Position numbers and translations under genes: made by a program
In this document: piece by piece, positions 1 through 31,465 of the stretch
Numbering within the stretch: the first letter of the stretch is position 1
How the letters are laid out: each line of letters begins with the position of its first letter
Notes under the pieces: model-generated
The model's input: only the letters and a program-made list of their open reading frames with translations
Databases searched by the model: none
What the model was told of the DNA's origin: nothing
Virus record (IMG/VR): IMGVR_UViG_3300037342_000044
Span: 1-31,465 of that record
Direction: 5' to 3' (one strand)
DNA from: a virus
Length of the DNA: 31,465 nucleotides

Positions 1-1185
1 ACCCAGGCTGTAGTCCTTGTTCCCCTCCAAGGACCCCTGCATGATGATCTGGGTCACGACCTCGGACTCGGACTCGGACAGGTCCCAGTTGATGATGTCG
101 ATGTCCTGGATCCAGGAGAGGGGCTTGTTCTTCAGTACGTCGAGGTTGTAGAACGGGGGCTTGAAGATGATGGACCCGTCGACGTCCATGTAAAACTCGT
201 AGCCGATGCACTCCTTCGCGGCGTTCGCCAGCTCCAGCTTCGTCTGGAACTCGCTCTGCATCAGGTTCACGCCGGTGACGTTGTTGATCTGCGTGCGGAA
301 CGCGGTGACGGTCGGTGACGTCGGATCGAAGCCGGCCTGACCCGCATCGGGCCCCCCATTTGCGTTCTGCACCGCCGTGGACACGAAGTTAGCGGGAGGC
401 TTGTTCCCCCCGCCCTTGCTGTTGCGGGAATAGGCACGAGCAATCGTGTCCCCACGAACGGCTTTCCCATTGACCCCGTACATGACAAGGTTGCTGCGAA
501 TGTTCTGAAAGCGCTGGGACCAGTAGAGCATCATGTCGCCGAACGCGGCGGCGAACGTCGATGCCTGCTTCTGCTCCTGGTACGCGGAAACGTAGGTACC
601 GCTTCCGACGATCACATCCCCCTTGGACTGAAGGGACAAGCTGTAGATGATGTCGAAGGGGTTAGAGCCGGCAAAAGTATTTCCGAACGTGCTGTACCCA
701 GCCTGGCCCTGGGGGGCGAGTAGAGCCGGGTTCGTGTTCATCACGGTCAGCTCCCACCACTTAAGGATGTCGGCGCACTGGATGGACACCGTGTGCGCGC
801 CAGAGGAATACGAGTCGGTGACCTCCGTGACGAGCCCCCAGAAGATCGGATAGTACTGAGGGATCCCTTCGAGGAGGTAGTACCCCTTGGCGTATATCTC
901 GACCTCCATCATGGGGGTGATGACGGGGTTGCCATCGAAGTAGAAGTCGTCGATGGTGTGCCGCGGGACCGCAAGGGACACGCTGGCGCTGCCGGGGACG
1001 CTGTCAATGCTCAGGTCCACCTGGATGGTCGTGATGAACTTGTTGAGGTCAAAGGTTCGCGTGCAGCTCGGACACCCGACGACCTCCATCTCCCCGTTGA
1101 TGAAGACGAGGGCATCCGGAGCCGTAACGACGGTCGGCCTAAGATTCGGCTGCCAGGAACCCTGGAACGGACCACGTGCCGGCAT
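1..1185 (-). CDS. Baseplate hub-like tail protein, partial (C-terminus beyond left edge)
   Basis: Incomplete gene: 395 open codons are visible and the reading frame leaves the window. It starts with ATG at 1185, one base after the TAG stop of the lysozyme-domain gene. The protein is beta-rich; around residues 113-142 it reads FWGLVTEV followed by a Ser/Thr-rich strand and SIQCADILKWWE, a pattern typical of hub proteins of the T4 gp27 / P2 gpD type, where a central strand-rich domain begins with an 'F-x-G-x-V' segment. A CPSC pair at residues 38-41 is unexpected for a hub and could bind metal. Position last after tape measure and baseplate/lysozyme genes fits a hub at the tube tip. I infer the hub role from pattern and gene order; no catalytic motif is visible. 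Confidence 0.7.
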   Translation of the reverse strand, partial: MPARGPFQGSWQPNLRPTVVTAPDALVFINGEMEVVGCPSCTRTFDLNKFITTIQVDLSIDSVPGSASVSLAVPRHTIDDFYFDGNPVITPMMEVEIYAKGYYLLEGIPQYYPIFWGLVTEVTDSYSSGAHTVSIQCADILKWWELTVMNTNPALLAPQGQAGYSTFGNTFAGSNPFDIIYSLSLQSKGDVIVGSGTYVSAYQEQKQASTFAAAFGDMMLYWSQRFQNIRSNLVMYGVNGKAVRGDTIARAYSRNSKGGGNKPPANFVSTAVQNANGGPDAGQAGFDPTSPTVTAFRTQINNVTGVNLMQSEFQTKLELANAAKECIGYEFYMDVDGSIIFKPPFYNLDVLKNKPLSWIQDIDIINWDLSESESEVVTQIIMQGSLEGNKDYSLG

Positions 1186-1186
1186 A

Positions 1187-2923
1187 CTAGGCTACCCCAC
1201 TGTTGGATGTGGAAGTGGAGTCGGGGCCTGCGATCTGAGCGGAGTTCGTCGGTGGGGTCTGCACGGGCTGCGTGCTGGCCGTCACCTGATTCGACGGGGC
1301 TTGGCCACTGATCAGCGCGGGGGGTGCGCCGTACGTGAGCTGTTGGGCGCTCGTGTTGGCGAGGAGGAACGTGGCCCGAACCGTGAATGTGAAGTTGTAC
1401 TCCAGCGTGTAGGGCGCGGTCTCTGTCTCACTCAGATTGAAGTCATCGAAGGAACCGACGTAGAGGATGTTGTCGTAGTAAATGTAGATCGACCCGACGA
1501 CGGATAGGTTCTTCTTCTTCGAGGACTTCGGCTCAATGAAGTCGGAGAGCCACACGCCTCCGTTGCTCTTGTAGAGGAGCCACAGGGACAGGAAGTTCTG
1601 GTAGGACGCCGAGTACTGGCGCGCGGTGCGGGTGATCCCAGGGCCCGCACCCACCCCCGTGCTGCCCGCGCTCCCGCCACCCGTTGCATCGATCGAGTAG
1701 AAGGCAGCCACCTTCCCACTCGCCTCGATCTTGTCGAGCTGCTCCCCCCATTGCTCGACGATCGGTCCGCTGCGGCTCCACTCCCCATCGGAGATGATCT
1801 TCTCCGCCGCAAGCTTGAAGCTCTGGGGGTTTACCAGCATCTTCAGTGGCGGCGTGTTCTGCATCTGCTGGATTGCCGCCAGCGTGTTGTTGATCTCGGA
1901 CTGCTGCGCCGCGAGGTACTGAAGGCCAAGGTCCGTCTGATCCAAGCTAGTGTTGGCCGTACCCGCGATGTTCGACTGGGCTGAGCTTGCGTTGGGGGAC
2001 CCGGTGCCCTGCCAGTTGTTTGTAGGGTTCGACCCATCCCCCGTGATGCTCGTCTGCGTTGGGGGATCATTCACGTGATTTGAGTGGATGTTGTACTGGT
2101 ATGTCTGATCCTCGGGGGTTTGGAACAGGTTCGTCTCGTTGGCCCGAATGGTCACGAGTTGCGGAACCGTCTGACCGTTCACCCCAGTTACGGCGGACGT
2201 GGGCCACTGCGCCGCTGCCCCGTCGTAGTCCGGGGGGTTGGCGTTGAGCGACTGAATGATCCCAGCCCCGTACTTGGAAAACCCTGAGGGGCCCGTGCTG
2301 TAGGCGTACGAAACAAGAGCGTCGTACTGGTTCTGCGTCAGGGGGCCGCTGACGTTGTTGTTGACGGTATTCTGCGCCCACTGGCTGTCCTTCGCGAGGA
2401 GCGCCTGGGCCTGGTCCTGCGTGATCCCGTTGGGGAAGGACTCCCCCGGCTGAATCACGTGCCCGTACCCGATGGTCTGGATACCGGCCTGCCCTTCGGC
2501 AGTCGTCGCCGTGTACGCATTGGGAACGAACCCCTCGTGGGCGGCAATGAATGCGACCCCGTTCGCAGACAGTGAAGTCGCACCAGCACCACTAGGACCC
2601 GGGATCTGGCTCTGGTTCGTATTGACCCCCGCGTAGGGTGGGCCAACGGGCGCAATCGTAGCCGCTCGGCTTAGCAGCCTGCCCGTGACGTTGGACGATG
2701 GGGGTAGGATCCCGATCGCCATGATCAAAGTCTGCTGGTTGCTCTTCGGCTGTACTGCCGTGATCGGGACGAACTGCCCATCCAGCTCGTCCGATTGGGT
2801 CGTAAGCGAGGAGTAGAACGTCAGCAGGTCGTAGACGGCAGGTTCGTAGTAACCCGCAGACCCCAAGACTTGTTGGTAGAAGGGACTCGTCGGGCTGGGG
2901 GTCGGTCCACCTTGCTGCGGCAT
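1187..2923 (-). CDS. Baseplate protein with internal GH24-type lysozyme domain
   Basis: 578 residues. An internal lysozyme domain covers about residues 118-265: HEG with Glu130, then TIGYGH at 150-155, the hallmarks of T4-type (GH24) muramidases, which cut peptidoglycan so that the tail tip can cross the wall. The Asp expected nine residues after the Glu (T4 D20) is Ala139 here, so activity is uncertain. Residues about 360-520 form a second domain (VNPQSF, VEQWGEQL, ending FTFTV) that is clearly related to the protein encoded just upstream. The tail from 525 is Ser/Thr/Gln-rich and disordered. ATG at 2923 follows the good ribosome site AAGGAAG and sits three bases after the upstream stop. Part of the tape measure-baseplate operon; likely a tail-tip component. 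Confidence 0.82.
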   Translation of the reverse strand: MPQQGGPTPSPTSPFYQQVLGSAGYYEPAVYDLLTFYSSLTTQSDELDGQFVPITAVQPKSNQQTLIMAIGILPPSSNVTGRLLSRAATIAPVGPPYAGVNTNQSQIPGPSGAGATSLSANGVAFIAAHEGFVPNAYTATTAEGQAGIQTIGYGHVIQPGESFPNGITQDQAQALLAKDSQWAQNTVNNNVSGPLTQNQYDALVSYAYSTGPSGFSKYGAGIIQSLNANPPDYDGAAAQWPTSAVTGVNGQTVPQLVTIRANETNLFQTPEDQTYQYNIHSNHVNDPPTQTSITGDGSNPTNNWQGTGSPNASSAQSNIAGTANTSLDQTDLGLQYLAAQQSEINNTLAAIQQMQNTPPLKMLVNPQSFKLAAEKIISDGEWSRSGPIVEQWGEQLDKIEASGKVAAFYSIDATGGGSAGSTGVGAGPGITRTARQYSASYQNFLSLWLLYKSNGGVWLSDFIEPKSSKKKNLSVVGSIYIYYDNILYVGSFDDFNLSETETAPYTLEYNFTFTVRATFLLANTSAQQLTYGAPPALISGQAPSNQVTASTQPVQTPPTNSAQIAGPDSTSTSNSGVA

Positions 2924-2926
2924 GGC

Positions 2927-3838
2927 TTACTTCCTTCCCGACGTTGTTGAAGGGGGCGCTGGCGGAAGCTGCGTCGCCAAGTTCTGTGCAGCACGGAGGG
3001 ACTGCGAAGCCCCCGTGTAGTTTCCTTGCTGGTATTTCGAGTTGGCGTTCGCCACGAGGTCCGAGATTTCCTCGGTGGCGCCGGTGGTACCCTGAAGCTG
3101 CGTGTTGAGCTGCGCGGACTGCTGGGTGAACGATGCCTGGCTCTGTAGACTGGCCAACGTCGCGGGCGTCGCCGTGGTGCCTGGGTTCGTGTTCCCCTGA
3201 AGGATGTTCGCCGCCTGGAAGGCCGGCGCGGCCCCGCGCGTGGCGGGGTTGCTGCCCAGGTTCGGGAGCTTCATCAGCTCCTCCTGCACCTTGAATGTCC
3301 AGGAGACCTTGAAGGCGAAGGGCTGATCGTCAGTCTCCTCCACGTCAAACGATCGGAAGTACCCCAGGTACGTCCCACGGTCGTACATGAGCATGATGTT
3401 GCCCTGAAGTACGATGTTGCCTTGGGGGTCGTAGAGGGAACCGTTGTTGCGGAAGAGGTCGTGGAGGTCCCTGTAACGGTCCCAGGCAATCGTCCGCTGG
3501 CGCAGGAGCGACGTAAGCCCCGTGTAGATGTTCATGAAGCTGCCGGTGGAGCCGTCAGCCGTGATCTCCGTGAGGTCATCCCCCCAGTGCTGCTCCACGA
3601 AGCCGCCGCGCGTCTGAATGCGCTCGATCTTCTTGGTGTGCTGCTCGGAGTAATTCTGGGGGTTCACGTGCATCACGAGGGCGTGGGGTAGGAGAACGCG
3701 CTTCGTGCTAAAAGGACTGGTGACCTGGAACGCCATCGGGATGAAGGAACGCCGCGACGACAGGCCGTGCGAGTAGGCCGGTTGGCCAGGTACTGTGATG
3801 ACCTGGCTGTCGGGGTTGGCCGATTGAATCCTAGGCAC
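2927..3838 (-). CDS. Baseplate structural protein (same domain as lysozyme-fused neighbour)
   Basis: 303 residues, GTG start at 3838, ten bases after the tape measure stop (TGA at 3851-3849), with GAGGG upstream. Residues 50-190 hold the conserved block: MHVNPQNY, VEQHWGDDL, a Gly-Ser-Thr-Gly turn, FRNNG, MLMYDRGTYLGYF and VSWTFKV. The same order occurs in the C-terminal half of the next gene, so the two are tandem paralogs in this domain. Residues beyond 200 are Gln/Ala/Thr-rich and probably flexible or coiled. Proteins of this kind sit directly after the tape measure in many contractile phages and build the baseplate or tube-initiation complex; that role is inferred from position and from the paralogy, not from a catalytic motif. 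Confidence 0.7.
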   Translation of the reverse strand: MPRIQSANPDSQVITVPGQPAYSHGLSSRRSFIPMAFQVTSPFSTKRVLLPHALVMHVNPQNYSEQHTKKIERIQTRGGFVEQHWGDDLTEITADGSTGSFMNIYTGLTSLLRQRTIAWDRYRDLHDLFRNNGSLYDPQGNIVLQGNIMLMYDRGTYLGYFRSFDVEETDDQPFAFKVSWTFKVQEELMKLPNLGSNPATRGAAPAFQAANILQGNTNPGTTATPATLASLQSQASFTQQSAQLNTQLQGTTGATEEISDLVANANSKYQQGNYTGASQSLRAAQNLATQLPPAPPSTTSGRK

Positions 3839-3848
3839 GGCTCAACCC

Positions 3849-6800
3849 TCAGCGGAGCTTCTTCGCTCGGGTGTGATCGTTGATCGCATCGTGCGCCGTT
3901 GCGCGCATGATCTGCTTGAGCATGTCCCCCTTGAGTTCGATGACGACCTTGGTGGTACCTCCGCCCCCTCCCGCAGGAACGATCGTCTCGCCGGGCTTCA
4001 CTGAGGCGAAGAGTTCTCCCGGAGCAGGACGCGCGACGACACCCCCATCCGCGTGGGCAGTGCCCGCCTTCTTTGCCTCGGCATCGGTAGCGACCTGCCC
4101 CATCGACGCGCCGGCCGCCGCACCACCCACCATCTTCTGGAGGTTCAGGGCCCCAATGTTGCGCACGTTCGCGCCAGCCTTGAGGGCCTTGAGAGCGTCG
4201 TTCTTGTTCGTGCCCTGGTACATCCAGTACTCGAAGAGAGCCCTGGAAGCGGCGTTGTAGACCGAGTCCTCGATCTGACCCCCGTACTGGTTCTTCAGGT
4301 AGGATCCGTTGAGAACGACACCGCCCGACTGCTGCTTCAACTTCAAGCGCATCTCGTCGATCGCGTTCTGTGTGTCCTTGCCCTGCTGGACTTGCTGGTC
4401 CGTGGAGTCCTGGAGATCGGCAGGACTCGTTGCCTTGTCTCCTGCGGGTGCTGCGGCAGCTTGAGCGGGGCTGGCTGGCGCTGCTGGAGCGGGAGGGGGA
4501 GGCGGAGGGGAAGGTGTTGCGGCTGCCGCGGGAGCCCCAGCGGGAGCAGACTCGTTGGGTCCGGCGGGGGGAGGGGGTGCCCCCATGATCTTACCGAGGT
4601 CCCCGATGACCTTCGTGAGCTGCTGGCCAGAGAGATCGTGGCGCATCTGCTCCATGACCTTCAGTTGGTCCTTGGCGGACACGCCCTGCTTCTCCATAGC
4701 AGCGCCGAAGCCCATCCCCTGGCCCATGTCCCGACGCAGAGCCACGCTGTCGACCTTCACCCCCGAGGTGATGATCGAGTTCACCAAGGACAGAATCATG
4801 GCTCCGTTGTCCTTGTCGGGACCCTTCGCCTGCGCCGTGATCGCCTGCTCGATGGCAACGAGTTGGATGCCTAGTGCGTCTCGGGTCTTGCTGGCCGCAG
4901 CCAGTTGATCCTGCAAGGCCTTCTTCTCTTCGTCACTCTGGGCGGCGGAGAGTTTCTGCTGGAGGTCCGTGAGCTGGGCGTTGTTCGCATCGATCTGTCC
5001 GCCGAGGGCGATCATCTGTTTGCCGGTCTCTTTGCCGACACCCTCAAAAACCGCCTTCTTGTAGTCCTCGATCGAGGGCGCGGAGGCTGCAAGGTCCGCG
5101 AGGCCCTTGGCGTTGTCCCTCGCTGCCTGTGCCTGGATCTTGACGAGGTCGCGCTGATCCTGCGACGAGCCCGCGCGACCAAACGAGACAACGTGAACGA
5201 TGCTGCTGAGGTCATCCCAGATCCCCTCGAACAGCTTGGACAGGGTCCCCATGAGGTAATCCATAATGACCCCCAGCTTGTCGGAGATGCTCTGGGTGAT
5301 GGCCCCCTGCTTCTCCGCGGCGCTCAGTGTCTTGGCGCCCCCGGTGAGGAGATCCTGCTGGGACTTGTCCATGTTGTCGAAGATGGACTCTGCCGACACC
5401 TGGTTTGCCACGAAGTCGGCCTGATCCTGTCGGGACTTCGACGTATCGACCCCCAACTTGCCAAGTAGGGCCACCTCATCCTTCGTGAGCGCATCCCCGC
5501 TGCCCAACTTTTTGACGAGGCTCGACTTCGCCAGTTCAAGCGACGTGTCGAACTTCTGCATGTTGTCGATCATATCGCTGTCGACGTTCGTCCTGGCCTT
5601 GAACTCAAGACGCTGAAGGCCGCTCAGTTGGGACATCGGCTTCTTGAAGAACTTCATCGCCATCGCGTCGAGCATCTTCTTAGTCCCCATAGGACTAAGG
5701 TTCTTCAGCGAGTCAGCGACATCGAAAAGGCCGCCGCGGTCCAGTTTCCCTTGCTGCTGCATCGCCGTGATGAGCTGATCGCGTGTGGCAGAATCCAGCT
5801 TGTCGTCGTTGTCGGCCATCCACTGCGTAAGGCTCTTCTGGTCCTTCGTGATCTTCTTGAGGGTCGTCTTGTCGATCTTGATGCCCTTCGCACTGAGGTC
5901 GTGAGAGAGCCCTTCAAGGCGAGAGTCCAGGTCGGCCCCCGCGACTCCCTTCGTCTCCTTCGTCCCGAGCTGAACGGTCAGCTTCGCTCGGTCCATAACG
6001 TCCATGCCCTTCATGAAACCGCCGATCTGCTGGAAGAACTCTTGGGCCTTCCGAGGGCTCATGACCTTATCGAGCTTGCCTAGGATCTTCGTGGCGTCCT
6101 CCATGCGGAGGTTGAAGAGCCCAATGTCGGACGACATGGCGCGGATCTGCGCGAAGAATTTGCCAGCTTCGAGCCCGGCATCCTGCGCGCCGTCAGCCAC
6201 CATCTGGAAGGACTCCTCCACCTGAGTAAAGTTCTGGCCCATCTCGGTCATCATCTCACCCTGGAACTGGGTGATCTCGCCGAGGCTCACGCCGAACGCG
6301 CGCGAGAAGCCAACGGACATCTGAACCATCGACCCCCAGTCTTTGACGTAGCCGGTAGCCTCGACGGCCCCATCCTTGATGTCCTTGAAGTAGTCCGCCG
6401 TCTTCTTCAGGCTGACACCCTCTGCCCCGAGTGCAGCGATGACCGCAGAATGGGTCTCCTTGCTGATCCCCCAACGCAGGTTGTCCAAGGACGTGGCCTG
6501 CTCGTACATATCGGCCATCGTGTCCTTCAGGTCTTGAGCCGCCGCGTCGGCGTTCCCGAAGTTCCTACTGAGGAAGCTCGCCGTGCTTGTCGTCTCCAAG
6601 ACCTGCTTGTTGAACTCCTTGGCCGCTGCATCCGCGTCCAAGAGAACCTTCACGACGGCCATGAGAGCGCCACTCAAGGCCCCAATCACAGGCCCCATCT
6701 TCGAAAGGATGCTGAGAGCCCCGCCCAGCTTGTCCATCACCTTGCCTATGCCGCCCCCCATGCCGCCCCCGGCGAGCGAGGCGGCCTGCATGCGCATGCC

Positions 6801-7409
6801 CTTTCCCTGCATGCCCTTCCCCGCGGTCCCTACGGACTTCACGAGGTGCTTCGCAAAGCCCATGAGGTCTCTGCTAGGGATCGAGCTGAGAGCCTCACCG
6901 AAGCTTTCGGCCAGGTCTTCCCCCATCTTCCCCCCGCCGTAGCCCGCGATGTCGGCTAGCTTGTTGGCCTTGCGGCTCTCCTCTTCTTCGTGGAGGTCTT
7001 TGATCGCCTTCTGCGCAGCGAGCATCGACTTCGTGTAGTCCTTGGCGGTCGCGATCCTCTCTTTGAACGCCTTCTCGAAGTCGTCCTTGTCCTTGCGGAG
7101 TTGGACCGCCTCATCCTCGGTGGCGCTGGCGAGCTTCTCCTCGACCTCGGCCAGTTGCTCCGTGAGCGTGATCATCGCCTTCGCTCCGGCGATCTCCGCT
7201 GATGATTGCTGCTTCCGCTTGGTGCTCCACTCCGTCAGAGCATCGGCGCTCTTCTTGTAGATGTTTCGCAGCCCCTTGAAGGACTTGGTGACCCGGACGG
7301 TCTCCTTGTCCATCACGGACATGGCCTTCTTCATCCCGGCCGCCATCGCCTTCGAATCGACTTGCGGCTCAATGAGAAGGACTTGCTTCTCTACGTTCGG
7401 CGGCGGCAT
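3849..7409 (-). CDS. Tail tape measure protein
   Basis: About 1186 residues. The ATG at 7409 is preferred over an adjacent GTG at 7412 because GGGAGG lies five bases upstream and the ATG overlaps the upstream stop as TGATG. Order: charged coiled-coil helices (residues 20-150), a Gly/Met-rich stretch and hydrophobic helix (about 200-260), a long helical middle, a Pro/Ala-only linker (about 940-990), and a C-terminus with ADGGVVARPAPGE and PGETIVPAGGGGG, a signature of tape measure C-termini. Tape measures set tail length and are ejected with the DNA. The length predicts a tail near 180 nm using the general 0.15 nm per residue rule. Position after the two putative chaperones and before baseplate genes is the usual order. 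Confidence 0.92.
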   Translation of the reverse strand: MPPPNVEKQVLLIEPQVDSKAMAAGMKKAMSVMDKETVRVTKSFKGLRNIYKKSADALTEWSTKRKQQSSAEIAGAKAMITLTEQLAEVEEKLASATEDEAVQLRKDKDDFEKAFKERIATAKDYTKSMLAAQKAIKDLHEEEESRKANKLADIAGYGGGKMGEDLAESFGEALSSIPSRDLMGFAKHLVKSVGTAGKGMQGKGMRMQAASLAGGGMGGGIGKVMDKLGGALSILSKMGPVIGALSGALMAVVKVLLDADAAAKEFNKQVLETTSTASFLSRNFGNADAAAQDLKDTMADMYEQATSLDNLRWGISKETHSAVIAALGAEGVSLKKTADYFKDIKDGAVEATGYVKDWGSMVQMSVGFSRAFGVSLGEITQFQGEMMTEMGQNFTQVEESFQMVADGAQDAGLEAGKFFAQIRAMSSDIGLFNLRMEDATKILGKLDKVMSPRKAQEFFQQIGGFMKGMDVMDRAKLTVQLGTKETKGVAGADLDSRLEGLSHDLSAKGIKIDKTTLKKITKDQKSLTQWMADNDDKLDSATRDQLITAMQQQGKLDRGGLFDVADSLKNLSPMGTKKMLDAMAMKFFKKPMSQLSGLQRLEFKARTNVDSDMIDNMQKFDTSLELAKSSLVKKLGSGDALTKDEVALLGKLGVDTSKSRQDQADFVANQVSAESIFDNMDKSQQDLLTGGAKTLSAAEKQGAITQSISDKLGVIMDYLMGTLSKLFEGIWDDLSSIVHVVSFGRAGSSQDQRDLVKIQAQAARDNAKGLADLAASAPSIEDYKKAVFEGVGKETGKQMIALGGQIDANNAQLTDLQQKLSAAQSDEEKKALQDQLAAASKTRDALGIQLVAIEQAITAQAKGPDKDNGAMILSLVNSIITSGVKVDSVALRRDMGQGMGFGAAMEKQGVSAKDQLKVMEQMRHDLSGQQLTKVIGDLGKIMGAPPPPAGPNESAPAGAPAAAATPSPPPPPPAPAAPASPAQAAAAPAGDKATSPADLQDSTDQQVQQGKDTQNAIDEMRLKLKQQSGGVVLNGSYLKNQYGGQIEDSVYNAASRALFEYWMYQGTNKNDALKALKAGANVRNIGALNLQKMVGGAAAGASMGQVATDAEAKKAGTAHADGGVVARPAPGELFASVKPGETIVPAGGGGGTTKVVIELKGDMLKQIMRATAHDAINDHTRAKKLR

Positions 7410-8713
7410 CACTTCCTCCCGAAGGGCGTACCGCCCTGCTTAGGGGGCGCGATAGGAACAGCAGCGGAAGGGTCCCGATCGGACGTCCCCACGGAGAAAC
7501 CAACCTCGTTGTTGGTGATCCCCCAGCGATCGAGGAACTGCATCGACTTCTCGTCCTCGACGATCGCCGCGGGGCGCACCATCCGCTGAGCGTTCTGCTG
7601 AGCTTCGAGCTGCTTACGCCGCTGAATGCGCTCCTGGACCTGCTGAGCCGTGAGGCCCGTGAAGTCGGTCCCACCCACGATGTTCTGGCCCTGGAACTCC
7701 TTCTCGTGACGCTCCGACAGCTCGCGCACCTGCTCCTGGCGCCCTTGGATGTTCACCTTGATCCGGCGCTCGTGCTCCTCGACAACCTTGTCGTGCCAGT
7801 CCTTCTCGCCCTTGAGGTCACTCTCCAGTTGGTGAGCGAGATCCTCGACGGAGTGCGCGGTGGTCAGCACGGCTCCGTTGAGCTGCCGCACTTTCTCAGT
7901 GGGCTTCTCTCCCAAGAGCACCCGCCGCAAGATGCTGTCCTTACGCGCGAAGCGATCTTCCTTCTCCTTGCGGCGACGCTCGTTGTCCTGGTCGTAAATC
8001 TTCTGGATACCCTTCCCGGCGAAACATGAACCCACGAACTTCGCGTTCTCCCACTCGCGCTCCAGCTCGTCGTTCCTGTCATCCAGGTAGTTGAGTGCAC
8101 GCCACGTGAGCTGCGCCCAGTTCATACCCAGAAGATCCGTTCCAGGGATGCCCGTCACAACCGGCTGGCAGAAGTCGAGCCCCCGCAACTGCATCCAGCG
8201 GTAGCGCGAGTAGCTCTCCATCGCGTAGCACTCGGTGAGGAGCAAGGCGTTGTTTGCGCGCCGGTTGATCTCACTCATGTGCCGGATGATGAGCTGCTTG
8301 GCCTTGGGCTCCATGTCACCAAAGACTTTGGTGACTCCAGGTAGAAGACGCTGACGATCGAGCAGAATGTTCTGCCCGTCGACCATAAGGACGTTGTAGG
8401 CAAGAAGAGTGTCCCACAACTTGTGCGTGGCCCCCTTCTCGAAGACCCCCATCAACCGGAGAAGGTTGTACTCGTGGTGATTGATGCTCTTGAAGGCAAA
8501 GACGACATCGCCGATGGTCGCGAGCTGCGTGATGAACCCCTGGTAGAGCATCGGCTCCACGTCCCGATAAACCTCCGGGTTGACCTCCGGATCTTTGGGG
8601 ACTTCGATCTTGAGGTTCTTGAGCCCACCCCCGTCACTCTCCTGCTGAAGGGCGAGCTGCTCCTTCTCCCACTGTTCGCGGGCTGGAGTCTTGTGTCGGG
8701 GTGCGGCGCTCAT
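7409..8713 (-). CDS. Conserved tail protein, probable tail assembly protein before the tape measure
   Basis: 434 residues, ATG at 8713, ten bases after the upstream stop and overlapping the tape measure start by one base. The N-terminal 250 residues look globular and helical (FITQLATIGDVVFAFKS, ESYSRYRWMQLRG, NWAQLTWRALNYLDD). From about 240 on it is a highly charged helix (ERRRKEKEDRFARK and an EEHERRIK segment) likely to form coiled coil. I do not recognise a named family. Its place between tail tube and tape measure is where tail assembly chaperones lie in other tailed phages, and together with the 419-residue neighbour it may fill that role; a virion structural role is the alternative. 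Confidence 0.6.
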   Translation of the reverse strand: MSAAPRHKTPAREQWEKEQLALQQESDGGGLKNLKIEVPKDPEVNPEVYRDVEPMLYQGFITQLATIGDVVFAFKSINHHEYNLLRLMGVFEKGATHKLWDTLLAYNVLMVDGQNILLDRQRLLPGVTKVFGDMEPKAKQLIIRHMSEINRRANNALLLTECYAMESYSRYRWMQLRGLDFCQPVVTGIPGTDLLGMNWAQLTWRALNYLDDRNDELEREWENAKFVGSCFAGKGIQKIYDQDNERRRKEKEDRFARKDSILRRVLLGEKPTEKVRQLNGAVLTTAHSVEDLAHQLESDLKGEKDWHDKVVEEHERRIKVNIQGRQEQVRELSERHEKEFQGQNIVGGTDFTGLTAQQVQERIQRRKQLEAQQNAQRMVRPAAIVEDEKSMQFLDRWGITNNEVGFSVGTSDRDPSAAVPIAPPKQGGTPFGRK

Positions 8714-8723
8714 CGTTGGCTAC

Positions 8724-9983
8724 TCAGCGGGGGGGCCTGAACCGTGGGTTGATGCCTGCCCTCGGGGGCTGCTCGACGATCTTGTTGAACTCCTGGAGGT
8801 TGACCGCCTCACGTCCCTTCTGGGCGAGCACGGGAACGTCCTCCGGTCTCGCAGTCCGGAGATGCGGGGCGTTCGGTTGCGTAGTCGCACCCTGAGGGGT
8901 CTGGCCTGGCGTCACATGGGGCTGCCCAGGGGCGACATGGCGCCGGGCCATGTTGGGATCCCCCGGGGGCGGCATCGGGGGTTCCAGACCGATCGGCCCG
9001 TCCTCCAGCTTTCCAATCTTCTGCGACCGCTGGGCAGCGCGTAGGATCGTCGCCGAGTCCAGGGGCGGCGGTTGCACGGGCGGTGGCTGCTCCTGATGCT
9101 GGACCTGAGGCTGCTGGTACTGGACCGGCTGCTGCACGGGTTGGTTCCGCGCGATGGTCGGTTCCTGTGAGGGGTGTGTGATCGTGACGGGCTCCTGGTT
9201 CAGAGGTTGCCGTGACGCCATGATCTCCCGGACCGAGACCTGCCTGACCCCCGTATCGGGCTGCCCCTGCCCCTGCTGCCCCTGCGCTTGCTGCTCCTGG
9301 GTCTCCTGTGCTTGTTGCGCCGCTGCCTGCTCGCGCGCGAGCTGGTCGGTGGCCTGCATGGCCTTCTTGATCTCTTCGGCCGTGGAGATGCGCATCAGGC
9401 CCGCCTCTTCGAGGATGCTCTCGATGAGGGGCTCCGGGACGCCCGACATGGCCTCCTGGATCGTGGCGACGGTCCTGCGGAAGGTCTCCTCCGGGGTCTC
9501 CTCCGGGAGGACGAACTTGATCCCCTCCTTCGCCTTGTCCTCGGCGAGCTTCAGAACGTCGCAGAACTTCCGCCAGGCGACGAGCATCGCCTCCTTGGAC
9601 CACCCGCAGAGGATGTACTGCCGAAGGTAGGCGTGGAGTTCGAGCTTGACCTTCTTGAGGACAGGGGCACCGCCCGAATCGACGAGGGGTTCCTTCGTCT
9701 TAGGGTCCTTCGACTGCTCCTCGACCTCGACGAAGTCCACGGTGCGCAGGTCTGTGCCGTTGATCTCGCAGATCGACCGAGAAATGTGGCTCTGCTGAAA
9801 GGCGTAGACGTGGTCTACCCCCTCCAGATCCTCGTTCTCCGAGAAGATGGCCTTGAAGTGATCAGGCCGGAGGTTGCGCATGACCAGGGAGGTGTCCCCG
9901 ATCTGAAACGGCTCCTCTACATATCCAACGTCCCTCGCCTTCGAGAGGGACTCCTCGATCTTGCGTGCCGATATGGTTCCCAT
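8724..9983 (-). CDS. Probable tail assembly chaperone-like protein with Gln/Pro-rich C-terminus
   Basis: 419 residues, ATG at 9983 with GGAGA eight bases upstream. The N-terminal 200 residues are a compact mixed domain (FQIGDTSLVMRNLRPDHF, AYLRQYILCGWSK) and resemble proteins that follow the tube gene in myoviruses. Around 225-260 the sequence becomes Gln/Ala/Gly-rich, then Pro/Gln-rich to the end (QPPPVQPPP), indicating disorder. A run of seven C just before the stop (8735-8729 on the minus strand) looks like a slippery site, but both alternative frames stop within a few codons, so no fused product with the next gene is predicted. Chaperone function is inferred from gene order between tail tube and tape measure. 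Confidence 0.55.
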   Translation of the reverse strand: MGTISARKIEESLSKARDVGYVEEPFQIGDTSLVMRNLRPDHFKAIFSENEDLEGVDHVYAFQQSHISRSICEINGTDLRTVDFVEVEEQSKDPKTKEPLVDSGGAPVLKKVKLELHAYLRQYILCGWSKEAMLVAWRKFCDVLKLAEDKAKEGIKFVLPEETPEETFRRTVATIQEAMSGVPEPLIESILEEAGLMRISTAEEIKKAMQATDQLAREQAAAQQAQETQEQQAQGQQGQGQPDTGVRQVSVREIMASRQPLNQEPVTITHPSQEPTIARNQPVQQPVQYQQPQVQHQEQPPPVQPPPLDSATILRAAQRSQKIGKLEDGPIGLEPPMPPPGDPNMARRHVAPGQPHVTPGQTPQGATTQPNAPHLRTARPEDVPVLAQKGREAVNLQEFNKIVEQPPRAGINPRFRPPR

Positions 9984-10164
9984 CTTCTGTCTCCATTTGG
10001 AGCCCGAGAAGATGGCGACGACCTACTTGTTTGCGACGGAATCGAGCATGTACATTTGGATCTGGAGTGCCGCACCGGCCGAGGTCCACATCATGGTTCG
10101 CGTCCGATCCGATCTACATTTGGGGGTCCGTCGCCACCCTAGGGGGCGGCATCGTCGTCGGTGG
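9984..10164 (-). other. 181-base intergenic region between tail tube and chaperone-like gene
   Basis: One of the two longest gaps inside the tail operon. It carries AGATCGGATCGGA (minus strand, 10115-10103), a 13-base word also found just upstream of the sheath gene, and three CAAATG-containing words (10001-9994, 10063-10053, 10126-10117). A 24-codon reading frame with tandem ATGs starts near 10094 but has no ribosome site and is not called. The region could hold a terminator for tube mRNA or a promoter for the tape measure genes; no clear hairpin with T-tract or bacterial -35/-10 pair was seen. Confidence 0.4.
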
Positions 10165-10881
10165 TTAGACCGGGACGATGAGGTTGCTGTTCGCGGCGAA
10201 GAGAAGCGAGTAGCCAGCCCCAGCGGCGCCGTTGGCGGACGTCGGTGCGAGGCCGGTGTCGATGAACTCGCCGTACTGCGAGATGCCGTCGATGATGTCG
10301 CTCACGGTGACCGAGCTGTTCTCGGCGACCATCGCGGCGTCCGACGTGAACGATGCGCTCCAGGTGTTGAACCAGCACCCCTCGTAGAACGTGAGGAGCG
10401 CCAGCGGCGTGACGATGGGGTTGTCAGCCGACGTGGGGCCCGTCGTGACGGTTGCCGTGACGGCAACGCCGTTGGGGTCCTGAAGAACCGCGATCTCCGA
10501 GAAGACCAGCTCTTGCTTGATGTCGAACGGCCAGCGGTGGTGGCGGAGCGACCTCACGAGGCCGTCCGTGCCACCCTTGTAACCCACCGTCTGGAACAGA
10601 TTCGCCGTGTACAGCAAAGTCCTGTTGAGGGTGAGCGTCATGGGCTCGGTGACTGACGGAACCAACTCGGCGACCTGGTCTCCGAAGCCGACGCCACGGA
10701 TCGGATCGATCGTGCGCGACTCGTCGAACCCGAACTCCGAAATGACGCCGATCTGCTGGAACGACTGCGCGTTCGTGGCGTAGCCGTACACCTTGTTCTT
10801 CTGAGATACAGCGGCCCTCGTATTGGGCGCCGTCCCCATCCGGTAGATGTAGTTGGCTGTCGATACGTTGCTAGTGGCCAT
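10165..10881 (-). CDS. Tail tube protein
   Basis: 238 residues, ATG at 10881 after AAGGAG. The protein starts with a short disordered arm, then IGVISEFGFDESRTIDPIRG, a pattern seen in tube proteins of large myophages (strand, loop with Arg, then a Gly-rich turn), followed by LTLNRTLLY and more beta strands, no Cys cluster or membrane segment, and ends in a hydrophobic strand (LIVPV). Tube proteins stack as hexameric rings inside the sheath and form the DNA channel. It is followed by a long intergenic gap, as is common after a highly expressed tube gene, then by chaperone-like genes and the tape measure. Unusually, five small genes separate it from the sheath gene. Confidence 0.75.
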   Translation of the reverse strand: MATSNVSTANYIYRMGTAPNTRAAVSQKNKVYGYATNAQSFQQIGVISEFGFDESRTIDPIRGVGFGDQVAELVPSVTEPMTLTLNRTLLYTANLFQTVGYKGGTDGLVRSLRHHRWPFDIKQELVFSEIAVLQDPNGVAVTATVTTGPTSADNPIVTPLALLTFYEGCWFNTWSASFTSDAAMVAENSSVTVSDIIDGISQYGEFIDTGLAPTSANGAAGAGYSLLFAANSNLIVPV

Positions 10882-10902
10882 GTTTTAGCCTGCTCCTTCT
10901 CC

Positions 10903-11445
10903 TCAGACCTTCGCCGACGCGAAGAGCCCGTGGATGTGGTTCGCGCGCTTCCCCAGCTCGTAGAGGGCCACGATGACGTCGCGGTCAGCCTCCTTGAACT
11001 TGGGGTGGGCCACGATCGTCTGGACGTTCTTGGCGACCTTGTGCAGGTCACCCTTCGCCCGTGCGACGTCGAACTTGCCCTTGCCGGCGAGTACGAGCTG
11101 GTCGATCTTCTCCTCGGTCGCCCGGAGCGCACCGAGAATGGTCTGGGCCTGCTTCGCGTTCTCCTGAACGGCGGCCTCCTTCGAGCGTGCGTTGTCGCCG
11201 TTCGGAAGCTTCTCCGGCAACCCGTAGTAGGAGCCGTTGTCGCTCTGGTTGCCGTAGACCGAGGGACGGCGAAGGAACGAGATCAAGTCCTTCAGGTCGT
11301 CGATCGCCTTCTTCTGCGATTCGACCGTGATGGAGCCCGGCGACGCCTCCTTCACGTTCGTCTGCAAAGTCGCGATCTGGGCCTCGATGCGGGCGACCTG
11401 GTTCGTGATCGCTTCCTTGATGGACGTATCGGCGATGTCTGCCAT
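10903..11445 (-). CDS. Hypothetical helical protein between sheath and tube
   Basis: 180 residues, ATG at 11445 with AAGGTC repeats upstream as a ribosome site. The sequence is almost wholly helical: residues 8-35 (KEAITNQVARIEAQIATLQ) and 85-130 have heptad-like spacing, with a Tyr/Gly/Asn-rich loop between (about 60-80). No Cys, no membrane segment, no catalytic motif. I do not recognise the family. It lies directly upstream of the tail tube gene, 21 bases away, so it is co-expressed with it and could be a tube-associated or assembly factor; that is inference from position only. Confidence 0.6.
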   Translation of the reverse strand: MADIADTSIKEAITNQVARIEAQIATLQTNVKEASPGSITVESQKKAIDDLKDLISFLRRPSVYGNQSDNGSYYGLPEKLPNGDNARSKEAAVQENAKQAQTILGALRATEEKIDQLVLAGKGKFDVARAKGDLHKVAKNVQTIVAHPKFKEADRDVIVALYELGKRANHIHGLFASAKV

Positions 11446-11491
11446 GACCTTGACCTTGTGGAAGGGTTCGATCTCACGCCGTACAAGAGGA

Positions 11492-11821
11492 CTACCGGGG
11501 CGGAGGCCGCCGGTCGTAGTCGTACGGTCTCTGGGGTGTGATCGACGTCCATCGCGCTCGGTGGGGCTTCAGCAGCTCCCACATGAGGTCCGGGTCGACC
11601 ATCAGCATCGACGTCCCGTTTTTGATGAACTCGTCGAGCGTCTTGCGGGCCGCGTACGAGCCCCCAGTGCCGAGTTCGGTCACGAACTTCAGCATCGAAA
11701 TGGGGCCGAGCATGTGCTTGCAGCCGTCGGGCGTCTGCACCCAATCACTCAGCCCATCAGTACCGATGGTGACGAGCTGTCGGCTTTGGCTCCTCTGGGG
11801 CATGCCACTAGGGCTCCCCAC
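11492..11821 (-). CDS. Hypothetical small tail-operon protein
   Basis: 109 residues from a GTG at 11821; an ATG six codons later (11803) is an alternative, with GGGGAG ten bases before it. The centre (LVTIGTDGLSDWVQTPDGCKHMLGP) reads as short beta strands, then a helix-rich segment (KTLDEFIKNGTSMLMVDPDLMWELLK). The C-terminus is Arg/Pro-rich. No family is recognised. Its codon use matches the neighbours and it is in line with the operon, which supports it being real. Confidence 0.55.
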   Translation of the reverse strand: MGSPSGMPQRSQSRQLVTIGTDGLSDWVQTPDGCKHMLGPISMLKFVTELGTGGSYAARKTLDEFIKNGTSMLMVDPDLMWELLKPHRARWTSITPQRPYDYDRRPPPR

Positions 11822-11842
11822 GAAAGGACTAGCGACGAACCC

Positions 11843-12703
11843 TCAGACGCGAATCAGTACTTCCACGATGTGCGACACGAGCAGGGTCGTTCCGTCGGGG
11901 GGTCCGTAGAGCCAGAGCCCATCGCTCTTCCACTCGGGAAGCTCCCCACCCACACGCTCCATCTCGTTCAGGAGCCGCGCCGCCATGTCGAGCTTGAAGT
12001 CCACGAAGGGGCTCTTGCGAGCACCGAGCACGTGCCGACGCCCGTTGAAGTCCTTGCCGAAGACGACACCTCGCAGGAAGCCCAGCCGATAGAGGCCCAC
12101 CCAGGCAAGACCCAGGGGCTCCCCCTCCACATTCATCTCGGCTACCCCAAAGCCGCGGTCACCCGTGTCGAGCACCCTTGCGCCGGAGGCCAGAGCGATG
12201 TCGTCGGGAAGACGGGGTACGCGCTCATTCGCGATGTAGTCGTTGATGCAGTCGACAGCCATCGTTAGGCACTGATCGAACTTCGCCTTGGAGGCCGTCT
12301 TCGGGAAGAGCGAACGAAGGAACTGCATGAAGCCCGTGAGATCGGGCTCGATATGCGCCATGCCCACGGCCCCCCGACGGTGCACGAGGTCCGCGGCGGT
12401 CACCAGCTTGAGCGTGTTCGGGATGAACACGAGAGAAGGGGTACGCGAGAGCGCGAGAGCCACGAGCGTGTCCACGTCCCTGAGAGATTTACTGACGAAC
12501 TTCGGGGGCAGCTCCCGGCCGTGGATCAGGTCGTCATAGAGGCACGTGAGAGCCCCCGGGTCGGCCCACCCGTAACCCTCACCGTGGTGCTCGTACACGA
12601 AGAGGGCGGGGTCTGCCGCCTGCGCGCGCGAGGCCCCCGTCTCGAAGCAGACCGCGCCCTCAACGACAATCGGAACGTCCGCGTGGATCTCAACGTCTTT
12701 CAC
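11843..12703 (-). CDS. Hypothetical protein, weak resemblance to DHH-type phosphoesterases
   Basis: 286 residues, GTG start at 12703, with no strong ribosome site, directly after the helix-turn-helix gene. Two segments recall DHH/MYG1-type phosphoesterases: ALFVYEHHGEGYG at about 33-45 (compare DHH motifs) and SLRDVDTLVALALS at about 72-85 (compare the Asp-containing helix of that fold), and later FNGRRHVLGARKSPFVDF resembles the RNA-binding DHHA1 strand. The order is not that of a standard DHH protein and key Asp residues are not all visible, so this is a hint only. The globular composition suggests an enzyme rather than a tail structural protein. Location among sheath-tube spacer genes is unusual for either. 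Confidence 0.5.
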   Translation of the reverse strand: MKDVEIHADVPIVVEGAVCFETGASRAQAADPALFVYEHHGEGYGWADPGALTCLYDDLIHGRELPPKFVSKSLRDVDTLVALALSRTPSLVFIPNTLKLVTAADLVHRRGAVGMAHIEPDLTGFMQFLRSLFPKTASKAKFDQCLTMAVDCINDYIANERVPRLPDDIALASGARVLDTGDRGFGVAEMNVEGEPLGLAWVGLYRLGFLRGVVFGKDFNGRRHVLGARKSPFVDFKLDMAARLLNEMERVGGELPEWKSDGLWLYGPPDGTTLLVSHIVEVLIRV

Positions 12704-12718
12704 AGAGCCGGCTTACAC

Positions 12719-13288
12719 CTACCCGATGATCGGGGGACAAGGTGGGGGGCCTCTTCCTGGGGGGCACCCCGGAGCGCATTGCGGTTGCGGCGGCTGAGGG
12801 ACGTTGGGGAAGATCCGGATCTGGCGCGGCCGGAAGGCCCCGTTGTTGGGCATGATGAGCTGCAAGTCTGGAGGCAAAGAGCGCTGATCGGCCTTGCAGA
12901 CACGGGCCGCGATCTCCTGCCACATGAGCCGGGGGACCGGAAGCTCGTCGGCCTCCCACTCTTCCACCGTCACCAGGGGCACGTTGAGAAGGGCGGCGAC
13001 ATCGCTCTGCGAGAGCCCGATGGCTGCGCGCTCGAAGGCGAAGATGTCCCCCGAGATGAGCCCCCACTGGCAAAGCGTTGAGGCTGCCCGGAGGTTCGCG
13101 AGCTGAATCGCTGCCGGCTGGAAGATCGGGCCCCAGCTCTGAAGAAGCCCCGCCATCGCGGCCTGAAACGTGATCCCCGTACTCCCGACCTGGATAACGT
13201 AGTCGAAGAGCCCGACCTTCCCGATTGCCTGGGGCGAGTCTGCCTCAAGGACAACGATCGGGAAGTCGAAGTCGGACTCGCTGGGCAT
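12719..13288 (-). CDS. Protein with helix-turn-helix (XRE-like) domain
   Basis: 189 residues, ATG at 13288, three bases past the upstream stop. Residues 82-125 read FERAAIGLSQSDVAALLNV then TVEEWEADELPVP: a five-helix XRE/Cro-like DNA-binding domain with the typical 'GLSQxDVA' second helix and 'TVxxWE' recognition part. The N-terminal 80 residues are not recognised. The C-terminus is Pro/Cys/Gly-rich (PQCAPGCPPGRGPPPCPP), with three Cys that could bind metal. Such domains occur in repressors, but also in phage morphogenesis proteins, where they serve protein contacts. Position between sheath and tube genes leaves both a late regulator and a structural role open. Confidence 0.65.
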   Translation of the reverse strand: MPSESDFDFPIVVLEADSPQAIGKVGLFDYVIQVGSTGITFQAAMAGLLQSWGPIFQPAAIQLANLRAASTLCQWGLISGDIFAFERAAIGLSQSDVAALLNVPLVTVEEWEADELPVPRLMWQEIAARVCKADQRSLPPDLQLIMPNNGAFRPRQIRIFPNVPQPPQPQCAPGCPPGRGPPPCPPIIG

Positions 13289-13291
13289 CGC

Positions 13292-13612
13292 TCATCGAGG
13301 AGTTCGGACTGGAACACCATATGGGAGCGCCCGGATCTTCTTCGTGAAGGAGTCCAGCTCGTCTTCGAGGTCCCCCATGACCATGTTGAATTGCGGGGTG
13401 CTGTAGTACCTCACCCCGCTACGAGCCCGCTCGGCATCGGACATGAGGCCGTGGGAGGACCGGATCCCCCACTCCTTCATGATGTAGTGGACCTGGACCA
13501 GGTGCTTGATGACCTCGTCGTGCTCATTCCGTGGGATGAGCGGGTCGTTCGGTTTCGGGGTCGCCGCCGTGGCTTCATCAGCAGCGCGGCGGCGATCGTA
13601 CGAGTATGTCAC
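13292..13612 (-). CDS. Hypothetical small protein downstream of the sheath gene
   Basis: 106 residues, GTG start at 13612, eleven bases after the sheath stop. The ribosome site GAGGT is part of a short perfect inverted repeat (13613-13625) next to the start codon. The protein is acidic-basic mixed and helical (HDEVIKHLVQVHYIMKEWG, MGDLEDELDSFTKKIRAL) with no Cys or membrane segment. Not recognised. Coding is supported by operon position, high third-position GC and exact fit between neighbours. Confidence 0.6.
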   Translation of the reverse strand: MTYSYDRRRAADEATAATPKPNDPLIPRNEHDEVIKHLVQVHYIMKEWGIRSSHGLMSDAERARSGVRYYSTPQFNMVMGDLEDELDSFTKKIRALPYGVPVRTPR

Positions 13613-13625
13613 GAGGTTGGACCTC
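13613..13625 (-). promoter_or_regulatory. Short hairpin covering the ribosome site between sheath stop and next start
   Basis: On the minus strand GAGGT-CCA-ACCTC is a perfect 5-bp inverted repeat. It overlaps the sheath stop codon (TGA, 13626-13624) and ends directly before the GTG start at 13612. The 5' arm contains the only plausible ribosome site. A ribosome terminating on the sheath gene would open it, so translational coupling is a reasonable reading; a 3-base loop and 5 pairs are weak and may be chance. Confidence 0.35.
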
Positions 13626-16600
13626 AGATGCTCGCGCGGAGGTTGAAGGTCAGCACGAGGTACTCCAACGGGAAGATCGGGGAGTAGTACATCGTGAAGT
13701 CGAGGATGGTCGGGTCGTTGGGGTCAACGACTGCGCTCATGCCCGTGAAGGCGCCGACGATCTCCGCCTGGACGAGGGACTTGAAGAGCCCCGTCATCGA
13801 GACGACGACCTGGTTGGTGCGGGAGAGGAACTTCAGACCGACGTAGGAGTCGAGCAGGGCGCGCGACTGCTGCTGGACGAAGTCCGCGATCTGGGTGACC
13901 GACGGGAGCCTCGTAAGAATCGAGGCCATGTTGGTCGTGAGACCCTGGCGGATCCGGAGGAACCCGTTGCCGAGGTCGTCGATGAGCGTGATGCCCGCAA
14001 CGGCCGTCTGGTTCGCGGTCACCGGGTCCAGCGTCGTGTTGAGCTGGGTGAAGCCCTGGAGCCGGATGTGCGTGTAGGGCGTGGCCACGTCGACCGAGGG
14101 GGCGACCACCGCTCCGGCCACCGCGGCGCCGAAGAAGGTGCCGTCGATGATCGAGTTGAAGGACTGGCCGGTCTCGTCGGTCAGCGTGATCGTCGAGCTG
14201 TCGGGGTAGAAGACGACGATGCGGGAGGATACGAGCGCTTGGGCGATTGCCTGGACGTTCGACGCCGACGTTCCGCTGAGGACACCGAAGAAGCCCATCC
14301 GCTCCGCCTGGTTGCGGGTGTTCGACTGGGTCTCGCAGTGGTTCGTGAGGTACGAGGCCACCGCCGTGCTGCCCGCGAGCGGGATGATGATGTCCGGCTT
14401 CACGTTCCCGGGGAGCGGGGTCGCCAGGTTCGCGATGGCGTTGATGTACGCCTGATCGGTCGCCTGGTTCGTGCCGGGCACCACCTGGACCTGCGACAGG
14501 CCGATGAGGACGGCGCCGTTCAGGATGCAGAGGTACGCGCCGAGGGAGATGCTGTTCGACGGAGCGACCGCACCGAAGTTCGCCTCGATGGTCTTGAGCG
14601 TCTGGTAGATTTGGACGCTGTAGTCCTGCTTGGCGTACAGGTACGAGATGAAGTAGAAGTCGCCGACCGCCGGCTCGATGCCGCCCGGGTTGAACGTGGA
14701 GATCGTCGCGGTGTCACCGACGCCGACGTTGTTCAGGTTGGAGACGAGCATCTCGACGCCAGCGACGGCGTAGCGAGGGTTGCTCGGATCCACGTGGAAT
14801 GTCTGGCTGACGAGCATCGTGAAGCTGCCGCCAGGGTTGTAGCTACCCACAGAGGCGGGCATGACCGTGAACCGGAGCCCTGTGACTGCGTCCGTGTACG
14901 TCTGGCCGGGGGTACCGACACCACTCGAACCGTTCGGGTTCGACGACGTGACCACGTACTGATCGTGGGGGTCCTCACCGTCGTCGCCATCCACGCCTGG
15001 GGTGATCCCCACGCCAGTGGTCGAATTGAAGGCGGAGTTCGAGCTGTTGACGAATCCGATGTTGGAGGCTGCCGCACCGACGAGAAGGGACTCCATCGTG
15101 ATGTAGACGCCGCCGTTCAGGCTGTTCACGTAGGCGATGGCGCCCGAGGCGAAGCCCGAAGTTGCATCGAGTTCGTTGACGATCTCCTGGGCCTGAACCT
15201 GCGTCTGCTGTGCAGACTGGTTCTGCACGAAGCCGAGGGGGGCGTTCGCGCTGCCGTTGCCCAAGATGAGGGCCGAGCTGGAGTCGTTGGTCGGGCTCGT
15301 GAGGCGGACCTTGTTGACGTTCGCCAGCGTACCGACCGAGGCGACCCCGGAGAGTCCAGGGACCGCGTTGATCGCGGCCACGACCGCCGAAGCAGCCACG
15401 GCCGTCCCGGCAGGCATCGTCACCTGATACGCGGTGCCGTTGACCGTCACCAGGAAGTTGTCGTTGAGGCCTGCCGTGATGTTGAACGGACCGACCATAC
15501 CGCCGAGCAGGGTCGCCGGCTTGTTGACAGCACCCGAAGTGCCGAGAGCAGCCGAGAAGGGCGTGAAGCCCACAACCGAGTTCGCCGTGCCCTGGAGGAT
15601 CTTCACCGCCGAAGGCGAGTCGAACCCGCCCGGGAGAGCGGCCGGCGTCGAGAAGCTCTTGATGACGAAGAGGACGTCACCGTAGACCGTCGGGCCGTTC
15701 GGACCGATCTGGACGAAGCTGGCGAGGTTGTTGGGGCCTGGGGAGAACGGGGCGGTTGCGTCGATGGCCGCATTGATGGCCGCGACGATGGCCGTCGGGG
15801 TCATGAACCCAGGGGTCAACGTGATCGTGGGGATGATGACCCCGTCGATCTGGATGTTGAGCTGATTGCCCGGGGAAGCGGGGATGGTGATCTCCCCCGC
15901 GTTGCCGCCGGACTGGATGGGCGTCACATGCGCGCCAACGAGGTAGCCCTTGGCCGGCGCCGCGAGGTTCGTGAGCACAGACGTGCCGTTTACGAGCGTC
16001 GTCCAGTTGGCCGAGTACGGCGTGAAGATGCTGTACGGCTGGGCATTGTGGTTAGTGAAGGCCGCGTTGCTGGCGGCGCTCTGCCCGAAGGTGCAGGTCA
16101 CGATCTCGGCGACAGACGTTCCCGCGCCCGTCATGAAGGCGTCGGGAATGGTCTCGACACCCCGGGGCCACTGCACCGGCGTAGAGAGCCCCGAGGGGGT
16201 TCCGAAGCGGATCTCCCAGAGGTTCTCGTTGAGGAGGGTCGAGAAGAGCTTGTACTGCCCCGTCCCGAGCGGACCTGGAACCGTCGCGGTCAGGATCGTC
16301 GAGTCGTCGTTGATGAGGTTGTACCAGAACGTCGCGAACACCGTGTAGTCCGGCGGAACCGGGGACTGAAGGGTGATCTGGCGGTTCGGACCATCGACTT
16401 GGGTGACAGGGATCGGCGCCTTGTTGAGGGCGTCGCGGAGCGTGCGCCCCGCGTAGACCGTCACGAGATCGGGACGGTTCGAGATCAAGTCCTGGCGACC
16501 GTTGGCGACCGAGTTGAAGAGCGGGAGCCCGAGCGGCGTGTCACGGCCGTTGCCGGTCGTCGGAACTTCCGGCAGAAGGAACTGCGTCACCGAGGTCACG

Positions 16601-17928
16601 GCCGGGATGACGGTCGTGTTCACGACGGGAGTGCAGGCCGCGAGGAAGTACTGGGCGTCGATGAGGGTCGTCGTGACCTGACCACCCGCGCCGGTGACGC
16701 CCGTGATCGGGACAGCACCAGGGCTGGTAGACGAGGCAGCCACGCTGACGGCCGCACCCCAGTTGACGACCGACACGTCGGTCGCCGGGTTCGAGATCGT
16801 GAAGTCGGACCCCTCGATGTAGTCGTTGCGGCCTGGCGAGATGCCGCAGAGAAGCACCGTGTTGACCCCCGAGTTCGGGAGGTAGTCGAACGTCTGCTGC
16901 CACGTGTTCGAGTAGTAGGTGATCGTGACCGCCGAGCCGGGGGCCGGCGCGAAGGGCAGGGTCACGATCCCGTTCGAACCATCGACCGCCGCAGCGACGA
17001 CCTGCTGGCTGTTCACCTTCACGACGACCTTCGTGGGGTCCGTCGTCGTGATGCCGCTTCCGGAGCCGTCCGTGATCGGGATCTCGTATACGCGGAACTG
17101 GGTGTTGCGCGTCGTCGTGGTTCCCGCCGTGAAGCCCAGGGGGCCGTTGGCGTTCCCAGACCCGATGGTGATGGCCTGCGTCGAAACGAGCTGGATGTGC
17201 TCCAACCCGTCGTTGTCCGTGAAGACCGACGCGAGGAGGTTCGGGAGCCGCGCTGCCGAGATGGAAGCCGCAACCGACGCCGCGGTGAGCGACCCCGGGG
17301 GGAACACGATGGTCCCCGAGACGCCGTTCACGCTCACGATGAACGTGTCGTTCGTTCCCGTGATGATCGCGAAGGGTGCGTACCCTGGAGAGATGAGGGT
17401 GGCGTTCGCCGCCGTCACCTGGTTCGACAGTGTGTCGGTGAACTGCGTGTCGCCGCGGTGGAAGTAGTACGTCGCAGCAACCACGTCGGTCGGCTGGGTC
17501 GGAACTTCGAGGCTGATGAGCCCCATCTGGCCTGCCACGCTTGAGACGACGACGGGGTTCCCGTTGACCGTGACGGTGACCGCTGTGGTCTTGTTCGTCA
17601 CGAGCCCGAAGCCCTGCCCATCCGTGATGGGGTAGTTCGAGACCCGGAACGTCGTGTACGTCCCGTTCTGCGCCCCGAGGACCAGGTTGTTGGGGTTGAC
17701 CGCGTTGACCACCCACGAGGTGGTCTCGTCCTCGTTGACGATCTGCTCGTCGAGGGTGCCGCTGCTGCCGCGGACCAGCTCGACGTTGTCTTGCTCCAGG
17801 TTTTGCTGGCCAACACCGATGATGACGGGGATGCGAAGCCCCGCCGTCACGTTGCTGACGTTAGCCTCCGTGAGCGTGCGCGTGTAAACGCCGGGCGGAA
17901 CGTAGGTGATGAAGGGACCGAGAGCCAT
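13624..17928 (-). CDS. Tail sheath protein, exceptionally large with repeated inserted domains
   Basis: 1434 residues; typical sheaths are about 400-700. ATG at 17928 follows GAGGAG. The N-terminus (FITYVPPGVYTRTLTEAN) is the standard sheath opening that links subunits, and residues about 1190-1434 (MGFFGVLSG, VAGAVVAPSVD, RIRQGLTT, SYVGLKFLS) match the conserved C-terminal sheath core with its inner strand. Between them lie two repeat families: A at about 192-268, 685-792 and 821-902 (VxVNG, AAxINA, then GSANxPLGF), and B at about 90-165, 277-348 and a partial copy at 505-560 (FRVxxxPITDG, V-V-VN, TYY). These are beta-type domains likely displayed on the tail surface. Sheath subunits contract to drive the tube through the envelope. 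It has its own long 5' gap, fitting high expression. Confidence 0.93.
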   Translation of the reverse strand: MALGPFITYVPPGVYTRTLTEANVSNVTAGLRIPVIIGVGQQNLEQDNVELVRGSSGTLDEQIVNEDETTSWVVNAVNPNNLVLGAQNGTYTTFRVSNYPITDGQGFGLVTNKTTAVTVTVNGNPVVVSSVAGQMGLISLEVPTQPTDVVAATYYFHRGDTQFTDTLSNQVTAANATLISPGYAPFAIITGTNDTFIVSVNGVSGTIVFPPGSLTAASVAASISAARLPNLLASVFTDNDGLEHIQLVSTQAITIGSGNANGPLGFTAGTTTTRNTQFRVYEIPITDGSGSGITTTDPTKVVVKVNSQQVVAAAVDGSNGIVTLPFAPAPGSAVTITYYSNTWQQTFDYLPNSGVNTVLLCGISPGRNDYIEGSDFTISNPATDVSVVNWGAAVSVAASSTSPGAVPITGVTGAGGQVTTTLIDAQYFLAACTPVVNTTVIPAVTSVTQFLLPEVPTTGNGRDTPLGLPLFNSVANGRQDLISNRPDLVTVYAGRTLRDALNKAPIPVTQVDGPNRQITLQSPVPPDYTVFATFWYNLINDDSTILTATVPGPLGTGQYKLFSTLLNENLWEIRFGTPSGLSTPVQWPRGVETIPDAFMTGAGTSVAEIVTCTFGQSAASNAAFTNHNAQPYSIFTPYSANWTTLVNGTSVLTNLAAPAKGYLVGAHVTPIQSGGNAGEITIPASPGNQLNIQIDGVIIPTITLTPGFMTPTAIVAAINAAIDATAPFSPGPNNLASFVQIGPNGPTVYGDVLFVIKSFSTPAALPGGFDSPSAVKILQGTANSVVGFTPFSAALGTSGAVNKPATLLGGMVGPFNITAGLNDNFLVTVNGTAYQVTMPAGTAVAASAVVAAINAVPGLSGVASVGTLANVNKVRLTSPTNDSSSALILGNGSANAPLGFVQNQSAQQTQVQAQEIVNELDATSGFASGAIAYVNSLNGGVYITMESLLVGAAASNIGFVNSSNSAFNSTTGVGITPGVDGDDGEDPHDQYVVTSSNPNGSSGVGTPGQTYTDAVTGLRFTVMPASVGSYNPGGSFTMLVSQTFHVDPSNPRYAVAGVEMLVSNLNNVGVGDTATISTFNPGGIEPAVGDFYFISYLYAKQDYSVQIYQTLKTIEANFGAVAPSNSISLGAYLCILNGAVLIGLSQVQVVPGTNQATDQAYINAIANLATPLPGNVKPDIIIPLAGSTAVASYLTNHCETQSNTRNQAERMGFFGVLSGTSASNVQAIAQALVSSRIVVFYPDSSTITLTDETGQSFNSIIDGTFFGAAVAGAVVAPSVDVATPYTHIRLQGFTQLNTTLDPVTANQTAVAGITLIDDLGNGFLRIRQGLTTNMASILTRLPSVTQIADFVQQQSRALLDSYVGLKFLSRTNQVVVSMTGLFKSLVQAEIVGAFTGMSAVVDPNDPTILDFTMYYSPIFPLEYLVLTFNLRASI

Positions 17929-18113
17929 CCGGGAATCTCCTCAGCAGTTGCGGGGATTTGATCCGATCCGATCTGCGTCTGGGATCTGGCGAGACAGGAG
18001 AATCTGATTCGATCCGGATTTGGGTCTGACGCGGCCTTAGTGCCTGGCCTCGTGGAGGAGGGCGTTTCTTCCCTAGCTGGCACCCCTTACAAGTGGATTT
18101 TGCGTTCTTCGTT
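17929..18113 (-). promoter_or_regulatory. 185-base leader upstream of the sheath gene
   Basis: The longest non-coding gap within the tail block lies directly before the sheath start. On the minus strand it contains AGATCGGATCGGATC at 17974-17960 (tandem GATCG units), shared as a 13-base word with the gap after the tube gene, and a diverged version, CCCAAATCCGGATCGAATC, at about 18024-18006. A ribosome site (GAGGAG) lies ten bases before the ATG. A promoter or processing site for abundant sheath mRNA is plausible, but I see no standard -35/-10 boxes and no T-tract terminator. Confidence 0.4.
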
Positions 18114-18557
18114 TCAGCCGCTTTTTCCGGACTCCCGGCTTGCTCTGACGGTCTCGATGGCGTGTTTCGCGAGCTTTCGCCTCGCATCACGGCCTACGGG
18201 CGTCATCGGCTCGTAGCCGATGCCCTCCTTTTCCGTGTGACGGATGAGCGCATGGGTGCCTCCTTGCTCCCGCGCCTGGGCCTTCACCTCGTCCCGAGCA
18301 CGCATCACAGCCCATCGTTCCTCGGCGCTGCGCCCCACAACCTTGTCCGCGGTGGGGTAGTCGTGGTCGTGAACACCTGAGTTGGCTATCGGAGCGCCCT
18401 CTGCCTTCTGGAACTGAAAGGCAAAACCCTCCCCATCAAGGACGCGAGGTGCTTGCTCCTTGCAGGAGGGGCACTCGAACCCGAGGTAGTTGTTCATCTT
18501 GAGGGTGCGCGTGAAGCGCACGTTGCACGGAGGGCACTCGAAGACGTACTGAGGCAT
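18114..18557 (-). CDS. FmdB-type zinc-ribbon protein
   Basis: 147 residues, ATG at 18557 with GGAG seven bases upstream. It opens MPQYVFECPPCNVRFTRTL and has a second pair at FECPSC: Cys8, Cys11, Cys29, Cys32, a CX2C-X17-CX2C zinc ribbon as in the FmdB family of putative regulators. The remainder is charged and helical (VHDHDYPTADKVVGRSAEERW, then a basic C-terminal helix). Similar small proteins occur in large phages without an assigned role. Location immediately before the sheath leader makes a late transcription or RNA-binding role attractive, but a structural zinc protein is equally possible. Confidence 0.7.
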   Translation of the reverse strand: MPQYVFECPPCNVRFTRTLKMNNYLGFECPSCKEQAPRVLDGEGFAFQFQKAEGAPIANSGVHDHDYPTADKVVGRSAEERWAVMRARDEVKAQAREQGGTHALIRHTEKEGIGYEPMTPVGRDARRKLAKHAIETVRASRESGKSG

Positions 18558-18587
18558 GTTCGATCTCCATCTTCATCATCGAGGGAT

Positions 18588-19793
18588 TCATATGATCCTC
18601 TCGTAGTCGTTGTTGCGGCTCGTAATGATGGGCACCGTCTGGAAGAAGAGGTTGTTAGCTGGCCCCGGCTGCACGGGGGAAATCCCAGCGACAACTCCTG
18701 CAAGACCCCCAGGACTCCCGTTGGGGCCCCCACCGCCACGCGGACCGAAGCGGCTGATCGTGAGAGGCAGGGGCAGGTGGATCTCCCAATCCGATTGGAT
18801 CTCGATGTTGAGAGACGCGACGTAGTAGTTCAGGTTGGCTGCCTCGTCGTAGGGGACCTCCGACTCGCCCCCCATCGAGATGTTGGTGATCTCGATCCCC
18901 TCGATCGAAAGGATGGGCCTCTTCTCGCCCCAGAGGTACATCGTGACGAGGTCAGCGATCTCCTCCATCTGGTTCGTGTCCTGGGACATGACGTCGACAT
19001 CGAATGTCGTGTCAAACCTGCCGCCGTAAGCGTTCGCCGCTTCAACGCGATCTGGGTAGACGACGACAGCCACCTTGTCGCCGACCTTGGCCCTCTTACC
19101 GAAGGCGAGGACGACCCCGTGGAGCGTTGTGAAGTCGGCTGTGTTCCAAACGAACTTGAAGGGTCCCCTCGTGGGGATGGGGTAGCGGTAGTCCGCCGAG
19201 ACGTACGTGTCGCCGCCGAACGTGGAGAGAAAGCGGATCTCCCCGTTCGTGTAGTTGAGTGTGTAGTCAACCCCCTCAACGAGCAGGTAGTTGTGGTTCT
19301 GCCATAGGCGCACGGTTCCCTTGACGGGCGGGTGCCGAAGCCCCGCCTCGCGCTCGATGCCGGTGAGGAAGTGGAGGACGGGCTCGTCAGTGATCGTGAG
19401 GAGAGGGTCGATGCAGAAGACCCCCTCATCCTGCGCGTGCTCAGGCACCTTCAGGATCTCGATGTAGTAGATGCCGGCAGGCGTCGGCATCTTCCCTTCG
19501 TTCTCACGGATGCAGTTCAGATCCTCACGGACCCACTCCAACGGGTAGACAGGGTGCTTGAGGTACGCGAGCATGACGTAGCTCTGTACTGTCCCCAAGA
19601 AGTTATCGGCCGAGAGCGAGACCTTGTTCGCCGTCGAGTTCTTGATGACGATACCGAACTGGGGACGCTCATCGAAGGCGAACTTGTTCTGGATGAAGGG
19701 CACGACCTTCTCGTACACGGGGTGCCGCGAGAAGCTGTCTTGCATCTCCAGGATCAAGCGCCTCTTGAGGGCCTGCGTGAGGTAGTAGTACAA
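18588..19793 (-). CDS. Conserved virion protein upstream of sheath (probable neck or tail completion)
   Basis: 401 residues if the TTG at 19793 is the start, giving YYYLTQALKRRLILEMQDSF at the N-terminus. The frame stays open to an ATG at 19916, but that extension lies inside the 125-residue gene and is Arg/Ser-rich with shadow-like composition, so it is rejected; an ATG at about 19748 is the other choice. The body is mixed alpha/beta (NKFAFDERPQFGIVIKNST, GVDYTLNYTNGEIRF, MYLWGEKRPILSIEGIEI), with a Gly/Pro-rich tail (GPRGGGGPNGSPGG). The pattern is familiar from proteins encoded next to the sheath in large myophages; a connector, neck or tail-terminator role is inferred from position. Confidence 0.68.
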   Translation of the reverse strand: MYYYLTQALKRRLILEMQDSFSRHPVYEKVVPFIQNKFAFDERPQFGIVIKNSTANKVSLSADNFLGTVQSYVMLAYLKHPVYPLEWVREDLNCIRENEGKMPTPAGIYYIEILKVPEHAQDEGVFCIDPLLTITDEPVLHFLTGIEREAGLRHPPVKGTVRLWQNHNYLLVEGVDYTLNYTNGEIRFLSTFGGDTYVSADYRYPIPTRGPFKFVWNTADFTTLHGVVLAFGKRAKVGDKVAVVVYPDRVEAANAYGGRFDTTFDVDVMSQDTNQMEEIADLVTMYLWGEKRPILSIEGIEITNISMGGESEVPYDEAANLNYYVASLNIEIQSDWEIHLPLPLTISRFGPRGGGGPNGSPGGLAGVVAGISPVQPGPANNLFFQTVPIITSRNNDYERII

Positions 19794-19794
19794 C

Positions 19795-20172
19795 TCAGGC
19801 CCCCGGCGTGAAGGAGTCCTTGAGCCTCGATGCGATCTGCGCTGCGAGGACGGACGGCTTGTTGCCCGGGTGACCGCCAAAATTGGCGCGGCCCCCATAG
19901 GGCAACGAGAAGTCACTGTACGCGCCGTGCGGCTCGATCTTGAGGTGTGCGATCATCGGGAGGCGACCCTCCCCAGCAAGCATCTCGAACGTCAGCTCGA
20001 AGTAGCCGTCTGAGAGGGGCTTGGCGCCGTGGAACCACCAACGGTTGCCCGCCTCACGATTGAGGTCTTCCATGAGATGGGTTCCGAACGCACGCGCGAA
20101 CCCCAACTGGAAGTCCGAGATGGAGATGTCGCCAGGATGATCAGCCGTCTTCGTTCGCGCGTAGTCGTACAT
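19795..20172 (-). CDS. Hypothetical small protein between actin-like and neck genes
   Basis: 125 residues, ATG at 20172 with GGAG five bases upstream; eight bases separate it from the actin-like stop. One stretch (NREAGNRWWFHGAKPLSDGY) leads into a beta-rich part (FELTFEMLAGEGRLPMIAHL, FSLPYGGRANFGGHPGNKP) and a C-terminal helix. No Cys, no membrane segment, not recognised. The next gene begins directly after its stop (TGAGTTG), so the two are probably translationally coupled and may act together. Confidence 0.6.
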   Translation of the reverse strand: MYDYARTKTADHPGDISISDFQLGFARAFGTHLMEDLNREAGNRWWFHGAKPLSDGYFELTFEMLAGEGRLPMIAHLKIEPHGAYSDFSLPYGGRANFGGHPGNKPSVLAAQIASRLKDSFTPGA

Positions 20173-20180
20173 GATCGCTC

Positions 20181-21194
20181 CTAGGTGCTGTCCTCCTCGG
20201 ACGCGAGGACAAGAAGACCCTCAGCCACGGCCGTCATCGGATCCTTCGCCGGGCGGATGTCGCTGATCTGGATCGGGAAGCCGCGCTTTTGCATGGCCTC
20301 GAACTCCTCGCGGAAGACGTCGAGAAAGCCACCCGCTTTCGACGTGCCCCCGGAGACCACGAAGGGAATCGGCTCGGGCAGATCGAGCGACGTCTGAACC
20401 TTCCGGAACTGGATGGCGATGTTCTCCAGGCAGTACTTGATGAGGCTCCTGATGTAGAGCGCGATGGCCTCGGCGTCACGGTTGCCCTTCTCGGGGTTCG
20501 CGATGTTGACGCCCTTCTCCTTGATGGCGCACATGCGAGCGTTCGTGGACCCCATCGCCTTGGCGGCGTGGCTGTCGATCCAGTCCCCCCCACGGGCGAC
20601 AGCGAACTCCAGTCCGCACACCGTCTGGTAGGCCAGCGCGACGTTGCACATGCCCGACCCGAAGGAGACGGAGAGCCCGGAGAAGTTTTCCTTCGAGCAC
20701 TGCGAGTAGATGATGGCCATCGCCTCGTTGGCGGGGTGTGCCGTGTACCCGTGCTCGTTGACGATCTTCTTGAAGACCTCGGTGTGGTAGATGACGTCCT
20801 GATCGAGATCGTCGATCGGGGCCGCGGGCACGCTGTAGTAGCAATGCTCCCCCGCCTTCACGGGCTCCCCCAAGACGTGCTTGATGAGGAGGCTGAGGAT
20901 CTGCTGGGCCTCGATCTCGCCCGCGGAGATGACGCCGCGCGAGAGGGGACGCCGAAGCTCCCGCTTGAAGAGGTTCACCATGTTGAGGGCCGAGTCCCCG
21001 ATCACGATGAGGCGCCCGTCCTTCTCCACGTAGTCAACCTTCGAGAGCCGCAGCGTCTTCTTGGCCTCCAGGTCGAGGTCGATGAAGGCGTCCCGCATGC
21101 GTACGGTCTGAATCTTCCCCTCAGCGTTCATGCGGGCGCTGACGATGTTCATGGTCCCGATGTCGAGACCCACGGCGGGCTTGAAGTCACTCAT
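20181..21194 (-). CDS. Actin-like ATPase (MreB/ParM/FtsA superfamily)
   Basis: 337 residues, ATG at 21194 after GAGGA. All parts of the actin/Hsp70 ATPase fold can be placed: phosphate-1 loop VGLDIGTMNIVSA (8-20), connect-1 helix AHPANEAMAIIYS (152-164), phosphate-2 loop GLSVSFGSGMCNVAL (173-187), a GGDWID segment (202-207) and the adenosine motif FVVSGGTSKAGGF (278-290). Length fits the MreB/ParM class. In phosphate-2 the usual Asp (DxGGGT) is Ser177 and the later Asp is Asn184, so nucleotide hydrolysis may be slow or changed. Bacterial relatives polymerise into filaments that move DNA or shape cells. A structural-operon location next to Dps-like and neck genes suggests action late in infection, for example in virion positioning or assembly; that is inference. 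Confidence 0.87.
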   Translation of the reverse strand: MSDFKPAVGLDIGTMNIVSARMNAEGKIQTVRMRDAFIDLDLEAKKTLRLSKVDYVEKDGRLIVIGDSALNMVNLFKRELRRPLSRGVISAGEIEAQQILSLLIKHVLGEPVKAGEHCYYSVPAAPIDDLDQDVIYHTEVFKKIVNEHGYTAHPANEAMAIIYSQCSKENFSGLSVSFGSGMCNVALAYQTVCGLEFAVARGGDWIDSHAAKAMGSTNARMCAIKEKGVNIANPEKGNRDAEAIALYIRSLIKYCLENIAIQFRKVQTSLDLPEPIPFVVSGGTSKAGGFLDVFREEFEAMQKRGFPIQISDIRPAKDPMTAVAEGLLVLASEEDST

Positions 21195-21209
21195 CTTGTC
21201 CTCATCTCT

Positions 21210-21229
21210 GGGGCCGCCGAGGAGACCCC
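21210..21229 (-). promoter_or_regulatory. Inverted repeat in the leader of the actin-like gene
   Basis: On the minus strand GGGGTC...GGCCCC can form a 6-bp stem (one G-U pair) with an 8-base loop, between the Dps-like stop and the ribosome site of the actin-like gene. No T-tract follows, so an intrinsic terminator is unlikely; it may be a leader hairpin or chance in GC-rich DNA. Confidence 0.25.
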
Positions 21230-21233
21230 GTTT

Positions 21234-21968
21234 TCATCTGGATCGGTCGTAGCTGACCTTGGTCTGGACTCGTTGCCGGAGCAGGTAGACGAAAGACTCG
21301 TGCTCGTCGGCGATCCCCTGAAGGAGGTTGTCCGTGCCCTTCGACAGGACCCCCTGCGACTGGAGCGCGCTGTACGCCATCCCGATGAAGGACAGCACGT
21401 AGACCTCCGTGAGGAAGCTCACGAGCGCCTGCTGGTCGGCCTCAGGGTCGGCCTGGATGTCCCCCGCGAAGAACTTCACGAGGACCGCCATCTGGTTCGA
21501 CTGGATGACAGGGTGCACGAGGACCCTGTGTCCCGAGCCCACCGCGCGCTCAGCCAGTTGGTCGATCATCCCGAGCGACTGCTCGTAGAGGTGATCGTAC
21601 AGCTTGTGGTCCGAGTAGAAGGTGCTCCCCCGCGTCTGCCAGTGGTTCGACTGGTGAACGAACGCCGCCGCTCGAAGAACGACGAGGAGCGCCGCAAGCT
21701 CCGCAAGGACGATCTTCTGGTAGTCTCCCACCAGGGTCAGGAAGATTTGCGCCGCAGGGCTCGCGTTGGCGACCTTGGTGACGTACTCCCGGATGGCGGC
21801 TTTCGTCGCGCGCCCAAGCTTGACCTTCGCCTCCGGGAGGTACGGAGGCCCCATCGTCATATGGTCGTACGTCGAGGGATCGTGCCAGAGGGCGTAGATC
21901 GACTCGGCATGGAGGCCCGTGTATGGGTCCGTGACAGGGAGTTCCTCAGCCGAGCGCTCGTTGGCCAT
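21234..21968 (-). CDS. Dps/ferritin-like protein
   Basis: 244 residues, ATG at 21968. Residues 105-146 read HQSNHWQTRG, then an Asp-His pair, then IDQLAERAVGSG, the Dps signature. The four ferroxidase ligands of Dps are all present at canonical spacing: His109, His121 (+12), Asp136 (+15), Glu140 (+4). The last helix (ADEHESFVYLLRQR, 220-233) resembles the final Dps helix. A N-terminal extension of about 75 residues and a longer middle section make it bigger than usual Dps (about 160-180). Dps proteins form 12-subunit shells that oxidise and store iron and bind DNA, protecting it from peroxide. Here the gene lies in the neck/tail operon directly upstream of the actin-like gene. Virion incorporation or genome protection is inference. 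Confidence 0.8.
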   Translation of the reverse strand: MANERSAEELPVTDPYTGLHAESIYALWHDPSTYDHMTMGPPYLPEAKVKLGRATKAAIREYVTKVANASPAAQIFLTLVGDYQKIVLAELAALLVVLRAAAFVHQSNHWQTRGSTFYSDHKLYDHLYEQSLGMIDQLAERAVGSGHRVLVHPVIQSNQMAVLVKFFAGDIQADPEADQQALVSFLTEVYVLSFIGMAYSALQSQGVLSKGTDNLLQGIADEHESFVYLLRQRVQTKVSYDRSR

Positions 21969-21979
21969 CCTACAGGATG
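21966..21979 (-). promoter_or_regulatory. Hairpin including the start codon of the Dps-like gene
   Basis: On the minus strand CATCC-TGTA-GGATG is a perfect 5-bp inverted repeat whose 3' arm ends with the ATG start. The nearest ribosome site, GAGGCG, lies just before the 5' arm. If folded in mRNA it would hide the start codon, suggesting low or conditional translation; chance is possible for a 5-bp stem. Confidence 0.3.
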
Positions 21980-21994
21980 CGCCTCGATAGAACT

Positions 21995-22576
21995 TTAACC
22001 GTTGCCGCCTTTACGCATCTGCCGAAGCTTCGCGGTCGCATCGGAAACTGAACCCGAATCCGCCTCTTGGGACACGCGGTCGATACGCACCTCAGCGTCC
22101 TTGGGCGCAATCTCACCAGGAATGAACTGGGGTGCGCTGCCGTCCGCCACGTCGCTACATTGAACCGGCGTTTGTTGACCGGAACCCATCCCGACCATCC
22201 CGAAAGGGGCCTTCACGCTCCCGATCGCCTTCATGATCGCATCGAACTGGTCGCGCTGCGCCAGGGCCGCCCCCAAGGATGCCCGGAGCTGCGTGACCTC
22301 TTCTTCGAGTAGCTTGTTGCGCGCCTCCAAGTGACGGTTGCGCTCTTGAAGCAGGTCGTCTCGCACATGCCCAGCGGGCGCCGTATGTACGGGCGGGGGC
22401 AGATCGGGGAGCTTGAAAACACACTTCTGGCCGATGGCCTTGTAGAGATCCCGCGATCGGGCCGCCTTGTCGGCCGGAATGACTACCTCGCGCCCGTGGG
22501 GGACGTCCATAGCGATGTCTTCGATGACGTGCGTGGGCGTCACCAAGCCGAAGACTCGGACGTCTCCCGTGCTCAC
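21995..22576 (-). CDS. Hypothetical protein with beta N-terminus and coiled coil
   Basis: 193 residues, GTG start at 22576 overlapping the upstream stop as GTGA, with GGGAGG six bases upstream. Residues 5-60 (VFGLVTPTHVIEDIAMDVPH, then VVIPADKAARSRDLYKAI) match a pattern seen in small proteins of many tailed phages: a strand pair followed by an 'IPxxKAxxSxDL' helix. Residues 72-118 are a coiled coil (ERNRHLEARNKLLEEEVTQL). The rest is Gly/Ser/Gln-rich and flexible. The function is unknown; a minor virion component fits the location. Confidence 0.6.
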   Translation of the reverse strand: MSTGDVRVFGLVTPTHVIEDIAMDVPHGREVVIPADKAARSRDLYKAIGQKCVFKLPDLPPPVHTAPAGHVRDDLLQERNRHLEARNKLLEEEVTQLRASLGAALAQRDQFDAIMKAIGSVKAPFGMVGMGSGQQTPVQCSDVADGSAPQFIPGEIAPKDAEVRIDRVSQEADSGSVSDATAKLRQMRKGGNG

Positions 22577-23121
22577 CGGCGCCTCCCGATCTGCTTCATC
22601 CGACCACCGGCCATGCTCGAACGGAAGTTCTGCATGACGTCCTTCAGGAGGTACTCACGGATGTGCTTGCGCATCTCCTCCTTGGCCTTCTCGACGTAGT
22701 TCTGGGGCGTACGTCCAGGGTGCCACCAGCCAGGCTTCGCCCCGAGGCTGCTCTGGACCATCGACCTAGGTGTCGCGTTGCGGAAAATGAGCCGACCGTC
22801 ATCGAGCACGATCGGGATGGGGCGTCGCGCCTTGAGGAGCCAGCGCATCTGCACAGGATGCTGGCCCTCAACCAAGGGGCGGTAGGCGGGGTGCTTCGCA
22901 ACGACCTGCAAGCTCGAAGGCTTCAGACGGATCGACACCGCCCGCGCGAGCGCAGCCTTGGCCTGGGGGGAAAAGGTCGTCTGAAGCAAGTTGGCCTTGA
23001 GGCGCCGTAGAAGGTGCTGCTTGCTGCGCTGAAGTACCTTGTCGACGGGGATGCGAGCCCCTGCCCGCCCGGGAGGCAGGAGAGGCTTCATGTAGACGCG
23101 GACGCCGATGTACTCCTTCAT
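22573..23121 (-). CDS. Hypothetical basic protein, possible neck / tail completion protein
   Basis: 182 residues, ATG at 23121 overlapping the upstream stop by one base. It is strongly basic (many Arg/Lys: SKQHLLRRLKANLLQ, IGRRR at the end). The C-terminal part has WWHPGRTPQNYVEKAKEEM followed by a long helix, reminiscent of the 'HPG...F...A' end of HK97 gp10-like tail completion proteins, while the middle (RRPIPIVLDDGRLIFRNATP) is beta. The resemblance is weak. Its place upstream of sheath and between connector-like genes fits a head-tail joining component. Confidence 0.5.
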   Translation of the reverse strand: MKEYIGVRVYMKPLLPPGRAGARIPVDKVLQRSKQHLLRRLKANLLQTTFSPQAKAALARAVSIRLKPSSLQVVAKHPAYRPLVEGQHPVQMRWLLKARRPIPIVLDDGRLIFRNATPRSMVQSSLGAKPGWWHPGRTPQNYVEKAKEEMRKHIREYLLKDVMQNFRSSMAGGRMKQIGRRR

Positions 23122-24476
23122 CAGTACTCGATGTTCTCCCAGACTGGCGTACGACCTCGGAGCTGCTGCTCGACCGGGACATCCGGCTTGTTCGTGACCC
23201 TGGACTCCGCCTCCAGCTCAGGACCCGTGGGCTTGAGCTGGATGGCCACAAACTTCACGGGGTTCGTCACCGGAACGCGGCAGCGGATGTCCTTCTCGTC
23301 GATGTGATTGATCGTGAAGTGCTGCTGCATGACGTTGCCACGGTTGCTCGGCATGCGCACACCCCCAAGAGAGTAGCGATCCCCGTTGAGCTTCACGAGG
23401 AAGTCCCGCATCGACAGGAGAGGCGAGGGGCCCGTGAAGACCTCGTAGGTCTGCTCCACGGTGCGACCGTACTCCGTCTGGTTGATCTTGTAGTCGGCAT
23501 CGGCGGGCGAGATGATGCAGTCGTAGGGTCCGTCGTAGCCTCCCACGATGCCGGTCCCGAAGCAGGTCGGGTCATCGTTGATCGGCTGCTTGTGGTACCC
23601 GTCGGGGATGCAGGGGCATGGAAGGCCCACGTTCTTGCGAAGGAAGACCTTCACGCGCTCGCCCCCCTGCTCCAGGATCCAGCGGTTGCGGCGCACGGCC
23701 TCGCGCCACATATAGTCGAGCTTCTCGATCTCCATCGTGCTCGTCGCCGTGGCGTGCTCGATGGGGGTCTCCACCAAGTCTTGCGGCTGACAGAGCGACA
23801 AGTCCTTGTCGATGGGGATGCCGACGCACGTTGCCCGGTAGTGCATGCGCTGGCCGAGGTCCGTCCGAATGAGCTGCCGGGTGTAGCGGTACGTACAGAT
23901 GACGGTGCTCTGCGGCTGAGGGACGACCGAGGGGTCCCACGCCTGCTTCTCCACGTTCACGTAGGTGAAAGGATCGATCTCGACCTCACCCGTGTTCCCC
24001 CAGACGTTGAGAACCTTCGCTTCCTGGCCGTCGATGAAGACGCGGATGTCGTCCCCTGTGTCGGCCGGGATCTGCTGCGAGCCCTCCTTCACGATGGGGA
24101 AGTTGCGCGTCTTGAAGACGTAACGCGGTCCCCGATCCCCAACCGCCGAACAGACCCCGAACAGCTCGAACTGCCCGGTCACGTTCTCGTGAACGAGTTC
24201 GTTCTCCGTGCGGTCCCGCCAGTAGCGAGCGCCCACGAGCAAGTCGGTCACCCTCTCGAAGGGTCCGTACTCACTGTCAGGGCTGCGATAGAGGTTGACC
24301 CCCAAGATGTTGAAGCGGCTGTTCACCGCCAGCACCGTGGGATCGTCCCAAGTGAGATCGATGACACCGCGTTCGTACCCGCTCGTCATGAACAGGTTGA
24401 GCGGGGGAGCTGGCCAAGGAGCCTTGGTCAGCTCCAGCTCGCCGGGCGTGCGATCCCTTTGACTAGCGTACGGCAC
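23121..24476 (-). CDS. Conserved virion structural protein with N-terminal FN3-like domain and Cys cluster
   Basis: 451 residues, GTG start at 24476 with GGGAGGG six bases upstream. Residues 22-110 (VIDLTWDDPTVLAVNSRFNI, GVNLYRSPDSEYGPFERV) read as a fibronectin III-like domain. The middle has a beta segment with DDIRVFIDGQEAKVLNVWG. Residues 260-325 (NRWILEQGGERVKVFLRKN, then Cys287, Cys289, Cys305, GTGIVGGYDGPYDC) form a conserved Cys-containing block that I know from structural proteins of large myophages, probably a metal-binding fold. The C-terminus is charged. A hairpin repeat lies 19 bases before the start codon. Neck or connector role is inferred. Confidence 0.65.
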   Translation of the reverse strand: MPYASQRDRTPGELELTKAPWPAPPLNLFMTSGYERGVIDLTWDDPTVLAVNSRFNILGVNLYRSPDSEYGPFERVTDLLVGARYWRDRTENELVHENVTGQFELFGVCSAVGDRGPRYVFKTRNFPIVKEGSQQIPADTGDDIRVFIDGQEAKVLNVWGNTGEVEIDPFTYVNVEKQAWDPSVVPQPQSTVICTYRYTRQLIRTDLGQRMHYRATCVGIPIDKDLSLCQPQDLVETPIEHATATSTMEIEKLDYMWREAVRRNRWILEQGGERVKVFLRKNVGLPCPCIPDGYHKQPINDDPTCFGTGIVGGYDGPYDCIISPADADYKINQTEYGRTVEQTYEVFTGPSPLLSMRDFLVKLNGDRYSLGGVRMPSNRGNVMQQHFTINHIDEKDIRCRVPVTNPVKFVAIQLKPTGPELEAESRVTNKPDVPVEQQLRGRTPVWENIEY

Positions 24477-24493
24477 GGGCAGCCCTCCCTATC

Positions 24494-24514
24494 GTCTCGG
24501 CGTACCGAGCCATC
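24494..24514 (-). repeat. Hairpin repeat, copy 1 (upstream of the 451-residue protein gene)
   Basis: Minus strand GATGGCTCGGTACGCCGAGAC. Core CTCGG-TACG-CCGAG (24509-24496) is a perfect 5-bp stem with TACG loop. Nineteen bases separate the core from the GTG start, with the ribosome site between. The identical 18-base core occurs twice more at 24952 and 25375. Confidence 0.85.
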
Positions 24515-24544
24515 GAAAGAGGCCGTCCGATAAGGGGAAACGCC

Positions 24545-24919
24545 TCAGGGCGCCGCGGGGGCTTCGGCTCCAGCCAGTGCCGGGGTAGGCGCGGGAGAGG
24601 GAGCAGCCTGAGCCGGCGCAGCGGAAGGGCCCTGCACGGGGGGCGTGTTCTTCATGAGGATGATCTTGCCCGTTGCCGGGTCGATCTGGGCCGGCGTGTT
24701 CGGCGCGAGCCCGCGGTCCATCAGGATCTTCTGGAAGAGCTTCTGGCGCTCATCCTCGATCCGGCGGTCGGCCGCAAGGAGCTTGATCTCCTCCTGCCGC
24801 AGCGCCTTGAGGTTCAGGGCCGTGTTGATCTCGGCGGACTCCAGCTCCGCGAGCTTGTCGAGGGCCTCTTTGCCGATGGGATCATTGGGGGTCAGCTTCT
24901 TCGGGGCTTCGTTCGACAT
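24545..24919 (-). CDS. Small coiled-coil protein with Ala/Pro tail
   Basis: 124 residues with ATG at 24919 (MSNEAPKKLTPNDP), preceded by GGAG seven bases upstream. The frame is open to a TTG at 24979 but that start would translate the hairpin repeat and lacks a ribosome site. Residues 18-70 are one long charged helix (ALDKLAELESAEINTALNLK, ADRRIEDERQKLFQKILMDR), followed by RGLAPNTPAQIDPATGKII, a sequence pattern common in short structural proteins of tailed phages, and an Ala/Pro-rich end. Function unknown; co-transcribed with the neck-type proteins. Confidence 0.65.
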   Translation of the reverse strand: MSNEAPKKLTPNDPIGKEALDKLAELESAEINTALNLKALRQEEIKLLAADRRIEDERQKLFQKILMDRGLAPNTPAQIDPATGKIILMKNTPPVQGPSAAPAQAAPSPAPTPALAGAEAPAAP

Positions 24920-24951
24920 TTGGATCTCCATTCGCCGGTGATGTGTCTCGG

Positions 24952-24972
24952 GTCTCGGCGTACCGAGCCGTC
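24952..24972 (-). repeat. Hairpin repeat, copy 2 (upstream of the coiled-coil gene)
   Basis: Minus strand GACGGCTCGGTACGCCGAGAC; one base differs from copies 1 and 3 outside the core. The perfect 14-base hairpin core is 24967-24954, ending 34 bases before the ATG at 24919. It shares the flanking CC with copy 3. Confidence 0.85.
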
Positions 24973-25001
24973 CTGGCAACGGAGGTCGCTACACAAGAGC
25001 T

Positions 25002-25358
25002 TTATCCAGTGTGCGGGGCGTACTTCTTGGCAAGCAGCCGGAGGAAGACCTCGAAGGCGAACGGATCGATGCCGTGCTTCTTGATGAGAGCGCGCCGGAC
25101 GGCCTCCGCCTGCGAGTTCGGGCAGGCCGAGTCGTGGTGGTCAGGGCGCCGGTGACAGAGGGGGCAGGGCTCGAACTTCTGGGCCGTAGGCTCCTCGGTG
25201 CTGCGCGTGTCCTTGCGCCGCTCGATCATGGTGCGCATGGGGTTCGGACGGTTTTGCCACGGGGCGCAAGCGTTCCGATGGTGCTTCATCTGCGAGTACT
25301 TGTCGCAGGTGAACCCGCACACGCACGGGTGGATTCGAGGCGGCGATCCCGACTGCAT
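25002..25358 (-). CDS. Small protein with two zinc-finger-like motifs
   Basis: 118 residues, ATG at 25358 with AGGA four bases upstream and a hairpin repeat 18 bases upstream. First motif: Cys12, Cys14, Cys18, His26/His27, Cys31 (HPCVCGFTCDKYSQMKHHRN), like a C2HC finger. Second: Cys65, Cys68, His74/His75, Cys79 (CPLCHRRPDHHDSACP), close to a zinc knuckle but with one extra residue. The C-terminal helix is basic (EAVRRALIKKHG). Nucleic acid binding is likely; whether RNA, DNA or protein cannot be said. Its neighbourhood with three copies of a palindromic repeat makes it a candidate binder of that element, which is speculation. Confidence 0.65.
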   Translation of the reverse strand: MQSGSPPRIHPCVCGFTCDKYSQMKHHRNACAPWQNRPNPMRTMIERRKDTRSTEEPTAQKFEPCPLCHRRPDHHDSACPNSQAEAVRRALIKKHGIDPFAFEVFLRLLAKKYAPHTG

Positions 25359-25657
25359 GGTGTCCTATCCCTGGGTCTCGGCGTACCGAGCCATCCTCTA
25401 GGGGACTACACCAACGGATTACCATAGAAGCGGCTCTTCAGCCCGCAGGGACCTCGCCTGAATCCCTAAAGATAATCAGGACATGAGAGGGTGATCGTAG
25501 GAAACGTGCGGAGCCGGGCGGCCGTCTTTCGAGCGCTTTCTTTCAGCCCAGGCGAACACCCCTCCCAGGCCTCACGGCTGACCTCGGGCGCGATCCCGCA
25601 CCAGCACTTGCTGCGTGTCTTCGTCGACGACGAGCAGCTCGGCCTACTCTCCTCGGT
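25359..25657 (-). other. Non-coding or decayed stretch between small genes
   Basis: About 300 bases without a convincing gene. It contains hairpin repeat copy 3 at its left end. A minus-strand frame of 63 codons (25657-25469) encodes a protein-like sequence with CWCG, VSREAWEGCSPGLKESA and ARLRTFP but has no ATG, GTG, TTG or CTG in the part before CWCG. A plus-strand frame (25491-25787) with the phrase LRVFVDDEQLGLLSSV also looks protein-like but opposes the operon. A decayed gene or a non-standard start are both possible. No terminator is evident. Confidence 0.4.
25375..25395 (-). repeat. Hairpin repeat, copy 3 (upstream of the zinc-finger gene)
   Basis: Minus strand GATGGCTCGGTACGCCGAGAC, identical over 21 bases to copy 1. 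Core hairpin 25390-25377; the ATG at 25358 begins 18 bases further on, with the ribosome site in between. Confidence 0.85.
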
Positions 25658-25795
25658 TCAGATCAAGTCGAGCAGCTTCCAGTCGTTCATGGAGATCCGA
25701 ATCGGGCTCCTCGAAGGGCTCAGGCGCATGTCAAAGTGGCCGTCCTTCGGGGTGATGACCTTGGTGGTGATCTTCCTGCGATCGTAGTCGTGCAT
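25658..25795 (-). CDS. Small ORF, 45 residues
   Basis: Starts with ATG at 25795, immediately after the TGA of the upstream gene (TGAGATG), ends TGA at 25660-25658. The product (MHDYDRRKITTKVITPKDGH, ending ISMNDWKLLDLI) has balanced composition and almost all codons end in G or C, like the real genes here. It is too short for family recognition. A plus-strand frame overlaps it with similar composition, so confidence is moderate. Confidence 0.5.
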   Translation of the reverse strand: MHDYDRRKITTKVITPKDGHFDMRLSPSRSPIRISMNDWKLLDLI

Positions 25796-25796
25796 C

Positions 25797-26054
25797 TCAA
25801 CCCATGCCCCAACCACGAAGAATCGCGGGCATGTCCTCTTTGGGTGGGGGCATCGCCATCGGCTTGCCTTGGCAAGTGGGCGCGCGGTGGAACCAGTTCG
25901 TCCCGTCGTAGTACAGGCCCTTCTCGTGTATTTCCTGCTGGCAGTGAGGGCAGACGAGGAACTTGCGCGGCACCATCTCGGTCTTCTCGACGACCTGAGG
26001 AAGATCCTGGGCCCCCAGGAACCTCGAAGCGACCCTGCTCGCGAGCTTGTCCAT
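25797..26054 (-). CDS. Small zinc-binding protein with shared N-terminal helix
   Basis: 85 residues. ATG at 26054 overlaps the upstream stop (TGATG); the longer frame to 26201 runs inside the neighbour and is rejected. It opens MDKLASRVASRFLGA, the same N-terminal helix as the proteins at 27911 and 28135. Then Cys35-Cys38 (LVCPHCQQEIHEKG), YYDGTNWFHRAPTC with His56 and Cys61: a CX2C...HX4C single zinc-binding unit. The C-terminus is Met/Pro-rich. The shared helix suggests a common docking or targeting function; the zinc module suggests compact folding or nucleic-acid contact. Confidence 0.72.
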   Translation of the reverse strand: MDKLASRVASRFLGAQDLPQVVEKTEMVPRKFLVCPHCQQEIHEKGLYYDGTNWFHRAPTCQGKPMAMPPPKEDMPAILRGWGMG

Positions 26055-26956
26055 CAGAACCCCATGAACTTGCGGGGTGAGAGTACACCGCGCCCGGCGT
26101 AGGGACCGAAGGCCGACCTGATGCCGGTGCCGTACTTCGGCTGCTGGAGACCCGCGATGTAGTTGACCGTGGCCTTGGCCTTCTCGATCTGCTTGTCCCA
26201 CATCTCAACGGTCCCGTTGTAGGCTCCCTCGTACTTGCTGGCCTTGTCGAGCGCGAGGCTCACGCCACCGATGCTGTAGTCGAACTCGTCGGCGATCCAG
26301 TTGTTTCGGAGCGCATGAAGGGCCTTCGCCATCGCGCCGGTGAGAAGCACCGTCTCCCACTCTTGCCGCCCTTGCATCATCGCTTCGACGCTCGCAAAGG
26401 GGGTACGCGGGGGGTACGCAATGATGTCGTTGAGCGCGAGCCGGATGAACTCGTACAGCTCTGTGCTCTCCCAGATGAACCCGAAGACCTTGCTGTACTG
26501 CTGGATCGTGCGCTCGTGTGTGGGCGGCCTGAAGTGGTAGTTGCGGTCCGGGTTATTGTCCCGGAGGAGGACACGCAGGCTATCCCCTAGCTGGTGCATA
26601 ACGGAGCTGTACCGCTCCTCGGGACGGTCCTGGAGGCCCGTGGACTTGTCCACGACCTCAAACTCCTGCACGACCTGCTGGACCTGGCCCCCAATGATCT
26701 CCTGGAACGTCCACTTCACCCGGTAAGGGCCAAGGTTCGCGTCCAGCGGGATGAGGTTGCTAGCGTAGTACTCACCGATGGCGGGGTTCTCCGGACGCCG
26801 CTGCGGAGGACCAACGAGCACGCCCTCCCCCGTCGTGTAGTCGAAGAAGGCGTACGACATGATCGCCGCGTTGACGGGGACATCGTTCGTGTTGTGGAGG
26901 TATAGGTGCAGGTCGCGCCGACCGAGCTGCTGCCCTCTGAAGTACGCGACGCCCAT
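26054..26956 (-). CDS. Structural protein with N-terminal Ig-like domain
   Basis: 300 residues, ATG at 26956, one base past the upstream stop (TGACATG). Residues 13-103 are a beta domain (RRDLHLYLHNTND, VGPPQRRPENPAIGEYYA, YRVKWTF, FEVVD) related to the C-terminal domain of the Cys/His-rich protein at 28145. Residues 130-230 are helical, and the C-terminus (FDYSIGGVSLALDKASKYEG, then KYGTGIRSAFGPYAGRG) is a pattern known to me from connector- or neck-type proteins of large myophages. No catalytic residues. Structural function is inferred. Confidence 0.62.
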   Translation of the reverse strand: MGVAYFRGQQLGRRDLHLYLHNTNDVPVNAAIMSYAFFDYTTGEGVLVGPPQRRPENPAIGEYYASNLIPLDANLGPYRVKWTFQEIIGGQVQQVVQEFEVVDKSTGLQDRPEERYSSVMHQLGDSLRVLLRDNNPDRNYHFRPPTHERTIQQYSKVFGFIWESTELYEFIRLALNDIIAYPPRTPFASVEAMMQGRQEWETVLLTGAMAKALHALRNNWIADEFDYSIGGVSLALDKASKYEGAYNGTVEMWDKQIEKAKATVNYIAGLQQPKYGTGIRSAFGPYAGRGVLSPRKFMGF

Positions 26957-26957
26957 G

Positions 26958-27911
26958 TCAGTCGAACTCCCCTTTGACGGCCTGGTCGAGCATCTCGACT
27001 TGATCGTCGATCTTCTTGCCGTACGCCCAGGTCTGCTCCGCTTGCAGCGCCCTCATGCGGTAGCCGAACTGCTCTTTGACCTTGAGGTGGTCCACGCGGT
27101 TCCGCTTCCAGTCCCCCAAAGCGGCGTGCAGCAAGTGGAGCGCGTGGGCGGCCTGGCTGTCGTCCACGATGTGGTTCTCGTACTGACGGAGCTTCTCGAT
27201 GAGCTGGTCACCGGCCTTGGCTGAGGCCTCCCCCAGGGAGTAGAGCTTTTTGTAGCTCTCGTCGAACTTCTTCACGGCCGCCGGCTTGGCATCTTCGGCG
27301 TCGGCCTGAAACTTCTTCAGAGATTCGTAGACCTTGGTGATCTCTGCCGCGCGCGCCTTGGCTTTCGGAGCATCAGCAGAAACGAGCTTAAGGAGAGCCT
27401 CGGGTAGCGGGGCAGGCTCAGGTTTCGGCTTCACTGCGAGGAGCACGCGCTGACCCCCAAGGAACTGCTGAAGCTCCTTCCAGATCGGCATCGCCTTCTT
27501 GAACTGCTCCGCAAACGTCTCCGCCGGCATCTTGTGGAGAACAGCGTTGTAAGTGGGCATGTTCGTGAAGAAGTCCACCTTGTGGAAAAGCTCCTGAGCA
27601 CGCTCGCGCTCTTTCCCGGAGTCCTTCGGGATGGCCGCATCGAGTGCGTGGTGCATCGCCGTTGCGTACTTCGTGTACTCGTCCATCAAGCGCTCGACCT
27701 CGCGCTCGGACGTCTTGTCCTGGGGCTTCTGGCGGAAGACCTTGATGGCGAAGGGGAGCTTCGTCATCAGCTCGTCGAGCTTGTGGTGATCCGGTAGCTT
27801 CGGCTTGGGCAGCTTCTTCGCCGCCTCTTCGAGCGCATACTTCTGCGCAACCCGAGCGGCGATCAGGGTGTCGTTGAAGCGCTGCGCGACCTTCGAGGCT
27901 AGCCCGTCCAT
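26958..27911 (-). CDS. Helical protein with shared N-terminal tag
   Basis: 317 residues. ATG at 27911 overlaps the upstream stop (TGATG); the 37-codon extension upstream is a shadow of the neighbour. It opens MDGLASKVAQRFNDTLIAAR and repeats the theme at once (ARVAQKYALEEA). The rest is nearly all helical and rich in Lys, Glu and Ala (KPKLPDHHKLDELMTKLP, AEITKVYESLKKFQADAED), with a Pro/Lys linker near 160-170. No Cys. The composition fits an internal, scaffold-like or ejected virion protein; that is inference, as no family is recognised. Confidence 0.65.
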   Translation of the reverse strand: MDGLASKVAQRFNDTLIAARVAQKYALEEAAKKLPKPKLPDHHKLDELMTKLPFAIKVFRQKPQDKTSEREVERLMDEYTKYATAMHHALDAAIPKDSGKERERAQELFHKVDFFTNMPTYNAVLHKMPAETFAEQFKKAMPIWKELQQFLGGQRVLLAVKPKPEPAPLPEALLKLVSADAPKAKARAAEITKVYESLKKFQADAEDAKPAAVKKFDESYKKLYSLGEASAKAGDQLIEKLRQYENHIVDDSQAAHALHLLHAALGDWKRNRVDHLKVKEQFGYRMRALQAEQTWAYGKKIDDQVEMLDQAVKGEFD

Positions 27912-28135
27912 CACTCGTCCTTCTTGTGGGTCTTGTCGCCCTTGTTCTTCATGTACCAAGCGAGCGCGAAGGGGTTGTCGACCTCGTCGTCTTTCTTGAG
28001 TTCCTTGACGACGTGTTCCCAACCCTTGCCCGGGGGTGCCACGGCGAGGAGGTACCGGCGCGCGACCCGGGAGACGATCGGATCAGCCTCCGCACCGAGG
28101 AACCTTCGGGCAACTTTCGCAGCAAGCGGGTCCAT
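27911..28135 (-). CDS. Small conserved phage protein with NPFALAWYMKNKG motif
   Basis: 74 residues, ATG at 28135 with GAGGAG six bases upstream. Residues 1-13 are MDPLAAKVARRFL and a second copy of the helix follows (IVSRVARRYLLA, 20-31). Residues 38-67 (GWEHVVKELKKDDEVDN then PFALAWYMKNKG) match a short motif widespread in small phage proteins, where a 'GWE..V..MKK...I.NPFALAW.MKNKG' block recurs; its function is not established to my knowledge. The double helix tag plus this block suggest a small protein that binds other virion parts. Confidence 0.72.
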   Translation of the reverse strand: MDPLAAKVARRFLGAEADPIVSRVARRYLLAVAPPGKGWEHVVKELKKDDEVDNPFALAWYMKNKGDKTHKKDE

Positions 28136-28144
28136 GCTCTCTCC

Positions 28145-29164
28145 TCAGTCCCACCCGTACTTGCAGTGCCGGCGCCAGTGGTCGCGGTCCCCGGCGAGGA
28201 CAGCGTCAACCACGCGGAACTGCATGATCTGCTCTGTGATCGGATCGGAATAAGTCCTTTGGTAGCGCCAGCGGACAGCCCAGCACCCGGGCTGTCCGTT
28301 CTCGCCAGCCATCCCGGTCACGTAGAACTTCCCCACGTCAGCCTGAGCAGGCTTGCGATCGGTCGGCCCTACCTGGTGCTTTACACCCGTGGAGCTGACC
28401 GTGAAGAGCGTGTAGCCGATGAAAACAGGCCCCCGCTGATTGCCCTGCCGGTCGTGGATGCAAATCTCCAGGTCCCCCTTGCCGAAGGTGTGGTGCCACC
28501 TGAAGTCGGGGATGAGCCCGTCGGGGTTTGGGCAGCGTGTCCACTCGCGGTGGTGCTTGTGCCGGTCGTGAATCCAGAAGCCGCGCTCATGAAACGCATG
28601 CCGCTCCCAGCACTCATAGCACTGCCACCACCAGGGAACCGCCTGGTGATTGTGGTCCCGGTGGTACTCCTGGCAGTGATCGCAGTCGGTCTCCCGCCGA
28701 CCGCAACAACCACGGCAACCGCAGATCGGGCCACATAGGGGAGGAGGGACCCTGAGGATCTCGGCAAAGCCCGTGAGGGCACCAACACCGAAGAGCTGCT
28801 CTGGGACCGAAACATCGAGCACCCCGCGGCCAGAGGTGCTCCCCGCGAGCCCAATCATGTGCGCAAGGTACCCCGTCGCGGTCCCTACACCTGCGACCGT
28901 ACCCTCAACGGAGATGAGCAGCTCGTCGGCCACGGTACCTTGCCCCGCGGTCCGACCCGTGAAGATCATCACCTGCACGACGTTGGCAGGCGTGAACGTA
29001 CCGTGGCCCGCCAGCGAGGTCCCCACAAAGTGGGTCGTTTGCCCGGGACCGAAGGAACCCGAGCCCGCACCGGCGCCCGTCCCGCCTACGTAGTGGACGA
29101 GACCCGCGGTGCCCGTCGTGTCACCGCTCCCCGAGGCCGTGCCGTTGAGGTCGTAGAGAGGCAC
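28145..29164 (-). CDS. Gly-repeat protein with dense Cys/His cluster and Ig-like domain (appendage type)
   Basis: 339 residues, GTG at 29164 after AGGAGG. Three parts. Residues 8-135: six or seven units of about 20 residues, each with (A/S)GxG, as at 12-14, 53-55, 74-76, 92-94 and 112-114, likely a beta-repeat fibre. Residues 144-211: ten Cys (144, 148, 150, 153, 154, 161, 164, 182, 185, 211) and about ten His in 68 residues, plus WWW at 178-180, a metal-binding cluster. Residues 229-321: an Ig-like domain (DLEICIH, VGPTDRKP, VRW, FRVVD) shared with the protein at 26054. A fibre or neck appendage with a metal-stabilised knot is the best guess; no known family combines these parts in my knowledge. 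Confidence 0.65.
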   Translation of the reverse strand: MPLYDLNGTASGSGDTTGTAGLVHYVGGTGAGAGSGSFGPGQTTHFVGTSLAGHGTFTPANVVQVMIFTGRTAGQGTVADELLISVEGTVAGVGTATGYLAHMIGLAGSTSGRGVLDVSVPEQLFGVGALTGFAEILRVPPPLCGPICGCRGCCGRRETDCDHCQEYHRDHNHQAVPWWWQCYECWERHAFHERGFWIHDRHKHHREWTRCPNPDGLIPDFRWHHTFGKGDLEICIHDRQGNQRGPVFIGYTLFTVSSTGVKHQVGPTDRKPAQADVGKFYVTGMAGENGQPGCWAVRWRYQRTYSDPITEQIMQFRVVDAVLAGDRDHWRRHCKYGWD

Positions 29165-29172
29165 GGGGCCTC

Positions 29173-29556
29173 CTACGATTCAGTGGCAATCAGTTGCCCG
29201 GCGGGGAACTGCACCTGATCGCTGGCGAGGACACTCCGCGACGTGCTCAGGTTGCCGAAGTAGAGCATGTTGCCGCCGCTCGACGCATCGAACAGGGCGA
29301 ACGCGGTGATCGTACCCCACGGTCCTGTCGCGATGGGGAAGACCACCGCCGAGGTGCTCACGGTTGAGCCCAGCGATGCCGCCCCGAACGTGACCGTCTG
29401 TCGGCCATAGCCGCCCCCAGCGACCTCGGTGCCCCCTCCCGCTGGCGTCGGCGACGCCGTAAAGAGCGCGACGTATATGACCGAGGGCGGTACGAAGCTC
29501 TGCTGAAGCAGGCCGACGCCCAAAACCACGTTGTCGAGATAGGTGCTCTTCGGCAT
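29173..29556 (-). CDS. Small tail-associated beta protein
   Basis: 127 residues, ATG at 29556. The pattern is well known from tail or fibre-associated proteins of many tailed phages: N-terminal helix (TYLDNVVLGVGLL), VIYVALFTASPTPAGGGTEV, GGYGRQTVTFG, then WGTITAFALFDASSGGNMLY, and a closing 'FPAGQL' strand. This fold forms small beta sandwiches at fibre junctions or on capsids. It is nine bases from the next gene and follows the propeller/repeat protein, supporting an appendage module. No catalytic motif. Confidence 0.72.
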   Translation of the reverse strand: MPKSTYLDNVVLGVGLLQQSFVPPSVIYVALFTASPTPAGGGTEVAGGGYGRQTVTFGAASLGSTVSTSAVVFPIATGPWGTITAFALFDASSGGNMLYFGNLSTSRSVLASDQVQFPAGQLIATES

Positions 29557-29589
29557 GGACCTAGCTCTGGAGGCCCATTAAAAGAATCG

Positions 29590-31065
29590 TCAGCCCTTAT
29601 TCGGAGTGCCACCCGTGTTGGTCTTGAGCGGCAGGGACGCCGTTGTCGTCACGTTCGGCTGAAGAGGGCGCCCAGGCTGAGCCCTACGGAGTCCAGGAAC
29701 GAACAGCTCCCCCAAGGAGGGCTTCGTCGGCACAAAGAATCCGGACTGGTATGTCCTGAACGGATCGATGAAGAAGCGGCTCTCCCCGGCGAACACGGAG
29801 GCGATCTGTTTCGGGTAGGTGATGTAGCTCCCCCCTTGAAGGGTCGCTGTGATGTTTTGAACCTGCAAACCGGAGCACGTGACCGACGCGCTGCCAGTCA
29901 GGGTCGACCCTGCACGGTGGGGGGACGTTGCGTGGGGTAGGATAAACGATGCACCCCCGAGGGACGCGGTCACCACCTGAGTAATATTTCCGGCAACGGC
30001 AACAACCGCTGAGTCACCCGCTATTGAGGCCGCCGCTGTGTACGTGAAGGGCCCGGCGTTAGCAAAGAGCCCGGAACTACCGGCGATCGAAGCTGAGGCT
30101 TGGGGTATGAAGGGGTACTCATAGTCGATGAGACCCGACGAAGCATTATACCCATAGACCGCAAGCTGCCCCGTGGTCCACACGCGGGACCCTACAACTA
30201 TGTTTGTACCGGGTTCCGGAAACGTAATGGAGAATGTGGGGGTCCAATCAGGTGGCGAATAGTTACCCGTACCTTCGTTGGGCCCCACCTCTGACATCGT
30301 GTAGAGGTTCCCCACAGTATCGAGCCCATACATCTCGGTGCTGCCTGAGGTAGTCGCCAGGAAGCCCTGGAAACTTGAGCCAGGCCAGGCGTAACGATAC
30401 TGCTCCTGCGCGTTTTGGATTGCAGACCCGTTGTCCCAAACAGAAAGCTCGAAGTTACCTGTCCCGTGTACGTCGCTAACGACCGTGAGCTGAGCGCTGA
30501 TCAACCCAGAGATGCACGCGCTATAGGAGATCGGGTTAGTCTCCAGGGCGAAGTCCGAAGAAGCATAAAAGGGCTGCCCCGACATGAACACGATCCCAGT
30601 GGGCGTGAACCCGGAGACGTTAAATTGGGTCGCATTCAACTCACCTACGATCACGCCCGAGTTCACGAGCGTGTACGGCCCAAGGGCGCTGGGCGCGGAA
30701 TTAGTGAAGTAGCCTACGTTGCCCCCCGCGTCGCTGATCCAAAGCTGAGATTGCTCGGGGGCGAGCGTGAACGTAATGATTGCGCCCGTGACGTTGGCCG
30801 AGACGTCGAAGAACGAGATCGCGCCTGTCGTGCCGTCGACGGCGTACAGACCTTGTATGGCATCGGTGAACCAGAGCGTGTTGTTGCTCGGGTCAACCAC
30901 CATGAAGCTGTCCCCAAGGGAGACACTGCTGATGTCGAACCTGTTAACAGGCCCACTACCGGAGGGCTGCGACGTGTCAAAGACCCAGATTAACTGGGGG
31001 CTCGTGTCGAGCACATAGAGGAGACCCGTCGTCGTGTTTAGAGCGATCCAAGTAGGGCTTCCCAT
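29590..31065 (-). CDS. Tail fibre-like protein: propeller N-terminus and Ala/Ser-Gly repeats
   Basis: 491 residues, ATG at 31065, no strong ribosome site. Residues 1-260 read as beta-propeller blades (LNTTTGLLYVLDTSPQLIWV, DPSNNTLWFTD, YAVDGTTGAISFFD, YGLDTVGNLYTMSE). Residues 321-430 hold six units of 20-21 residues, each with AS(I/L)xGxS (for example ASIAGSS, ASIAGDS, ASLGGAS, ATLQGGS), resembling those of the neighbour at 28145. The C-terminus is Pro/Thr-rich. Many codons end in A or T, unlike the rest of the window, which points to recent acquisition or relaxed selection, as is common for host-recognition fibres. Receptor binding is inferred. Confidence 0.62.
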   Translation of the reverse strand: MGSPTWIALNTTTGLLYVLDTSPQLIWVFDTSQPSGSGPVNRFDISSVSLGDSFMVVDPSNNTLWFTDAIQGLYAVDGTTGAISFFDVSANVTGAIITFTLAPEQSQLWISDAGGNVGYFTNSAPSALGPYTLVNSGVIVGELNATQFNVSGFTPTGIVFMSGQPFYASSDFALETNPISYSACISGLISAQLTVVSDVHGTGNFELSVWDNGSAIQNAQEQYRYAWPGSSFQGFLATTSGSTEMYGLDTVGNLYTMSEVGPNEGTGNYSPPDWTPTFSITFPEPGTNIVVGSRVWTTGQLAVYGYNASSGLIDYEYPFIPQASASIAGSSGLFANAGPFTYTAAASIAGDSAVVAVAGNITQVVTASLGGASFILPHATSPHRAGSTLTGSASVTCSGLQVQNITATLQGGSYITYPKQIASVFAGESRFFIDPFRTYQSGFFVPTKPSLGELFVPGLRRAQPGRPLQPNVTTTASLPLKTNTGGTPNKG

Positions 31066-31079
31066 GATGAGCCAGCATC

Positions 31080-31093
31080 CCGGGAACTCCCGG
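31080..31093 (-). promoter_or_regulatory. Short hairpin between two appendage genes
   Basis: Minus strand CCGGG-AGTT-CCCGG, a perfect 5-bp stem with 4-base loop, 14 bases before the ATG at 31065. Same geometry as the TACG-loop repeats at 24494-25395 but a different sequence. It may be a leader hairpin or chance. Confidence 0.3.
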
Positions 31094-31098
31094 AACCC

Positions 31099-31465
31099 TC
31101 AACAGTCTGGCTTGATGAAAGAAGCACTGAGGCCCGACTCGACCGTCGGCACGCTCGACACGACATCGTAGTCCTGCCCGTCGATCTGCTGGCCGGCCGT
31201 GTACGTGATGATCAGGCGCCAGTAGCCGATCGCGTTGGGACGCCACCGAACCGTGTAAAAACCAGGACTCCCAGCGATCTCGTTGAAGTACACGTTCCCC
31301 GAAGCGACCTGGGCGTCGGTCGTGGGAAGACCGTTCACGAGGGGCCAGGGCTGCGGGACGTTCTCGAAGAAGACCTGAAGAACGAGGGAGGATGGCGTCA
31401 GACCCGGCACGCGCGTGAAGTCGTCGGACTGAAAGAAGTCCACCTGGTCGTAGACGACCTGGTTC
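31099..31465 (-). CDS. Ig-like structural protein, partial at right edge
   Basis: The frame is open to the window edge: upstream of a GTG at 31443 the codons NQVVYDQ continue in frame and read naturally into VDFFQSDDFTRVPGLTPSS, so the true start is probably beyond 31465. About 122 codons are visible. The beta-rich stretch (LVLQVFFENVPQPWPLVNG, VYFNEIAGSPGFYTVRWRPN, then a Tyr-Trp strand) resembles the Ig-like domains at 26054 and 28145. No Cys until the final residue. It is followed by a 33-base gap with a hairpin and then the fibre-like gene, so it belongs to the appendage module. Function unknown beyond structural. Confidence 0.6.
   Translation of the reverse strand, partial: NQVVYDQVDFFQSDDFTRVPGLTPSSLVLQVFFENVPQPWPLVNGLPTTDAQVASGNVYFNEIAGSPGFYTVRWRPNAIGYWRLIITYTAGQQIDGQDYDVVSSVPTVESGLSASFIKPDC

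Follow-up and report, generated by a model that had tools for sequence, protein, structure and literature searches.

A volactin-type actin-family gene is present in a phage, inside the operon that encodes the neck and tail. It was found in IMG/VR record IMGVR_UViG_3300037342_000044, whose 31,465 nucleotides are referred to here as the window. The initial annotation had proposed its place in a neck/tail operon for this single locus, and the arrangement is kept across dozens of phages, members of a mostly uncultured but widespread group of giant phages. The known cytoskeletal elements of phages are, in the main, the tubulin PhuZ and plasmid-like actins, AlpC among them. The gene belongs to an established actin family, in a viral context that seems not to have been reported: no phage volactin was found in the open-access papers and small share of preprints searched, the main volactin paper (PMC10869688) makes no mention of phage, and the huge-phage paper makes none of actin. 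If the interpretation developed below is correct, a tail-linked volactin in hundreds of viral contigs would put the actin fold to a different use, at virion assembly instead of DNA segregation, and would show that the volactin family extends well past the haloarchaea.

The minus-strand ORF that begins with the start codon at position 21194 (the initial annotation gave no strand) is a real gene, and its 337-residue product matches the Pfam Volactin profile (PF25216) over its full length (residues 8-331, E 2.1e-70, 238 bits against a cut-off of 35). An AlphaFold2 model, computed from an alignment of 61 window and locus sequences, reached a pLDDT of 93.9 and a pTM of 0.91, and its top PDB matches in Foldseek were MamK, MreB/Mbl and BeeR, with E-values down to 4e-15. 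The model lies closer to the polymerised MamK filament (TM 0.74-0.76) than to a non-polymerising MamK mutant (0.55-0.62), a predicted conformation that is not in itself evidence of polymerisation. A profile search of the PDB also recovered MamK (E 2e-11), while a direct phmmer search of the PDB gave no match; PHROGs contains no family matching the protein, and the NCBIfam MamK model NF040964 scored 16 bits against a cut-off of 400, a weak hint at most. The prediction of an actin/Hsp70-type ATPase core made from the sequence is thus borne out by the Volactin profile, the model and the invariant residues of the nucleotide site, and the structural comparison that the initial annotation had called for narrows it to an actin fold rather than merely an ASKHA one.

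All four nucleotide motifs lie where they had been placed beforehand, namely phosphate-1 (D11/G13/T14), connect-1 (E157), phosphate-2 (S177-x-G179-x-G181) and the adenosine motif (G282-G283-T284), the sole difference being that the phosphate-2 Asp is Ser177. Together with the fold, these motifs place the protein in the actin superfamily (actin/MreB/MamK). Among 174 aligned relatives, Asp11, Gly13, Thr14, Glu157, Gly179, Gly181, Asn184, Lys225, Gly282 and Gly283 are invariant wherever they are covered, T284 is occasionally Ser, and the nucleotide motifs are otherwise kept in essentially all. Ser177 replaces the MamK-type Asp in every relative with residues at this position, cellular members included, and the phosphate-2 signature Ser-x-Gly-x-Gly-x-x-Asn does not vary in the viral, haloarchaeal, Omnitrophota and Magnetococcales proteins that cover the site. 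Since the cellular volactins have it too, Ser177 is a mark of the whole volactin family and not of phage decay. The substitution could weaken ATP hydrolysis, although the cellular proteins share it.

Within the window, all genes assigned to the module lie on the minus strand (Table 1). The order runs from a head-tail connector-like gene through neck-region genes, the ferritin-like gene, actin, a non-conserved ORF, the tail terminator and a zinc ribbon to the sheath, probable tube, genes at the chaperone position, probable tape measure, and baseplate and lysozyme. Gaps of 39 bp on the upstream side and 8 bp on the downstream side separate the actin gene from its neighbours, and its co-transcription with the tail genes is inferred from the shared strand and this spacing; a scan for promoters and terminators found nothing above chance. 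The known sheath profile covers residues 1071-1429 of the sheath only, so that most of this protein may consist of inserted domains. Between sheath and tube, a helix-turn-helix protein is encoded at 12719-13288 (Pfam HTH_31, above cut-off). The probable tape measure has no PHROG match.

Table 1. Tail-module features of the window
Feature	Position	Strand	Evidence
Head-tail connector-like	26054..26956	-	HMM E 4e-46 to Tunturi_5 gp319 'head-tail connector'
Conserved neck-region protein	23121..24476	-	HMM matches to Tunturi_5 gp322 'minor tail protein' (E 1.3e-56) and to a protein encoded ahead of the sheath in phage G (E 1.4e-23)
Conserved neck-region gene, likely head-tail connector	22573..23121	-	51 loci
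Conserved gene, upstream part of module	21995..22576	-	Present in 55 loci
Weakly ferritin/Dps-like, directly upstream of actin	21234..21968	-	PHROG 3636 E 5e-10; Pfam Ferritin E 6e-4, below cut-off; 51 loci, confined to the closer part of the clade
Phage volactin, actin-fold ATPase, 337 aa	20181..21194	-	PF25216, AlphaFold2, Foldseek, invariant nucleotide site
125-aa ORF 8 bp past the actin gene	19795..20172	-	Related loci contain no homologue
Tail terminator, TTG start at 19793	18588..19793	-	tblastn match to the annotated 'tail terminator' of Tunturi_5; Foldseek matches to phage neck chains (812, E217)
Zinc-ribbon protein	18114..18557	-	Pfam Zn_ribbon_8 E 1.9e-5, below cut-off; conserved in 70 loci
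Tail sheath, 1434 aa	13624..17928	-	PHROG 2839 E 3.9e-23; annotated sheath homologues
Probable tail tube	10165..10881	-	gp329 of Tunturi_5 ('virion structural protein'), HMM E 7.8e-69; proteins of phage G encoded between its sheath and tail chaperones
Two genes at the tail-chaperone position, judged by gene order	7409..9983	-	Weak match by tblastn to the tail chaperone region of phage G
Probable tape measure, 1187 aa	3849..7412	-	Position and length only; homologue in LR745208
Baseplate-region protein and lysozyme-containing hub	1187..3838	-	PHROG 1011 E 1.2e-5; PHROG 7 endolysin E 6.6e-33; PHROG 13211 hub/tail lysozyme E 4e-6

These surroundings bear on the possibility of a ParM- or AlpC-like protein that segregates or transports phage DNA. 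An actin-fold ATPase could serve this purpose, and AlpC is a prophage actin with a role involving DNA (PMC4446434). Nevertheless, the neighbours are virion genes, only scattered two-copy matches and no centromere-like repeat array were found near the gene, no conserved adaptor gene adjoins it (the 125-aa ORF is not conserved; the operon does encode a helix-turn-helix protein, at 12719-13288, far downstream), and Pfam assigns the protein to Volactin, no plasmid-segregation actin family being reported. A segregation role was rejected as highly improbable on the grounds of the repeat scan and the neighbouring genes, and the comparison with AlpC in the initial annotation is not supported by family, neighbourhood or repeats.

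Relatives of the protein are encoded on at least 483 viral contigs of IMG/VR, the longest of 618,736 bases, and most of the large records tested gave terminase matches. The phage collection contributed two matching records only, both from uncultured huge phages (485 and 595 kb), and no isolate; MT835502 (H5) was discarded as a relative because its match was too weak (21%, E 2e-4). Gene order was compared in loci chosen by actin similarity, from which near-copies had been removed by hand, and those with at least 5 kb downstream were considered testable. In each of these (67/67) the conserved gene that follows is the terminator, with the sheath no more than 4.5 kb away. On the other side, 58 of the 59 loci compared have a homologue of the neck-region protein encoded at 23121..24476 within 4.5 kb upstream of the actin gene. 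As these loci had been picked by actin similarity, a second search was started from the terminator; the actin gene was present in all 77 testable loci, three further ones being too short, and the two locus sets have many contigs in common. Comparisons with the window protein gave dN/dS values of about 0.12-0.26, and one close pair gave 0.006, which indicates that purifying selection on the actin gene is strong. The actin is also more conserved in identity than both sheath and terminator in every locus compared (63/63), and this, together with the low dN/dS, is as expected for a self-assembling protein. Altogether, the arrangement suggests an actin-like protein of the phages' own, produced while virions are being built.

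A natural comparison that makes the question testable is offered by relatives that have the same module and lack the gene. Tunturi_5, a jumbo phage isolate of Acidobacteriota, has a contractile tail (PMC11924767), and its host makes this phylum a speculative host of the actin-bearing phages. Both Tunturi_5 and phage G share connector, neck, terminator, sheath and tube genes with the actin-bearing clade, and volactin is absent from both entire genomes; in metagenomic relatives of Tunturi_5, no volactin was found beside these tail-module genes. The occurrence of the same module without volactin in sister phages implies that this tail type does not need it, and the protein would accordingly not be a basic tail-assembly factor, being at best accessory to tail assembly. 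In the tree of sheath proteins, phages with the actin gene fall together on one side of a single branch (99), so that one change is enough, while the terminator tree requires three, without firm support. Judging from these trees, volactin is a stable addition in one clade or was lost outside that clade.

The same comparison weighs on a second explanation, in which a non-polymerising ATPase or chaperone, Hsp70- or PilM-like, would help to fold or load the very large sheath or terminator proteins. The gene is always adjacent to terminator and sheath, the sheath is unusually large, and the ATPase site is intact except for Ser177, all of which would fit such a helper. However, Tunturi_5 and relatives with a 1204-aa sheath manage without an actin gene, the protein consists of the actin core alone, with no substrate-binding domain, and it is matched best by MamK in the filament form, all of which makes this explanation unlikely.

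A second, distant group of phages (L013-L020, 34-36% identity) also keeps volactin within a tail module, here after the probable tube gene and ahead of the tape measure. In L015 and L016 the gene lies three genes ahead of a long tape-measure ORF; the ORF of L015 matches PHROG 4211 (E 5e-28). A profile comparison of the tail modules of both lineages identified the actin as the only protein in common. This position is relevant to a further explanation, that volactin is a virion component, i.e., an actin-fold protein in the neck or tail whose ATP binding acts as a switch during assembly or ejection. The Hsp70h protein of closteroviruses is, in a comparable way, part of their tail. Hsp70h is among the best viral fold matches of the phage protein, although the superfamily fold is common to all, and the fixed place between neck genes and terminator, the location after the probable tube and before the tape measure in the distant lineage and an identity higher than that of the sheath would all be in keeping with a structural role. 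On the other hand, the closest relatives are cytoplasmic filament proteins, the position varies by lineage (before the terminator or after the tube), and the sister phages have the same neck and tail genes without volactin. On balance, a place in the virion seems rather unlikely, if somewhat less so than a chaperone-like function.

The actin tree separates the distant phage group, the jumbo-phage clade, haloarchaea, Omnitrophota (L033-L043) and Magnetococcales (L045-L060), the LR756511 copy being of unsure placement on a long branch. The Magnetococcales clade adjoins the jumbo-phage clade. Each of the 11 Omnitrophota loci contains a pair of closely spaced volactin genes, of which the second has the longer ORF; in L036, for example (9986-12433), this second volactin has an N-terminal extension, and the pair is located near ParA-like, Hpt and response-regulator genes. 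Mad28, considered as a possible identity of the Omnitrophota relatives, lacks conservation in Pseudomonadota (PMC12713370) and hence probably does not explain those in Magnetococcales. The existence of bacterial relatives could also be taken to mean that the phage protein imitates or poisons an actin of the host, be it MreB or a volactin, and thereby reshapes the infected cell; this is far-fetched, given an identity of 16-20% to host-type MreB in the fold alignment and the fact that a virion operon would be an unusual location for a host-takeover gene.

As its most likely, though tentative, function, the protein would polymerise late in infection into a filament organising the assembly of tails or virions. 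An ancestor of the jumbo-phage clade would have acquired volactin, or sister lineages would have lost it, and it would since have been passed down together with the tail module. The protein is probably expressed late, alongside the tail proteins, would bind ATP and probably polymerises, most likely into intracellular filaments like those of MamK or Haloferax volactin, which would serve to place or scaffold the assembly of tails and virions within a large infected cell. This explanation is favoured by the full-length Volactin profile, the proximity of the model to polymerised MamK, the invariant catalytic Glu157 and phosphate and adenosine loops, and the dynamic filaments that the archaeal relative forms in cells (PMC10869688). 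It is also favoured by the retention of the gene between neck genes and terminator/sheath, which the terminator-based search also recovers, and by the remote lineage, where volactin stays in the tail module without other detectable tail homology. In addition, tails and heads of jumbo phages assemble in organised 'bouquets' whose positioning is independent of PhuZ (PMC9067925), which also favours an assembly-organising filament. Against this explanation stand the invariant Ser177, the lack of a conserved filament adaptor among the genes found and the contractile tail that Tunturi_5 builds without volactin. A broader scenario, in which a large jumbo-phage clade builds or positions its virions with a tail-linked actin cytoskeleton and a second, unrelated tail type acquired volactin independently, is possible but doubtful; were it true, actin-guided tail assembly would be a recurring phage strategy.

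Among known systems, the Haloferax volcanii volactin (VolA, HVO_2015) is the nearest, as it shares the full-length PF25216 match and the phosphate-2 Ser, haloarchaeal volactins being 37-41% identical to the phage protein. Within the family, dynamic filaments in cells are known for H. volcanii only, and the archaeal protein acts in cell shape, while the phage protein is viral, lies in a tail operon and forms a separate clade. The magnetosome actin MamK is the best solved fold match, its filament form included, but is about 20% identical and has the phosphate-2 Asp. AlpC (prophage CGP3) and ParM represent the actin fold in a phage or plasmid, yet belong to a different family, and phage volactin is embedded in virion genes, with no centromere or adaptor found. 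The jumbo-phage protein gp506 of Bacillus phage G has a predicted actin-like fold, with 14% identity and a place outside the volactin family. Finally, PhuZ of phiKZ-like phages, a tubulin of unrelated fold, resembles volactin in its proposed role in organising jumbo-phage virion production. No tubulin was detected in 18 large volactin-bearing records by a search that does find PhuZ in phiKZ, which favours an actin organiser in these phages, and volactin may be the actin counterpart to the organising tubulin of other jumbo phages.

Follow-up and report, generated by a model that had tools for sequence, protein, structure and literature searches.

Dps proteins oxidize Fe(II) and store ferric iron, and their ferroxidase site lies between two subunits. 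Not all of them bind DNA; the DNA-binding E. coli type has a basic N-terminal tail. Phage Dps genes are already known (PMC8008677, PMC6669764). In addition, gp217 of phage Sajous1, a ferritin according to Phyre2 (confidence 96.7), was detected in CsCl-purified virions (PMC10892097). For the tail genes, our reference is the module of Tunturi_5, an isolated 309-kb myovirus of Tunturiibacter (PMC11924767).

We have analyzed a stretch of viral DNA of 31,465 nts (the window), which encodes a Dps-like protein within a tail cassette (Table 1). The protein has in common with cellular Dps/NapA proteins (MsDps2, 8hwz; Helicobacter NapA, 1ji4; Nostoc Dps4, 5hjh) the four-helix bundle, the ligand pattern, and the HW and D-x3-E motifs. 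On the other hand, it is about 18–20% identical to them, it has an 82-residue N-terminal extension with a conserved motif, it lacks a Lys-rich DNA-binding tail, and it is placed in a phage tail cassette. The members of phrog_3636 and other phage Dps proteins (those of Salmonella phage 7-11, the Aeromonas LAh phages and Lactobacillus phages) have the same core. The tblastn matches to the Dps of isolated phages start at residue 105–109, with no N-terminal motif seen, and they do not show adjacency to volactin. An ORF of 569 aa on the opposite strand (20289–21998) is a high-GC shadow; the homologues and the conserved cassette favor the minus strand.

Table 1. Coordinates in the window of the Dps-like protein, its segments, and the surrounding cassette genes.
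Feature	Position	Strand	Remarks
Gene homologous to Tunturi_5 gp322 (annotated minor tail protein)	23121..24476	(-)	4e-49
Conserved gene, provisional neck gene B	22573..23121	(-)	function by position only
Conserved gene directly upstream of Dps, provisional neck gene A	21995..22576	(-)	function by position only
Dps-like protein, 244 aa	21234..21968	(-)	fold of the Dps type; ferroxidase ligands invariant; phrog_3636 5e-10
Conserved N-terminal arm motif, residues 23–45, proposed docking motif	21834..21902	(-)	identity 0.55, no gaps, low pLDDT
Variable linker with helices, residues 46–87	21708..21833	(-)	mean identity 0.19, 40% gaps
Four-helix-bundle core, residues 85–236	21261..21716	(-)	helices 89–110, 117–144, 177–204, 210–235
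Ferroxidase segment, residues 109–140 (H109, H121, (D125), D136, E140)	21549..21644	(-)	4 ligands invariant
Volactin-family actin-like protein, next downstream	20181..21194	(-)	39 bp gap; PF25216 2.1e-70
Tail terminator homologue, probable start near 19793	18588..19793	(-)	Tunturi_5 counterpart: gp324 (annotated as tail terminator)
Zinc-ribbon protein between terminator and sheath	18114..18557	(-)	
Tail sheath, 1434 aa	13624..17928	(-)	phrog_2839 tail sheath 4e-23; Tunturi_5 gp326 1e-73

The fold was predicted with AlphaFold2 as a monomer, using an alignment of nine sequences (pLDDT 76) and then one of 55 sequences (mean pLDDT 86, with 92–99 in the core). The preliminary description of this DNA had proposed a Dps-like protein, and the monomer model is indeed a confident Dps four-helix bundle. 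The best structural match is MsDps2 (VIA Z 17.0, rmsd 2.2 over 144 residues), and the top matches are mostly Dps; Foldseek gives E-values near 1e-4, with a target TM-score of up to 0.84. All hits of a sequence search of the PDB are proteins of the Dps/NapA type or chimeras derived from these (best E-value 1.3e-6). The phage Dps-like family phrog_3636 is matched at 5.2e-10 over residues 91–232, as it is by all 55 aligned members, and phrog_858 is matched as well. The window protein stays below the curated cut-off of Pfam Ferritin (PF00210; 20.3 vs. 24.5 bits), a family matched at E up to 0.001 by 35 of the 55 homologues, and below that of the Dps equivalog NF006975 of NCBIfam (27.8 vs. 114 bits). 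The top match in the BFVD library is a Dps of an uncultured phage. Further matches of the Dps-like fold there lie inside longer phage proteins (A0A6J7XDU5, A0A6J7WIS1, A0A6J7WPK9 and A0A6J5LAB8_2), annotated as prohead protease or ParB/sulfiredoxin, which suggests fusions.

The ferroxidase ligands had been listed as H109, H121, D136 and E140 with the Dps spacing 12/15/4, and both the numbering and the spacing are exact. D125 is also present, at the position of the fifth acidic Dps ligand (D67 in E. coli), so that all five positions of a Dps site are filled. The pattern H-x11-H-x14-D-x3-E arises in 0.075% of 20,000 shuffled copies of the protein. In the loci analyzed, the 95 homologous ORFs contain it 91 times, whereas the remaining ORFs, with 1.36 million residues in total, have two occurrences only.

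Scanning viral contigs with the alignment gave 138 loci that encode relatives, of which 80 were kept; once duplicates had been taken out, 71 sequences remained for a comparison of each alignment column. Nine residues never vary: the four ligands, which bears out the claim of a full ferroxidase set, together with W110, D120, E224, Y228 and R233. Position 125 is D or E in 62 sequences, M in seven and Q in two. The 12/15/4 spacing is kept in 54 of 55 aligned rows; in the exception (L001), a two-residue deletion between the histidines leaves 10/15/4. The middle of the protein drifts (27% identity). Because the four ligands are invariant and position 125 is acidic in 62 of 71 sequences, iron oxidation is, as judged from sequence comparison, very likely under selection. 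A C-terminal YDRR motif was dropped as a shared signal, being present in about 20 Dps rows only and scattered elsewhere. A recent host or prophage origin is unsupported, as one scan of genome contigs for bacterial or archaeal homologues gave a single weak match.

The DUF5856/phrog_858 proteins (T4 rI.-1 type), which include Sajous1 gp217 (1.3e-28 in our search), are matched weakly by the window protein over the ferroxidase segment; the cut-off of DUF5856 (PF19174) is not reached (26 vs. 34.6 bits, 2e-5). Sajous1 gp217 has, by eye, the arrangement H-9-H-15-D-4-E in only about 117 aa, with a different loop length, and a profile comparison with the window protein is weak (23% probability). DUF5856, named "starvation-inducible transcriptional regulator", looks like a minimal Dps-like protein with that same arrangement (as in L122:6948-7301), and is present in over 1,400 phage records, T4 included. 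We found no paper on DUF5856 in the open-licence literature.

The cassette runs in the order neck genes, Dps, volactin, tail terminator and sheath, all on the same strand. That the gene lies in a tail operon is confirmed by homology to an isolated myovirus: the cassette and the Tunturi_5 module have in common the head–tail connector, gp322, tail terminator, sheath and tube genes. Unlike the cassette, the Tunturi_5 module has no detected homologue of volactin or Dps. Looking in phage genomes for the same gene beside neck genes, as had been suggested, we find it in the same slot in 48 non-redundant cassette loci, many of them on contigs of 200–529 kb. In every one of these 48 loci with both genes, Dps comes just before volactin, in identical order and strand.

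Other genes of this region are also of interest in their own right. The tail sheath is very long, and the sheath profile matches only its last ~360 residues. A 578-aa tail-region protein (1187–2923, minus strand) has an endolysin/tail-lysozyme domain inside (phrog_7, 7e-33), and the tail operon includes a helix-turn-helix protein (HTH_31; 12719–13288, minus strand). The volactin-family gene, related to a haloarchaeal actin, is conserved in about 50 contigs; the copy in LR745208 has 57% identity, and a distant group in L015–L022 has 34–36%. Its product has a weak match to MamK (4e-3), none in PHROGs, and none in a single-sequence search of the PDB. The volactin paper does not mention phages.

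The N-terminal region had been described as an extra 75 residues or so that might dock the protein to the virion. The extension is there, with a length of about 82 residues (structural matches start at 82–85), but the proposed docking role can apply to one part of it. In cassette members, residues 23–45 follow the motif W-x-D-P-x2-[YF]-[DNE]-x4-G-P-P-Y-L-P, in which W28, D30, P31, G40, P42, L44 and P45 are nearly or fully invariant, while residues 46–87 are a variable linker. The mean pairwise identity of the gapless arm approaches that of the ferroxidase helices (0.58), and despite this conservation the block-mean pLDDT of the arm in the monomer model is 53–62. The arm (residues 1–45) has a net charge of -6 in the window protein, and is net acidic in 47 of 47 cassette sequences (mean -3.6, range -19 to -1). 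This acidity, with no Lys-rich tail, speaks against DNA shielding of the E. coli Dps type, which had also been raised. A segment that is conserved, unfolded and acidic, and that sits on a variable linker, fits a partner-binding motif.

The Dps proteins encoded outside the cassette retain the core and the ligands but have no arm motif, so the arm is not needed for a cage as such. We also looked for the motif in the other ORFs of the loci, as a shared virion-targeting signal, and found none. Run against 11 jumbo contigs, a profile of the motif has no convincing match apart from the Dps gene, and in 16 phage records other genes give trivial partial matches only; LR745208 and L010 are unmatched, and G008 and G018 have weak partial matches (E about 0.08–0.09).

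We think it probable, though well short of assured, that the protein is an active Dps-like ferroxidase, likely a cage, whose arm docks to a partner specific to the cassette, either the virion neck/tail or volactin. By analogy with solved Dps structures, it would assemble as a dodecamer with the ferroxidase sites at dimer interfaces, H109, H121 and D125 coming from one subunit, and D136 and E140 from its partner. Since the Dps site is shared between subunits, the ligands need not converge in a monomer model, and the convergence test proposed earlier is ill-posed. The cage would bind Fe(II), use H2O2 or O2 to oxidize it, and retain the resulting ferric iron in store, and in doing so may remove the reactants of Fenton chemistry late in infection. 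Each subunit would bear one flexible acidic arm, and the arms would dock the cage to a partner from the same tail cassette. A protein of the neck or tail of the virion under assembly would be the most likely partner, and the neighboring volactin filament a less likely one, because volactin-bearing relatives that lack the cassette have an armless Dps.

In its most specific form, which we put forward tentatively, this proposal describes an iron-oxidizing Dps-like cage that jumbo myoviruses of a widespread lineage carry on their virions, docked at the neck or tail by its GPPYLP arm, so that the next host would receive iron or an anti-Fenton enzyme with the particle. The presence of Sajous1 gp217 in virions is the nearest experimental hint for such a role, and it is a lead, not proof. 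The Ferrojan Horse hypothesis of iron in phage tails, discussed in PMC10892097, likewise puts an iron-handling protein on the tail, and it is a hypothesis only; Sajous1-type phages infected TonB- and FeoB-deficient Salmonella normally (PMC10892097).

Several observations count against a docked cage. Dps genes outside the cassette adjoin GroEL-like or metabolic genes, and thus Dps in this family does not need a virion. (GroEL-like chaperonin genes lie close to non-cassette Dps in several contigs: L092, L095, L102 and L003.) L010 (398 kb) has the cassette, yet the whole contig yielded no Dps, which makes the protein look dispensable. Moreover, the link between motif and cassette may come from one ancestral event, since the tree demands no more than one origin. 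Two non-cassette sequences without the motif, L103 and L080, group in the tree with the cassette members L063 and L070, a placement that would imply later loss of the motif; L103 is a long branch.

If docking is wrong, the protein could be a freely diffusing antioxidant, late only through capture in the tail operon, whose arm is a structural part of the cage. We consider this unlikely, although it deserves to be taken seriously. Elsewhere in phages, Dps genes are found away from the structural regions, with GroEL-like or replication genes nearby (PMC6669764 and the contigs here), and phage Dps genes have been read as antioxidants (PMC8008677). In addition, the model that leaves the arm unfolded is that of a single subunit only. 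The arm could pack onto another Dps subunit, which is the main alternative to partner docking and is compatible with the low pLDDT. But a free antioxidant does not account for a slot and strand kept in all the cassette loci, nor for non-cassette Dps proteins that do without the arm motif.

Alternatively, the arm could dock the cage to the neighboring volactin filament, with iron cages riding a phage actin-like cytoskeleton in the infected cell, outside the virion. The invariable adjacency of the two genes in the 48 loci is what one would expect, and four further contigs, which form a separate group and lack this tail cassette, encode Dps at about 2–4 kb from a distant volactin. However, in those four contigs several genes come in between, and their Dps has no arm motif. 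Volactin is kept in both LR745208 and L010, although neither has a Dps with the motif, and the volactin loci L015–L022 hold no Dps. In LR745208 (485 kb), the cassette has volactin with no Dps in between; its Dps, at about 480.7 kb and without the arm motif, is 143 kb away from volactin (337.4 kb). We find docking to volactin improbable. Going by the series from Tunturi_5 to LR745208 to the cassette clade, volactin would have entered the module first, and Dps later.

Finally, a structural protein that kept the ferritin fold and lost the iron chemistry would suit the location among neck and tail genes and a position 125 that is not strictly acidic, but it is very improbable given that 71 divergent sequences all keep the four main ligands, in spite of drift in the middle of the protein.

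Returning to the docked ferroxidase, the preliminary description had called the placing of the gene unusual. Dps-like genes as such are common in phages, and the usual view takes them for stray genes with an antioxidant role. On the other hand, in the open-licence papers searched we found neither a jumbo-phage tail cassette that holds Dps in a constant place next to an actin-like gene, nor the arm. Here, Dps is fixed in a tail cassette over dozens of jumbo-phage contigs, with strict ligands and an arm absent from other phage Dps. Docking to the virion, if true, would provide a specific and testable case of iron chemistry on phage particles; docking to volactin, if true, would connect a viral actin-like protein with an iron cage. 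For testing either one, the arm is a ready handle.

Follow-up and report, generated by a model that had tools for sequence, protein, structure and literature searches.

We asked why three neighboring genes of a huge phage, which encode otherwise unrelated proteins, begin with the same peptide, and whether that peptide could direct its carriers to the virion. The initial annotation had proposed that MDxLAx(K/R)VAxRF is shared by three neighboring proteins, two of them with a second copy, that the peptide is conserved by selection because the DNA differs at many synonymous positions, and that an amphipathic helix used as a virion-targeting tag, similar in idea to the capsid targeting sequences of T4 internal proteins, is plausible. 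The DNA analyzed here (the window) is a 31,465-base IMG/VR record of a tailed phage, a fragment of a huge-phage genome. We find that some huge phages place the same short helix-like tag on many otherwise unrelated proteins, most often at the N-terminus, as an address label might be placed to gather them at one site, most likely inside the virus particle, although this has not been tested.

To test whether the shared N-termini are real, the three genes (A, B and C, all on the minus strand; coordinates are listed in the table) were examined first. They start with MDKLASRVASRF, MDGLASKVAQRF and MDPLAAKVARRF, with start codons at positions 26054, 27911 and 28135, respectively, and B and C carry a second copy a few residues on. 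The starts are credible: A and B begin in TGATG overlaps with the stop of the upstream gene, and C has AGGAGAG upstream. At identical residues the codons differ at 5 of 8 (A/B), 7 of 10 (A/C) and 6 of 8 (B/C) positions, 18 of 26 comparisons in total, so that the peptide, not the DNA, is conserved. The pattern MDxLAx[KR]VAxRF occurs 3 times in the window and 0 times when read backwards, and a position-specific scoring matrix (PSSM) hits exactly these 3 of the 32 called genes of the window and none of the reversed proteins. The three bodies are not homologous to each other. The observation is thus confirmed, and it is much larger than first described.

Features of the window (positions 1 to 31,465; VA tag, the tag of genes A, B and C; G003, G004, G007, G010 and G018, related records)
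Coordinates	Strand	Feature	Details
13292..13612	-	106-aa gene with second tag type	MTYSYDRRRAAD; next to the sheath gene
13624..17928	-	Tail sheath, 1434 aa	Anchor of the syntenic structural module; PHROG match (E 4e-23) only in the C-terminal 360 residues; orthologues reach 1863 aa
19795..20172	-	125-aa gene with degenerate second tag	MYDYARTKTADH
20181..21194	-	Volactin-family actin	PF25216, E 2e-70; in the conserved tail module
21234..21968	-	Ferritin/Dps-like protein	Conserved next to the volactin gene in the tail module
25658..25795	-	45-aa ORF with second tag type	MHDYDRRKITTK; H in place of Y
25797..26054	-	Gene A, 85 aa	CPHC...C body; no Pfam family; no relative in 50,697 phage records
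26010..26054	-	VA tag of gene A	MDKLASRVASRFLGA; PSSM score above 25
26054..26956	-	Conserved core gene	Flanks the slots filled by tagged genes
26958..27911	-	Gene B, 317 aa	Helical body; homologue G007_440 is also tagged; low-confidence model only
27834..27863	-	Second tag copy in B	IAARVAQKYA, residues 17-26
27867..27911	-	VA tag of gene B	MDGLASKVAQRFNDT
27911..28135	-	Gene C, 74 aa	Body APPGKGWEHVVKELKK..NPFALAWYMKNKG; VA-tagged homologues in G003, G004 and G018, variant-tagged homologue in G010
28049..28078	-	Second tag copy in C	IVSRVARRYL, residues 20-29
28091..28135	-	VA tag of gene C	MDPLAAKVARRFLGA

The window also encodes an endolysin-like domain, and the role of a ferritin/Dps-like protein in a phage structural module is unexplained. 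The strict tag pattern found 9 stretches in 8 IMG/VR contigs, among them records of 529, 452 and 372 kb; one of the 9, in a 4-kb contig, looks like a chance match. The genes of the window are syntenic in the related records G001, G003, G004, G005, G007, G010 (IMGVR_UViG_3300012980_000004) and G015, and in LR745208, an unannotated 485-kb record of an uncultured phage; the structural module is syntenic in a clade of ∼350-530 kb phages. The capsid protein of the clade is 48% identical to that of Tunturiibacter phage Tunturi_5 and 39% identical to that of Bacillus phage G. Among annotated phages no relative was found for A or B, and C gave one weak internal match. The body of C is a small domain, APPGWExxVKxMKKxxEIDNPFALAWxMKNKG, conserved in 5 huge phages without any Pfam family, with a partial match in a 990-aa protein of Virus Rctr197k. 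No relatives among annotated phages were found for the RPINKPKG family or for one tagged peptidase.

A search for further proteins with this N-terminus beyond the three had been named beforehand as a test. Genes were called in the window and 12 related records (3,929 genes) and scored with a 10-column profile. In the first 11 records, 71 of 2,951 genes had the tag in the first 16 residues, whereas reversed proteins gave 6 of 41,946 windows. Over all 13 records, 89 of 3,929 genes were tagged, and these fall into 54 unrelated body families. To avoid circularity, each genome was scored with a profile built without it, giving 74 of 3,929 genes and 0 in reversed proteins, and genome G018, used in no training, gave 14 of 410. 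An unbiased search for enriched gapped N-terminal words returned this tag and one other, Y[SD]YDRR, on top. In 257 Gb of prokaryote genomes the strict DNA pattern has only 14 stretches in scattered taxa, close to our estimate for chance. No tag was detected in Tunturi_5 (0 of 286 genes in 250 kb) or in LR756511 (0 of 401 genes in 300 kb, about half of the record), and no N-terminal tag in a further set of loci (L111-L118, 121 genes). These scans were partial, and LR756511 and the L loci have lower GC (0.37-0.46) than most tagged phages, so that the Arg-rich PSSM may under-detect there.

The core of the tag is [LI][AV]xRV[AV]xR[FY]L, then Ala, with R, V, R and F/Y nearly fixed: R outnumbers K 82 to 6 at core position 7, V is present in 81 of 89 at position 4, and F or Y in 79 of 89 at position 8, although background R and K are nearly equal. 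This suggests a specific pocket rather than a generic helix. A membrane-binding amphipathic helix, which the mean net charge of about +2, a hydrophobic face and the low-confidence helix prediction would favor, is therefore very unlikely: a membrane would not ask for R rather than K, V rather than I or L, or F or Y but hardly L or W, the mean hydrophobic moment is only 0.39 (random mean 0.28, 95th percentile 0.54), and the tag also occurs between domains. Structure models of B and C are of low confidence (pLDDT 54 and 51), and too poor for a fold search, which was not run, though the tags come out as helices.

To analyze where the tag sits, proteins of 90 aa or more were scanned at a score above 14. 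We observed 80 N-terminal hits in 50,592 positions, 11 C-terminal hits in 53,754 and 41 internal hits in 787,763, compared with 7 in 892,109 in the reversed control. Tandem copies are common (B, C, G001_341, G002_35 and G003_63), and G007_182 also shows two. The topoisomerase IB (TopIB) has the tag only at the C-terminus in G018, but at the N-terminus in three other phages. G005_107 (1091 aa) joins a NUDIX-like part, TopIB and an HExxH peptidase in one protein with tags between and after the domains, whereas G015_83, 84 and 85 are separate peptidase, TopIB and peptidase genes, 83 and 85 tagged at the N-terminus and 84 at residue 92 of the called protein. G004_14 fuses a C-type protein with a second tagged protein. 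The names NUDIX (G005_107), ParB-like (G001_73) and 2H (LR208_425) were read by eye from the sequence, not from a database hit.

The tagged proteins are biased toward peptidases. HExxH proteins make up 19 of 89 tagged against 23 of 3,840 untagged genes, and 23 of 42 have a tag somewhere. Pfam searches with 70 of the first 71 tagged proteins gave Topoisom_I in 3, weak matches to several zinc-peptidase families (Peptidase_Mx, Mx1, M64, and PF07737, which is named after a toxin) and a ferritin domain in 1; most have no family, and PHROGs gave only families of unknown function. This set resembles the repertoire of injected polyvalent proteins, in which peptidases are the main hub (PMC5512222). A handle for a protease adaptor or chaperone that controls stability or timing was considered, because many tagged proteins are small and short degrons occur at either end of proteins. 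This alternative is very unlikely, because it does not explain the bias to peptidases and TopIB or the internal copies in a conserved head-module protein (see below).

To learn whether the tag is linked to the head, the head genes were located. Gp23 and S77 protease HMM searches gave no match anywhere, controls included, and so carry no information, but PHROGs placed MCP (gene 234), head maturation protease (237), portal (243) and TerL (249) in G015. Gene 251, two genes past TerL, encodes a ∼130-aa protein with orthologues in 7 phages, all tagged; in G007 and G012 the tag lies at residues 38 and 21 of the called protein, so that the start call is uncertain. Gene 242, between protease and portal, belongs to a family of 8 and corresponds by position to the prohead core genes 67/68 of T4. 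Tags above 14 occur in 4 members (G001, G005, G008 and G012), most at two alignable places; in the other 4 none passes 14, although degenerate versions are visible in others. In contrast, MCP, portal, protease, TerL and sheath are untagged, and tagged genes are not significantly next to core structural genes (9 of 66 against 217 of 3,037, p 0.054) or within 3 genes of them (10 of 66 against 370 of 3,037, p 0.45). No shared late promoter and no common upstream 7-mer was found.

The scattering of tagged genes outside structural modules, and the presence of DNA enzymes among them, would also fit a tag that directs proteins to a non-virion phage structure inside the infected cell, for example the volactin-family actin filament or a replication compartment. 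Volactin is present in the window and in 9 of the 12 tagged records, the 3 without a hit (G002, G008 and G012) being short records, and Tunturi_5, which lacks the tag, has no volactin match in the 250 kb scanned. Among 50,697 phage records only LR745208 and LR756511 have a volactin match. However, LR756511 has a volactin (31% identity) but no tag in the part read. Since the always-tagged gene and the internal copies lie in the head module, we consider this alternative unlikely, but it is the strongest of those examined.

To test whether the tags follow the genome or the body, tag cores were compared. Between unrelated bodies they share 4.89 of 10 residues within a genome and 4.34 between genomes, and 0 of 500 label shuffles reach this difference, also without G010; the same body family in different genomes shares 4.50. 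For example, all 11 tags of G005 have Tyr at core position 8, and all 5 of G004 have Phe. G010 uses a variant, LxxIAxRVA, mostly without the RF part, on about 15 proteins, among them the homologue of C. This is what a common receptor that drifts between lineages would produce, although recent copying of tags within a genome could add to it.

Homologous bodies swap the VA tag for two other tags. Y[SD]YDRR, on small unrelated proteins, is present in 20 of 3,929 genes within the first 12 residues, against 11 occurrences in 926,287 other residues, and G007_437 and G003_9 carry it on bodies homologous to VA-tagged G001_216 and G004_62. LR745208 has a third tag, MTLRSKLIRLAHxNPxLRxxLLPLLKEA, on 8 proteins with unrelated bodies (e.g., at positions 20283-20732 of locus L193). 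One of them lies next to the scaffold-position gene, and one (468) is homologous to VA-tagged G007_440. The DNA pattern of this tag finds 25 stretches in IMG/VR (loci L248-L272), where 31 proteins fall into 23 families, some of them the same phage in different assemblies. In L257 the third tag stands directly before the EEARKKYLQEHPKADPKRHTV module that follows the VA tag in G007_151, an in-frame swap of tags. Such swaps, and the clustering of tags (17 of 89 tagged genes are next to another tagged gene, 4.5 expected), could also be produced if the shared N-termini were relics of gene-end shuffling, spread by recombination and without a current function. This reading is disfavored and most unlikely, because codons differ at most identical residues in the window and specific residues persist across 54 body families and highly diverged phages.

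These data suggest that (i) a selected, portable targeting peptide is well supported by the number of unrelated bodies, the synonymous codon change, the N-terminal, C-terminal and interdomain placement, and tags that track the genome rather than the body; (ii) the virion as destination is plausible, but the evidence is indirect, namely the always-tagged head-module gene, the tag copies in the protein between head protease and portal, and a cargo set resembling injected polyvalent-protein domains; and (iii) a T4-like cleavage site after the tag, strong amphipathicity and general proximity to structural genes are not supported. The interpretation in the initial annotation is therefore only partly supported.

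In our preferred model, the tag is a short helical docking peptide read by one phage-encoded receptor, and it recruits a changing set of accessory proteins into the assembling head, so that they travel in the virion and enter the next host with the DNA. What the sequences show directly is that one peptide, [LI][AV]xRV[AV]xR[FY]LxA, sits on 54 unrelated bodies, at N-termini and sometimes at C-termini or between domains, and that the peptide rather than the DNA is conserved. That the tags share a partner is inferred from their changing together within a phage, and that this partner belongs to the prohead core or a neighboring head part is inferred from the always-tagged small head-module protein and from the same helix in the large protein between protease and portal in several phages. 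Packaging, ejection and removal of the tag are not shown: no virion proteome of the clade was found, and targeting of a foreign protein by the tag was not assayed. We hold the docking role with high confidence, and the virion as destination as only somewhat more likely than not.

The closest comparison in working is the T4 capsid targeting sequence (IPI, IPII, IPIII and Alt), a short N-terminal leader on several different proteins that docks on the prohead core and brings varied proteins into the head (PMC9026906, PMC7411985). The VA tag shares with it a short N-terminal peptide on otherwise unrelated proteins, but it is also found at C-termini and between domains, its carriers are far more and more varied, and no xxE-type motif for the prohead protease is enriched within 12 residues after it ([AGS]xE in 15 and [LI]xE in 7 of 89, against 14% and 10% expected); a different cleavage rule is not excluded, and the sequences of the two were not compared. 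The propeptides of giant phage SPN3US head proteins, the C-terminal one of the protease included, are likewise proposed to target proteins into the prohead (PMC7411985), but those described are 64-130 residues long and cleaved at a motif like that of T4, whereas this tag is short and shows no such motif. A cleaved propeptide of T4 or phiKZ type was rejected because no xxE motif is enriched. In anatomy, the tag is closest to the encapsulation peptides of bacterial microcompartments, 15-20 residue helices with small hydrophobic residues on one side, at the N- or C-terminus of enzyme cargo (PMC11157265). Here the placement agrees, but with a helix predicted only at low confidence and most carriers not known enzymes, the correspondence is left undecided; the tag is on phage genes, has strict Arg and Phe/Tyr positions, frequent tandem copies and no known shell partner, shell families not having been searched for. 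Membership in neither class is claimed. The N-terminal signal peptides of eCIS effectors (PVC) also load cargo of a contractile phage-tail-like particle (PMC11495950), but they are 50-70 residue disordered segments loaded with the help of an AAA ATPase, whereas this tag is about 15 residues, with strongly enriched residues ending near core position 11, predicted helical at low confidence, and not only N-terminal. Polyvalent proteins of phages and conjugative elements overlap in domain repertoire, zincin-like peptidases above all (PMC5512222), but they join 2 to 15 domains in one polypeptide, whereas here most tagged proteins are short and most domains are separate genes unified by the tag, with a few exceptions such as G005_107. 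A literature search for a described tag of this kind in huge or jumbo phages returned none, as judged from titles and the beginning of abstracts, and not every listed paper was examined.

A more far-reaching reading, which we regard as tentative, is that huge phages use a lineage-specific sorting code, in which interchangeable address tags (the VA tag RVAxRFL, the YSYDRR tag and the LRSKLIRLAHxNP tag) are swapped in frame on the same protein bodies, co-evolve within each genome with one receptor, and mark an ejected or compartment-bound proteome that can be read from sequence alone. If the preferred model is right, the tag gives a sequence-only list of the cargo that these uncultivated huge phages deliver, or gather at one place, during infection: peptidases, topoisomerase and dozens of unknown proteins. 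It would turn the question of what a 350-500 kb phage carries into its host into a short list of testable proteins, supply a candidate portable peptide for loading proteins into very large capsids, and suggest that phage lineages differ in the address they use.
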